IMG/VR virus record: IMGVR_UViG_3300010403_000038
Coordinates: 1-39,939 of that record
DNA length: 39,939 nucleotides
DNA from: a virus
Direction: 5' to 3' (one strand)
In this document: piece after piece, positions 1-39,939 of the stretch
Position numbering within the stretch: the first letter of the stretch is position 1
Layout: each line of letters opens with the position of its first letter
The notes under the pieces: generated by a model
What the model was told of the DNA's origin: nothing
The model's database searches: none
What the model saw: the letters and a program-made list of their open reading frames with translations, nothing else
Program-made: the position numbers and the translations under genes

Positions 1-213
1 GCCGCGCCCGACGGCGAGGCAGATGCAGCGCTGCTCGGCGCCAGCCTGTGGGTCGACGGTCGGCCGCTCGGGCTCCACCGCGCCCTCCACCTCCCGGGGC
101 ACCTCTACATTCCGGTGCGCGAAGCGCTCAACCGCTGCGCCGAACTCCACGGCATGCACCGCAGGACGCCGGCCGCGGCCGGTGAGGCGGCCCCCCCACC
201 GGGGGAGGCATGA
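1..213 (+). CDS. Tail assembly chaperone, gpG-like (3' part, continues from the window end)
   Basis: This is the C-terminal part of the gene that begins at 39772; the frame is open from base 1 and stops with TGA at 211-213. The first 15 bases repeat the last 15 of the window in the same frame, so the joined protein has 121 residues. By position (after the tail tube gene, before the tape measure gene) it matches the lambda gpG-type chaperone that coats the tape measure protein during tail assembly. The visible stretch holds LWVDGRPLGLHR and a Pro/Ala-rich tail, not a known catalytic motif. The stop overlaps the next ATG (ATGA), and a slippery site lies 13 bases before the stop. Function rests on gene order and the frameshift arrangement rather than a diagnostic motif. 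Confidence 0.7.
   Translation, partial: AAPDGEADAALLGASLWVDGRPLGLHRALHLPGHLYIPVREALNRCAELHGMHRRTPAAAGEAAPPPGEA
192..198 (+). promoter_or_regulatory. Candidate -1 ribosomal frameshift site (C CCC CCA)
   Basis: In the chaperone frame the codons are GCC CCC CCA. The heptamer C-CCC-CCA lets the P-site tRNA re-pair on CCC and the A-site tRNA on CCC after a -1 slip. The -1 frame is open from here through the ATG at 210 to the stop at 417-419, giving a fused product of about 190 residues. A G-rich run (200-207) can pair with the C run. Lambda G/GT and many siphophages use a -1 slip at exactly this place in the tail operon. Confidence 0.7.
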
Positions 214-419
214 GCGCCGAGCGTCGCTTGATCTTCGCGCTCGGCGCGCGCCTGGGGATATCCGCAGCCGCGGTCGAACGCCTGTCCGCGCGCGAGGTGG
301 CCGGGTGGGTCGAATTCTTCAACGCGCACGAGCAGGCCTCGGCCAACGATGGCGCGGTCGACTTGAGTCGCCTCTCGCGCGAAGAGCGCCGGGCGATGTT
401 CCATCATGGCCGGCGGTAG
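210..419 (+). CDS. Tail assembly chaperone, gpT-like frameshift partner
   Basis: 69 residues if started at ATG 210, but probably made mainly as the C-terminal part of a -1 frameshift fusion with the upstream chaperone. The segment REVAGWVEFFNAHEQ resembles the '(R/A)E...EW..yy' core of short proteins found between tail chaperone and tape measure genes in proteobacterial phages (DUF4035/gpT-like). In lambda the T part of gpGT binds the tail tube subunit while the G part binds the tape measure. It lies in the -1 frame relative to the upstream gene, and its ATG overlaps the upstream TGA. It overlaps the next gene by 14 bases. There is no strong ribosome-binding site of its own, which favours the frameshift route. 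Confidence 0.65.
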   Translation: MSAERRLIFALGARLGISAAAVERLSAREVAGWVEFFNAHEQASANDGAVDLSRLSREERRAMFHHGRR

Positions 420-798
420 CGCGTTCACCGAACCGCAAGTGGTGGCGCTGCTCGCGAGCGCCCTCGCACCCGTCCCCGTTCACTGGGGGTTCGCCCCCTT
501 CGAGTCGATGAGCGAGCCGCCCCCGTTGCCGATCGTCGTCGTCCAGCGCGTCTCGTACTCCACAGCAGGCTACGAGGACATGTGCGCGGACGCTGCGTAC
601 CGGGGCGATACGCTGATCTCGATCCACGCGTGGGCGCTCGGCTACGAACAGGGGCGCGCGCTCGCCGCGGACGTGCGGCTCGCGATGACCGACGCCGTCG
701 GCTGGCGACTCCAGCAAGAGAGCGACCAGTACGAGTCGAACTTCCGGGCGTGGGCCATCGCCGGGCAGTGGCTCGCCGTCGGCGTCGTGCCGGGGTGA
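406..798 (+). CDS. Tail terminator/tail completion protein (DUF3168-like)
   Basis: 130 residues. The pattern is that of DUF3168-type tail completion proteins: an N-terminal helix (VVALLASALAPVPVHWG), a PLPIVVVQRVSY strand in the middle, then an ISIHAWA strand followed by a helix (ALAADVRLAM). These proteins cap the tail tube and mediate joining to the head. In many phages this gene precedes the tail tube gene; here it follows the chaperone pair, a small rearrangement. The ATG at 406 lies inside the end of the preceding gene, so translation is probably coupled. The family assignment is from pattern recognition and is moderately secure. Confidence 0.55.
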   Translation: MAGGSAFTEPQVVALLASALAPVPVHWGFAPFESMSEPPPLPIVVVQRVSYSTAGYEDMCADAAYRGDTLISIHAWALGYEQGRALAADVRLAMTDAVGWRLQQESDQYESNFRAWAIAGQWLAVGVVPG

Positions 799-807
799 GG
801 CAGTGCC

Positions 808-1569
808 ATGGCCTCGACGCTCCCGCTCGTCATCCAACCCAGCCGCAACGTCAAGCTCGGCGGCGAGCGGCTCGCCTCGCAGCGGCTCGTCGCCGAGATC
901 GATACGCAGTCGATGGCCGACGTGCGCGGCTACGCGCGCCAGATCGCCGAGGAGGTGAACGCCGAGCAGGCTGCCGCCGGGAACCCGCCCGCGATCGTCG
1001 CAGTCGACGGGAACCCGACGAAGGCGCTCGATCAGATCGATCGCAAGGTCGTCACCCTGTTCGGCTCGTTCCTCGCGCGCTCGGCGATGCGCGAAGTCGA
1101 GATGGCGCTCTCCGCGGCGATCGCGCGCTCGACGCGCGCGCACACGGGCCGGCTCGCCGACGTGAGCGGCTCCTGGTCGTGGCGCTTCGTCTCCGCGCGC
1201 GGCGAGGTCAAGCTCGTCTCGGCCTCGACAGAGCTGCCGCCCTTTACGCCCGGCGATCGGCTCGTCCTCTCGCCCACGCACGTCCCCTATGCGACGCTGA
1301 CCAACCGCAACGTGGCGCGCTCGGGCGCAGCGAACAAGGCCGTGACCCGAACGAAGAAAGGGCGGACCGTCTCGCCGCCGAAGGCGCAGCAGAACCGGGG
1401 GTTCTTGTTCCACGCCGCCGAGACCGTCCGCAGGCGTACCGTGTTTAAGCAGTTCAGCGTGACAGTCGTCTTCACGAAGCTGCACATGGTGCTCGGTGAG
1501 CTCATGAGTCGCGAGCAGGGCACGGGCATCCTCGTCATCAAGCCGCACATCCAACGCGTGAGGAGGTAA
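808..1569 (+). CDS. Uncharacterised virion assembly protein (possible neck/tail component)
   Basis: 253 residues, no family recognised with confidence. The central part (AHTGRLADVSGSW) resembles the 'TGxLxxS' core of HK97 gp10-like neck/tail proteins, with helices before it and beta segments after it. The C-terminal 90 residues are basic (NKAVTRTKKGR, RRRTVFK). It sits between the tail terminator-like gene and the tape measure gene, so a tail or neck role is likely. The ATG at 808 follows a GAGG motif about 8 bases upstream. It could instead be a second tail completion protein. No signal peptide or membrane segment is seen. Confidence 0.4.
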   Translation: MASTLPLVIQPSRNVKLGGERLASQRLVAEIDTQSMADVRGYARQIAEEVNAEQAAAGNPPAIVAVDGNPTKALDQIDRKVVTLFGSFLARSAMREVEMALSAAIARSTRAHTGRLADVSGSWSWRFVSARGEVKLVSASTELPPFTPGDRLVLSPTHVPYATLTNRNVARSGAANKAVTRTKKGRTVSPPKAQQNRGFLFHAAETVRRRTVFKQFSVTVVFTKLHMVLGELMSREQGTGILVIKPHIQRVRR

Positions 1570-1575
1570 CGCCAC

Positions 1576-3642
1576 ATGGCCGGTACCGTGGAGCGCTTCT
1601 ACAAGGTCACGGTCGACGCGACCGAGGCGATCCGGCAGCTCCAGAAGATTGCCTCGTCGACCGCGGCCGTCGATGCGAAGCTCGATGCGTTCGCGGGCAC
1701 GATCAAGAAGATCGGCGTCGGGCTCGCGGCAGGCTTCGGCGCGCACGCGTTCATCGAGAAGATCAAGGGCCTCTCGGAAGCCTTCGATCAGCTCGGCAAG
1801 GATGCGAGCAAGATCGGCATCGGGGCCGAAGACCTCCAGCGCATGCGCTATGCAGCCGACCTCGCGGGGGTCTCCGCCGAGGGCATGGACAAGGCGATCA
1901 CGAAGCTCGCCGTGGCGATGCAACACCTGGGCGTCGCGAGCGACGACGCGACGACGACGCTCAAGGCGATCGGGGTGACGGGCGGCGACTCGCCCGTCGT
2001 GGCCCTGGAAAAGATCGCTGACCGGTTCGCCGCGCTGCCCGATGGGGTCGAGAAGACGGCCGAGGCCGTCGCCCTGTTCGGCAAGTCGGGCGCCGACATG
2101 ATCCCGATGCTCAACGAAGGCGGGGCGAAGCTGAAAGAACTCGCCAACGAGGCAGACCGATTCGGCGGCATCATCGAGCAGAAGACGATCGACCAAGCCG
2201 AGGCCTTCAACGACAACCTCGCGCGTATGGAGAAGACGGCCGCTGGCTCTACCGCGCAGCTTACCGCCGGGCTGCTCCCGGCGCTCGACGCGCTCGCAGG
2301 TACTCTGGTCGAGCTTACGACGACCAGCGGCGGGTTCAGGAGCACGGGCGAAGCCATCGGCGAGCTCTTCGTAATGCTCGCGAAGGGCGCGATCTATACG
2401 AGCCAAATCCTGCGCACCTTGGGCAAGGACGTCGCCTTCGTCTTCTCGTTACTGACGCCGGGGCTGGATATCGGTGAGCTGTGGGACGCCTTCCAGCAGG
2501 ACCTACAGGAGACCGACGACGAAACCAAGAAGCTCGCCAGTGACTTGGACAAGGCCTTCGCGGCGGCGAAGACCGGCGCCGAGGCCGCGGGCGAGGCCGC
2601 GCGCAAGCACAGGAACGCGGTACAGGAAGCGGCCGACGCCGCCAAGCGCGCGAAGGACGCCGAGAAGGCGCTCGAAGAGGCGCGGCGCAAGGCGCAGAAG
2701 GCCGCCGAAGACCGGGCGAAGCTGGAAGAGACGTACGCGAAGATCGCCCATGAGACGGCCTCCGCGCTCGACGAGCAGAAGCAGACCGAGATCGGACTCG
2801 CCGCCGCGCGGGCGGCCGGCGCGAAGGAACTCGATCCGGTCGAGCGGCGTCTCCTCGACTTGCGCAACCAGCAGACGAACGCCTTCCTCGAATGGAAGCA
2901 AGCCGAGGAGGATGTCGTCGCGAACGAGCAGCTCCACCGCACTGCGCTCGACGAGCTCGAAGGCAAGTATGACGACGTTTCGGTCGCGCTACGCCGCTAT
3001 CACCAGGAGGCGCTCAACGGCACCGACGCGACGAAGGAGCACACCGACGAACTCAAGAAACAGAAGACGGTGGCCGAGGCCGTCGGCGACGGCTGGGATC
3101 GATTCGTCGATACGCTCTCGCAAGGCTCGGTCAACGTCTCCGATGCGATCTCGGCGATGGCGCGCTCGATCATCGCCGACCTGCTCAAGATCGCCGCGCA
3201 GAAGTACATCATCCAGTCGCTCTTTGGGGCGTCGAGCGGCGGCAGTGGCGGCGGGGCACCAGCGACCCAGGCGCTCGGCGGCGCGTGGGCGGCGGGCGAG
3301 CTCGTCCCCTTCGCGATGGGCGGCGTGACCGCCGGGCCGTTACGCATCCCCATGGCGCTGATGGGCGAAGCGTGGCCCGAAGCGATCATGCCGCTCAAGC
3401 GCACGCCCGACGGACGCCTGGGCGTGGCCGCGACCGGCGGCGGTGGTGCGCTGAACGTCCAGATCCACAACTACGCGGGCGCGGCGATCTCGACGCGCCG
3501 CGACGGCGCGGGCGACCTCCAGGTCATCGTCGAGGCGACCAAGAAGTCGCTTGCGGCCGACGTGCGCCGCGGCGGCGGCGACTTCGCCCGCGCGGCGGAA
3601 TCGGCGTGGCGCCTGAGCCGCGGGCAGGCCACGCAACTCTGA
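1576..3642 (+). CDS. Tail tape measure protein
   Basis: 688 residues, the longest head-to-tail operon product before the tip gene. It sets tail length and is ejected with the DNA. Order: an Ala/Lys-rich helical N-terminus; a region with GAEDLQRMRYAADLAG and LFGKSGADMIPMLNEGG typical of tape measure proteins; a hydrophobic stretch near residues 255-300; a long coiled coil (about 305-490) rich in Ala/Glu/Lys; and a lambda-type C-terminal domain (GWDRFVDTLSQGSVNVSDAI) followed by a Gly-rich segment. It has a perfect AGGAGG ribosome-binding site 8-9 bases before ATG 1576. At about 1.5 angstrom per residue it predicts a tail near 100 nm, typical of a siphovirus. Confidence 0.93.
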   Translation: MAGTVERFYKVTVDATEAIRQLQKIASSTAAVDAKLDAFAGTIKKIGVGLAAGFGAHAFIEKIKGLSEAFDQLGKDASKIGIGAEDLQRMRYAADLAGVSAEGMDKAITKLAVAMQHLGVASDDATTTLKAIGVTGGDSPVVALEKIADRFAALPDGVEKTAEAVALFGKSGADMIPMLNEGGAKLKELANEADRFGGIIEQKTIDQAEAFNDNLARMEKTAAGSTAQLTAGLLPALDALAGTLVELTTTSGGFRSTGEAIGELFVMLAKGAIYTSQILRTLGKDVAFVFSLLTPGLDIGELWDAFQQDLQETDDETKKLASDLDKAFAAAKTGAEAAGEAARKHRNAVQEAADAAKRAKDAEKALEEARRKAQKAAEDRAKLEETYAKIAHETASALDEQKQTEIGLAAARAAGAKELDPVERRLLDLRNQQTNAFLEWKQAEEDVVANEQLHRTALDELEGKYDDVSVALRRYHQEALNGTDATKEHTDELKKQKTVAEAVGDGWDRFVDTLSQGSVNVSDAISAMARSIIADLLKIAAQKYIIQSLFGASSGGSGGGAPATQALGGAWAAGELVPFAMGGVTAGPLRIPMALMGEAWPEAIMPLKRTPDGRLGVAATGGGGALNVQIHNYAGAAISTRRDGAGDLQVIVEATKKSLAADVRRGGGDFARAAESAWRLSRGQATQL

Positions 3643-3675
3643 TCCTCACGCAGCACTCACAGATCACTCACCCCC

Positions 3676-4191
3676 ATGCCCACGACCGGCACCTCCACCG
3701 ATCTCGCCCGCGCCCGCGCGAGCGCGCCGGCCGGCGTCGACATCTGGGAGACGCTCACGCTGGAGCACCCGGCGTGGGCCGCGCCCTACTACCTGACGAA
3801 CGCACCGACGGCGTTCACCGCAACCCTCGTCGACGGCGGCCCCGCGGTGACGTTCCTGCCGTTCCCGTTCGCAGTCCAGCTCCCAGCCGTCGACGGCGCC
3901 GGACAGCAAGACCTGCAGGTCTCGCTCACGAACGCGGACGCGGCCATCGCCGATGCGGTCCAGCTCGCGCACGCGACGCCCACGCAGCGCATCGAGGCGA
4001 CGTACCGGGTCTTTCTCTCGACGCTCGGCAGCTCGCAGATCCCGCAGTCCGCACCGATCGCCCTCTCGTTCGACGCCGTCCAGATCACGGAGGAGGCCGT
4101 CACGGGGGTTGCCGGGCGTTCGGACACTCTAAATAGACGATTCCCGGGCGTCCTCTACGACACGACCACCTTCCCGGGGCTCGACCGATGA
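3676..4191 (+). CDS. DUF1833-type tail protein
   Basis: 171 residues. It matches the DUF1833 layout: an N-terminal 'ETLTLEHPAW' motif, then all-beta segments, with a conserved C-terminal part (ALSFDAVQITEEAV, LNRRFPGVLYD). These proteins sit between the tape measure and the NlpC/P60 gene in many proteobacterial siphophages, where lambda has gpM/gpL, and probably form the distal tail adaptor. Here it precedes the peptidase and tip genes, and its TGA overlaps the next ATG. There is no strong ribosome-binding site in the 33-base gap after the tape measure gene. Confidence 0.75.
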   Translation: MPTTGTSTDLARARASAPAGVDIWETLTLEHPAWAAPYYLTNAPTAFTATLVDGGPAVTFLPFPFAVQLPAVDGAGQQDLQVSLTNADAAIADAVQLAHATPTQRIEATYRVFLSTLGSSQIPQSAPIALSFDAVQITEEAVTGVAGRSDTLNRRFPGVLYDTTTFPGLDR

Positions 4192-4589
4192 GGGCGACCA
4201 TCATCAGTCTCGGCCTGATCGACGAAGCGCTCGAAGACCTCATCGGCGCGCCGTTCTCGGCCGGCGCGCGCGGCCCCGACGCCTACGACTGCTGGGGGCT
4301 GGTGATCGCGCTCCGGCGCCAGCTCGGGCTACCGATACCCCCCGACTACGCGACAGGCTGCCTCACCCGCGATCAGGCCCACGCGCTGTTCGCCGCCGAT
4401 CGCCCGTCCGGCTGGCGCCGCGTGCCGCTGTCTCACGGGGGCATCCTGCTCGCCAACTGTGCGGCGCATGCCGGCGTGTACCTCGCGGGTCGGGTCGTCC
4501 ATGCGCAGGCGACAAGAGGCGTCGACTCCTGGACGCTCGGCCAATGGTCGGCCGCGTTCGGCGAGGTCGAGTGCTGGGAGGTCGTCTAG
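4188..4589 (+). CDS. NlpC/P60-family tail peptidase (gpK-like)
   Basis: 133 residues. The active-site Cys is Cys35 in DAYDCWGLV, with His94 in the AHAGVYL strand and a second His105 in VVHA, the Cys-His layout of NlpC/P60 papain-like peptidases. Phage members of this branch are carried in the tail tip and cut peptide crosslinks of peptidoglycan during DNA entry, as proposed for lambda gpK. The gene overlaps its neighbour by ATGA and is followed directly by the tip gene, the standard order. It is the only clear peptidoglycan hydrolase in the window. Confidence 0.88.
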   Translation: MRATIISLGLIDEALEDLIGAPFSAGARGPDAYDCWGLVIALRRQLGLPIPPDYATGCLTRDQAHALFAADRPSGWRRVPLSHGGILLANCAAHAGVYLAGRVVHAQATRGVDSWTLGQWSAAFGEVECWEVV

Positions 4590-7073
4590 ATGGCCGAGGT
4601 CGTTGTCCTTCGGAATCCACTCGACGCGAGTCGGCGGCGGCGTTGCCGTCTGGCCGATAGGATCAGCCTGCTGGACTGGGTCGAGCGCGAGGAGCCCGCG
4701 GGCGGCCACCTCACGCGCGCGGTCTATGTCAACGGCCGGCCCTGTACGGACGTCACCTACCGCACGCAGCCCGGCGACGAAGTGCTCGTCGCCTTCGCGC
4801 CCGGGGCGACCGTCGCGCCGTACATCGTTCAGGCCATCGTTGCCTTCGTCATCGGCTACGCGCTGAACACCTTGTTCGCGCCGAAGCGCCCGAACGCCGG
4901 CTCGTTGCCCTCGCCCTCTCAGGTCTACGGCATCGCGCCGCCGAAGAACGCGGCGAGGTTGGGCCAACCGATCCCCGTCATCTACGGGAGCGTGATCGCG
5001 CTACCCGACTTCGCCGCGCAGCCCTATACCTACTTCGCGCAGAACGACCAGTTCATGGACGCGCTGCTGTGCGTAGGCCTGGGCGACCACGACGTGACGG
5101 CGATCCTGTTCGCCGATACCTCGGGCGCGCCCCTCCCGCCCGACGTCGTACAGTGGCGCGCGTTCCGCCCGAGCGACCACGGCTCGCGCTTCGGCGTCGT
5201 ACAAGGCCAGACCGGCGTGCGCGAGAACGTGGTCACGAGTCCGGCGGTCGGGACGCAGGAGCTCTTCGGCCAGAAGGAGAGCGGGGTATGGGTAGCCTCG
5301 ACGTGGTATTGGGCGCTGTCGAACGTCCGCACGAGTACGGGTACCTCGGGCACGGTCCTGATCAACGCGACGACGCCCGCGGCCAAGATCGCGCTCCTGC
5401 CCGCGAACCCGCCGCTCGGGTCGCAGATCGGCTGCACGATCGGCTTCGACGGGTCTCTCTATACGCTCGGTACCTACACGGCCACCGCCTATTCGCCCGC
5501 GCAGACGCCCGCGGCCGGCGCGCTCATTCCCGCGCCCACGTTCGACACGACGCCGGGCATCAAGTGGGTCGGCCCCTTCGAGTGTTGCAAGGTGGGACAG
5601 ACGGGCACCTCGATCGAGATCGATTTCGTCCATCCGAAAGGGCTCTACGGGACGTCGCAGGGCAACATCGTTTTCGCAAGTGTGATGGTGCAGATGGTGT
5701 GGGAACAGATCGACGCGAACGGCAATGTGATCGCGGGTGGCGGCGGTAATGTCTACTTCAATCCAGGCGGTGCGACGACGACCCCGCAGCGGCGCACGTT
5801 CACGCAAGCCGTGCCGTCGGGGCGTTACCGCGTCAAGTGCGGGACCATCGGCAATGGCGGTGGCGACAGTACCGGGGTGGGACTGCAAGTGATTTGGGCA
5901 GGCCTGAAGTTCCAGCTCGATCCGCCGCCGGCCTCTCAGGTGGTCTACGGCAATGTGACGCTCGTCGCCGTCCGTCTGAAGGCGAGTAACGGGATCGCAG
6001 CAGACGCCGCCGCCTCGATGCGCTTTCGGGTGACGCGACGTCTGCCTCCCTTGGGCTCGGGGACGGCCGCGCCAACCTCGAACCCCGCGGATGCGTTTGT
6101 CGACATCCTCTGCGCGCCGTACGGCGGCGCGCGTCCCGTCACGGGCGACGAGATCGATCTCCCCGAGCTCACGGCGAGCCGCTCGGCGTGGGACGGCGCG
6201 AATGGATTCAACGCCGTCTTCGATCAGGCGAGTACGGTCTGGGAAGCGCTCGGCCTCGCGGTGCAGGCAGTCCACGCGGCGCCCCTGCCGGTGGGCTCGC
6301 GCATGTCGCTCATGCACGACGCGGTGCAGCCCGTACGCGCGACGCTCTTCACCGACGAGAGCATCGTCGCGGGGTCGCTGAAGGTCAACCAAACTTTCGA
6401 CCGGATCGGGACGCCCGCGGGCGTGCGCGTGAACTGGCGCGACCCGATCACGTTCGAGGAGGCCGTCGTCCTCCAGCCGCCGCTCGTCGCGGACTATTCG
6501 ACGATCGATCTGTTCGGCTGTACGTCGCTCACAGTCGCGCAGCAGCATGCAGCGCTGGCGCTGGCGAAGCGCGCCAAGCAGCGCAGCTCGATCGAGTTCG
6601 AGTGCGAGCTCGAAGGGCTGAACATCCTGCCCGGCGACCGTATCGGCGTCTCGGCGCGCATGGTGCATTGGGCGCAGAGCGCGCGGGTGGAGTCCGTCGA
6701 CGGGCTCGTCCTGACGCTCTCGAAGCCGCTCGTGTGGACGGCCGGCCAGCCGCATGCGGTGCTGCTGCGGACAGACGAGGGCACTGCGTGGCGCGTATTC
6801 GGCGTGACGCCCGGCGAGGCCGATAACATCCTCGTGCTGCCTTCGCTGCCGTTCATCATCACCGGCGCGAACGAGCCGCAGGAGGCAACGGCCATTTCCT
6901 TCGGCGTCCAAGACCACGAGGTGACCGACTGGATCGTGACGAAGGTAACCCCGAACGGAACGACCGTTACGCTCGAAGCAGTGAACTACGATCCGAGCAT
7001 CTACTCTGTCGCGGCCGACTTCACGCGCCGCATCCGGTACGCCCCCGACGTCGAGGAGCTGCGTCCATCATGA
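4590..7073 (+). CDS. Host specificity tail tip protein, TipJ/gpJ-like
   Basis: 827 residues. The N-terminal 70 residues (LRNPLDASRRRR to TQPGDEVLVAFAPG) form a small ubiquitin-like domain, followed by a hydrophobic helix (IVQAIVAFVIGYALNTLF) and then PKNAARLGQPIPVIYGS, the signature start of the tail hub domain in TipJ proteins. The rest is beta-rich, as in lambda gpJ. It forms the central tip of the tail and contacts the receptor. The start ATG directly follows the peptidase stop, with GGAGGT about 9 bases upstream. It is shorter than lambda gpJ (about 1,130 residues); receptor binding may be shared with the downstream fibre. Confidence 0.88.
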   Translation: MAEVVVLRNPLDASRRRRCRLADRISLLDWVEREEPAGGHLTRAVYVNGRPCTDVTYRTQPGDEVLVAFAPGATVAPYIVQAIVAFVIGYALNTLFAPKRPNAGSLPSPSQVYGIAPPKNAARLGQPIPVIYGSVIALPDFAAQPYTYFAQNDQFMDALLCVGLGDHDVTAILFADTSGAPLPPDVVQWRAFRPSDHGSRFGVVQGQTGVRENVVTSPAVGTQELFGQKESGVWVASTWYWALSNVRTSTGTSGTVLINATTPAAKIALLPANPPLGSQIGCTIGFDGSLYTLGTYTATAYSPAQTPAAGALIPAPTFDTTPGIKWVGPFECCKVGQTGTSIEIDFVHPKGLYGTSQGNIVFASVMVQMVWEQIDANGNVIAGGGGNVYFNPGGATTTPQRRTFTQAVPSGRYRVKCGTIGNGGGDSTGVGLQVIWAGLKFQLDPPPASQVVYGNVTLVAVRLKASNGIAADAAASMRFRVTRRLPPLGSGTAAPTSNPADAFVDILCAPYGGARPVTGDEIDLPELTASRSAWDGANGFNAVFDQASTVWEALGLAVQAVHAAPLPVGSRMSLMHDAVQPVRATLFTDESIVAGSLKVNQTFDRIGTPAGVRVNWRDPITFEEAVVLQPPLVADYSTIDLFGCTSLTVAQQHAALALAKRAKQRSSIEFECELEGLNILPGDRIGVSARMVHWAQSARVESVDGLVLTLSKPLVWTAGQPHAVLLRTDEGTAWRVFGVTPGEADNILVLPSLPFIITGANEPQEATAISFGVQDHEVTDWIVTKVTPNGTTVTLEAVNYDPSIYSVAADFTRRIRYAPDVEELRPS

Positions 7074-7600
7074 TCGCCTACCCGGGTTCGTTTCCGTGTG
7101 CCTCGCGCGTCGAGGGCCATTCGGCGACGCTCGCCTCGGGCGTCATTCGTACGCCGATGACTGCGGGCGTCAGCCGCCAGCGGCGCGCGTATCGGCACCT
7201 CCCGCAGCAGGTCTCGCTGGTCTTCGTCATCAACCAGTCGATGTACGCGAGCTGGCTGTCCTGGGTGAACACCTACGCGTGGGACGAGTGGATCACAATG
7301 AACCTCCCCGGCCTGCGTGCGAGTGCCGCGAGCGCGGACACGGCGCCGGTAGCCGTGCGATTCTTCAGCGACGTGCAGGCTGAGCTGATCCCGATCGCGC
7401 GCCTGTGGCTCTGGCGCGTACGCGTCTCGGCCGAGTACGTGCCGCTGGCGACCGACTACCTCGCACTCGATGGCGTGTGGATCGTTCCCGGACGGCCTGC
7501 GCTACCCGAGCCGGACTGGGTGTTGGGCGGCTCGCCCGGCGCACCGGCGCCGATCTTCACGAACCCGGGCACCCCGGCGCTGCCGACCGTCATCCTCTAG
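7070..7600 (+). CDS. Tail tip-associated protein of unknown function
   Basis: 176 residues. The sequence (QRRAYRHLPQQVSLVF, a Trp-rich SWVNTYAWDEW) recalls a conserved but uncharacterised family coded directly after the tip gene in many proteobacterial phages, usually annotated only as a phage tail protein. It is predicted to be mostly beta with no signal peptide or membrane segment. It starts inside the end of the tip gene (ATGA), so the two are translationally coupled and probably assemble together. A role as adaptor between the tip and the fibre is inference from position. Confidence 0.55.
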   Translation: MIAYPGSFPCASRVEGHSATLASGVIRTPMTAGVSRQRRAYRHLPQQVSLVFVINQSMYASWLSWVNTYAWDEWITMNLPGLRASAASADTAPVAVRFFSDVQAELIPIARLWLWRVRVSAEYVPLATDYLALDGVWIVPGRPALPEPDWVLGGSPGAPAPIFTNPGTPALPTVIL

Positions 7601-7616
7601 AGAAGGGGTTCCCGTT

Positions 7617-9584
7617 ATGGCCGACATCAATGCGCGCACCCGACTCCTGACCGGTACCCCCGCGGATTGGGCCGCCAACGATCTGGTGCTCGGCCTGGGC
7701 GAGCTCGTGATCGAGAGCGTGGGGACACTCGTCAAATTCAAGGCCGGAGACGGCTCGACCCGTTACTCGGGCTTGCCCTTCGTGACAGCCGTCCCCGACA
7801 TCCCGCCGGAGTACGTCACGCAGGACGAGGGCGATGCGCGCTATCTCCAGCTCGCCGGTATCTCGATGACGTCGACGCCGAACCTCGTACCGCGCATGGG
7901 CGCCAACGGCATGCTCGATGCGGCCATGATCCCGCTGCCGCCGGCCATCGCCGTGACGACAGGCATCGTCGATGCAGGCAAATTGATCAAGACAGCGCCG
8001 ACGGGCAAGCTCGATCTCACGTTCCTGCCCGCCATCATCGCGACCTCGGCGGGCGCGCCTGATGCTGACAAGCTAGTCAAAACGAACCTGAGCGGCAAAG
8101 TCGACCTGACCTTCCTGCCCCCGATCATCGCGGTGTCCGCGGGCGCGGCCGACGCGGGCAAGCTGGTCAAGACCGCGGCCTCGGGCAAGATCGACCCGTC
8201 GCTGATCACGATCACGACGGGGAAGTACAAGGGCACGGCCGACGGCACGGCAGCGCGGCCGGCAGGCACTTACATCGCTGGCGACTATTTCATCAACTCG
8301 GGTTCCGGTCTGGCCGACGCATCCTGGGGGCTGCCCGTCGACACCGTGGTCGTGCCGAACCAACAGCTCTATTTCAACGGCTCGACCTGGGACGTCGTAG
8401 GCAGTGGCGATACGTCGGTGATGTTGCTCCCCGATGGCACGGCAGCCATGCCGGGCCTCGGGTTCCTCGCCGACCAATCGACCGGCCTGTGGCGCCCGAA
8501 TTCGCGCAGCCTGGGCATTTCGGTCGGCGGTCTGGAGAAGATGCGGGCGAACGCGCCGACCGCGACCGACGCCGAGCTCCTCGTTGGCCTCCCGGCGAGC
8601 GTGCAGTCGCCGGCGCCCGTGGCCGGCCACGGGCTGCTCGAGCTCGCGGGCAGCAACCATGCACGCATCAACCTCGATGCGGCAGGCGTCGTCGCGGCTT
8701 TCTTTTTTGCGAGCTCAAATTTCGTGCAGATCGGCTCGGTGATCGCAAAGCCGCTGGCGTTGTGGACGGCCAATGCCGAGAAAGCCCGTCTCACGGAATC
8801 GGCCGACGCGCAATTGCTCGTCGGCAACACCAGCGCCATTGCCGGTGGCACGGGGCGCGGCCTAGTCAACATCAACGGCACGAGCGACGCGGCGCTCGTG
8901 CTCGCCTCGGGTAACACGATGCGCGGTTACCTGCTGGCAACCACCGGCGGGATGACGGTGGATTCCGAAGGGAGTGCTCTCCTTTTCAGTTTGTCAGGTC
9001 AGGAAAAAGTACGCATTCCCAGCGGGACGGATTCGCAATTGCTGGTCGGAACTCCTACGACATCGCTCACCTCCGCGGGTCGTGGCGTGATCGAGCTCAG
9101 TGGCACGTCGGCCGCCATGCTGGCCATGAGCAAAGCTGGCGTGCCGAAATTGAACATGCTGACAGACGGCACGCTAGCCTACTTTCAGGCCGTGTCGATT
9201 CCGCTGCTGTTCTATCAAGGAGGCACCGAAGTTGCGCGCATCGATACCGACTTCAAGCTCAAATACCAAAGCCTCGAGGTCGGCTGGCGCAGCTTGCCGA
9301 TGACGGTAGTCAGCAGTTTCTACAATTGCGGCGTCTCCGACAAAGGCAAGTGTGTTGTTCAGGTGGGCGCCGCGGGTGTCGGTTTCAGCGGCAACACCTT
9401 CGATTCGGGGGATGTCGTGACGATCATGAATCGCAACGCCGGCGCGATCGGTATCGCCACGGTCGGCGTCACGCTGTCCTGGGGGGCTTTAACCGGGGCG
9501 CGCACGCTCGCGCCAAATGGCGTCGTGACCGCGTTGTTCGTCGGTCTCAATACTGCAGTCCTGACGGGGTCGGGGCTGTCATGA
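7617..9584 (+). CDS. Tail fibre protein with internal repeats
   Basis: 655 residues. I place the start at ATG 7617, after GAAGGGG, although the frame is open further upstream; from there the protein begins MADINARTRLL, a typical fibre N-terminus (LVLGLGELVIE). Residues about 119-197 hold nearly three copies of a 30-residue repeat with AGKLVKT and DLTFLP motifs. Further on are three copies of a beta unit starting LLVG and continuing with G-(R/H)-G, as seen in many trimeric phage fibres. It is likely to mediate adsorption. The C-terminus (GVVTALFVGLNTAVLTGSG) looks like a beta-structured end domain. Confidence 0.78.
   Translation: MADINARTRLLTGTPADWAANDLVLGLGELVIESVGTLVKFKAGDGSTRYSGLPFVTAVPDIPPEYVTQDEGDARYLQLAGISMTSTPNLVPRMGANGMLDAAMIPLPPAIAVTTGIVDAGKLIKTAPTGKLDLTFLPAIIATSAGAPDADKLVKTNLSGKVDLTFLPPIIAVSAGAADAGKLVKTAASGKIDPSLITITTGKYKGTADGTAARPAGTYIAGDYFINSGSGLADASWGLPVDTVVVPNQQLYFNGSTWDVVGSGDTSVMLLPDGTAAMPGLGFLADQSTGLWRPNSRSLGISVGGLEKMRANAPTATDAELLVGLPASVQSPAPVAGHGLLELAGSNHARINLDAAGVVAAFFFASSNFVQIGSVIAKPLALWTANAEKARLTESADAQLLVGNTSAIAGGTGRGLVNINGTSDAALVLASGNTMRGYLLATTGGMTVDSEGSALLFSLSGQEKVRIPSGTDSQLLVGTPTTSLTSAGRGVIELSGTSAAMLAMSKAGVPKLNMLTDGTLAYFQAVSIPLLFYQGGTEVARIDTDFKLKYQSLEVGWRSLPMTVVSSFYNCGVSDKGKCVVQVGAAGVGFSGNTFDSGDVVTIMNRNAGAIGIATVGVTLSWGALTGARTLAPNGVVTALFVGLNTAVLTGSGLS
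7971..8207 (+). repeat. Tandem 90-bp (30-residue) repeats within the fibre gene
   Basis: Two full copies (7971-8060, 8061-8150) and a partial third (8151-8207) encode units starting D-A-(G/D)-K-L and containing DLTFLP followed by IIA. In-frame repeats like these lengthen fibre shafts and are recombination-prone. Confidence 0.75.
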
Positions 9585-10015
9585 CGGGTATTCTGAATGT
9601 GCTCGCGGCAGGGAGCAGCCCCGACTATGGCGGGATCGACGGCTCGGCCACGCTGCGCGACGTTCGAGGTGGCGCGAATGCGATTTGTGGCATTCAGCTC
9701 AATCATGACGGCTCGATCACGCCGTACGGAAACCAGACCACCGTGCCCGCACGCTGGCACAAGAGCAGCACCCCGCCCATGATGTGGGCGACCAATACGC
9801 TCGAATCCGGGGCCGCCTGGGTGGCCGGCAGTACCAATGGGCCACTCGCCGAAGTCGGCGGCGGCTCCGAAATAGGCCCGCCGCTCTGGCAATGGCTACA
9901 GTCGACGGTCGGATCGAAGAGCGCGACCGGTACGATTCGGATCTATGCCAACGCCGCAGGGACGCAACTCGCGGCATCGCTCACGTACACGGTTTTCGCC
10001 CAGCGCACATCCTGA
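9581..10015 (+). CDS. Hypothetical protein downstream of the tail fibre
   Basis: 144 residues from ATG 9581, which overlaps the fibre stop (ATGA), so it is coupled to fibre translation. The protein is Gly/Ser/Thr-rich, probably all-beta, with several Trp residues (LWQWLQS) and a C-terminal strand (LTYTVFAQ). There is no signal peptide, membrane segment or catalytic motif. The tight coupling suggests a fibre-associated protein, such as a tip domain or chaperone. I do not recognise the family. Confidence 0.5.
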   Translation: MTGILNVLAAGSSPDYGGIDGSATLRDVRGGANAICGIQLNHDGSITPYGNQTTVPARWHKSSTPPMMWATNTLESGAAWVAGSTNGPLAEVGGGSEIGPPLWQWLQSTVGSKSATGTIRIYANAAGTQLAASLTYTVFAQRTS

Positions 10016-10028
10016 AAGGAGCTTTGTA

Positions 10029-10283
10029 ATGGATCGCTATTCGATCACCTTCACGTCGGCCGATCTGGGCTACGTGCGACAAGTGCTGGGGCAACGCCCC
10101 TTCGACGAAGTCGTGCACCTCATCGCGGACATGGCGCAGCAACGCGCCGAGCAGGATCGACCGCCGCAGGCCGCGCCCACCATACAGCCCGGGCCAGCGC
10201 GCACTCGTCGCGGTCGTCCGCCGCAAACGAAGCCTGTCGTCGGCAATGGTGCGACGTATGACCCGGACAGCCCTGGCCTGTAG
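10029..10283 (+). CDS. Small conserved-type phage protein
   Basis: 84 residues. It has a strong AAAGGAG ribosome-binding site before ATG 10029. The N-terminal half (ADLGYVRQVLGQRPFDEVVHLI) resembles short helical phage proteins of the pattern 'l..l...L...Pf..v..li..i' that occur near tail fibre genes. The C-terminal half is Pro/Arg-rich and contains RRGRPP, like an AT-hook. Function is unknown. Confidence 0.55.
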   Translation: MDRYSITFTSADLGYVRQVLGQRPFDEVVHLIADMAQQRAEQDRPPQAAPTIQPGPARTRRGRPPQTKPVVGNGATYDPDSPGL

Positions 10284-10473
10284 CGCGTTCGTCCTCACAG
10301 GCTGCATGACGATGGACGGCCCGTGTCAGCTCGACGTCGAGCGCGACGCCGACGCCGGGCGCGTCGAGGTGCACTGCGAGGCCGGCGGTACGGTATCGAT
10401 CCTCGCGCCCGGCGGTCTTCTCGAACGCGCTGGCCGAGCGATCTCCGGTTCACGCGCCGCGAGCGCGCCGTAG
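10246..10473 (+). CDS. Small predicted lipoprotein
   Basis: 75 residues from ATG 10246, or 71 from ATG 10258. A basic start (MVRRMTRT), a short hydrophobic stretch and the lipobox LTGC place lipidation at Cys20; the mature part is about 56 residues. It overlaps the previous gene by 38 bases in another frame. It is the last plus-strand gene of the late operon, where lysis or superinfection-exclusion lipoproteins often lie. It is not Pro-rich and has no partner with a membrane anchor, so it is not an obvious Rz1 spanin. It may be an outer-membrane lipoprotein that blocks receptors or aids lysis; this is inference. Confidence 0.55.
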   Translation: MVRRMTRTALACSAFVLTGCMTMDGPCQLDVERDADAGRVEVHCEAGGTVSILAPGGLLERAGRAISGSRAASAP

Positions 10474-10476
10474 GCT

Positions 10477-10656
10477 TTAAGGCCCGAGCCGCGTCGCGTG
10501 CTCGCACCAATAGCCGATCCACTTACGCAGGATCGGCGCGCAGCGCACGACGTGCCCTCTGCTGACGACGAAGCCCGCGACGAAGGCGCGCTGATCGACC
10601 TGATATACCCCGTCGGGTAGCGTCGTGCGAGGCCGATAGATCCAGGGGTGGGTCAC
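10477..10656 (-). CDS. Small hypothetical protein with GTG start
   Basis: 59 residues. The start is GTG at 10656, overlapping the stop of the upstream beta-helix gene (GTGA), so it is the last gene of that minus-strand operon. The sequence PDGVYQVDQRAFVAGFVV followed by CAPILRKWIGYW resembles a short protein widespread in proteobacterial phages (pattern 'lPdGvY.vd....aGfvv..g.v..CAPilr'). Function is unknown. It ends 4 bases from the convergent lipoprotein gene. Confidence 0.6.
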   Translation of the reverse strand: MTHPWIYRPRTTLPDGVYQVDQRAFVAGFVVSRGHVVRCAPILRKWIGYWCEHATRLGP

Positions 10657-11741
10657 ACGAGCCAGCGGTTCGCGATCGCCTGGAGCGGGCACCAGCGCCG
10701 GTGCGCGAAGTCTTTTAGGCCGCCGACGCCGGTAATGCGGTGCCCAGGCATCGCCGCGCGCGTCCGCCCGTTGAGGTAGTGGAGCGCGCGCTTCGCGGTA
10801 TAGCCACCGTGCACGCAGCCGCCCGTAACGATGACGTCTTCGTTCACGCCTGCGAACTCGTAGCCGTGCATCGGGCTGACGATTCCTGAGCCGTCGTCGT
10901 TCGCGCCGGCCCACATGAGGACGCCCGTCGCCGTGATGACAGAGGAATCTTCGGCGTAGAAGTGCGCTGACTGCCCCGCGTCGGTCAACCCCGCACGCCC
11001 CGGCCTTTCGCTCGCGACGGAGCCGCCGAATTGAATGTGGAGGCAACGCCGCATGAAGACCGAGGCCGTCGCCGCGCGATCCATCTGGACGCCGTCGAAG
11101 GTCCAGTCGCGCACCGGCGCGGAGCTATCCCCCGCGAGCCGGAAGTGCTCGCCTAACTTCGACCATTCGTAGCGCCCGGCGATCACGCGAACGTGGTTGG
11201 CGCCGGGGTGCGCGTAGACGCTCGTACCGCAGTCGGCGACGATACACCCGATCAGCTCGGAGTCCACCGGCGAGACGATGCCGTGACGGACAGCACGCAT
11301 CACGCGGCAATGCCGCGCGGTCAGCACCGCGCTGTAGGTCGAGCTCCCGCGTACCTTTCCGCCGATGCCGTCCAGAGGATCGACGATATACAGCAGGTCG
11401 AGGGTGAGGTGCTGCGAGCCGCCCGAAATCGCCGTACAGGTGCCATCGATGCAGTCGATCGTGAAACTCTTCAGCGTGACGCCGCGCCCGCGCGTCTGAT
11501 CTGTGAAATCGAAAATAGCCTCGGCGCCCGGTACTGGCACGAGACATGGCGTGTTGTACGACGCCGGCTCGACGTAGTTGGGGCCACCGGTTCCGTAGAG
11601 CGTCGAGCCGTTGCCGAAGCTCACATGCCCGATCGCGTAGGTGCAACCTCGTACGAGCTCGGCCGTGTTGCCGTCCTGCGCGAACGCGGCGTTGAATGCA
11701 GGGGTATCGTCCGCGCCCGAGGGTTCGAGGACGGTGTGCAT
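10653..11741 (-). CDS. Right-handed beta-helix (pectate lyase-like) protein
   Basis: 362 residues. The N-terminus (SGADDTPAFNAAFAQDG, then GSTLYGTGG) is the standard opening of pectate-lyase-superfamily beta-helix proteins and phage tailspikes. Repeated short strands with regular Gly/Asn/Val spacing follow to about residue 330. There is no signal peptide. The start directly follows the stop of the GH5-like gene. It probably binds or cuts a surface polysaccharide, but I cannot identify catalytic residues. It is coded opposite to, and away from, the tail operon, so if it is a virion protein it is expressed from a separate transcript. Confidence 0.6.
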   Translation of the reverse strand: MHTVLEPSGADDTPAFNAAFAQDGNTAELVRGCTYAIGHVSFGNGSTLYGTGGPNYVEPASYNTPCLVPVPGAEAIFDFTDQTRGRGVTLKSFTIDCIDGTCTAISGGSQHLTLDLLYIVDPLDGIGGKVRGSSTYSAVLTARHCRVMRAVRHGIVSPVDSELIGCIVADCGTSVYAHPGANHVRVIAGRYEWSKLGEHFRLAGDSSAPVRDWTFDGVQMDRAATASVFMRRCLHIQFGGSVASERPGRAGLTDAGQSAHFYAEDSSVITATGVLMWAGANDDGSGIVSPMHGYEFAGVNEDVIVTGGCVHGGYTAKRALHYLNGRTRAAMPGHRITGVGGLKDFAHRRWCPLQAIANRWLV

Positions 11742-12773
11742 TCAGGCCGCCCAAAAGTCTTCGAGGACAGCGACTTCGTCGGCTTTCTGTATCCAGCCCG
11801 TGCCGGTCGAATTCTTGTAGTTCAGTCCGTAGTCGCGTTCATCATCGGTGTTCTGTTTATTTTGCCACCACGTGTAGCCGACCGCGTGTTGGTCCATCGC
11901 TCGCAGGGCGCGATCCATCAATTTTCGATCAGGGTCGTAGTTCGTCTTGCGCCCGAGCTGCTGCACGAAGACGGGGACGCCGTGCGCGTCTCGCATCCGC
12001 ACGAGGGCGGCGAGTCCCTCGTCGAACTTCGAGGGGTTCGACACGTAGGAGTTCAGCAGGTTGCCCGTATAGACCACGTCCGTGCGTTCGGGGAGATACG
12101 CTTCCTCGCACAGCTTGATGTTATAGCCGTCGTACGGCCCAATAAGAAACGGTGTGTCCATGTCAATGTGCGGCTGCCGGATGGCCGCGATGCATTCGCG
12201 ATAGAACTCGCGCACAGGCGCCGCGTACTCCGGCCCGCGCTCGCCCGCGAGCTCGGGGCCGAGTTCGAGGAAGGCGATCTTCGCGACCGTGCGCAGGCGC
12301 GCCGCGGCCGCCGGCCAGACGATTTGCGAAAACACGCGTCGCATCGACGGGTCGGTGAAAAAGTTGCGACCTCGCGCGCCCCACGACTGGTAGGGATCGC
12401 AATAGGCCATTGTGCCGGCGTCCTGCGTCCCCGATTGCCCGCAGTTGGAATCGATGAAGGGAACGACCCACATCCCTTCCTGCGCGACGGCGGTGATCAG
12501 GCCGAGCCAGCGCTCGAAGTGAGCGCGTCGCAGGAAGGCGAAGGCATCGTTGTCGCGCGCGTCGACCGTCGGGTCGCCCCACTTGCCCCACCAGCGCAGG
12601 GCCACGCGTACGATATCCGAGCCCATCGCAGCGACCTGCACGGCGTCGAGCGGATCGTCTTCGCCCCAGCTTCCGAAGTTCAGGCCGCGGGGGACGAACT
12701 CCGAGCCGTTCGGCTTGAGGAGGCGAGGGCCGTCGACGCGCAGGCGCGGGGGCAGCTCAGTCGAATCGTGCAT
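11742..12773 (-). CDS. GH5-like glycoside hydrolase-fold protein, nucleophile apparently lost
   Basis: 343 residues. The features of a GH5 (cellulase-type) TIM barrel are visible: PRGLNFGSW near residue 28, the VRVALRWW strand with Arg56, a FLELGPE segment (168-174) at the place of the acid/base strand, VPVFVQQLG (266-274) at the nucleophile strand, and the aromatic YTWW (300-303) of strand 8. In active GH5 enzymes the seventh strand ends with an invariant Glu (usually E-F-G or E-W-G). Here Gln272 stands at that place. It may therefore bind glycan without cutting it. No signal peptide is seen. It is coupled to the downstream beta-helix gene. Confidence 0.6.
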   Translation of the reverse strand: MHDSTELPPRLRVDGPRLLKPNGSEFVPRGLNFGSWGEDDPLDAVQVAAMGSDIVRVALRWWGKWGDPTVDARDNDAFAFLRRAHFERWLGLITAVAQEGMWVVPFIDSNCGQSGTQDAGTMAYCDPYQSWGARGRNFFTDPSMRRVFSQIVWPAAAARLRTVAKIAFLELGPELAGERGPEYAAPVREFYRECIAAIRQPHIDMDTPFLIGPYDGYNIKLCEEAYLPERTDVVYTGNLLNSYVSNPSKFDEGLAALVRMRDAHGVPVFVQQLGRKTNYDPDRKLMDRALRAMDQHAVGYTWWQNKQNTDDERDYGLNYKNSTGTGWIQKADEVAVLEDFWAA

Positions 12774-12817
12774 GGCCGACCCTCTTACTACGAACTCCGA
12801 TTAAGCCTTCCGGGGAT

Positions 12818-13051
12818 TCAAGCGCCCGGTAGTGGCGGGGCCGGCATCCAATACGTCGGCGTGGTGAGTTCGCCGCCCTCGTCGCCCTCGTCGATAGGGT
12901 CGACGCGAATCGAGAGAAACCATCGATCGTCGCGGAAGACCGCAGCCGCGAGGCTGGGTTCGGCATCCCAGGCGACGAGCACTTGCTCGTGCTCGGGCGG
13001 CAAGCCATCTTCGAGCGCGGTCCAGTCAGCGGTAGAGTCGGGCGGGATCAT
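12818..13051 (-). CDS. DUF551-like small protein
   Basis: 77 residues from ATG 13051, preceded by AGGAG about 8 bases upstream; an earlier ATG at 13078 lacks such a site. The pattern DWTALEDGLPPEHEQVLV followed by a DDRWF strand and PTYWMPAPPLP is that of DUF551 proteins, common in enterobacterial and other proteobacterial phages in accessory operons. Function is unknown. Confidence 0.65.
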   Translation of the reverse strand: MIPPDSTADWTALEDGLPPEHEQVLVAWDAEPSLAAAVFRDDRWFLSIRVDPIDEGDEGGELTTPTYWMPAPPLPGA

Positions 13052-13099
13052 GGCGTTGTCTCCTGAGAGAAGGTGCAACGTTCGCGAGTGTGCCCCAGC

Positions 13100-13507
13100 T
13101 TAGCGCTCGTCGCGAGGGTCTTTGCGCTCCAGCGGCGTATGCGTCGCGTTCGTCGCTTTACTCAACCAGACCGAGGTCTCGATCCAATTGAGGGCGAGCT
13201 GTCCGCCGATCTCGCCGAAGCCCGCGACCATGCCCACGCTCCATTCGAGCTCTGCCTTCTGGCGCTCCTGGTCGCCCGCGTACTCGGCGAGCTTTGAGCG
13301 CACGCCGACCCCGGTACGCCCGTCCTCGGTCTCGATGAGCCGCACGCGCGACCAACTCGCGCGCACATCGGTGAAGTGCTCGAATTGCCCGGCGCGTCCG
13401 GCGAGGATGACCTGCGCGCACATGTCCTGCTCGCGGAGGACGTCTTCGATCAGCGCGCGTACGTGGCGCAGGCGCTCAGCCTCGACGGCTTCGTCAATGG
13501 GTTCCAT
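13100..13507 (-). CDS. Hypothetical protein
   Basis: 135 residues, acidic N-terminal helix (IDEAVEAERLRHVRALIEDVL) followed by mixed alpha/beta. Contains a single Cys and a Gly-rich GMVAGFGEIGGQ. No family recognised. The ATG at 13507 lies inside the end of the upstream gene, which supports an operon. C-terminal residues are charged (ERKDPRDER). Confidence 0.5.
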   Translation of the reverse strand: MEPIDEAVEAERLRHVRALIEDVLREQDMCAQVILAGRAGQFEHFTDVRASWSRVRLIETEDGRTGVGVRSKLAEYAGDQERQKAELEWSVGMVAGFGEIGGQLALNWIETSVWLSKATNATHTPLERKDPRDER

Positions 13508-13880
13508 TACGGTCTTTCTCCTCGATGACCTTCGACGCTACCGCCTCTGCCTGCTGCGCCGAGGGATTCGGAGCAGCGGCGAGCAGCGCCTTATGCAGTG
13601 CAGCAATTGATGCCCGCGTGACGCCGTGCCCATACTGGAAGCGCGCGACCGTCATTGCATCGTCTTCCATCGCGCTCGTCAGCTCGATCGGAACCAACTT
13701 CCACCCTTCGGGTACCGCCGAGGATTCACGCGTGGCGAGAGCCTCCAGATAGCCGACACGAAAACCCGAACGGCGAAGCCCGATTGAGGGATCTCGCTTG
13801 CCGAGCGGTGCATCGGGGAACGCGATTTCCGCAGCACGTACGGCAGCAGCTAGGTCTGCGTGGGTAGGGACGCGGCTCAT
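13494..13880 (-). CDS. Hypothetical protein with PEGWKLVP motif
   Basis: 128 residues from ATG 13880. Contains AVPEGWKLVPIELTSAME, a short motif that recurs in small accessory proteins of many phages, followed by an Ala-rich helical C-terminus (ASIAALHKALLAAAP). No catalytic residues or membrane segment. Overlaps the next gene by 14 bases. Function unknown. Confidence 0.55.
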   Translation of the reverse strand: MSRVPTHADLAAAVRAAEIAFPDAPLGKRDPSIGLRRSGFRVGYLEALATRESSAVPEGWKLVPIELTSAMEDDAMTVARFQYGHGVTRASIAALHKALLAAAPNPSAQQAEAVASKVIEEKDRNGTH

Positions 13881-13882
13881 CG

Positions 13883-14149
13883 TTAGACTTCGTCGTTGAA
13901 TCGGCGTACGAGGTTCTGTGCTCGCAGCAGCGCTTGCCGTATTTCCATGGGTAGCGCCGCAGCATCGCGAGCCGATAGCCGGGCTAGCGTCAAGTCGTTT
14001 TGGAATTCCAGCAGTTCGGCGCAGCATATACAGACGCCTAGGTCGCCGGCCGACGGTGTCGTGGTACTGCCGGTCAGGCCGATTGCGCCCATGAATGTGG
14101 CCGCGCAGCGCGGGCAGCGCGTGTCGGTGCAGGTATAGCTGGGGGTCAT
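13883..14149 (-). CDS. Small zinc-ribbon-like protein
   Basis: 88 residues. Two Cys pairs (CPRC near residue 12 and CICC near 40) separated by about 25 residues form a probable zinc ribbon, followed by a helical C-terminus (LPMEIRQALLRAQNLVRRF). Such proteins often bind nucleic acid or protein partners. The ATG overlaps the stop of the upstream gene. No closer family is recognised. Confidence 0.55.
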   Translation of the reverse strand: MTPSYTCTDTRCPRCAATFMGAIGLTGSTTTPSAGDLGVCICCAELLEFQNDLTLARLSARDAAALPMEIRQALLRAQNLVRRFNDEV

Positions 14150-14490
14150 TGGAAGTCTGAGTCCGGGACGATGACGACGTCGCCGACGATCTGGTGCGCG
14201 GTACCGGGCGCGCAGTTGAGGTGGTACAGCACGGTGGCCTGCGCGTTGACGGGCTTGCGCGCGCGCACGGGCTTGAGGCGGATGTGCTCGGGGTCGTCTT
14301 GGACGACCTCGATGTCATAGCCGGCGTCGTCAACGATCATGACGTGTCGCGGCTGGTTCCCGAGGTGGGGGAGCGAGACGGTATCGGTCGTCTGCGCATC
14401 GATCAGCCAGCAGATGTCTTCGTAGCTGAGCGGGTAGTCGAGCACTTCGCTCGATCCATCGCAGCGCAGCAGCATTCGTACGACGCTCAT
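14146..14490 (-). CDS. DUF3846-like protein
   Basis: 114 residues. The C-terminal part has the DUF3846 order: a VMIVDDAGY strand, then PVNAQATVLYH, then QIVGDVVIVP. This family is frequent in phages and plasmids, with no established activity. The N-terminus adds about 30 residues (VLDYPLSYEDICWLI). Start and stop overlap both neighbours by ATGA. The assignment is from memory of the family pattern. Confidence 0.5.
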   Translation of the reverse strand: MSVVRMLLRCDGSSEVLDYPLSYEDICWLIDAQTTDTVSLPHLGNQPRHVMIVDDAGYDIEVVQDDPEHIRLKPVRARKPVNAQATVLYHLNCAPGTAHQIVGDVVIVPDSDFQ

Positions 14491-14672
14491 GGCGGGGGCT
14501 CCTCGAACTTGAAGTGCTCGCGCTCGAAGGCCTCGACGAGGTCGGTCAGGCGAAGCAGCTCCAGACCTTCAGGGCTCGACGGCGCGGGGTCGAGCTGCGC
14601 GAGTTCCAGGATGCGCGCCTGCAGCGCCGCATACTCGCACAGCGTCAGGCTCGGGGTGCCGTCAGGTTCCAT
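14487..14672 (-). CDS. Short protein resembling the N-terminus of HigA-type antitoxins, no HTH
   Basis: 61 residues. The segment PEGLELLRLTDLVEAFERE resembles the dimerisation region of HigA-like antitoxins (COG5499), which normally reads 'L..L..lieaYE..h'. The protein ends with FEEPPP where the DNA-binding domain should follow. It could be an antitoxin fragment, an anti-toxin mimic, or an unrelated helical protein. No toxin gene is visible beside it. It is the first gene of the operon running 14.7 to 10.5 kb. Confidence 0.45.
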   Translation of the reverse strand: MEPDGTPSLTLCEYAALQARILELAQLDPAPSSPEGLELLRLTDLVEAFEREHFKFEEPPP

Positions 14673-14855
14673 GGGCTGAACTCCTTCGAGCGAATAGAAA
14701 CTCGGGTGCCCTTGCCGTCAGCGAGAGCAGGGGGGCTGGTGCTGAATGGTTGACACCGGTTGTCAGCGACCGGCGTGCTGCTGCTGCCAAGGGAGGGAGG
14801 AGGTAGAGCTACAGCAGAGCGTTGAACACCAGCGACGCACCCGAGGGGAAAACCT
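14673..14855 (-). promoter_or_regulatory. Intergenic leader of the 14.7-10.5 kb operon with a palindrome
   Basis: 183 bases without a gene, between the 443-residue protein gene and the first gene of the next minus-strand operon. It holds TGACACCGGTTGTCA (14751-14765), with perfect 5-base arms (TGACA/TGTCA), a plausible operator. No convincing -10 box was found and no intrinsic terminator is seen. Confidence 0.35.
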
Positions 14856-16187
14856 TTACTGGAGCGTCGCGCTTACGGACGTCGCCGCGCCGCTCTTCAA
14901 GTCTTGCACCGCGCGCAGGACGTGCCCGCCCGCGTCGCGCACGACCAGCGGCTTGACGCCCGTGGCTTCGAGCTTCTGCTGGAGCACGCGCGGAATCTTG
15001 CCCTGCTGCATGAGGATCAAGTGCCGGCCGCGATGCGGCGCGAACTCGCGCGCCGAGTCGAAGTCGACGAAGCGCAGCTCGTCGGCCTCGCTGATCGCCT
15101 CGCGGATGCGCGCCATCCAGTCCGGGGCGACGGTGCCGAGGACATCGATGCGGAGAACACGCTCACGCGAGCCGTTCGCGGCCTGCGTAGGCGCTGGCGG
15201 CGACGTGGCCGGGGGAGAGGGCGTACTCGGCCCGCCGAGCTCCTCCAGGAGCATCGCGCGGACGCGCTGCGTCACCTCCTCGGCGACGCGGGCGACCTGG
15301 GTCTGGAGGAGCTCGGCCACAAGCGGCCCGATCCGGTCGGGGAGCGTCGTGATCTGCTCGACGACGCTGTGGAGCGCCTGCGCCTGGGTCGTCAGGTGCT
15401 GCGACGTCTGCGCGGATAGCTGCTGCGACAACGACGCGTCGCGCGCGGTGAGCAGGCGAGCGAGTCCGTCCATCATCGACGCGCCGAACGCGGCGACCGC
15501 GGCGGCGATCTCGCTCGGCGCGCTCTCAGGGGCGACGACTGCAGGCGGAGCTGCAGGCTCTGGCGCAGGCTCGACCGGCGCGGGCGCTACGACCGGCCTC
15601 GCGGTCGTGCCCAGGCGGAACGGGTCTTTGGTCTCGGGGAACTGCCAGCCGCAGGCGAGGCCGTCCTCGTGAGCGCGCTGGAGCTGCCCGGCGTAGGCCG
15701 ACTGCTTGATCCCGCCCTCGGCGCGTTGCCGGTCGGCGGGTAGGATCATCGGCTGGGCCTTGATGTACAGGTGCTGGAGGAGAAGCTCGGTGTAGCCCGG
15801 CTCGCGGCGCAGGAGCTCGACGCCCGCGGCCATCAGCGCGCGCTCGCGACTCGTCCAGCGCACGTTGCCGACTTCGAGCTCCGCCTTCGGGGGGACAGCC
15901 TTCGGCGATGCGGCCGGCGGCGGCGGCGGCGCGGGCGAGTACGTCGCGCGCTCGGCAGCAGGCAGGGCCTTGAATCGGGCGACCGCGGCGTCGAAGCCGC
16001 CGTTACTCGGCGTGCAGAGCTTTCCCAAACTCACGCGGTCGCGATAGCGTACTCGGGGCAAGACCTTGCGTTGTGCCTTGTCGAGCGCGTCGACCTTGCT
16101 CAATCCTTTGGCGATCAGCGGCAGCGTCGCGCCGATCACGTTCATCCATTCGGGCTCGTCCCAACGCAGGCGCGACTCGGTAGCCAT
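14856..16187 (-). CDS. 443-residue protein with duplicated N-terminal domain; unknown function
   Basis: Start chosen at ATG 16187 after GGGGAGGAGA. Two similar segments, residues about 7-50 and 108-156, each begin R-W and end with L-P-x-x-R-x-R, suggesting a duplicated helical, possibly DNA-binding, domain. Pro/Ala-rich linkers follow (about 83-105 and 205-235). Then comes a predicted coiled coil (about 240-320, with SLSQQLSAQTSQHLTTQAQA), another Pro-rich linker and a C-terminal alpha/beta domain (VLRIDVLGTVAPDW to KPLVVRDAGGHVL). It lies directly downstream of the serine recombinase on the same strand. An oligomeric DNA-binding protein, such as a recombination accessory factor or repressor, is inference. 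Family not recognised. Confidence 0.5.
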   Translation of the reverse strand: MATESRLRWDEPEWMNVIGATLPLIAKGLSKVDALDKAQRKVLPRVRYRDRVSLGKLCTPSNGGFDAAVARFKALPAAERATYSPAPPPPPAASPKAVPPKAELEVGNVRWTSRERALMAAGVELLRREPGYTELLLQHLYIKAQPMILPADRQRAEGGIKQSAYAGQLQRAHEDGLACGWQFPETKDPFRLGTTARPVVAPAPVEPAPEPAAPPAVVAPESAPSEIAAAVAAFGASMMDGLARLLTARDASLSQQLSAQTSQHLTTQAQALHSVVEQITTLPDRIGPLVAELLQTQVARVAEEVTQRVRAMLLEELGGPSTPSPPATSPPAPTQAANGSRERVLRIDVLGTVAPDWMARIREAISEADELRFVDFDSAREFAPHRGRHLILMQQGKIPRVLQQKLEATGVKPLVVRDAGGHVLRAVQDLKSGAATSVSATLQ

Positions 16188-16297
16188 CGAGGTCTCCTCC
16201 CCTTTGAGTGACAGACCGCGCGGGGATCGCGCGGCACTGCGGGGTGCAGCGTAGACCAAGTGTGTCGCGAGTGCAACCTTAGTTGCGCTAGAACCGC

Positions 16298-18019
16298 TTA
16301 CGCCGGCATGGCTTTGCGACGCCCTTTGGAGTTCGCGCTACTCGACTTGCTCGTCGACTTGCCGCCGGGCTTTCCCGCCGGGCGATAGGTCTCCGAGAGC
16401 GCGTCCCAGGCGCCCGCCGCATCGATCTGGAGGATGCGCTCGACCCCGCCGCGCGCGCGCAGGACGAGGTGGGTGACGCCCTCGGGCGTCTCGCTCGGGC
16501 GGATGCCGCGCGAGAACAGGACGATCTGATCGAACGTGTCGATGACGAGTTGCCGCGCTTGCCGTCGCGCGTCGGGCTCCTGCGCGAGCACGCCTTTGGT
16601 CAGCTTACGGAACTTCGCCTCGACGCCGTTTAAGTCGGCGCGACTCGCGCGCGCGAGCGCGCGCTGCGCGGCGTCGACCGCTGCTTGCGCGGCGAGCTTG
16701 TCGGCTTCGAGCGCGAGCGCGCGCTTGGCGAAGGTAGGCAGGAGCTTCGAGTCCTCCGAGGCGAGTAGCAGGTCGGTCAGCTTGTTCAGTTGTTCGGCGA
16801 GCTTGGCCTCGCGCTCCTTGGCCGCGTCGAGCGCCGCGCGCGCCGCCGCGTCGCCTTCGCCGCCGTGCAGGCCGCGCAGGTTCATCAGGTCGGAGCAGAA
16901 CTCCATCACGGCGCGCTCCATCGGCTCGGCGGCGACCGAGTGCCCGGGTACCTTGCACTGGATCGCAGCGTTCATGCGCGCCGAGCAGCGCAGGCGCCGG
17001 TGCCCGAGCGGAATCAGCCCGCGCTCGTCGCGCTTGGAGCGCGTGTAGATCTGCGAGGTGATGGCCGAGCCGCAGTAGCCGCAGACGGTCGCGCCGAACC
17101 CGGTGAGCACATGCGGGATCGTTCCCTTGTTGCTGTAGGTCGGCGCGGCGCGCGCGGCGATCGCATCTTGCAGTGCGTGCCACTCGGCGAGCTTGAGGAG
17201 CGGGGGATAGTAGCCGTCGAGGACGTAGCGCTCGACGGGCCGCTCGGGCTCGCGCACCTCGACGACGCTCTGGCCGATCAGCGCGGGGTTGCGCAGCAGG
17301 CGCTCGACTTGCGCGACGTGCGAGCCGCGCGGGGTGAGCTTCAGGCCGCGTTCGGTGAGCACCTTCGAGACGCCGATCATCCCGTGGCCGGCGAGGTACA
17401 GGTCGACCGCGACGCGGGTGGCATGCGCGCACTCGGGATCGAGCTCGAAGCCGTCGCCGGCTCGGCGGAGCCATGCCGGCGGAAAGCCGCCGCGGATGTT
17501 GCGCTGGCTGCGGTCGCCGGCCAGCCACGCCTTACAGCGCAGACGGATCGCGTCGCGCCCGCGGGTGGCCTTGGTCTCGGATTCTTCGTTGGAGCGGATC
17601 ATCACGCCGAGCGACATGAACAAGTTCCCGCTGTTCTCGCGGATCGTCCGCTCGTTGTAGACCATGCGGTCCTTCGCCGTCACGATCGTGATGCCCTTGT
17701 CGATGATCTGCGCGAACTGGCCCATGGCCTTCAACGCCTTCTCACGCGAGAGGCGATCGAGCGACTCGACCACGAGCACCGAGCCGCGCGGCACCTTACC
17801 GGCTTCGACGTCGCGCAGGAACCCGCCGAGCTCGCCCTTCTGCGCGTGCCGGCCCTTGAAGGCGGAGACGCCCTGGTCGCGCAGCGTACGGTCGAGGGTC
17901 ATCCCGTGCTCGTCGGCCCAGCGCTGGGCGTACTCGGCTTGACGCTCCAGGCTCGTACCCTCGCGCTGCGCCATCGAGGAGTAGCGCGCGTAGCTGATGA
18001 CGAACGGTTGTGCTTGCAT
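16298..18019 (-). CDS. int: Large serine recombinase (probable phage integrase)
   Basis: 573 residues from ATG 18019. N-terminal resolvase domain: YARYSS with catalytic Ser14, a VVESLDRLSR strand carrying active-site Arg, and a conserved ENSGNLFMSLGVMI helix. A recombinase domain follows (about 150-280, GFPPAWLRR, LLRNPALIG), then a zinc ribbon (CGYCG, later two Cys) and a coiled-coil insert (about 395-470), the full large serine integrase architecture. It should integrate the phage by attP x attB crossing without host factors. The upstream 160 bases are AT-richer and are the natural place for attP. No clear ribosome-binding site precedes the ATG. Confidence 0.9.
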   Translation of the reverse strand: MQAQPFVISYARYSSMAQREGTSLERQAEYAQRWADEHGMTLDRTLRDQGVSAFKGRHAQKGELGGFLRDVEAGKVPRGSVLVVESLDRLSREKALKAMGQFAQIIDKGITIVTAKDRMVYNERTIRENSGNLFMSLGVMIRSNEESETKATRGRDAIRLRCKAWLAGDRSQRNIRGGFPPAWLRRAGDGFELDPECAHATRVAVDLYLAGHGMIGVSKVLTERGLKLTPRGSHVAQVERLLRNPALIGQSVVEVREPERPVERYVLDGYYPPLLKLAEWHALQDAIAARAAPTYSNKGTIPHVLTGFGATVCGYCGSAITSQIYTRSKRDERGLIPLGHRRLRCSARMNAAIQCKVPGHSVAAEPMERAVMEFCSDLMNLRGLHGGEGDAAARAALDAAKEREAKLAEQLNKLTDLLLASEDSKLLPTFAKRALALEADKLAAQAAVDAAQRALARASRADLNGVEAKFRKLTKGVLAQEPDARRQARQLVIDTFDQIVLFSRGIRPSETPEGVTHLVLRARGGVERILQIDAAGAWDALSETYRPAGKPGGKSTSKSSSANSKGRRKAMPA

Positions 18020-18142
18020 GATGATCGAGTCGGGTAAAAGTAACGGAGGAGCTACTAGTATATTTGAAGCCACGACCGCTAAGCCGAAGGTGGCCGCAAA
18101 TATAGCAGTGGCAGACCCTGTTACTTGTGCAGCAGTGCACGC
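18020..18142. other. Intergenic region upstream of the serine recombinase; candidate attP
   Basis: A locally AT-rich stretch in a GC-rich genome, with TACTAGTA (18053-18060), a TATACT-like -10 on the minus strand, and a perfect hairpin GTGCA-GCAG-TGCAC (18127-18140). Large serine integrases usually have attP immediately upstream of their gene. No defined attP core can be called from sequence alone. Confidence 0.35.
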
Positions 18143-18170
18143 AAAACGGCCCGGCATGGTGGCCGGGCCG
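18143..18170 (-). terminator. Rho-independent terminator of the 20.5-18.2 kb operon
   Basis: Perfect 9-base stem (CGGCCCGGC 18147-18155 with GCCGGGCCG 18162-18170), 6-base loop, followed on the minus strand by TTTT (18146-18143). It lies just after the last gene of the regulatory operon and insulates the recombinase gene. Confidence 0.75.
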
Positions 18171-18195
18171 AGGGATAACAGCAGCTAGGTAGCAG

Positions 18196-18711
18196 CTACC
18201 CTGCAGCGCGCGCCGGCAGCAGCGCCTTGTTCGGCTCCGGCCCGACGATGTAGCGCACGCCCGCGGCCTGCAGCAGCGCCGTCGTGATCGCACCGTCGCC
18301 GAAGCGCGCCGAGCCGTGGCGCAGCGCAGCGCTGAGTCGGAACCGGCGCGCGATGGCCACGAAGGCAGCGCGAGGTACCGGGCACACATCGCGCACCGCG
18401 TTCAGCTCGTAGTACGCCGCGCGCGCCATCGGCAGCAGGCGCCCGCCGGTGCGCTCCAGCGTGGTCGGTGCGTAGACGGTCTCGCCGACCTCGACCCAGC
18501 AGTGGATGAAGGGCTCACGCGAGGCGTGCGGGCCGATCGCGGCGACCTCCTCGGGCGTTGCAGCGCGCAGCGTGCCGAAGGTCACGACGCCGCGGCCCTG
18601 CAGGTCGAGCGCGAGTGCGACCGAGCGCTGCACGCACGAGCCGCTGCCGGCGCGGCCGGTGAAGGCGAGCGACGCCTTCAGGTGGCGCAGGTCTTCCAGG
18701 CGCGCGCTCAT
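18196..18711 (-). CDS. Transglutaminase-like (papain-fold) protein
   Basis: 171 residues from ATG 18711, which overlaps the upstream stop. The order GSCVQRSVALAL with Cys26, then a Gly-rich turn, then FIHCWVEVG with His70, matches the Cys and His blocks of transglutaminase-like cysteine peptidases, including the branch that processes lasso-peptide leaders. The usual Asp after the His strand is not obvious (VYAPT instead of a D-P type motif), so activity is uncertain. The C-terminal 80 residues are helical (AAFVAIARRFRLSAAL). It is the last gene before the terminator. Substrate unknown; a role in lysogeny or host takeover cannot be judged. Confidence 0.45.
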   Translation of the reverse strand: MSARLEDLRHLKASLAFTGRAGSGSCVQRSVALALDLQGRGVVTFGTLRAATPEEVAAIGPHASREPFIHCWVEVGETVYAPTTLERTGGRLLPMARAAYYELNAVRDVCPVPRAAFVAIARRFRLSAALRHGSARFGDGAITTALLQAAGVRYIVGPEPNKALLPARAAG

Positions 18712-18908
18712 ACGGCGTTCACCGCGACCGCGTGAGCCAGCACCCGGCGGCGCTGGTCTTGCGTCAGGTGCGCGATCTCGGCCAGCACCTTGAGCGCGTT
18801 CGTGCGCACGGCGTCCTTGGAGAACGTGGACACGCGCGGGCGCTTGACGCCGAGCTTGCGTCGGGTCTCGGGCGTGAGGTCGTCCAGAGTCAGTCGCTTG
18901 GCGCTCAT
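18708..18908 (-). CDS. Small basic helical protein
   Basis: 66 residues. Starts MSAKRLTLDDLTPETRRKLG and ends with a helix (LTQDQRRRVLAHAVAVN) typical of short phage proteins with a possible helix-turn-helix or scaffold role. GGGAG lies about 8 bases before the ATG. It overlaps both neighbours by ATGA. Function unknown; DNA or RNA binding is possible given the charge. Confidence 0.55.
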   Translation of the reverse strand: MSAKRLTLDDLTPETRRKLGVKRPRVSTFSKDAVRTNALKVLAEIAHLTQDQRRRVLAHAVAVNAV

Positions 18909-19276
18909 GCCGCGCTCCCGGTGGCCTTGGCGATGGCGGCGCGGGCTTCTCGTGCCGTAGCCAACGTGACACCACCGGCGTCATGTTCGAGCAGCATGGC
19001 GCAAAGTGCCTCCAGCAGATCCGGCGCGGCGGCGATCAGGCGCTGGTCGGGCTCGCTTGGTGGGACGAATACGTCGTTTTCCTCGAATTCCTCCGCTTCG
19101 GCTACCGTGATCGCGAGCACGAAGACTGGCGGACCACACTCGGCCGGGCTATGGCCGCATTGCACGCAGGTCTTATTCACGCCGTCGACGAGATGCGTGA
19201 TGTCATGATCCGAGCCATAAAGGGCATGGTCGTCCATGAACATCCATGGCCCCGGCGTGTGCGTCGCGGCGCTCAT
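18905..19276 (-). CDS. HTPGPW-type conserved phage protein
   Basis: 123 residues from ATG 19276, preceded by a perfect AGGAGG. Contains THTPGPW at the N-terminus and RLIAAAPDLLEAL near the C-terminus, the two hallmarks of a very common small phage protein family of unknown function. Between them is a Cys pair (CVQC) and an acidic stretch. No enzymatic motif. Confidence 0.7.
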   Translation of the reverse strand: MSAATHTPGPWMFMDDHALYGSDHDITHLVDGVNKTCVQCGHSPAECGPPVFVLAITVAEAEEFEENDVFVPPSEPDQRLIAAAPDLLEALCAMLLEHDAGGVTLATAREARAAIAKATGSAA

Positions 19277-19500
19277 GCGAGCCTCCTGCGCATGACCTTC
19301 ATGTCGGGGTGCTGTCCGGTCTTGAGAAGGAACAGCTCCCACTTCGCGAGGTCGATCGCGCGGGCGCCCGTCTCGTACTCGGCCCAGCGCACGGCGTGGC
19401 CGAGGTGAACGAGGGCGGCGGCGCTCGCGCGATCGAGCTTGGACTCGGCGCGCGCGGCGCGGATCTCGTCGGTCGTCGGTCGGGTGATGGTGTCGGTCAT
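19273..19500 (-). CDS. XRE-type helix-turn-helix protein
   Basis: 75 residues. The sequence TTDEIRAARAESKLDRASAA then ALVHLGHAVRWAEYETG and WELFLLKTG follows the five-helix plan of short XRE/Cro-like regulators found in proteobacterial phages, whose usual text is 'EIR.aR...gltq..aA.lvh......We.G...m....WelFllktg'. It probably binds DNA; the inverted repeats at 20529-20570 upstream of this operon are candidate targets. TAGGAG precedes the ATG. It is the best visible candidate for a lysogeny regulator in this arm. Confidence 0.65.
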   Translation of the reverse strand: MTDTITRPTTDEIRAARAESKLDRASAAALVHLGHAVRWAEYETGARAIDLAKWELFLLKTGQHPDMKVMRRRLA

Positions 19501-19781
19501 TGTTCGACTCCTACCTTCTGCTCGCGTCGAATGCGAAGCAGCGCGAGAACGTTCGCTACGGCGGTTCCGAGCTTCCAGCCGATCGAGCCGAGAATGAGCG
19601 CGAGGATCGCTCCGGGAAGTGCTCCGAATGAGACGCCGAGCGTCCAGACGTGGGCGACGAGGAGGAGGAGACCCGGAAGCGCGAAGAGACCTGCCACGCT
19701 AACGATGACGGCCTGCTCGATCGATGAGCGCAGGAGGAAGTGCGCCGGCAGCGGCGAGACGGTGACGACCGGGCGGCTCAT
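19497..19781 (-). CDS. Small membrane protein, two predicted transmembrane helices
   Basis: 94 residues. Two hydrophobic segments (about 23-46, AVIVSVAGLFALPGLLLLVA; and about 51-67, FGALPGAILALILGSIG) and a basic C-terminus (LLRIRREQK). No signal peptidase site. A holin-like size and topology, but it lies in an early/regulatory operon, so a superinfection-exclusion or other membrane role is as likely. ATGA overlaps on both sides. Confidence 0.5.
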   Translation of the reverse strand: MSRPVVTVSPLPAHFLLRSSIEQAVIVSVAGLFALPGLLLLVAHVWTLGVSFGALPGAILALILGSIGWKLGTAVANVLALLRIRREQKVGVEQ

Positions 19782-20020
19782 CGCGTAACCCTGGCGACGT
19801 GGAGCGTCGCGAGCGCTTGCTCGCCTGCGTCGTACGTATCGTCATTGATATCGGCTGCTCGAAGCATGTCGCGCATGAGATCGAAGCAGCGCGCCATCGC
19901 AGCGCTCTCCTCGTAGCTTTGGGGCTCGGTAGCGTCGCCGCTTAGGCGTTCGTCGAAGTCGACAGCGACTTGCCGAAGATCGGAGAGCGTGTTTTGCCAT
20001 TGGCAGTAGGACATATTCAT
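19778..20020 (-). CDS. MSYC-type conserved small phage protein
   Basis: 80 residues from ATG 20020; 78 if started at the second ATG (20014), which gives the family-typical MSYCQWQNTLSDLRQ. Proteins with this opening ('MSYC.f.NT..DL..c') are widespread in proteobacterial phages and prophages; their function is unknown. Acidic and helical, with no motif for catalysis. Confidence 0.65.
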   Translation of the reverse strand: MNMSYCQWQNTLSDLRQVAVDFDERLSGDATEPQSYEESAAMARCFDLMRDMLRAADINDDTYDAGEQALATLHVARVTR

Positions 20021-20050
20021 GGGGTCGGTCTCGGTGGGGGTGGGGGGGTC

Positions 20051-20191
20051 TCAGGCCTCGATGGAGATGAGGACGGCGTACGGGCGCGTCACAGAGAACA
20101 ACTTGCGGGCGTCGTCGATAGAGCGAGCGCGAAGCGCAGTGCTGTAGCAGATGCCGTTCTCGGTAGCGACGATGTAGAAGAATTTGGTCAT
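20051..20191 (-). CDS. Short hypothetical protein (46 residues)
   Basis: Encodes MTKFFYIVATENGICYST and continues with RSIDDARKLFSVTRPYAV, ending at TGA 20051-20053. The beta-alpha-beta feel and the regular reading frame in a gap that would otherwise be empty support a real gene. The same arrangement ('fyIVATenG.cys.a..A.si..A..l') recalls short phage proteins, but I cannot name the family. The ribosome-binding site is weak. Confidence 0.5.
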   Translation of the reverse strand: MTKFFYIVATENGICYSTALRARSIDDARKLFSVTRPYAVLISIEA

Positions 20192-20246
20192 GTGGTCAGA
20201 TAGGTAAGTCGAGGAGAGGCCCGCTTTGCGCGGGCTGAGATCAGGT

Positions 20247-20486
20247 TTAGATGACGTACTTGTTACGGATCAGGTAGTCGACGAGTTCGTAGTAGCGGGT
20301 GCTTTCCTTGACACGACCGGCGCGAAGCGGAGTCAGGTTGATGTAGTAGACCGTCACGCCGTCGCGGAGCAGTTCGCCGATCAGCGGCTCGGCCTTACGC
20401 TCCAGGCGCTCGATCTTGCAGAGGTACCGGTGCTCGGCGCGAAGCCGGCGAAGTTGGCGGGTATCGAGCGGGTCGGTGGAGATCAT
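20247..20486 (-). CDS. Hypothetical protein, first gene of the regulatory operon
   Basis: 79 residues, basic, with an Arg/Leu-rich helix (QLRRLRAEHRYLCKIERLER) and a C-terminal alpha/beta part (VTVYYINLTPLRAG, YYELVDYLIRN). No family recognised. It is preceded by the candidate promoter/operator region at 20521-20570 and is separated from the next gene by 55 bases. Confidence 0.5.
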   Translation of the reverse strand: MISTDPLDTRQLRRLRAEHRYLCKIERLERKAEPLIGELLRDGVTVYYINLTPLRAGRVKESTRYYELVDYLIRNKYVI

Positions 20487-20520
20487 GGGTCTGCTTCGTT
20501 ACGTTTACTGGAGAGACTCT

Positions 20521-20570
20521 AGTATAACGCAAAGCGTAAAGCAGGCCTACGGAATAATTTAACGCTTTGC
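20521..20570 (-). promoter_or_regulatory. Candidate promoter with inverted operator repeats
   Basis: AT-rich intergenic DNA. The minus strand carries TATACT (20526-20521), a near-consensus -10, but the -35 is poor. Two 9-base inverted repeats, GCAAAGCGT (20529-20537) and ACGCTTTGC (20562-20570), flank the promoter and look like operator half-sites. They probably control the operon running to 18.2 kb. Confidence 0.5.
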
Positions 20571-20579
20571 ATATACGAA

Positions 20580-20605
20580 AAAGCCCGGCGTAAGAGCCGG
20601 GCTTT
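20580..20605 (-). terminator. Rho-independent terminator of the recombination operon
   Basis: Perfect 10-base stem AAAGCCCGGC (20580-20589) with GCCGGGCTTT (20596-20605), 6-base loop, T tract continuing on the minus strand. It lies 20 bases after the last gene of the 24.1-20.6 kb operon. Confidence 0.85.
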
Positions 20606-20624
20606 GAGCAGAGCGGGCGAGTCG

Positions 20625-20891
20625 TCAGCGCTCGTCGGGGGGCATGACGAACGGGATCGGCTTCGACGAGAAGACGAGACGCCCGTCGCCTTCGAGGAGC
20701 GCGCGGTACGCGTTGATGGCGACCGCCTCGGCCTCGCGCGCGACCTGCTCGCCCGAGGCCAGGACGTGCCCCTCGTCGTCGATGACTGCGAGCCGCGCGG
20801 GCTTACCGTTCGCGCGGACGGTCAGGCCCTCGGTGATAACGCTGGAGATCACGACGCCGGGAACGGCGCCCGTCGGTTGTCGGCCGATCAT
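20625..20891 (-). CDS. Hypothetical protein, last gene of the recombination operon
   Basis: 88 residues, mainly beta (GVVISSVITEGLTVRANG, ARLAVIDDEGHVLASG) with one helix (VAREAEAVAINAYRALL). No family recognised. Its ATG overlaps the upstream TGA. Role unknown; position suggests a link with the recombination functions. Confidence 0.5.
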   Translation of the reverse strand: MIGRQPTGAVPGVVISSVITEGLTVRANGKPARLAVIDDEGHVLASGEQVAREAEAVAINAYRALLEGDGRLVFSSKPIPFVMPPDER

Positions 20892-21472
20892 GATGGCGTC
20901 GCCCCATCGTTGGCGCTCGCGCCGCGCTTGACGGCGCGCCCGAGTGCCTTGACCGGCGTGTCCTCGTCGATGCGACGCTGACCGGCCTTCTCCTGCGCCT
21001 TCTGCTTATCCAGAGCCTTCGCCTCCGCATCCGTCGTCGTCATGGTGGCCCCCTTCGGCGCGGTCATCTTGACGACGATCTCCTGACCCACCTTCATCCC
21101 GAGCAACCCGAGGCGCAGGGGTTCGAGATCGGAGGACGCGACTCGCATCTTGAGTTCGACCATCGCGTCGTTCTTGGGCGTGACCTTGAACCGGTCGACC
21201 TTGCAGCCCCCGAGGCGGATGGGCGCGGCCTCGTCGATGCCATGCTCGACGAGCACCGTCCAGCCCTGGCAGACGGTCTTCAAGGCGACCGTCTCGACGC
21301 CGGGCGCGCCGAGTAGCCCTCGCACCTCGGGGCAGAGCGTGTCGAGGATCATCGCGCTCCCCTCCCAGACGAGGCCGAAGGAGACGGCGGGGACATGGTC
21401 TTCGCCATGGAGTTCGCTGCGGTTCGTGACGCTCGAAAGCAGGACGGTCGTCGGGGTTCTAAGTTCAAACAT
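20888..21472 (-). CDS. Conserved-type phage protein of the recombination operon
   Basis: 194 residues from ATG 21472. The opening MFELRTPTTVLL, then GEDHVPAV, and the middle LGGCKVDRFKVTPK match my memory of an uncharacterised family in recombination operons of Burkholderia- and Pseudomonas-type phages. Mostly beta to residue 145, with a charged C-terminal tail. No catalytic motif. It could bind single-stranded DNA or the exonuclease; this is unproven. It overlaps the upstream gene by 8 bases. Confidence 0.55.
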   Translation of the reverse strand: MFELRTPTTVLLSSVTNRSELHGEDHVPAVSFGLVWEGSAMILDTLCPEVRGLLGAPGVETVALKTVCQGWTVLVEHGIDEAAPIRLGGCKVDRFKVTPKNDAMVELKMRVASSDLEPLRLGLLGMKVGQEIVVKMTAPKGATMTTTDAEAKALDKQKAQEKAGQRRIDEDTPVKALGRAVKRGASANDGATPS

Positions 21473-21818
21473 GGAGGGTGCTCCGGTTGGTCGCGGTCGT
21501 ACGCTTCGATCTCGTCGGCTTGCCGTTCGTGGGATTCTTGTTCCTGCTGCCCTTCGGACGTCCGCGCCGGGCGACGAGGGCGGCGAGGGACTCGGGCGCA
21601 GGCGGCTCGGGGGGCGGCGGCGGCGGACGCATCTCGGCGTCACTCACCTCGGCAATGACGCCCAGCGAGAACAGGCGTTCCAAGTCGCTCTGCGTAGCGA
21701 TGCGCGCGGCCGACGCGAGCGCGACGGCCTTGGCCTTCGACTCGGCGCGAATCAGGCGCTCGATGCCCGTATCGGTCGCCGCGACGACGTACAGGCGCGT
21801 GACGAAGGCGATCGTCAT
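21465..21818 (-). CDS. Small protein with C-terminal AT-hook-like motif
   Basis: 117 residues from ATG 21818, which overlaps the upstream TGA; a GTG at 21827 is an alternative. The N-terminal half (MTIAFVTRLYVVAATD, then RLIRAESKAKAVALAS) follows a small alpha/beta pattern seen in phage proteins of unknown function. A Pro-rich linker leads to RRGRPKGSRNK, an AT-hook/H-NS-tail-like sequence expected to bind the DNA minor groove, and a basic end. Likely a DNA-binding accessory protein. Confidence 0.55.
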   Translation of the reverse strand: MTIAFVTRLYVVAATDTGIERLIRAESKAKAVALASAARIATQSDLERLFSLGVIAEVSDAEMRPPPPPPEPPAPESLAALVARRGRPKGSRNKNPTNGKPTRSKRTTATNRSTLHV

Positions 21819-22939
21819 GGCTGCCACTTCTCGCTGTAGACGTTGCCGAGGGCTTGGAGCTCCTCTGCGCTCAGGTGCCCGCGTGCCTCATCGAGAATCA
21901 GCGTAGCCGCGTCGCTGTCGGGCGCCGACGAAATCGCGTCCGCGTATTCCTGCCAGATCCGCGCTGGGGGGCCGTCTGCGTAGCCCTGCCAGACTCGCTC
22001 CGGAAGCCCAGCGTCGCTCTGCTGCTGCGGCGTGCTCTTGGCCTTGTCGGCGGCAGCCTTCGCCTTCGCCTCGGCCTTCGCAGCGCGGCGCTGCGCCACC
22101 GCGTCGGCGGCGGTCGCAGTCTTGCTCGTGCGCGGCGGCATCGAGATGACGCCGTCGGCGTCGGGCGTGCCGAGCTCGAACCACTGCGCGGCCTCGCTGA
22201 TGCCGTCGCGTAGGCTCGACCAGATGCGCTTGAGCTGCACGACCTGGGCGGCGGTGATCGCGTCGAGCCGGCGCTGGATACGCGCCTCGATGTGCGCCTT
22301 CGTCACGCCGAAGGGCGCGAACGCTTCGAGCATCTTCGCCATGCCTTCGGGGCTCGTGTCGGCCTTCGCCTTGAGCGTGACCGAGGCCTGCTCCATCGCC
22401 ATCGCGGTGACGTCGCCGGGGATGAGCGCGAGGATGCACGCACGCTTGCGACGCGCCGCCTGATTCGCGCACGTCTCGTAAATGTCGCGCTCGTCGGCGA
22501 GTGCGTAGCCGCCGCGCTTCGTGTCGCGCCAGTGGCGCACGGGGAAGGCGATCGCCTCGCGGTTGCCAGTCTCGTAGTCGACGGCGAACGCTTCGACCTC
22601 GCTCACGCCGACGCCGTCGGCGTCGATCGAGCGCGAGACGACGCGCCAGCCCGCGGCCATGTTGCCCCAGTCGAGGCGAATCGCCTCGGCCGCTCGAATG
22701 CTCGGCCCGGCAATGTCCGTGCCCCCGCGCTGGTAGCTGTACTGGCTCTCCTCGGCGAGCCCGATGCGGGTGAAGGCGTTCCGGATGCGGTCGCACGCCT
22801 TGATCGGATCGCGCGGGTGCTGGCGTGCTGCGAAGACGAGCGCGAGCACTTCCGAGTTCTCTCGGGCTTGCTGTGCGCGCGCGCCGGCAGTCTCCGCGAC
22901 GCGGTGCGACTCGAAGGGGTTCGCGGTCATCTCGTTCAT
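21815..22939 (-). CDS. Candidate single-strand annealing recombination protein
   Basis: 374 residues. The conserved core QYSYQRGGTDIAGPSIRAAE, a Trp-Gly-Asn turn, then DERDIYETCANQAARRKRAC and LALIPGDV is a recurrent phage family found next to RecE-like exonucleases. By operon logic it should be the annealing partner, but I cannot assign it to RecT, Erf or Sak with certainty. The C-terminal third is an Ala/Lys-rich linker plus two similar WQ-x-YAD segments. GGAGG lies 8 bases before the ATG. Confidence 0.55.
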   Translation of the reverse strand: MNEMTANPFESHRVAETAGARAQQARENSEVLALVFAARQHPRDPIKACDRIRNAFTRIGLAEESQYSYQRGGTDIAGPSIRAAEAIRLDWGNMAAGWRVVSRSIDADGVGVSEVEAFAVDYETGNREAIAFPVRHWRDTKRGGYALADERDIYETCANQAARRKRACILALIPGDVTAMAMEQASVTLKAKADTSPEGMAKMLEAFAPFGVTKAHIEARIQRRLDAITAAQVVQLKRIWSSLRDGISEAAQWFELGTPDADGVISMPPRTSKTATAADAVAQRRAAKAEAKAKAAADKAKSTPQQQSDAGLPERVWQGYADGPPARIWQEYADAISSAPDSDAATLILDEARGHLSAEELQALGNVYSEKWQP

Positions 22940-22963
22940 GTGTTGTCCTCCAGGGGGAAAGTC

Positions 22964-23191
22964 TCAAAGCGTCATCAGCGCCCACAGGCCCCACGCGACG
23001 AGCCCCACCCCGGCCACGATCGCGACGACGTAGAGAGCGCCGAACAGCAGAATGCGCAAGCGTCGCCGCGGCGCGTCCTCGGTCGCGAGGAGGGAACGCT
23101 CGACGACGCCCTCCCACCAGTCATAGGGATCGCGGACGGTCTCGCGCAGCGTGCGCGCGAAACGCTCGGTCAGCGGGTCGCGCACCATCAT
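22964..23191 (-). CDS. Small single-pass membrane protein
   Basis: 75 residues from the ATGATG at 23191, overlapping the stop of the exonuclease gene. A charged N-terminal half (TERFARTLRETVRDPYDWW) precedes one strong hydrophobic segment (about 50-74, ILLFGALYVVAIVAGVGLVA). Its place inside the recombination operon is odd for a membrane protein. Function unknown; a host-takeover or exclusion protein is possible. Confidence 0.5.
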   Translation of the reverse strand: MMVRDPLTERFARTLRETVRDPYDWWEGVVERSLLATEDAPRRRLRILLFGALYVVAIVAGVGLVAWGLWALMTL

Positions 23192-24111
23192 TCGGCGCTC
23201 CGAGCCCAGCGCGGGAGCGAGACCATCTCGCACACGGGCGAGTAGCCCGGCCACGAAGCCTCGCGCTCGCAGTACGCGTACAGGGCGAGCGCGTCGTCGT
23301 TGTCCTGGCGTGCGATGTCGCGGGTCTCGCCATCGAGCTCGACGACGCGGCAGGCGAAGGGATACGTCGACTCGACGAAGGCGAAGATGAAGCCCGCGAC
23401 CGGCGCGCCGGTGATCTGCTCGACGCCGCGCGAGTACCAGTCGGCTTGATGGTGGTAGCCGTAGCGCGCGATCGTGTTCTCCACGACCGAGAGACTGCTC
23501 GCGTCCTTCGTCGTCTTCACGTCGAGCACCATCGAGGCCGGCGCGGTCGCGGTACCGAAGAGCCGGTTCAGGCAGTCCGGACGGCACCGGCAGAGAACCC
23601 CGGTTACGGGGTCGCGCCAGTACCCCGAGACCTCGAACTCCCCCCCGTCGAGGATCTCAGCGACGTCCGCCAAGTTACGCAGCGCGGCGGCCTGCGCGTG
23701 CGCGACTTCGCGCTGCTTGCGCGTGATCGCCTGCCGGGGCTTGGCCTCCTCGACGAAGGTCTTCCACGCGGTGGAGTTCTTGTTCAGCGTCGGGCCGACG
23801 ACATAGCGCTGGTCGAAGGCCTCGGGCTCCAGCGTCGCGCAGTGGCAGAGCGTGCCGGCGAAGAGCGCCGCGCGTTCCTCGGCATCGTCCTCGACGAGCA
23901 GCCACTCGGGCACTGCGAGGTGGTTCCACGCGTGGTAGTGCCAGGGCGATTTCCGCAGCAGCTTCAGGCCCGAGTTCGAGAGGCCAGGGCCGTGCTGGTA
24001 CTCGGAGTTGGACAGGCCGCGAACGAAACCGAGCGGCCAATTTCGAGTTCCCGAAACGCTGTTTTCGTGTTGGGCAATGACCTCCTGCGAAGTCAATTCT
24101 GTGTCCGACAT
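23188..24111 (-). CDS. RecE-like PDDEXK exonuclease (exodeoxyribonuclease VIII type)
   Basis: 307 residues from ATG 24111 (GGAGA 8 bases upstream). Motifs of the phage PDDEXK exonuclease family are visible: LSNSGLKLLRKSPWHYH at the N-terminus, AALFAGTLCHCATLEPE, RCRPDCL (metal-binding Asp) and MVLDVKTTKDAS (D-x-K), then YHHQADWYSRG. It should degrade one strand from double-stranded ends to feed the annealing protein. It is the first gene of the operon and faces the Cro-like gene across a divergent promoter region. Confidence 0.88.
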   Translation of the reverse strand: MSDTELTSQEVIAQHENSVSGTRNWPLGFVRGLSNSEYQHGPGLSNSGLKLLRKSPWHYHAWNHLAVPEWLLVEDDAEERAALFAGTLCHCATLEPEAFDQRYVVGPTLNKNSTAWKTFVEEAKPRQAITRKQREVAHAQAAALRNLADVAEILDGGEFEVSGYWRDPVTGVLCRCRPDCLNRLFGTATAPASMVLDVKTTKDASSLSVVENTIARYGYHHQADWYSRGVEQITGAPVAGFIFAFVESTYPFACRVVELDGETRDIARQDNDDALALYAYCEREASWPGYSPVCEMVSLPRWARSAE

Positions 24112-24148
24112 TCGGGTGTCTCCGGTCTCGCGAAGTTCAGGGGGGCGA

Positions 24149-24184
24149 GTTAGCGACCGGTGCAATGCAGATGTCAAGTTGCAC
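24149..24184 (-). promoter_or_regulatory. Promoter of the recombination operon with overlapping inverted repeat
   Basis: On the minus strand a perfect -35, TTGACA (24177-24172), is followed after 17 bases by GCTAAC (24154-24149), a weak -10. The repeat GTGCAA (24160-24165) and TTGCAC (24179-24184) encloses the -35 box, so a bound regulator would block it. The Cro-like protein coded just to the right is the obvious candidate. Confidence 0.5.
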
Positions 24185-24407
24185 TGCGATACATGCGTTG
24201 GGAAAAATCTTATTCGAGGTCAAAAAAATGGCAAACCAAGGTTACGCGAACTGTCGACTTTCGCTGCCGCATCGATACGAGGGAAGGCGACGCGCGCGGC
24301 GTCGGACTGCTGTAAAAAAAGGCATGCGGTTTCGCCGGAAAAAAAGGCCAAAACGTCAATCTCCGATTTGCGGAAAAAAAAATTTCGGCGCCTACTTCCA
24401 ACCCACC
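24185..24407 (+). promoter_or_regulatory. Divergent regulatory region with spaced A-tracts
   Basis: About 220 bases before the likely Cro start. Four A-tracts of 7-9 bases (near 24222, 24315, 24340 and 24374) in GC-rich surroundings suggest bent DNA or binding sites. The cro frame stays open back to 24165 and contains ATG 24228 with GAGGT upstream, so a basic 60-residue N-terminal extension could be made. No clear plus-strand promoter is visible. Confidence 0.4.
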
Positions 24408-24773
24408 ATGCTGAAGTCCATCGCCATCAAGATGCTCGGCGCGACCACCGACGAGGCGGGTCGTCGAGTCGGCTGTTCGGGTGCGGCCATTCGCAAGTGG
24501 CCCGACGAGCTGCCCCCGCGCCTCGTCGATCGCGTCATCGCCGCGGCCGTGCGCGCGCAGTTCGAGCGCACAACGGTCTCGGCGCTGACCGGGCGGATCA
24601 CCTTACCGCCCGAGCTCTTCGCGTACCTGTGGCACGAGACGCTGATGGCGCGCGCCGAACGGGCGCGCAAGTTCGACGCCGAGGCCCTCGCGCGACGCAT
24701 CGCCGAGCATCGCGAGGCCAAGCTCGCGAAGCAGCGACCCCAGGCTCGTCAGGCAACCCCGGCCGCGGGGTAA
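24408..24773 (+). CDS. Cro-like helix-turn-helix regulator
   Basis: 121 residues if started at ATG 24408. The first 45 residues (IAIKMLGATTDEAGRRVGCS, AAIRKWPDELPPRLVDRV) have the Cro/YdaS plan, whose usual text is '..lfGs...aA..lgvs..av.kWp.elP..l.drv'. The rest is helical and basic. As the first plus-strand gene opposite the recombination operon, it sits where lambdoid phages have cro. No strong ribosome-binding site precedes ATG 24408; an upstream in-frame ATG at 24228 has GAGGT and would add 60 mostly basic residues. Family comparison favours the shorter form. Confidence 0.7.
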   Translation: MLKSIAIKMLGATTDEAGRRVGCSGAAIRKWPDELPPRLVDRVIAAAVRAQFERTTVSALTGRITLPPELFAYLWHETLMARAERARKFDAEALARRIAEHREAKLAKQRPQARQATPAAG

Positions 24774-24789
24774 GCCGAAAGGCCGAGCG

Positions 24790-25623
24790 GTGGCTCGATC
24801 CCGCAACATCAAGCCCGGGTTCTTCGAGAACGAAGTGCTCGCCGAGTGCGGCCCGTGGGCGCGCCTGTGCTTCGCTGGGCTGTGGACGCTCGCCGATCGC
24901 GAAGGCCGTCTCGAAGATCGGCCCAAGCGCATCAAGGGCGAGCTCTTTCGTTTCGACGCGGTCGAGGTCGAGCCGCTCCTCGACGAGCTCGCGTCTCACG
25001 GCTTCCTGCTGCGCTACCGCAACGATGAGGGCGCGTTCATCCAGATCCTGGCCTTCGCGAAGCACCAGAGCCCGCACTACTCCGAGCGGCCGAGCTCGAT
25101 CAAGCCCCCCGGACTCCAGGAGTCCTCTCGGAGTTCGGAGGCCACATACGACGACGAAATTCCAGGAGTAGTCCTGGAGGACTCCAGGAGCACTCCTGGA
25201 GTCGACCAGGAGGACACCGAGAGAACTCCTGGGTTTACCCCGTCATTAAGAGGGGGTCGTAACCCCCTGATTCCTGATTCCGGATTCCTGATTCCTGATT
25301 CCGGATTCCTGATTCCTGATGAAGACAGCGGATCGCCGCGTTGCGTCGACCCGCCGACCCCGCCGCCCGACTTCGACGGGGAGAACGAAACCGAACTCAA
25401 CGGCAAGGCGATCGTTCGCCTCTCGGTCGAGTGGGGACTGCCCGAGTCGTGGGGGCTCGATGCCGAAGCGCTCGGCTGGCAGCCGCGCGAGGTGATCCGC
25501 GAGGCCGAGAAGTTCCGGCAATACTGGACATCGGGGAAGGGAAAAGGCACGCGGCGCGGGGTGAAGGGGTGGCGGCAGGCGTGGAGCAACTGGCTTCAGA
25601 AGGCGGCGGAGGCAAAGCGATGA
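24790..25623 (+). CDS. Replication initiator, lambda O/DnaT-like, containing the origin
   Basis: 277 residues from GTG 24790 (GAAAGG upstream). The N-terminus (RNIKPGFFENEVLAECG, LWTLADREGRLEDRP) is the winged-helix domain of a common phage replication protein family; the C-terminus (FRQYWTSGKG, then GWRQAWSNWLQKA) matches the end of O/DnaT-like proteins that recruit the host helicase. Residues about 105-180 are low-complexity and coincide with dense DNA repeats, so this part of the gene is probably the origin, as the O gene is in lambda. No helicase loader gene is recognised downstream. Confidence 0.8.
   Translation: MARSRNIKPGFFENEVLAECGPWARLCFAGLWTLADREGRLEDRPKRIKGELFRFDAVEVEPLLDELASHGFLLRYRNDEGAFIQILAFAKHQSPHYSERPSSIKPPGLQESSRSSEATYDDEIPGVVLEDSRSTPGVDQEDTERTPGFTPSLRGGRNPLIPDSGFLIPDSGFLIPDEDSGSPRCVDPPTPPPDFDGENETELNGKAIVRLSVEWGLPESWGLDAEALGWQPREVIREAEKFRQYWTSGKGKGTRRGVKGWRQAWSNWLQKAAEAKR
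25111..25232. repeat. Origin repeat class A: seven copies of a CTCCTGG/CCAGGAG element
   Basis: A 15-base palindrome GGACTCCAGGAGTCC (25111-25125) is followed by further copies of the core, both orientations, at about 25161-25169, 25171-25179, 25181-25190, 25192-25202, 25206-25214 and 25225-25232. Close, mixed-orientation repeats inside an initiator gene are typical initiator-binding sites. Confidence 0.75.
25251..25268. other. Hairpin between the two origin repeat blocks
   Basis: AGGGGGT (25251-25257) pairs perfectly with ACCCCCT (25262-25268) around a 4-base loop CGTA. It separates class A palindromes from class B direct repeats and may form a single-strand structure during origin opening. 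Confidence 0.55.
25268..25320 (+). repeat. Origin repeat class B: seven tandem 7-mers (iterons)
   Basis: Seven head-to-tail copies of (T/G)GATTCC at 25268-25316 plus a partial eighth. The order T,T,G repeats, giving a 21-base higher unit that is also 7 codons, so the protein carries IPDSGFL repeats. The block is AT-richer than its surroundings and is a candidate unwinding element with iterons. Confidence 0.8.
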
Positions 25624-25958
25624 CGAAGCAATCGGCCTACGAACGCGCTCGCGACGAGCGTATCGCCGAGGACGCGGAAGACGACCGCGCGCTCATGTGC
25701 TCGGCGGTAGGGTGCCCGCGTCGCTGGTCGGTGTCGGGCGACCGCGGCCGAGCCTGCTCGGCGCACTACTGGGCCGAACGCGCCGACTGGCCGCGCATTA
25801 CCGAGGCCGTCTTGCGCGCCGAGACCGATCGTGCGCTCGTCGCCGCGGCGAAGCCCGTCGCGCCGGTCTCGGCCGAGCAGAAGGCAGAAGCACTTGCGGC
25901 GCTCGCGAAGTTCGCGGTGCTCGTTCGTACCGGGCAGATCCGGGGGGCGCTGCGATGA
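25620..25958 (+). CDS. Small putative zinc-binding protein
   Basis: 112 residues from ATG 25620, overlapping the initiator stop. A CSAVGCPRRWSV segment and CSAHYW about 18 residues later supply three Cys and one His, a possible zinc site, in the N-terminal half. The C-terminus is Ala-rich and helical (EQKAEALAALAKFAVL). No family named. Coupled to the initiator gene, so a replication role is likely but unproven. Confidence 0.55.
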   Translation: MTKQSAYERARDERIAEDAEDDRALMCSAVGCPRRWSVSGDRGRACSAHYWAERADWPRITEAVLRAETDRALVAAAKPVAPVSAEQKAEALAALAKFAVLVRTGQIRGALR

Positions 25959-26224
25959 GCCTGACCGTCATCGATGTCTTCAAGGCGCTACGGCTCGAAC
26001 CCGACAAGGCGCTGACCTGGGCGGTCGGCGACGCGATGCAGCGTCGATACCGGGAGACGTATGGGCACGAGCCGCCGAAGGAGCTTCGGCCGAAGACGGG
26101 CGGCCCGGGCTCGCACTGCTTCGCGATCTATCCGAACAACTGGCGCGCCGAGATCGAGGCGTGCATCATCGGCCTGGGCGCCGACGCCGCGCGTCAGGTC
26201 GATCTCTTCGCGGAGCGCTCATGA
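25955..26224 (+). CDS. Hypothetical protein of the replication operon
   Basis: 89 residues from ATG 25955 (ATGA overlap). Mixed helical/beta with RRYRETYGHEPPKELRPKT and HCFAIYPNNWRAEIEACI. The text recalls short proteins found between initiator and RusA genes in proteobacterial phages; function unknown. No membrane or signal sequence. Confidence 0.55.
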   Translation: MSLTVIDVFKALRLEPDKALTWAVGDAMQRRYRETYGHEPPKELRPKTGGPGSHCFAIYPNNWRAEIEACIIGLGADAARQVDLFAERS

Positions 26225-26751
26225 GCTCCCGTCTTCAGCTCCCGCAGTTCGACGTGGCGGCGATGCCGGTGCCCGCCGACGCGGTGCGCTTCACCATCCG
26301 CGGCGAGGCGGCGAGTAAGGCCAACAGCCGCGAGCTCGCGACGATCGGGCCGAAGGACAAACGGCGCACGATCCTGCGCAAGAGCGAGAAGGCGATCGAC
26401 TTCGAGGCGTCCGCGATCATGCAAATCCCGGCCTCGGCGCGGCGGATGTTCGCCGGTCTCGTCGCGGTCGAGCTTCGGGTGTACTACGCCTCGATGCGGC
26501 CTGACCTCGATGAGTCGATCGTGCTCGACGTCCTCCAAGCTCGATTCGGTCCCGTCACGAAGGGCCAGCCGCGCCGGCTCGCGCGTCGCGGGGTCTACAT
26601 CAACGACCGACAGGTCTGGCACAAGCGCGTAACGCGCGGCCTGGACGCGAAGAACCCACGTATCGAAGTTACCGTCTGGCCGATCTCGCCCGAGATCGCC
26701 ACGATTCTCGAAGAGGAAAACGATGAACATGCCTCAACCCTTGCCGCCTGA
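26221..26751 (+). CDS. rusA: RusA-type Holliday junction resolvase
   Basis: 176 residues. The acidic catalytic set is visible: RPDLDESIVLDVLQ gives Asp95, Asp97 and Asp103, and YINDRQVWHK gives Asp129; the second-strand basic residues follow. RusA cuts four-way junctions symmetrically; in phages it processes branched DNA from replication and recombination before packaging. The protein is longer than E. coli RusA (120 residues) by an N-terminal 25-residue extension and an acidic C-terminal tail (EEENDEH). Confidence 0.85.
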   Translation: MSSRLQLPQFDVAAMPVPADAVRFTIRGEAASKANSRELATIGPKDKRRTILRKSEKAIDFEASAIMQIPASARRMFAGLVAVELRVYYASMRPDLDESIVLDVLQARFGPVTKGQPRRLARRGVYINDRQVWHKRVTRGLDAKNPRIEVTVWPISPEIATILEEENDEHASTLAA

Positions 26752-27055
26752 CGAGGCAGGTCTACTCGCCGTCGTCGATACGGTACTAGCTGCCAGGGAT
26801 CTCTTCGCGTTACAGGCTTTTGCGCTCGCCGTCGTGGAATACGACGATTCGTCTAACCTCGTCCGTGGCGATCTCCAAGACATCGCTATGGCGTGCGGGC
26901 TATTGAAGCAGGTCACGAAAGTCGCGCCATGCGGTGAGAACTGTTACTGCGCCGATACCGGGCTAGAGGGTCAGGTCGAATGTCTAGAAGATACATCCGT
27001 GCTCAAGCGCGCCTGGATAGCTGTGAAGGAAGCCGATGATCGGAGCACACAATGA
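26723..27055 (+). CDS. Hypothetical protein
   Basis: 110 residues. Overlaps the end of the resolvase gene by 29 bases in another frame; GAGG precedes the ATG. Acidic, helical, with four Cys in the second half (CGENCYC, later a single Cys), which could bind a metal. Base use is slightly less GC-rich than its neighbours, hinting at later acquisition. No family recognised. Confidence 0.5.
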   Translation: MNMPQPLPPDEAGLLAVVDTVLAARDLFALQAFALAVVEYDDSSNLVRGDLQDIAMACGLLKQVTKVAPCGENCYCADTGLEGQVECLEDTSVLKRAWIAVKEADDRSTQ

Positions 27056-27297
27056 CCATGACGCTCGCGAGTCCGCCGCTCGAAGCGCGCCGCGTGACGC
27101 GCTACGGGGACTTCAACCTCGCAACGATGCCCAACCGCCACGGCGGCGGCTTCGTCGCCTGGGCGAAGGTGGGCGAGATCGTCGGGACGAGTCCGCTCGA
27201 CGAGCCGGGCTTCGTGTGGTTCGAGTTCGGCTCAACGCGCGACGAGGCGCGCGATCGACTTCTCGACGAGATCGGCCTGAAGGGGTTCGAGCGATGA
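27052..27297 (+). CDS. Small protein of common phage type
   Basis: 81 residues. The pattern FVAWAKVGEIVGTSPLDE followed by FVWFEFGSTRDEARDRLL resembles HicB-like or single-domain regulators with a 'G.T..eA...l' helix, but no partner toxin is present and it may be unrelated. ATGA overlaps on both sides tie it to the modification block. Function unknown. Confidence 0.5.
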   Translation: MTMTLASPPLEARRVTRYGDFNLATMPNRHGGGFVAWAKVGEIVGTSPLDEPGFVWFEFGSTRDEARDRLLDEIGLKGFER

Positions 27298-27860
27298 CGC
27301 GCGAAGCGAAGCCCGCGAGCCTGACGGTCGAATTTCGCGCGATCGGCGAGCTTGTGCCCTACGCGAATAACGCGAGGACGCACACGCCGGCGCAGATCGC
27401 GCAGATCAAGGCGCTGATGATCGAGTACGGCTGGACGAACCCCGTGCTGGCCGATACGACCGGCATCATCGCGGGGCATGGGCGCGTCCTCGCTGCGCAG
27501 GCGCTCTACGCCGAGGGTAAGGGCCTGCGTCTTCCCGGTGGGCTCGATCTGCCGCTCGGCACCGTCCCGGTGCTCGATTGCACGGGCTGGTCGGACGCGC
27601 AACGCCGGGCGTACATCATCGCGGATAACAAGTCGGCGTTGAACGCCGAGTGGGATGCGTACTTCCTACAAGCCGAGCTGAAAGACCTCGAAGCGCTCGG
27701 CATTGACCTCGCGCTGACCGGCTTCGAGCCGGGCGAGATCGAGGCGCTGTTCGCGACGGGCTCGCCGCCGGACGCCTTCCAGGAGTTCGACGAGCAGATT
27801 ACGACGCACTATCGCTGCCCCAAGTGCCACTTCGAGTGGTCGGGGAAGCCCCATGAATGA
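27294..27860 (+). CDS. ParB/sulfiredoxin-fold nuclease-like protein linked to the methyltransferase
   Basis: 188 residues. The ParB N-terminal motifs are clear: YANNARTHTPAQIAQI, IIAGHGRVLAAQAL (residues 58-71, nucleotide-binding GHGR) and IADNKSALNAEW. The C-terminus ends with half a zinc ribbon (YRCPKC). In phages this domain is often fused to or next to DNA methyltransferases, where it may bind DNA or nucleotide and guide modification. Here it overlaps the methyltransferase gene by 8 bases, so the two are co-translated. It is unlikely to serve in partition, as there is no ParA. Confidence 0.8.
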   Translation: MTREAKPASLTVEFRAIGELVPYANNARTHTPAQIAQIKALMIEYGWTNPVLADTTGIIAGHGRVLAAQALYAEGKGLRLPGGLDLPLGTVPVLDCTGWSDAQRRAYIIADNKSALNAEWDAYFLQAELKDLEALGIDLALTGFEPGEIEALFATGSPPDAFQEFDEQITTHYRCPKCHFEWSGKPHE

Positions 27861-28929
27861 GTCGAAGCCCCCCTACACGATCCCGACGATGCGCGAGATC
27901 CGCGCGCTCGCCTGGAACGGGCGTCGCGTCGTCTCGACCTTCGCCGGTGGTGGTGGCTCGTCCACCGGGTATCGGATGGCGGGTTTTCGCGTCGCCTGGG
28001 CTAACGAGTACGTGCCGGAGGCGCGCGCGACCTACGCGGCGAACTACCCGGAGACGCCGCTCGACGCGCGCGATATCCGCGACGTCCAGGCGCGTGAGAT
28101 CCTCGCGGCGATTGGGCTCGACCAGGGTGAGCTCGACGTCCTCGACGGCTCGCCGCCCTGTGCCTCGTTCTCGACCGCCGGAGCGCGCGATAAGCACTGG
28201 GGACAGGCGCACGCGTATTCGACCGGCGAGGCGCAGGTTACGGACGACCTGTTCTTCGAGTACGTTCGTCTGCTGCGCGGGCTCCAGCCGCGCGCGTTCG
28301 TCGCGGAGAACGTCTCGGGGCTCGTCAAGGGCACGGCGAAGGGGTACTTTAAGGACATCCTCGCCGCACTAACTCAGGCGGGATACGTCGTGCGCTCGCA
28401 GGTACTCGACGCGGCATGGCTCGGCGTGCCGCAGAGGCGCGCGCGGCTGATCTTCGTCGGTGTGCGCCGAGACCTCGCCGAGCGTGGGCTCGCGCCCGCG
28501 TTCCCGACGCCACTCGCCTACCAGTACACGCTACTCGACGCGCTTCCCGAACTCGCCGAGCCCGACCCGCCCGAAGTGACCGCGTCCTACTCGATCGAGC
28601 GCTTCGCGATCGGCGAGGCCTGGAAGACGACGCCCTACGGCGAGAGCAGCGAGCGCTACTTCCAGCTCGTACGCGCGCACCCACATCGACCCGTAAATAC
28701 GATCACGGCGGTCGCCTCGAACCCCGGCGCGGCTTCGGTCACGCACCCCTATCGGCCGCGCAAGTTCACCCGAGAAGAGATCGCGCGCCTGTGCTCATTT
28801 CCCGAGGACTACGTGTTTCCCGGGACGAACGAGAACGCGATCGAGCGTATGGGTCGTGCCGTCCCGCCGCTGATGATGCGAGCCGTTGCGCGCGTGGTCG
28901 AGACGCAGATCCTCGCGAGAGCGACGTGA
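27853..28929 (+). CDS. C5-cytosine DNA methyltransferase variant, candidate carboxymethyltransferase
   Basis: 358 residues, complete. Motif I STFAGGGGSSTGYRMAGF (28-45), motif IV GSPPCASFS with catalytic Cys103, motif VI FVAENVSGL (ENV 152-154), motif VIII QRRAR (194-198) and motif X (329-340). In C5 methyltransferases motif X reads G-N-(A/S)-V-P-P; here it is GRAVPP, with Arg335 (codon 28855-28857) in place of the near-invariant Asn that lies by the cofactor. The change is the one that turns M.MpeI N374K into a carboxy-SAM-using enzyme. The target domain between motifs VIII and IX is short, so the target is probably a short sequence. The next gene encodes a CmoA homologue and overlaps it. 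Confidence 0.88.
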   Translation: MNESKPPYTIPTMREIRALAWNGRRVVSTFAGGGGSSTGYRMAGFRVAWANEYVPEARATYAANYPETPLDARDIRDVQAREILAAIGLDQGELDVLDGSPPCASFSTAGARDKHWGQAHAYSTGEAQVTDDLFFEYVRLLRGLQPRAFVAENVSGLVKGTAKGYFKDILAALTQAGYVVRSQVLDAAWLGVPQRRARLIFVGVRRDLAERGLAPAFPTPLAYQYTLLDALPELAEPDPPEVTASYSIERFAIGEAWKTTPYGESSERYFQLVRAHPHRPVNTITAVASNPGAASVTHPYRPRKFTREEIARLCSFPEDYVFPGTNENAIERMGRAVPPLMMRAVARVVETQILARAT

Positions 28930-29615
28930 TGAAAGCCGAGTACCTCGTCCCGGAGCTGGTCATCCCGGCCGACTGGACGTTTAGAAACGCGAACGTCGCC
29001 GATACCTTTGAGCGGCATGTGCGCGAGCAGCTTCCCTGGTACGAGCTCGCGACGGGTGCTGTCGCGCACGTTGCGCGCCACTATATCGGCGCGGGTGGTC
29101 TGGTCTACGACATCGGGGCCTCGACGGGGAACGTCTCGCGCTCGCTCGCCAAGACGATCGAAGCGCGCGGCGCACGAATAGTCTCGATCGAGTCGAGTGC
29201 CGAGATGGTCGAGCGCTTCGAGGGGTTCGGCGAGATCGAGCTTGCCGACGCGCTCGGCTACGACTTCGAGCCCTTCGACGTCGCGGTAATGTTCCTGACG
29301 CTGATGTTTACGCCGGTCGCCCAACGGCTCGGCTTTCTTCGGCGCCTCTACGCACGAACGAAGCCCGGCGGCGCGCTGATCATCTTCGACAAGACCGAGG
29401 TAGGCATGGGCTACCTCTCGACCGTCTTGCATCGGCTGACGATCGCGGGGAAGGTCGCCACGGGGTGCGACCCGAAGGAGATCATCGAGAAGGAGCTCTC
29501 GCTCGCGGGCGTTCAGCGTCCCCTGAGCTTCTCGTTCATCTCGATGGCCTTGCCGCATAGCGTCGAGGTCTTTCGCTTCGGCGAGTTCGCAGGCTACGTC
29601 ATCGAGGCCCCGTAA
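28929..29615 (+). CDS. CmoA homologue, candidate carboxy-S-adenosylmethionine synthase
   Basis: 228 residues (E. coli CmoA, 247). Shared landmarks in order: DWTF (15-18), LPWY (35-38) where CmoA has P-G-Y, motif I VYDIGASTGN (59-68) for VYDLGCSLGA, SIESSAEMVERF (86-97), FLTLMFTP (122-129) for FTLQFLEP, RLYARTKPGGALIIFDK (139-155), and a C-terminal FxFGEFAGYVI strand. CmoA converts SAM and prephenate to carboxy-SAM, which host CmoB uses on tRNA. No CmoB is coded here. E. coli Arg199, which binds the carboxylate, has no certain match; Arg169 or Lys175 are candidates. TGATG overlap couples it to the methyltransferase. Confidence 0.75.
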   Translation: MKAEYLVPELVIPADWTFRNANVADTFERHVREQLPWYELATGAVAHVARHYIGAGGLVYDIGASTGNVSRSLAKTIEARGARIVSIESSAEMVERFEGFGEIELADALGYDFEPFDVAVMFLTLMFTPVAQRLGFLRRLYARTKPGGALIIFDKTEVGMGYLSTVLHRLTIAGKVATGCDPKEIIEKELSLAGVQRPLSFSFISMALPHSVEVFRFGEFAGYVIEAP

Positions 29616-29619
29616 GGCT

Positions 29620-29919
29620 ATGCCCGGCGATTCGTTCTACACCTCGCTCGCGTGGCGTGCGCTACGGGCGAAGACCCTCCAGGCCGCAGGCTGGCACTGC
29701 GCGTGGTGCGGCGCGTCCGTGCGTCAATCCGGCGCCGCGCGCGTCGACCACATCAAGCCCCGGCGCGACGCGCCCGAGCTCGCCCTCGTCGCGACGAACC
29801 TGCGCGTGCTCTGCTGCGTGTGCGACGCTCGACGCCACGCCGACAAGGGTGGTCGCCTCCACTTGGGTGCTGACGCGAACGGTTGGCCGACTTCGCCGAG
29901 CCACCCATGGAACCGATAG
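29620..29919 (+). CDS. HNH endonuclease of the packaging module
   Basis: 99 residues. Cys27-x-x-Cys30, the RVDHIKP motif with Asp43-His44, Asn60, and Cys65/Cys68 with His73 form a complete zinc-stabilised HNH site. Small HNH proteins coded directly before the terminase genes, like HK97 gp74, are needed with terminase for cos cleavage and packaging. The location next to the small terminase gene fits. It follows the CmoA-like gene after 4 bases. Confidence 0.88.
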   Translation: MPGDSFYTSLAWRALRAKTLQAAGWHCAWCGASVRQSGAARVDHIKPRRDAPELALVATNLRVLCCVCDARRHADKGGRLHLGADANGWPTSPSHPWNR

Positions 29920-30044
29920 AAGGGGGCTATCGGCAGGGGGGGAGAGACCCGTTTGCGTGGGTGTCTCTCGAACCAGAGTCCTCAGGTCTTTGCGCACGAG
30001 CGCGTATTCCACCCATTTTCCGTTCTTAATAGCTAGGAGCTATC
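29920..30044. other. Intergenic region before small terminase; candidate cos site
   Basis: 125 bases between the HNH and small terminase genes. It holds a G-rich run (29924-29942), an imperfect hairpin (GAGAGA-C-CC pairing with GGG-TG-TCTCTC at about 29942-29968) and AT-rich DNA before the GTG start. In HK97-like phages cos lies here. The exact cut site cannot be read from sequence. Confidence 0.4.
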
Positions 30045-30536
30045 GTGCCACCCGGAGTCAAGCCCAAGCCCCTCGCGCTCCACGTCGTCGAGGGCAACCT
30101 GAAAAAGATGGCGAAGCCGCGCCGCGAGAAGCACGAAAACAGTCCCCAGCCGTCGCTGGAGTTGAGAGGCCCTCCCGAGACGTTCAACGACGATCAGCGC
30201 GCGATCTGGGCCCGTTTGCAGGAGGATTGCGCCGTTGGGCTCCTCGCGCGTTCGGACTACGACATCCTCGTCAGCTACGTGCTACTGGTCGCCGCGCGCG
30301 ACAAGGCGATGAAACTCTTCATCGAGACCGGCTGTCAGGTACTCGTTAAGTCCAACGACTCAAACAACCGCATGCTCTCCAACCCCCTGATGCGCGAGAT
30401 CCGCCGCGTCCTAGAGCAGCTTCGCCCGCTACAGGTCGAGCTCGGCCTCACGCCCATGTCGCGCTCGCGTATCCAGGTCGCGAAGGCCCCGGAGGAGGAG
30501 GACGAGCTTGGGCGCTTCCTCACCCCCTCCGCGTAA
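30045..30536 (+). CDS. terS: Terminase small subunit, P27 family
   Basis: 163 residues from GTG 30045, with AGGAG 6 bases upstream. The P27 pattern is seen: an N-terminal GVKPKP and LHVVEGNLKK, then PPETFNDDQRAIWARL, then long helices (YDILVSYVLLVAARDKAM) and a C-terminal NPLMREIRRVLEQLRP. It binds the packaging site and regulates the large subunit. It overlaps the large subunit gene by 29 bases. Confidence 0.9.
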   Translation: MPPGVKPKPLALHVVEGNLKKMAKPRREKHENSPQPSLELRGPPETFNDDQRAIWARLQEDCAVGLLARSDYDILVSYVLLVAARDKAMKLFIETGCQVLVKSNDSNNRMLSNPLMREIRRVLEQLRPLQVELGLTPMSRSRIQVAKAPEEEDELGRFLTPSA

Positions 30537-32244
30537 CAGGCCAGCTCCCGTCGCCCGCCGCTGGCGCGACCCCGTCAGCCGCTACGCGCAGGCCGTCGTC
30601 TCGCGCCGCCTCCTCGCCGGCCCGCATGTCCGCGCCGCCTGCGCGCGCCACCTCGATGATCGACTCCACGCGCACGAGCGCGGCTGGACGTTCGACCTCG
30701 CCCTCGCCCAGCGCGCGCTCGACTTTTTCCCCGAAGTCCTCCGCCTCAACGCCGGGGAGTTCGAGGGCAAGCCCTTCCACCTCTCGCCCTGGGAAGCGTT
30801 CATCGTCGGCTCGCTGTTCGGCTGGCACGACGCCGAGGGCGCGCGCCGCTTTCGCGTCGCCTACGTCGAGACGGGCAAGGGCTCGGGGAAGTCGCCGCTC
30901 GCCGCGGGGATCGGGCTCCTCATGATGATCGCCGACGGCGAGGCGCGCTCCGAGGTTTACGCCGCCGCGTCGAAAAAGGATCAGGCGATGATCCTCTTCC
31001 GCGACGCCGTCGCGATGGTGCAGCAGTCGCCCGCGCTCTCCAAGCGCATCCGTCTCATCGGCGGCGTCGCCCCGTGGAACATGGTCTTCCGCGACTCGTT
31101 CTTCCGCCCGATCGCCGCCGACGACAAGCAGAGCGGCCCGCGCCCGCACTGCGGCCTTATCGACGAGATGCACGAGCACAAGGACGATACCGTCGTCGAG
31201 ATGATGCGCGCGGGCTTCAAGGGCCGGCGCTCGCCGCTCATGTTCATGATTACCAACGCGGGCGTCGATCGCCAGAGCGTGTGCTGGCGCTACCACGACC
31301 GCGCGATCAAGATCGCCGAGCGCATGCTCGACGACGATCGTTTCTTCGCCTACGTTTGCGCGCTCGACTCCGGCGAAGACCCGCTCCACGACGAGCGCTG
31401 CTGGCCGAAGACGAACCCGAACTTGGGCGTCAGCATCCGCGCCGACTACCTGCGCGATCAGGTCCTCGAAGCGCGCCAGATGCCGGGCAAGGAGTCCGTC
31501 GTCCGGCGCCTCCACTTCTGCCAGTGGGTCGACGCGTCGAGCCCCTGGATCTCGGGCGAGTCGTGGCGCGCCTGCGAGCGCACGCCGTCCGAGCCGTTCG
31601 TCTCGCGCTTCGCAGGCGCGCGCGTCACGCTCGCGGTCGACCTCTCGACCACGACCGACCTCACCGCGCTCGCGCTCGTCGTTGAAATCGAGGGCCGACT
31701 CTTCGCCGCCGTCGAGTTCTTCACGCCGGCCGACACGATGCGCAGCCGCGGCGAACGCGACGGCGTCGACTACGCGCTGTGGGCGCGCCAGGGCTACATC
31801 CACGCCGTTCCTGGCTCGACGCTCGAATACGGGCCGGTCGCCGCGCGTATTGCCGAGCTCGCCGAGGTCTTCGATATCGCCGAGCTCGTCTTCGATCGCT
31901 ACCGTATGAGCTACTTGAAGCGCGAGCTCGAAGAGATCGGCCTCATGCTCCCGCTCACCGAGCACCCGCAGACGTTCGTCAAGCCGCGCTCCTCGGCGCT
32001 GTGGATGCCCCAGTCGATCAACGAGCTCGAAGGCGCGATCATGCGCTCGGAGATCGAGATCGACCGTAACCCGTGCCTCACCTGGGCTGCCGCGAGCGCC
32101 GTCTGCGAGACTGACCTCCACCAGTCGCGCATCTTTTCCAAGCGCAAGGCCACGGGCCGGATCGACGGGCTCGTCGCTCTCGCGATGGCCGTCGGCGCCC
32201 GGCGCGCCCCGAGCTTGGTCAACGTCGGCGCGATGGTCGCCTAG
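30508..32244 (+). CDS. terL: Terminase large subunit, HK97-type
   Basis: 578 residues from TTG 30508, whose ribosome-binding site is a repeated GGAGGAGGAGG just upstream. Walker A ETGKGSGKS (121-129), Walker B LIDE (217-220), coupling motif region ITN (248-250), and a nuclease domain with LAVDLS (Asp378), FDRY (Asp463) and a late acidic segment. It is the ATPase that drives DNA into the head and the nuclease that cuts the concatemer. The HK97-type (Terminase_1) architecture is consistent with cos packaging. Confidence 0.95.
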   Translation: MGASSPPPRNRPAPVARRWRDPVSRYAQAVVSRRLLAGPHVRAACARHLDDRLHAHERGWTFDLALAQRALDFFPEVLRLNAGEFEGKPFHLSPWEAFIVGSLFGWHDAEGARRFRVAYVETGKGSGKSPLAAGIGLLMMIADGEARSEVYAAASKKDQAMILFRDAVAMVQQSPALSKRIRLIGGVAPWNMVFRDSFFRPIAADDKQSGPRPHCGLIDEMHEHKDDTVVEMMRAGFKGRRSPLMFMITNAGVDRQSVCWRYHDRAIKIAERMLDDDRFFAYVCALDSGEDPLHDERCWPKTNPNLGVSIRADYLRDQVLEARQMPGKESVVRRLHFCQWVDASSPWISGESWRACERTPSEPFVSRFAGARVTLAVDLSTTTDLTALALVVEIEGRLFAAVEFFTPADTMRSRGERDGVDYALWARQGYIHAVPGSTLEYGPVAARIAELAEVFDIAELVFDRYRMSYLKRELEEIGLMLPLTEHPQTFVKPRSSALWMPQSINELEGAIMRSEIEIDRNPCLTWAAASAVCETDLHQSRIFSKRKATGRIDGLVALAMAVGARRAPSLVNVGAMVA

Positions 32245-32256
32245 GCGTCGATCAGA

Positions 32257-32286
32257 TTGACACGCGTGATCGATCAGACGAACAAT
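32257..32286 (+). promoter_or_regulatory. Candidate promoter for the capsid gene
   Basis: Perfect TTGACA (32257-32262), 18-base spacer, AACAAT (32281-32286, four of six to consensus). It lies 12 bases after the large terminase stop inside a 247-base non-coding gap that contains no convincing gene. The repeat CGATCAGA occurs on both sides of the -35 box. Confidence 0.45.
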
Positions 32287-32491
32287 CGAGCCCGAACCGG
32301 ATAAACCCGACCCGGCGCGATGCTCAGCGACGCGCGCGCCACGGTGCCGCCTCTTCCGACGAGGGCGCACCATCTCATGATCCCGTCCGTCGCCCGTACG
32401 CGACCCGGCAAGGCCGAGCGTCAAGCGCAGCGCGAGCGTACGGGGCCGCTTTCCCCCTCGACCCCGATAAATCCGGCCCGCCAGGGCAACG

Positions 32492-34630
32492 GTGCGCCCG
32501 GCCATGCCCGCACCGGCCAGCGCTAGCCTCATCCGCGTCGAAAAGCGCGGGGGTCTTCCGGTCGCGCCGAGCTCCGCGCTCGGCCTACTCGGCGCGCACA
32601 CGATCGTCGACGATCAGATCCGGTTTCGCATCAGCAGCGAAGACCTCGACTACTACGGCGACGAAGTCGTCCAGGCCGGACTCGAATTTCCGGCGCAGCT
32701 CCCCGCAGTCGCCGATCACTCGCACACGCTCGACGCCTCGATCGGCGAGTGGCTCCACGTTGAGCGCGCGGGCCGCGAGACCTTCGCGACGCTCCGGCTG
32801 TTGCCCCTCGGCAAATCGCGCGGCGCCGATCTCGTCCGCGCGCTCCACGAGGGCGGCTTTCCGCTCGCCTCGTCGGTCAATTTCGACATCCACCCCTCGG
32901 ACATCGAGCCGATCACGCGCTCGGGTCCCGACGGCAAACCCCGGCGCGGCAAGCGCTACCGGCGCGGCAAGGTCGTCGAAGTCACGCTCACGCAATTCCC
33001 GGCGAACCCGGCGGCCATCGCCGTCGCGCGCTCGCTCGGGTTCTCAGACGACGAGGTCGGCGCGCTGTCGCGCACTCGGCCCCCCTCGCCGTCCCTCGCT
33101 CGCACCACTACGGCTGTCGCCGGTGCGCCCCCGAAGCCAACCACCATGACACTCGCCGAAATGATCGCCGCCGCGCAGGCGGCACACGAGGCCGCGCTCG
33201 CAACGCAGGCCACCGCCATCGCGACGCTCGAAGCCGATTCGGGCGAGGCGAACATGACCGCCGTCGCGCGCGCGACCTCCGAGGCCGACGCGCTCTTCGC
33301 GCGCCTGACCACGCTGCGCGCGGCCGAGACCGCCGCGACGCGGCGCGCCGCCGCCGCGCCGGCCCCCGCGCCCGCGCCCGCGCCGACGAGCTCCGTCTCA
33401 CGCGACCGAGCGAACGCCGCCGGAGACAACCGCTCGGCCGGCCTTCTGACCGAGCGCGGCGACCCCGAGGCCCCGGTCGGCTCGCGGCTCGCGCGGCTTG
33501 TAATGGCCGTCTCCGTCGCGCGCTCGACGCGGCGCAACTTCGTCGACGTCGCTGCCGAGCTCTTCGCGAGCGATCGCGATCGCGAGCTCATCAACGTCGC
33601 GCGCGCCGCCGTCGGCGCTGCCGATACGACGACCGCAGGATGGGCCGCGGAGCTCGTTCGTACCGAGACGCGCGCGCTACTCGACGCGACGCTCAACCCG
33701 AACTCGATCTGGCCGGCGCTCGCCGCGGCGGGCACCTCGTTGAATTTCAACGGCGCGCACTCGGTCGTCATCCCGCAGATGAACATCGGGACGACCGTCG
33801 GCGGCGCCTGGGTCGGCGAGGGCGGCGTCATCCCGCTCGTCAAGGGCTCGTTCGGCTCGAAGCGGCTCTACGCGTACAAGCTCGCGGGGATCATCCCGAT
33901 CACCAAGGAGCTCCAGCGCACGAGCGACCCGCAAGCCGTCGCGGTCATGAGCGAGATGCTCCGGCAGTTCCTCTCGAACCTGCTCGACGCGTCGATGATC
34001 GACGCCTCGGCCGAGGTCACCGGCGTTCGTCCGGCAGGTCTTCTCAACGGCGTCACGCCGATCGCCGGCGCCGCGGGCGGCGGCTACGAGGCGCTGCGCG
34101 CCGACCTCGAAGCCGTAACGAACGCGTTCACCGCGGCCGGCGTCGGCAACGGCAAGAACGTTCTACTCGTACCGGCGTCAAAGGCGTTCCGACTCTCGAC
34201 GATGGTCAACGCGCTCGGGCAGCTCATCTTTCCAAATGGCAGCGGTACGGTACTCGGCTTCCAGACGATCCCCTCGCAGTTCGTCGCAGCGAACACGGCG
34301 ATCGCCGTCGCGGCCGATAAGTTCGCGAGCGCGATCGACCCGCCCGAGCTCGATTCGAGCGAGGAGGCGACGCTCACCATGGCCGACGCGGGCGCAGCAG
34401 CGCCGACGCAGGCCGGCGACGCGGCAGGGGGTGGCGCGCTCGGTACCGCGAAGCAAGTCATCCCCGACGGCGGGATTCCGGTGGCGGGCGGCGCAGGCGC
34501 CTCGACGACGGGCTACACGGCGCTCTCGCTCTTCCAGTCGTGGCTCATCGGCCTGCGGCTCGTCATCCCGGCGAGTTACGGCGTGACGCGCGCAGGCGCA
34601 GTGCAGCAGCTCACGGGGATCACATGGTAG
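32492..34630 (+). CDS. Prohead protease - major capsid protein fusion (HK97 fold)
   Basis: 712 residues from GTG 32492; ATG 32504 is an alternative. Residues 25-195 form an S78-type prohead protease: FRISSEDLDYYGD, AVADHSH with His76, FPLASSVNF with Ser127/128, and the VTLTQFPANPAA strand. Residues about 196-335 are Ala/Pro-rich and helical like a scaffold (delta) domain. From about 345 the HK97 major capsid protein follows (LVRTETRALLDATLNP, WVGEGGVIPLVKGSFG, KLAGIIPITKELQ). The protease should cut itself and the scaffold away during maturation. An internal in-frame ATG at 33146 could give scaffold-capsid alone. Confidence 0.92.
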   Translation: MRPAMPAPASASLIRVEKRGGLPVAPSSALGLLGAHTIVDDQIRFRISSEDLDYYGDEVVQAGLEFPAQLPAVADHSHTLDASIGEWLHVERAGRETFATLRLLPLGKSRGADLVRALHEGGFPLASSVNFDIHPSDIEPITRSGPDGKPRRGKRYRRGKVVEVTLTQFPANPAAIAVARSLGFSDDEVGALSRTRPPSPSLARTTTAVAGAPPKPTTMTLAEMIAAAQAAHEAALATQATAIATLEADSGEANMTAVARATSEADALFARLTTLRAAETAATRRAAAAPAPAPAPAPTSSVSRDRANAAGDNRSAGLLTERGDPEAPVGSRLARLVMAVSVARSTRRNFVDVAAELFASDRDRELINVARAAVGAADTTTAGWAAELVRTETRALLDATLNPNSIWPALAAAGTSLNFNGAHSVVIPQMNIGTTVGGAWVGEGGVIPLVKGSFGSKRLYAYKLAGIIPITKELQRTSDPQAVAVMSEMLRQFLSNLLDASMIDASAEVTGVRPAGLLNGVTPIAGAAGGGYEALRADLEAVTNAFTAAGVGNGKNVLLVPASKAFRLSTMVNALGQLIFPNGSGTVLGFQTIPSQFVAANTAIAVAADKFASAIDPPELDSSEEATLTMADAGAAAPTQAGDAAGGGALGTAKQVIPDGGIPVAGGAGASTTGYTALSLFQSWLIGLRLVIPASYGVTRAGAVQQLTGITW

Positions 34631-34776
34631 CCGTCGCGCTCCTCGTCCTGCTGCTCGTCGCGTTCGTCGCGTTCGTACTCGCCGCGGCCGGGGTCGTCCA
34701 CTCGCGCGTCCAGCTCGTGCCGCTCGGCCTTGCGGCTTGCACGCTCGCCGTCCTCCTGCGCCTGTGGCCACCTTAA
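34624..34776 (+). CDS. Small membrane protein, 50 residues
   Basis: Starts at ATG 34624, inside the end of the capsid gene. Nearly all hydrophobic: ALLVLLLVAFVAFVLAAAG and LVPLGLAACTLAVLLRL form two predicted transmembrane helices. Too short for most holins but not excluded. It is coupled to the most highly translated gene and lies just before a terminator. Function unknown. Confidence 0.5.
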   Translation: MVAVALLVLLLVAFVAFVLAAAGVVHSRVQLVPLGLAACTLAVLLRLWPP

Positions 34777-34846
34777 TCGACGCGCGCGCTCCTGCGCGTG
34801 GCATGACCTCCGAGCTCAACCCAGCAGTTGCCGCGAAGGGGTTTCA

Positions 34847-34876
34847 CCCCCGGCCTCAAGCGCCGGGGGGATTTTT
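34847..34876 (+). terminator. Rho-independent terminator after the capsid gene
   Basis: Stem CCCCCGGC (34847-34854) with GCCGGGGG (34862-34869), 7-base loop, then a G-A and TTTTT (34872-34876). It lies between the capsid cluster and the rest of the structural operon and would reduce read-through, keeping capsid mRNA levels higher than portal and tail. Confidence 0.8.
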
Positions 34877-34898
34877 CTGAAAGAAGGGGCGCCCGACC

Positions 34899-35486
34899 AT
34901 GGCCCAGGCGATCTACCTCACCGACCCGGCCGTCGCGGCGGCCTACCACGTCTACCAGGGCGAATGGGCGAGCGTGACCGACGAGGCCGAGGCCGCGTGG
35001 CTCATCGCGAACCATCACGGCTACCCGATCGACGCGCAACGCGCGATGCCCGCCCCGGGCTTCGTTCACCCGGACGCCCCCTTGCCCTTCGTCCCCTATG
35101 CGGGGCCGGCGCCGCCGGTCGATCGCCCCTCGACGGTCACGGTCACGATCACGCCCGGCGCGCCCGGCGTCTTCGACGTCACCTTCGGCGGCGTCGCCGA
35201 TACAGCCGAGGCAACGGGGCATTTCACGATCCAAGACGACACCAGCGCGACGCTCGCCGACGTCACCTACACGCAACCCGCGGCGACCACGCTCAGCGGA
35301 TCGGCCGCCGCGCTGAACACAGCGCTCGCGCCCCACGCGCCGCCGCTCGTCCTGACGAAAGTCGGTGCGGTTCTCACGATCACCGGCACGAACCCGCCGA
35401 CCGTTGCGAGCGTGGTCGGCACACTCACCGTCCCCGCAGCGCCCGTCGCGGCGCGCCGACCAATCCTGCGTAGGCGGTCGCCATGA
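34899..35486 (+). CDS. Hypothetical virion protein with Ig-like C-terminal region
   Basis: 195 residues, GAAAGAAGGGG before ATG 34899. The N-terminal 60 residues are mixed helical (PAVAAAYHVYQGEWA, EAAWLIANHHGYP). Residues about 77-180 are Thr/Val/Gly-rich and all-beta (STVTVTITPGAPGVFDVTFG, VLTKVGAVLTITGT), like the Ig-like domains that decorate capsids or tails. Position after the capsid gene suggests a head decoration protein. Basic C-terminus (RRPILRRR). Confidence 0.5.
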   Translation: MAQAIYLTDPAVAAAYHVYQGEWASVTDEAEAAWLIANHHGYPIDAQRAMPAPGFVHPDAPLPFVPYAGPAPPVDRPSTVTVTITPGAPGVFDVTFGGVADTAEATGHFTIQDDTSATLADVTYTQPAATTLSGSAAALNTALAPHAPPLVLTKVGAVLTITGTNPPTVASVVGTLTVPAAPVAARRPILRRRSP

Positions 35487-35737
35487 GCGGCGCGCCGGTC
35501 GTCGTCTACGCGTTCGATCCGCTCGCGGACGGGGCCGTCGGGATGCTCGTCGTCTCGGCCGATCGCGCCGCACGACTCGTCGCCGAGCACCGCGTCGAGC
35601 TCGTGGGCGAGCATATCCACGCGCCGCTGCGCTTCGTCGTCGGCTCGGCCGCGAACGTCGCCGCGCGTGATGCGCTGCGCGTCGCCCGCGCGAGCTTGCC
35701 GCGCCCGCGCAAGGTCGCGCGCGTCGAGCAAGCTTGA
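35483..35737 (+). CDS. Hypothetical small protein of the head module
   Basis: 84 residues. ATGA overlap with the preceding gene. An alpha/beta profile (VVVYAFDPLADGAVGMLVVS, then ADRAARLVAEHRVEL) and a basic C-terminus (SLPRPRKVAR). No family recognised. Just before the portal gene, it could be a minor head component or an assembly factor; neither is shown. Confidence 0.5.
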   Translation: MSGAPVVVYAFDPLADGAVGMLVVSADRAARLVAEHRVELVGEHIHAPLRFVVGSAANVAARDALRVARASLPRPRKVARVEQA

Positions 35738-35747
35738 AGCCCCCACC

Positions 35748-37226
35748 ATGGCCGCGCTCGCTTCCTGGCTCGGCGCTCTCGGCTTCGGGAGGGCCAGCGG
35801 CAACCGCCAGCCCGAGGGCGGAAATCTGTTCACGGCCTGGGGGATCGACCGCACGCTCGGCGGCGCGCCGCACGCGCTCGATCCACTCGATGGCACGGGC
35901 TGGCAGCGCAACTTGGACAAGCTCGGAGCGGGGGTGCTCCCGGTCGTCGAGGCGGTCTACACGCTCTACGCGAACGCTTTCGCGCAGCTTCGCCCGCACC
36001 ACAAGCGCATCGACCTCGATACGGGCAAGGTCGTCGAGATCACGACCTCCGCGGCGTCGCGTCTACTCATCCAGCCGAACTCGTACGAGGCGGGCGCGAC
36101 TCTCTTCGCGAGCATCGCGTGCGATCTCCTCCAGGGCGAGGCGCTCGTCATCGCGTTACTCAACGATCGACAGGAGCCGGCCTCGTTACACTTGATTCCA
36201 CGTGGAACATGGACGCCGCGCATCGATCCCGAGACGCACGAGATCTATTACTTCGCAAGCAACGACGAATCGCTGCTGTTCTCGCCGCAGGTACAGGTCG
36301 CCGACGTCGAGCAGAACCGGCTCTTCGTCGTCCCGGCGCGCAATGCGCTGCACTTTCGCTGGCGTACGCCGCGCCACCGACTGATCGGCGAGTCGCCCTT
36401 CGCCGCCGCCGGGCTCGCTGCCGGGGTCAACGTCGCGCTCAGCCGGACGCAGTTGATGTTCGTCGAGAACATGCGACGCGTCTCGACCGTTCTCTCGACG
36501 GACACGATCCTCAACGGTCAGCAGATGAAGGAGCTTCGCGAGGCATTCGATCTCCAGGCCGCGAAGTGGGCGACCGGCGGCATCCCGATCCTCTCCGGGG
36601 GCTTGAAGATGTCGAGCGCGACGCTCGGCGCGATCGACGAGAGCGTGATCGCGAGCTTGCGGTTTTCCAACGAGGAGGTCGCGCGCTGCGCAGGGGTGCC
36701 CCCGCCGATGTACGGCGACCTCTCGGCCGGTGCGATCGTCAACTCCGAGACCCTCGTTCGGCATTGGCTCTCAGTCTCGCTCGGCGGCCTCATCGAGCGC
36801 TTCGAGCGCGAGCTCGATCGCCTCTTCCGGCTCGACGGTCGGCACGACTTGATCGAGATGTCCACCGAGGCGCTCCTGCGCTCCGATCTCGCCGCGCAGG
36901 CCGAGGCGCTCGCCAAGCTCGTCCAGGGCGGCGTCCAGACACCGGACGAGTCGCGCCGCTCGCTCGGCCTCGGGCCGGCGGCCGGCGGCGACCAGCTCTT
37001 CGTCCAGCGCCAGATGGTACCGATCACGCTCGCCGCGGAGCTCGCGCAGGCCGAGCTCGATAAGGCGACCGCACCGCCGCCACCGCCGCCGCCGCCTGAT
37101 CCGGCGTTCGTCGATCCGAACGCCGACCCGGCTGCCGATCCGAACGTTGATCCGGCGCTCGCCCAGGACGTCGCGCGCAGCGCGATGGAGCGCGCGCTTC
37201 GCGCCGCAAGAGAGGCTCGACCATGA
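35748..37226 (+). CDS. Portal protein, HK97 family
   Basis: 492 residues from ATG 35748. Recognisable HK97-portal segments: VVEAVYTLYANAFAQL, LLIQPNSYEAG, SLHLIPRGTWTPRID, ALHFRWRTP, RLIGESPFAAAGLAAGVNVA, and the core MSSATLGAIDESVIASLRFS followed by EEVARCAGVPPPMYGDLS. The C-terminal tail is Pro/Asp-rich (eight Pro in a row, then repeated N-(A/V)-D-P). It forms the 12-fold ring through which DNA enters. It is coded after the capsid gene, not before it as is usual. Confidence 0.93.
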   Translation: MAALASWLGALGFGRASGNRQPEGGNLFTAWGIDRTLGGAPHALDPLDGTGWQRNLDKLGAGVLPVVEAVYTLYANAFAQLRPHHKRIDLDTGKVVEITTSAASRLLIQPNSYEAGATLFASIACDLLQGEALVIALLNDRQEPASLHLIPRGTWTPRIDPETHEIYYFASNDESLLFSPQVQVADVEQNRLFVVPARNALHFRWRTPRHRLIGESPFAAAGLAAGVNVALSRTQLMFVENMRRVSTVLSTDTILNGQQMKELREAFDLQAAKWATGGIPILSGGLKMSSATLGAIDESVIASLRFSNEEVARCAGVPPPMYGDLSAGAIVNSETLVRHWLSVSLGGLIERFERELDRLFRLDGRHDLIEMSTEALLRSDLAAQAEALAKLVQGGVQTPDESRRSLGLGPAAGGDQLFVQRQMVPITLAAELAQAELDKATAPPPPPPPPDPAFVDPNADPAADPNVDPALAQDVARSAMERALRAAREARP

Positions 37227-38197
37227 TGACGCCCGAAGAGCGCGCCGGGATGGCCGCGGCGATCAACGAAGCGATCGCACTCGGCTGCGCCGCCGTGCGC
37301 GAGGCGTGCGCGCGCGAACTCGCGGACGTTCGGCGCTCGACGGCCGAGGAGCTCGCCGCGGTACGCGCGCACGCCCAGCGCGCCGACGAGCGCGCCGAGG
37401 CGCTCCAGCGCGAGCTCGACGCGACGCGCGAGCTCGCCGCGCAGGCGCCGATTCAGACGATGCTCGTCGACGCCGTGGGGGATCTCCACGTCGTGCAGCG
37501 TGGGGGCGTCACGACGACAGCGAACCTCGCAGCGCTCGGCACTCGGATCGCCGCCGCAGTCGACTCCGGCGTTGGCGCACTCGGCGCGAGCCTCCGCGCC
37601 GAGGTCGGCGCGCACGTCGCGCGCGAGGTGATGCGCTTCGGCAGCGCCCCGCGCTGGAGCCGTAGCGCGTTCTACGGTGAGGGCGCCGTCGTCTCGTGCT
37701 ACAACGGCCGCACCTACGAGCTCGCGCCCGGCACGCGCGCGTCGATCGCGCAGGAGCCGGGCGAGCACCCCGAGGTCTGGCAGCGCATCGGCTCGCACGG
37801 TCTGCGCGTGATGAAGTCCAAGCCCGCGGTTCCCGAGCCGGGCGACGTCTACACCGAGGGCGAGTCGCGTTTCATCTTCGACGGCGAGACGACGACGCTC
37901 TTCGTCCCGCGCGCGACCAAGCAAAGCGACATCGACCGCAGCTTCAAGGCCGCGAACTCGCTCGCCGCATCGGCGTTCGAGCACGCGACGCGCGCCGAGC
38001 GCATGGCCGAGAGCCACGAGGCGCGGCTCGACGTAGTCGAGCGCGAGGCGTCGAACAATGCGCTGTGGATCGCCGAGGAAGGCGAAGCCGCCGTCCTGCG
38101 TTCCGCGACGACCGAGGCCTGGGTCGCCGAGCGCGCCGACGAGATCGACGCGGCGCTCCTCGACCTGCCGCAGCCCGAGGGGGCGAGTGCATCATGA
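37223..38197 (+). CDS. Head-module protein with coiled coil and CBM5/12-like domain
   Basis: 324 residues. Residues 1-75 form an Ala/Glu/Arg coiled coil (VRREACARELADV type heptads are clear throughout). Residues about 145-190 (FYGEGAVVSCYNGRTYEL, later PEVWQRIGS) resemble the chitin-binding CBM5/12 fold: a 'G..V.y.g..Y.a....PG..p..W' pattern. The last 100 residues are helical again. It lies between portal and head-tail connector genes and overlaps the portal gene by ATGA. It may be a minor head or decoration protein able to bind glycans; this is inference. Confidence 0.5.
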   Translation: MMTPEERAGMAAAINEAIALGCAAVREACARELADVRRSTAEELAAVRAHAQRADERAEALQRELDATRELAAQAPIQTMLVDAVGDLHVVQRGGVTTTANLAALGTRIAAAVDSGVGALGASLRAEVGAHVAREVMRFGSAPRWSRSAFYGEGAVVSCYNGRTYELAPGTRASIAQEPGEHPEVWQRIGSHGLRVMKSKPAVPEPGDVYTEGESRFIFDGETTTLFVPRATKQSDIDRSFKAANSLAASAFEHATRAERMAESHEARLDVVEREASNNALWIAEEGEAAVLRSATTEAWVAERADEIDAALLDLPQPEGASAS

Positions 38198-38751
38198 TCG
38201 TTCGCACGCAGACCGACCTGTCGATGTTGCCCGACGCGATGCTCCTCACGGTCAAGGGCCACGCCCGCGTCGAGCACGCGCGCGACGATGTCCTCCTGCG
38301 AAGCTACACCGCGGCGGCGATCAGCCTCATCGAGCGCAAGTGCAACGTGTCGCTGAATCCGGCGACGTACACCGTCTCGGCCGACGAGCTGCGCTACGGG
38401 TACGGTCTTCAGCCGGGCTGGTGGCTACCGCTGAACAACGTTCACCAGTTCGACGCGACCGACGCGGCCGGGAACGACATCGCCGCCGACTTCCTGCTCG
38501 GCAACATGGACTTCGGCGGGAGCTCGTCGAGCTACCTCTACCCGGCGAGCGAGACGAGTCCCTCGATGCCGTGCTCGGCTGTCCTGACGTTGAGCGTCGG
38601 CGTCGATGATCCGGCGCTCCTCGCGCCGGAGTTCCTCGCGCTGATCCTGCGCGCGACGGCCTCGCTCTACGAAAACCGCGAAGCGAGCCTCGATCTCTGG
38701 GCCGCGACCTTCGCCTCCGAGTTGATGTCGATGTGGAGACCCTGCGCATGA
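38194..38751 (+). CDS. Head-tail connector protein, gp6-like
   Basis: 185 residues. Helical N-terminus (HARDDVLLRSYTAAAISLIE) followed by a beta insert (YTVSADELRY, WWLPLNNVHQFD) and a C-terminal helical bundle (EFLALILRATASLYENREAS) is the gp6/gp15 adaptor plan ('phage_connect'). It binds the portal ring from below. ATG 38194 overlaps the upstream stop. Confidence 0.8.
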   Translation: MIVRTQTDLSMLPDAMLLTVKGHARVEHARDDVLLRSYTAAAISLIERKCNVSLNPATYTVSADELRYGYGLQPGWWLPLNNVHQFDATDAAGNDIAADFLLGNMDFGGSSSSYLYPASETSPSMPCSAVLTLSVGVDDPALLAPEFLALILRATASLYENREASLDLWAATFASELMSMWRPCA

Positions 38752-39083
38752 AAGCCGGACGCCTGCGCCATCGGATGCGCCTGGAAGCGCCCACGCGCTC
38801 GACCGACGCCTTCGGCGGCGCGGTCAAGACCTGGACCGCCATGGCCGAGGTCGACGCCGCGATCGACTCGATCTCGGGGCGCGAGTTCCTCGCCGCCGAC
38901 CGCGAGCTCGCCGGTGTGACGTGGCGCATTACGATCCGGGAGCTTCCGGGCCTGAGCGTTCAGCCCGACTGGCGCGCGGTCGATATCGACGCGCCGCGTG
39001 TCTTCGACTTCGTCGAGATCCTGCCCTCGCACAATCGCGCCGAACTCACGATTGCCGCCCTCTGCGGCCAGTCGCAACCCTGA
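38748..39083 (+). CDS. Head closure / head-tail joining protein (gp16-like)
   Basis: 111 residues from ATG 38748 (ATGA overlap). The family pattern is clear: LRHRMRLEAPTRSTDAFGG, then TWTAMAEVDAAIDSISGREF, then TWRITIRELPG and a VFDFVEI strand. These PF05521-type proteins form the stopper ring under the adaptor and hold DNA in the head. The tail gene module starts directly after it. Confidence 0.85.
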   Translation: MKAGRLRHRMRLEAPTRSTDAFGGAVKTWTAMAEVDAAIDSISGREFLAADRELAGVTWRITIRELPGLSVQPDWRAVDIDAPRVFDFVEILPSHNRAELTIAALCGQSQP

Positions 39084-39113
39084 CCCCCCCCTCGACCTCG
39101 GAGGCCCGACACC

Positions 39114-39770
39114 ATGTCCAAGATCAAGAGCGATGCCCACATCTTCCTCACCGTCGTCGGCGCAGCCGATGCCGCGCCCGTCGCGATCACGTCCTGGTCG
39201 ACCGCCGGCCCCGTCGTCGTCACCGCGACGAACACGCTCGCCGAGGGCGACTTCGCACGCATCGCAGGCTCGGGCAGCGCCGCAGTCGACGGCTACGCGT
39301 GGCGCGTGACGAACCCGACCGCGACCGACTTCGAGCTCGCCGACGCCGACCCGGCGCTCATCGGCACGCCCGTCGCGGGGACGTTCCAGCCCTACACGAA
39401 GGTGGGCACGGGCGCGATGCTCACCGCCTGCATGGCCTCGATCACCGTTGCCGGGCAGGAACCCGACTCGATCGCGATGGATGACATGTGCGGATCGAAC
39501 ACCGTCCTGGGCGACGCGAAGCCGCCGACGCTCACCTTCCAGGGCTTCTCGGACGCCGCGAGCGAGGGCTACAAGAACCTGTGGCGCGCCTCGATCGCCG
39601 ACCCGAAGCCCACCGTCTGGTGCCTCGTGGACTTCACCGACGCGGGCGGCTACATCTTCGGCCCGGTCCAGGTCGGCGCGATCTCGATCACCGGGGCGAC
39701 GAGCCAGGGTCTCCAGTTCAACGGCACGGGCACCTTCACCGAGGTGCCAACCTACTCCTGGGCGCTGTGA
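39114..39770 (+). CDS. Major tail tube protein
   Basis: 218 residues, with GGAGG about 8 bases before ATG 39114. The body is beta-rich. Residues about 20-90 form an inserted domain with the pattern VVVTATNTLAEGDFARIAG then FELADADPALIGT, seen in many tail tube proteins. The later part (PTLTFQGFSDAASEG, IFGPVQVGAISITGA) matches the lambda gpV-like tube fold. Position between head closure and chaperone genes is the standard place for the tube gene. Confidence 0.75.
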   Translation: MSKIKSDAHIFLTVVGAADAAPVAITSWSTAGPVVVTATNTLAEGDFARIAGSGSAAVDGYAWRVTNPTATDFELADADPALIGTPVAGTFQPYTKVGTGAMLTACMASITVAGQEPDSIAMDDMCGSNTVLGDAKPPTLTFQGFSDAASEGYKNLWRASIADPKPTVWCLVDFTDAGGYIFGPVQVGAISITGATSQGLQFNGTGTFTEVPTYSWAL

Positions 39771-39771
39771 T

Positions 39772-39939
39772 ATGACCGACTACGCCTCTCTGCCTGATGC
39801 GACCCTCGACGTCGACGAGCTCCCGCTCGCGCTCCAGGTCGAACCGGTAGCCGGCCTCGACGAGCTCGGCCCCGCGCCCGAGCTGCACGAGCTCAATTGC
39901 TGGGAGCTCCACCGCGTCATGCGCGCCGCGCCCGACGGC
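39772..39939 (+). CDS. Tail assembly chaperone, gpG-like (5' part, continues at base 1)
   Basis: The first 56 codons of the chaperone gene, ATG 39772, one base after the tail tube stop. The N-terminus is acidic (LPDATLDVDELPLALQ) and ends with HELNCWELHRVMRAAPDG. Bases 39925-39939 equal bases 1-15, and after removing that overlap the frame continues to the stop at 211-213, for 121 residues in total. Gene order and the downstream slippery site support the chaperone call. The ribosome-binding site is weak, so it is probably translated by coupling to the tube gene. Confidence 0.7.
   Translation, partial: MTDYASLPDATLDVDELPLALQVEPVAGLDELGPAPELHELNCWELHRVMRAAPDG
39925..39939. repeat. 15-base terminal overlap with the window start
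   Basis: The last 15 bases (GCCGCGCCCGACGGC) equal bases 1-15 and join one open frame. This is the usual mark of an assembled circular or circularly permuted genome opened at an arbitrary place, not a real physical end. Confidence 0.85.

Follow-up and report, generated by a model that had tools for sequence, protein, structure and literature searches.

A probable CmoA–CmoX unit predicted to make 5-carboxymethylcytosine in phage DNA

The question raised by this locus is whether a phage encodes, in overlapping genes, both the synthase of carboxy-SAM and a C5-cytosine methyltransferase (C5-MTase) that would use it on DNA. The window, which is the whole stretch of 39,939 nucleotides analyzed, is a linear virus record of 39.9 kb that may be incomplete. 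Overlapping ParB-like, C5-MTase and CmoA-like genes had been read at positions 27294–29615, and open reading frames and homology confirmed them. The unit and its neighbors are organized as follows.

27294–27860, + strand: ParB-like protein (PHROG 620), ATG start, 188 aa; opens the ParB-CmoX-CmoA unit and carries a C-terminal CxxC
27853–28929, + strand: homologue of the DNA cytosine C5-carboxymethyltransferase CmoX, ATG start, 358 aa (Pfam, NCBIfam, PDB 8yf3, alignment)
28150–28161, + strand: SPPC motif, residues 100–103, with the catalytic Cys103 corresponding to Cys98 of SpCmoX (DNA and alignment)
28855–28857, + strand: codon of Arg335, corresponding to SpCmoX Arg350 and to Asn304 of M.HhaI (alignment)
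28929–29615, + strand: CmoA-like (carboxy-SAM synthase) homologue, ATG start, 228 aa (NCBIfam, PHROG, fold match)
29620–29919, + strand: HNH endonuclease, adjoining the terminase genes; a neighbor outside the modification unit (profile matches)
30045–30536, + strand: terminase small subunit (Pfam/PHROG-type profile matches)
30508–32244, + strand: terminase large subunit (Pfam/PHROG-type profile matches)

The end of the ParB-like gene overlaps the start of the MTase gene by 8 bases, and the stop codon of the MTase shares one base with the start codon of CmoA (TGATG, 28927–28931). The ParB-like gene matched the ParB family PHROG 620 (E 1.8e-42) and its protein had no Pfam match at 1e-3; a match to PHROG 4752 was also present in the three-gene unit (E 1.4e-47). 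The homology of these genes is far beyond chance. No near-identical phages were found for the stretch 24000–38000 of the window.

The sequence-only reading knew of no natural example of DNA carboxymethylation, a statement that is outdated since December 2025. In the Synechococcus phage S-B43, carboxy-SAM produced by CmoA is used by the C5-MTase homologue CmoX to form 5-carboxymethylcytosine (5cxmC), to which CmoY adds glycine, with both the mechanism and the effect on restriction proven (Yang et al., Nat Commun, Dec 2025, PMC12783734). The mechanism proposed here is thus not without precedent; the natural CmoA–CmoX system is already known, and the present locus is a further example. Nor is CmoB the sole established user of carboxy-SAM, as had been supposed, since natural-product biosynthesis and CmoX are named as others, with CmoY as the follow-on ligase (PMC12783734). 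That study gathered 5,615 candidate CmoX sequences, part of them drawn from IMG/VR, so this contig may be among them.

The MTase matched Pfam DNA_methylase (E 2.7e-56) and NCBIfam dcm (E 6e-50). Its best PDB match was 8yf3, SpCmoX (E 6.7e-66), followed by M.HaeIII (2.8e-23), which places it nearer to SpCmoX than to any ordinary C5-MTase of solved structure. The protein looks complete, as previously read, with the C5-MTase motifs FxGxG, SPPC, ENV, QxRxR and GR. The G-R motif pointed out in that reading is real and corresponds to GRAVPP, containing R335. Both published CmoX signatures are therefore present, SPPC (residues 100–103) and the carboxylate-binding Arg (R335), whose counterpart in SpCmoX, Arg350, touches the carboxymethyl group of Cx-SAM (PMC12783734). 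The two proteins are about 39% identical, and in their alignment most published Cx-SAM-binding positions are retained in the window CmoX (F30, E52, D74). Tyr53 occupies the position of SpCmoX Phe48; Tyr at this position was seen in 0 of 73 other loci. The observed/expected ratio of GpC in the window is 1.17, which points neither way on a GC-specific enzyme; depletion of GpC as a footprint of such an enzyme was looked for in the window and not seen.

An ordinary 5mC methyltransferase could also belong to Pfam DNA_methylase, and C5-MTase matches occur in 661 phage records; the CmoA would then serve host tRNA (cmo5U) or some other use, and its adjacency would be incidental. At the HhaI N304 position, however, the window MTase lacks the Asn of ordinary 5mC C5-methyltransferases and has Arg. 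All 7 of 7 CmoX proteins compared, from the window and from six named phages with a CmoA of their own, carry this Arg, as do 72 of the 73 C5-MTases taken as best match in loci L006–L109; the exception, L094, has Asn, and its CmoA is paired instead with PMT, a protein described below. Eight control phage C5-MTases, hand-picked from 45 listed and with no CmoA in their 3–5 kb flanks, never have Arg at the position (Asn in five, Met in two, Leu in one). In addition, wild-type SpCmoX, which has the equivalent Arg, does not accept SAM (PMC12783734).

The linkage of the genes bears on the same alternative. It had been predicted that neighboring CmoA and G-R C5-MTase genes would recur in other phages, and a database scan bore this out: in a search starting from CmoX, 74 of 80 loci had a CmoA within 5 kb, and 67 had a ParB-like gene within that distance; the ParB-like gene usually lies directly upstream of CmoX. 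Among the contig scans, the first, with the window protein alone as query, confirmed 0 of 82 candidates, and the second, with alignment A1 as query, gave 33 loci. The 39.9-kb record contains no CmoB match and no tRNA genes, and on these grounds we rejected a function of the phage CmoA in tRNA cmo5U formation. The Arg at position 335 and the linkage to CmoA led us to discard an ordinary restriction-modification or orphan 5mC MTase as well, and the whole alternative appears highly improbable.

The CmoA-like protein matched NCBIfam TIGR00740 (E 8.7e-17) with 61.6 bits, below the equivalog cut-off of 193.3 bits of the model, so it is named here a phage CmoA homologue, as distinct from the bacterial equivalog. 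Evaa, HJ05 and SM1 have CmoA homologues that also fall short of this cut-off. In the fold comparison with the PDB, E. coli CmoA (4gek) ranked first, with Z 26.0 and an rmsd of 2.3 over 214 aligned residues, followed by 1im8 (Z 25.9) and 4iwn (Z 25.4), supporting a CmoA fold; CysG/BelI methyltransferases scored nearly as high (Z 23.9 vs 26.0). Identity to the tested enzymes is about 21–24%, and about 21% to SpCmoA.

A further alternative is that the product of the window-type CmoA is another SAM analogue, whose group CmoX transfers. E. coli Arg199 binds the carboxylate of the cofactor (PMC3663124), and by alignment the window CmoA has Glu189 there, as well as Asp154 for Glu164 and FLTLMF for NFTLQF. 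The window-type proteins form a separate clade, marked by conserved motifs of its own (consensus HVREQLPWY, KELSLxGVQRP and EVFRFGEF), of which no assayed member is reported in the text of PMC12783734 covered. On the other hand, Asp is one of the two residues accepted at the Glu164 position and the sole alternative to Glu (PMC3663124). The Arg199 position holds Glu in SpCmoA, which by alignment is without both Arg199 and Asn132 yet is active (PMC12783734), and Ala in the CmoA of phage TurkishDelight, so that Arg199 is not defining for phage CmoA. Moreover, the partner CmoX retains the carboxylate-binding Arg, and TurkishDelight-type and window-type CmoA are each found next to CmoX and CmoY. 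Transfer of another group is accordingly improbable.

Gene structure, homology, active-site residues and conserved linkage are thus established, and from them we infer the activities of CmoA and CmoX, the target sequence and the benefit to the phage. We propose that the ParB-like, CmoX and CmoA genes are, with high likelihood, a CmoA–CmoX DNA modification unit whose product would be 5-carboxymethylcytosine in phage DNA; very probably the two overlapping genes make carboxy-SAM and use it on cytosines. CmoA would convert host SAM and prephenate into carboxy-SAM. CmoX would flip out cytosines of its target sequence, Cys103 would attack C6 and the carboxymethyl group would pass to C5, and Arg335 would grip the carboxylate of the cofactor, so that carboxy-SAM would be selected over SAM. 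The ParB-like protein would probably act as a DNA-clamp or targeting partner. The modified base would be expected to keep host restriction enzymes from cutting; HhaI is blocked by the 5cxmC that SpCmoX produces (PMC12783734). The route from CmoA through carboxy-SAM and a C5-MTase to 5-carboxymethylcytosine, suggested earlier from the sequence, is supported in that it is the one proven in S-B43 and that the MTase bears the published signatures (PMC12783734). The locus gives independent support, from raw sequence, to natural 5-carboxymethylcytosine systems being widespread in phages.

The window kind of CmoA is also present in a conserved operon without CmoX, composed of ParB, PMT, a HAD-like gene and CmoA. 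PMT is a fusion of ParB_N and a class I MTase (PHROG 5475). A CmoA homologue lies within 5 kb in 79 of the best 80 PMT loci, and CmoX in 0 of them; the (D/N/S)PP(Y/F/W) motif was found in 0 of 101 PMT sequences, and PMT is not a C5-MTase. Neither CmoX nor PMT lies within 5 kb of CmoA in eight of 103 loci. In a whole-record search, L047 and L048 each proved to carry a full PMT elsewhere on their contig, and L095 and L108 a CmoX (62% and 55%, respectively) on theirs, beyond the 5-kb limit; in L105 the CmoA looks broken, and a full PMT lies on another contig of the genome; L030, a fragment of 4.6 kb, starts with a CmoY remnant; and L109 looks broken. Only L093 (Polynucleobacter) is left without explanation, and no third recurring CmoA partner emerged from the whole-record search of the eight loci.

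We give an even chance to PMT being a second phage carboxy-SAM user, unrelated to the C5-MTase family, that carboxymethylates DNA at a site other than cytosine C5; in this reading the HAD-like protein would process either the cofactor or the product. The preliminary search in PMC12783734 for N6-adenine or N4-cytosine carboxymethylating enzymes reports none, and a PMT–CmoA link was not reported in the literature searched, with bioRxiv and most subscription papers outside its scope. If PMT uses carboxy-SAM on DNA, its operon would represent a second kind of natural DNA carboxymethylation and another unknown base made by phages, in a system present in the cultured Gordonia phage Evaa. A DAHP synthase lies beside PMT-CmoA in Aeromonas phage HJ05 and looked like a prephenate supply; this idea is weak because the match is common (209 phage records), mostly in enterobacterial phages of about 170 kb among the 60 listed.

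The end product of the unit depends on the ligase. Neither an HMM built from seven CmoY proteins nor PF00733 (Asn_synthase), PF08443 (RimK) or PF00501 (AMP-binding) matched anything in the 39.9-kb record, which argues against a hidden CmoY, and unligated 5cxmC is the likeliest end product predicted for this phage. Alternatively, 5cxmC may be only an intermediate, to whose carboxylate an unrecognized, host or off-record ligase adds an amine. Only the glycyl form of 5cxmC was detected in S-B43, and 2,251 ligase sequences lie on contigs of the 5,615 CmoX candidates (PMC12783734); a ligase could also sit outside the present record. Ligases come and go among CmoX relatives: a quick tree of 101 CmoX sequences has 23 changes of the CmoY label, slightly under the mean of shuffles (26.8), and well-supported branches force at least 8 of them. 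Against this alternative, besides the empty ligase searches, a CmoY is absent from the 5 kb around CmoX in 101 of the 143 loci that have both CmoX and CmoA, an upper bound because many contigs are short, and the HMM finds no CmoY within 5 kb in Moraxella phage Mcat8 and Synechococcus phage S-CRM01, where CmoX and CmoA are neighbors. We consider such an intermediate role of 5cxmC rather unlikely, while giving it some weight. A compact form in which no ligase was found could show whether 5cxmC functions in its bare state as the final product, beyond serving as a handle.

The comparison with known systems places the unit among its relatives. As in S-B43, CmoA is clustered with a C5-MTase homologue bearing SPPC and the carboxylate-binding Arg, and 8yf3 is its best PDB match. 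The order differs, being CmoA-CmoY-CmoX there and ParB-CmoX-CmoA here with the ParB-like gene leading, and identities are low (CmoX about 39%, CmoA about 21%); no CmoY-type ligase of the glycyl-5cxmC pathway (CmoA-CmoX-CmoY) was found in the 39.9 kb of the window. Mcat8 (KR093632, annotated 'hypothetical protein') has the same ParB-CmoX-CmoA order, overlapping genes and terminase directly downstream, likewise shows no CmoY by HMM in the 5 kb around, and has 47% identity to the window in both CmoX and CmoA; another small hypothetical gene replaces HNH and the terminase small subunit between CmoA and the large terminase. Streptomyces phage TurkishDelight (gp122–125) also presents ParB-CmoX-CmoA, with ParB and CmoX overlapping and CmoX 49% identical, but its CmoX and CmoA are separated by an asparagine-synthetase-like protein (annotated glutamine amidotransferase domain), and its CmoA is only 28% identical. 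The E. coli CmoA/CmoB tRNA cmo5U34 pathway shares the CmoA fold and the logic of carboxy-SAM; here CmoB has no match and the predicted user is a DNA C5-MTase homologue. Finally, in engineered M.MpeI N374K (named in PMC12783734), a basic residue in place of Asn allows a C5-MTase to use carboxy-SAM; the Lys there was engineered, whereas the Arg here is natural and conserved.

The window is an entire IMG/VR virus record, linear and perhaps a fragment, with 39,939 bases. Its tape-measure, tail and portal genes, together with a serine recombinase, an exonuclease VIII-like gene and a replication initiator, indicate a tailed phage that is probably temperate. The eight best matches of the large terminase (about 56%) are all Salmonella and Klebsiella phages, and megablast of 24000-38000 against 50,697 phage records found no near relative. 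At 11742-12773 (-) and 37223-38197 (+) lie a GH5 cellulase-like protein, scoring above the Pfam cut-off, and a weak CBM5/12 match, which falls under it. Three overlapping genes (27294-29615) are followed by an HNH gene and then the terminase genes:

27294-27860, + strand, ParB-like gene, overlapping the next gene
27853-28929, + strand, C5-MTase of 358 aa, middle gene
28929-29615, + strand, CmoA-like protein of 228 aa, third gene

The sequence-only reading proposed natural DNA carboxymethylation by the C5-MTase and the CmoA-like protein, and its observation and reasoning were correct; a C5-MTase with CmoX signatures overlaps a CmoA homologue. Its remark that no natural example was known was overtaken by a December 2025 paper (PMC12783734), which describes CmoX of Synechococcus phage S-B43 (SpCmoX, PDB 8yf3) as the first natural DNA cytosine C5-carboxymethyltransferase. 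In S-B43, CmoA makes carboxy-SAM, the only cofactor accepted by wild-type SpCmoX; CmoX makes 5-carboxymethylcytosine (5cxmC); and the CmoY ligase attaches glycine, the glycyl form alone being detected (PMC12783734). Arg350 of SpCmoX (Asn304 in M.HhaI) contacts the carboxymethyl group, and the criterion SPPC plus R350 gave 5,615 CmoX candidates, whose contigs held 4,257 CmoA, 2,251 ligase and 1,660 ParB-domain sequences (PMC12783734).

The best match of the window MTase in a PDB sequence search was 8yf3 (E 6.7e-66), with M.HaeIII far behind (2.8e-23). In the alignment, F30, E52, Y53 and D74 correspond to SpCmoX positions 25, 47, 48 and 69, and SPPC 100-103 and R335 to 95-98 and 350; Tyr53 replaces Phe48, a substitution found in none of the other 73 loci. 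The Arg350 equivalent is also present in six named CmoA-encoding phages (S-B43, Mcat8, TurkishDelight, PaBG, S-CRM01 and pEa_SNUABM_5, the last with CmoA about 17 kb from CmoX) and in 72 of 73 C5-MTases, taking the best match per locus (L006-L109). The sole exception, L094_185_1180, has Asn and is an ordinary MTase, the CmoA of that locus adjoining a PMT, a ParB_N and class I MTase fusion. Arg was found in none of eight control C5-MTases from seven phage stretches (Asn in five, Met in two, Leu in one), hand-picked from one listing of phage C5-MTases and having no CmoA within 3-5 kb flanks. In sequence, the window MTase is CmoX-like.

In the C5-MTases of Flavobacterium phage Fpv11 (L114:4929-5996) and Cellulophaga phage phi18:3 (L115:4932-6011), SPPC is present and Met occupies the Arg350/Asn304 position instead of the usual Asn or the Arg of CmoX. 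In a stretch of Methylophilales phage Melnitz (L117, 82-6194), a C5-MTase with SPPC has Leu there; its neighbours include genes for DNA polymerase B and a RimK-like ATP-grasp protein, with a second of the latter annotated just upstream. No CmoA was found in this stretch, which possibly represents another unusual cytosine modification.

For the window CmoA, the best PDB sequence matches were E. coli and H. influenzae CmoA (1im8, named YecO there). Its AlphaFold2 model (49 sequences, mean pLDDT 87.4) was closest to E. coli CmoA 4gek (Z 26.0, 214 aligned, rmsd 2.3), followed by 1im8 (25.9), 4iwn (25.4) and CysG/BelI methyltransferases (23.9). Against this identity, the protein does not reach the NCBIfam CmoA cut-off and aligns Glu with E. 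coli Arg199, which binds the carboxylate (PMC3663124); however, the active S-B43 CmoA likewise has Glu there. At the position of Glu164, the proposed general base, it has Asp, the sole alternative reported in PMC3663124. The motifs HVR..LPWY, KE....G.QRP and F....F.G are invariant in its clade (49 aligned sequences).

The window CmoA retrieved 71 loci from viral contigs; in genome contigs the single sequence gave no confirmed locus and its alignment gave 33, with named organisms including Alphaproteobacteria, Verrucomicrobia, Vibrio, Photobacterium and Desulfovibrionaceae. Profile HMMs retained the CmoA match in 70 of 71 and 33 of 33. Within 5 kb, these 103 loci held CmoX (73), PMT (22), neither (8) and never both; among the eight, two had PMT and two CmoX farther along the contig. 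With CmoX as query, the best 80 viral loci included CmoA in 74, ParB in 67, CmoY in 22 and PMT in none. In three of the loci inspected, the interval separating CmoX from CmoA codes for Ala/Lys-rich proteins on the opposite (minus) strand (L021:1833-2282, L033:5363-5833 and L063:4938-5852). On a Polynucleobacter bastaniensis contig (L093:1751-9241), a window-type CmoA lies beside large proteins in a cluster that does not look like phage, with PMT absent from the genome and CmoX absent nearby, possibly a third use of carboxy-SAM.

Neither a CmoY-like protein nor one of the Asn_synthase, RimK or AMP-binding families was found in the 39.9 kb window. CmoY was not seen within 5 kb in 101 of 143 CmoX loci having CmoA (70 of 101 after near-copy removal), an upper bound because of contig ends. 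On a quick tree the CmoY label changed 23 times, at least 8 forced by well-supported branches; shuffled labels gave 26.8 changes, and 24 of 500 shuffles were as low as observed. This makes the ligase an add-on with frequent gains and losses, and bare 5cxmC a plausible final product in this phage.

In 22 of the 30 window-type CmoA loci without CmoX in 5 kb, a PMT of about 500 aa lies upstream. Operons with PMT and CmoA include:

L014 (locus), 29-3175: ParB-PMT-HAD-like-CmoA, without CmoX
Gordonia phage Evaa (L110), 1-3952: ParB-PMT-hypothetical-HAD-CmoA-terminase
Aeromonas phage HJ05 (L111), 1032-3382: PMT-CmoA, then two genes without above-cut-off family match, then DAHP synthase
Pseudomonas phage SM1 (Samunavirus; L112), 6211-9292: PMT and CmoA, without CmoX

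All three PMT members tested matched PHROG 5475, and the HAD-like gene matched PHROG 32036 in both L014 and Evaa; HMMs found no HAD-like gene in the HJ05 and SM1 operons. The L014 PMT model (mean pLDDT 86.9) joins two domains. One is the ParB CTP-binding domain (best shown by 7bnr: Z 11.7 and rmsd 1.3 for 91 residues); the other is of the class I methyltransferase type (METTL6: Z 13.6 and rmsd 3.4 for 193 residues, little above the 12.4 of glycine N-methyltransferase). SVLNSVP forms a motif-IV-like stretch, and (D/N/S)PP(Y/F/W) occurs in none of 101 PMTs. These aligned sequences, pooled from every source, collapse to 50 at 90% identity, so the loci are not all independent.

With PMT as query, loci are not chosen for CmoA; among the best 80 of 249 viral relatives, a CmoA homologue lay within 5 kb in 79 cases, a HAD-like gene in 76 and ParB in 73, while neither CmoX nor CmoY turned up in any. 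At least 80% of PMT was covered in 14 records of named phages: Evaa, HJ05 and a near-identical set of 12 from Pseudomonas phages. By position, each of the 14 has a CmoA homologue about 1 kb or less away from PMT. More distant ParB-MTase fusions of Brochothrix BtpYZU02 and Bacteroides BS-TP3 have no CmoA in 4-kb flanks and lack Arg232, Arg352 and Lys415, invariant in the 101 PMTs; with two controls, this gives only a hint. The HJ05 DAHP synthase (L111:6257-7420), in the same cluster, is the first shikimate-pathway enzyme, upstream of prephenate, and could raise the CmoA co-substrate, a weak hint given matches in 209 phage records.

DNA is inferred as the PMT substrate because PMT has a ParB domain, occurs in phages and stands in the place of CmoX; RNA or protein could also be the target. 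ParB-Methyltransf_23 fusions are described as commoner in phages (PNAS 2025, PMC12704722), in a main text where 'CmoA' and 'carboxy' are absent, and a preliminary search in PMC12783734 reported no N6-adenine or N4-cytosine carboxymethyltransferase tied to CmoA. The window is a new and compact CmoA-CmoX member in which no ligase was found. Its interest beyond a routine member lies in this compact form and, more so, in the PMT operon: PMT is a candidate for a second class of enzymes using carboxy-SAM, and ParB-PMT-HAD-like-CmoA for a second kind of phage DNA modification that depends on carboxy-SAM.

Follow-up and report, generated by a model that had tools for sequence, protein, structure and literature searches.

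A conserved in-frame start codon at the protease border of a fused prohead protease-capsid gene in tailed phages

The fused gene and its genomic setting

The window, i.e., the whole stretch of DNA analyzed here, is a virus contig whose record spans 39,939 bases with 67.8% G+C. On its plus strand, positions 32492-34630 form a single stop-free frame of 712 codons, which lies within a run of head genes (30508-37226) in the order terminase, protease/capsid, two small unknown genes, and portal. The features of this region are as follows:

30508..32244, plus strand: terminase large subunit, directly upstream of the fused gene (PHROG/Pfam profile matches)
32492..34630, plus strand: fused gene for prohead protease, linker, delta-like domain, and HK97-fold major capsid protein (712 aa)
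32615..33064, plus strand: protease domain, residues ~42-191 (alignments, AlphaFold domain)
33059..33142, plus strand: disordered linker between protease and delta-like domain, residues 190-217 (pLDDT <50), within which the 5' portion of the internal start region also lies
33116..33165, plus strand: weakly structured RNA spanning the internal start (MFE -6.9; gene mean -17.0, sd 4.5)
33146..33148, plus strand: internal in-frame ATG, M219, the proposed start of a protease-less capsid protein of 494 aa (family conservation)
33152..33355, plus strand: delta-like (scaffold) domain at residues 221-288, modelled as two long helices with pLDDT mostly 92-96
33374..33463, plus strand: second disordered linker, Pro/Ala-rich, residues 295-324 (AlphaFold model)
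33479..34627, plus strand: HK97-fold major capsid protein domain, residues 330-712 (PF05065, Foldseek)
35667..37226, plus strand: portal protein, downstream of the capsid gene (PHROG/Pfam profile matches)

Several other genes of the record deserve mention. A large serine-type integrase is encoded on the minus strand at 16298-18157 (matches to the phrog_95 integrase and the phrog_125 DNA invertase), and the phage is therefore probably temperate. Directly before the terminase, the segment 27036-29919 carries genes for a ParB-like protein, a DNA methyltransferase, a methyltransferase-domain protein that matches a PHROG named 'tRNA methyltransferase', and an HNH endonuclease. The gene after the portal (37223-38197) is without a PHROG and has a weak, below cut-off match to the carbohydrate-binding module CBM_5_12, and a tail-fibre-like protein (phrog_6518) is encoded on the minus strand at 10653-11741, apart from the plus-strand tail genes.

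The length of the frame is by itself no proof of a gene because long ORFs come cheaply at such a G+C content, as exemplified by an antisense ORF of 693 codons running over the terminase (30520-32601). We regard the frame as genuine because of its full-length homology and its fused clade mates. A single match to PHROG 617 ('major head protein', 626 columns) aligns residues 41-636 with profile positions 26-593 (E 6.3e-47) and thereby covers both the protease and the capsid domains, which rules out a chance frame arising from the high G+C. In an IMG/VR search, the five clade mates L009, L010 (the contig of L002), L011, L012, and L013 had an identical fused layout at 52-65% identity and, in total, we compared 93 fused genes drawn from isolates, prophages, and metagenomes. 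The notion that a missed stop or an assembly frameshift has joined two genes finds some encouragement in the existence of split relatives, of which the nearest (L015 and L016, just outside the clade of the window) have a gap of merely 10 bases, but it is already refuted by the fused frame in five clade mates on different contigs and by the 93 fused genes overall, so that its probability is next to nil. The original prediction, in which protease, scaffold-like linker, and capsid make up one 712-residue frame, is thus upheld, and the sequencing error for which it advised a check (a frameshift or stop between residues 195 and 345) is absent given the clade mates. By homology, the gene belongs to the fused protease-capsid family PHROG 617. 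Its candidate 5' starts are GTG 32492, the first, and ATG 32504, the alternative, both with a weak Shine-Dalgarno sequence, and a search of the record with PF05065 found no capsid gene besides this one.

The domain anatomy was derived from profiles, alignments, and an AlphaFold model built on a 38-sequence alignment of the window protein and related loci (mean pLDDT 73, pTM 0.48, a value at which the relative placement of the domains carries no meaning). The C-terminal domain has, as judged from profile and model, the HK97 fold: Pfam PF05065 (Phage_capsid) matches residues 432-605 above cut-off (E 8.7e-11), and Foldseek pairs this part with the capsids of HK97, Bxb1, D3, gene-transfer agents, and others with E down to 1e-11. 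The N-terminal domain (~42-191) is beta-rich in the model. The Pfam S78 profile (PF04586) gave no match to the window protein even at E 10; it does match four of the six members of alignment A1 (best E 1.2e-10). Residues H76 (32717-32719), S128 (32873-32875), and E163 are invariant in the 38 to 42 aligned sequences, as is the PAN motif (residues 170-172) in the aligned protease domains. By this kinship and the conserved His and Ser, to which we assign a putative catalytic role, the domain is an S78-type prohead protease. Met 219 lies past the disordered linker, two residues ahead of the first delta-like helix. The helical domain (221-288) is flanked by disordered linkers on both sides, and its cleavage from the mature capsid protein is predicted; the probable region of this maturation cleavage is the second linker (295-324), just past which the alignment has an invariant glycine, G330.

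The start codon at the domain border across the family

Using the family alignment, we sampled 80 loci from IMG/VR, 80 loci from bacterial genomes, and phage records. The ATG at 33146 (residue 219, in frame) had been singled out beforehand as critical, and this emphasis was well placed, as an in-frame start codon stands at the N terminus of the delta domain in 93/93 fused genes, the window included (91 ATG and 2 GTG); the probability of an ATG in a random 11-codon stretch of the same genes is 0.20. The two GTG cases (L065 and L158), both with a Shine-Dalgarno sequence, are telling because GTG encodes Val inside the fusion and yet is a valid start. When the genes were clustered at 50% identity into 16 lineages, the start codon was present in 16/16 and a Shine-Dalgarno energy of -5 kcal/mol or lower in 14/16.

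The Shine-Dalgarno sequence was assessed as the duplex energy with the anti-Shine-Dalgarno in 59 genes that are non-redundant at 80% identity. The median at the internal start was -7.0 kcal/mol, against -2.5 kcal/mol at 816 other ATGs lying in frame in these genes, and 88% of the internal starts reached -5 kcal/mol or lower compared with 18% of the other ATGs. The internal sites match or exceed in strength the genuine starts of separately encoded capsid proteins in the split relatives (median -7.0 versus -5.8). Shuffling synonymous codons with the amino acids kept gave a combined p of 1.4e-6. Only 20% of the genes fell below 0.05 singly, because the residues found there (often KEG, EEG, or QEG) by themselves dictate part of the motif. 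Across 606 gene pairs of 55-93% identity, positions encoding the same residue shared the codon in 87% of cases at offset -4 and in 74% at offset -5, the two codons with the Shine-Dalgarno sequence; the gene-wide figure was 50%. Among 59 genes, the pentapeptides preceding the start are of 58 kinds, and the Shine-Dalgarno core is found in all three codon phases, which is indicative of a constraint on nucleotides rather than on the peptide; a conserved upstream protein motif, e.g., a cleavage site, is for the same reasons unlikely.

In 58/59 genes, the RNA at the internal start (-30 to +20) had less structure than the gene has on average, with a mean z of +1.4. Using a crude start index (Shine-Dalgarno energy minus local folding energy), we ranked all in-frame starts of each gene, about 32 in the median; the internal one came first in 46/59 genes and among the top three in 57/59, and it outscored the best 5' start in 78% of the genes. 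The counts behind these results are not independent events, the tests share data, and relatedness is only partly corrected for in the statistics. In view of this evidence from sequence comparison, a conserved start codon with a ribosome-binding site at the domain border is a property of PHROG 617 at the family level, and internal initiation is very probable for the fused family as a whole.

A quick tree of the capsid parts comprised 159 capsid proteins, 93 fused and 66 split, a proportion which gives no estimate of natural frequency as the sampling used fused seeds. In the split relatives, the separate capsid gene begins at the position equivalent to the internal start; little separates the protease stop from the capsid ATG, the two very often forming an ATGA overlap, and a Shine-Dalgarno sequence usually lies just upstream. 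The fused/split state changes 26 times on the tree, at least 14 of these changes being forced by well supported branches. Such an easy interchange is expected if fused and split genes use a common start and yield a common product. On the tree, the window groups inside a fused clade with L009, to which it is 69% identical in the columns compared. In one of the records, that of Stenotrophomonas phage SOVA965 (L006, 2892-4297), the annotation divides the capsid protein between two overlapping ORFs beside a separate protease, which we attribute to a frameshift or sequencing error.

Internal initiation in the window phage and its interpretation

At ATG 33146 of the window the duplex energy is -0.2 kcal/mol and the Shine-Dalgarno sequence is nearly absent. 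The internal starts of the clade mates have -5.9 (L009), -3.2 (L010), -6.8 (L011), -5.3 (L012), and -6.1 kcal/mol (L013), and most other genes of the window have a clear Shine-Dalgarno sequence. Few parts of the gene have RNA as weakly structured as that around 33146 (z +2.2). On the start index, where lower is better, 33146 scores 6.7, GTG 32492 scores 13.4, and ATG 32504 scores 20.1; 33146 ranks third of 11 in-frame starts, and ATG 33161, five codons downstream in the same open region, is slightly better at 4.4. Initiation in open RNA without a Shine-Dalgarno sequence is possible. The claim of an internal start is hence weaker for the window phage than for the family, because there is almost no Shine-Dalgarno sequence, though the RNA structure is low; judged from these features, internal initiation in this phage is nonetheless likely. 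The in-frame ATG at 33254 (M255) has a stronger Shine-Dalgarno sequence than 33146 (-7.2) but sits in structured RNA (MFE -18.6), and L010 reads I at this residue. M255 is therefore the less likely internal start, and its role as a replacement start in the window phage is a possibility.

The best explanation, to which we give a probability of roughly 0.8, is that the gene consists of two nested in-frame cistrons, one for a protease-delta-capsid protein and the other for a delta-capsid protein without protease. Ribosomes starting at 32492 or 32504 would make the fusion in a small amount and those starting at ATG 33146 would make delta-capsid alone in a larger amount, with the ratio of the products depending on how strong each start is relative to the other. 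Both products would co-assemble via their shared delta and capsid parts, so that a minority of fusion subunits brings the protease covalently into the prohead at less than 1:1. The protease would then release itself and trim the delta domains. Actual initiation, co-assembly, order of cleavage, and ratio are all inferred from sequence here. The ratio of protease to capsid is thus probably not fixed at 1:1; the family evidence (start codon, Shine-Dalgarno sequence, and low RNA structure) makes use of the internal start the more likely and 1:1 the less likely case. The original prediction had a ratio of 1:1 unless the internal ATG or processing altered it; this escape clause stands while the fixed ratio falls, and its figure of up to 415 proteases in a T=7 prohead becomes an upper limit under the less likely reading.

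That less likely reading is a pure polyprotein, in which the full-length fusion alone is made at 1:1 and the protease excises itself during assembly. The conserved active-site residues and the nearly absent internal Shine-Dalgarno sequence of the window agree with it, and according to PMC8306868 the capsid polyprotein of PAJU2 has been proposed to be fused and autocatalytically cleaved. It leaves unexplained, however, why all 93 fused genes, two of them with GTG, keep a start codon, why the Shine-Dalgarno sequence is conserved at synonymous sites within locally low RNA structure, and why split relatives start the capsid protein at the equivalent codon; we consider it unlikely. Conceivably, the internal start could also be a leftover of recent and repeated gene fusions which is no longer needed. 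The frequent interchange of fused and split states implies that some fusions are recent, and the window has kept its ATG while its Shine-Dalgarno sequence is nearly gone. Against such a relic, the start is retained across deep fused groups (the 16 lineages above), and synonymous conservation peaks at the very Shine-Dalgarno codons, which in a relic would decay like the surrounding linker residues. This explanation is therefore improbable, even more so than the polyprotein.

The two nested cistrons would bear on an issue that the cited fusion papers do not address. If the fusion were the only product, every capsid subunit would carry a protease; the conserved internal start, if used, explains how this excess is avoided, as far more shell than protease would be made. 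If this is true, gene callers hide the real capsid gene within a larger one, and the annotation of many phage and prophage genomes gives the capsid precursor, before processing, a wrong mass and a wrong N terminus.

Comparison with known fusions and nested genes

The fusion of protease and capsid is itself already known. As a departure from the usual two genes it is real, as had been supposed, but it is not novel, given the precedents in PHROG 617, PAJU2, MD8, Gifsy-2, and Arthrobacter phages. The annotations speak for themselves: PAJU2 gp03 is a 'prohead protease fused capsid protein', JLK-2012 PP_55 is a 'putative major head protein/prohead proteinase', and PHROG 4523 bears the name 'major head and protease protein'. 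Like the window, PAJU2 and JLK-2012 (both PHROG 617) have one gene for an S78-type protease and an HK97 capsid protein between terminase and portal, with the capsid gene ahead of the portal, unlike the order in HK97. Their proteins align with the window protein over the full length, but at only 25-29% identity, and the Shine-Dalgarno sequence at the internal start is strong in PAJU2 (-10.8) whereas that of the window is nearly bare.

Other fusions have been described as well. For Gifsy-2, a 'tripartite capsid gene' is named in the title of the 2010 paper by Effantin et al., listed among the references of PMC8538268. A single coding region of this phage reportedly comprises the protease, a central domain, and the capsid protein, and the capsid assembles as T=7; its protease is said to be ClpP-like, unlike that of the window. 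In Pseudomonas phage MD8, protease, scaffold, and capsid protein lie within one gene, gp5 (PMC8508860); the gene belongs with that of F10 to PHROG 133, its protease is ClpP-type, and the fusion is unrelated to that of the window. Fusions of the MD8 type (L171 at 4371-6452 and L239-L262) have an ATG and a Shine-Dalgarno sequence at the protease/scaffold border in 16/16 sampled cases, down to 60% identity, although the codon-level argument is weaker for this family because the residues near its internal start are conserved as well. Fused protease-capsid genes also occur in Arthrobacter clusters AM, AU, and AN and in Rhodococcus phage RRH1 (PMC5513430), and a thaumarchaeal provirus has a prohead protease fused with the capsid protein (PMC6563490). 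Of these, the Arthrobacter phage Maggie, its near relatives, and RRH1 have an internal ATG with a Shine-Dalgarno sequence near the border and Gordon, likewise from the Arthrobacter clusters, has a strong candidate, while the 43%-identical relative L180 shows no such start at the threshold used; these fusions fall into PHROGs other than that of the window (2263 and 3270), and few independent sequences were compared.

We lean towards the view that protease-capsid 'fusion' genes of tailed phages are generally nested genes with two products, that unrelated fusions have each kept the ribosome-binding site at the border, and that the protease would be dosed via initiation on a minority of the subunits. 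The border start shared by PHROG 617 (S78-type), PHROG 133 (ClpP-type), and perhaps PHROG 2263 is suggestive of such a general rule. Our literature search, beyond the reach of which lay the original PAJU2 and Gifsy-2 papers, found no account of an internal start in such fusions, and a conserved nested capsid start inside a fused gene seems to be undescribed.

The usual arrangement among HK97-like phages is, as originally stated, that of two genes: HK97 itself encodes prohead protease (gp4) and capsid protein (gp5) separately, the latter with a delta domain of ~100 residues (PMC8508860). A prohead protease and a delta domain are thus common to HK97 and the window, which differ in having two genes and one, respectively.

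A nested in-frame start behind a protease is known in principle. In the C/Nu3 genes of lambda (and I/Z of Mu), an in-frame start behind the protease yields a C-terminal product without protease in excess. The nested product of lambda is a scaffold, whereas that of the window would comprise a scaffold-like domain and the capsid protein itself. In essence, if the two nested cistrons are real, the principle of lambda C/Nu3 extends from the scaffold to the capsid protein.
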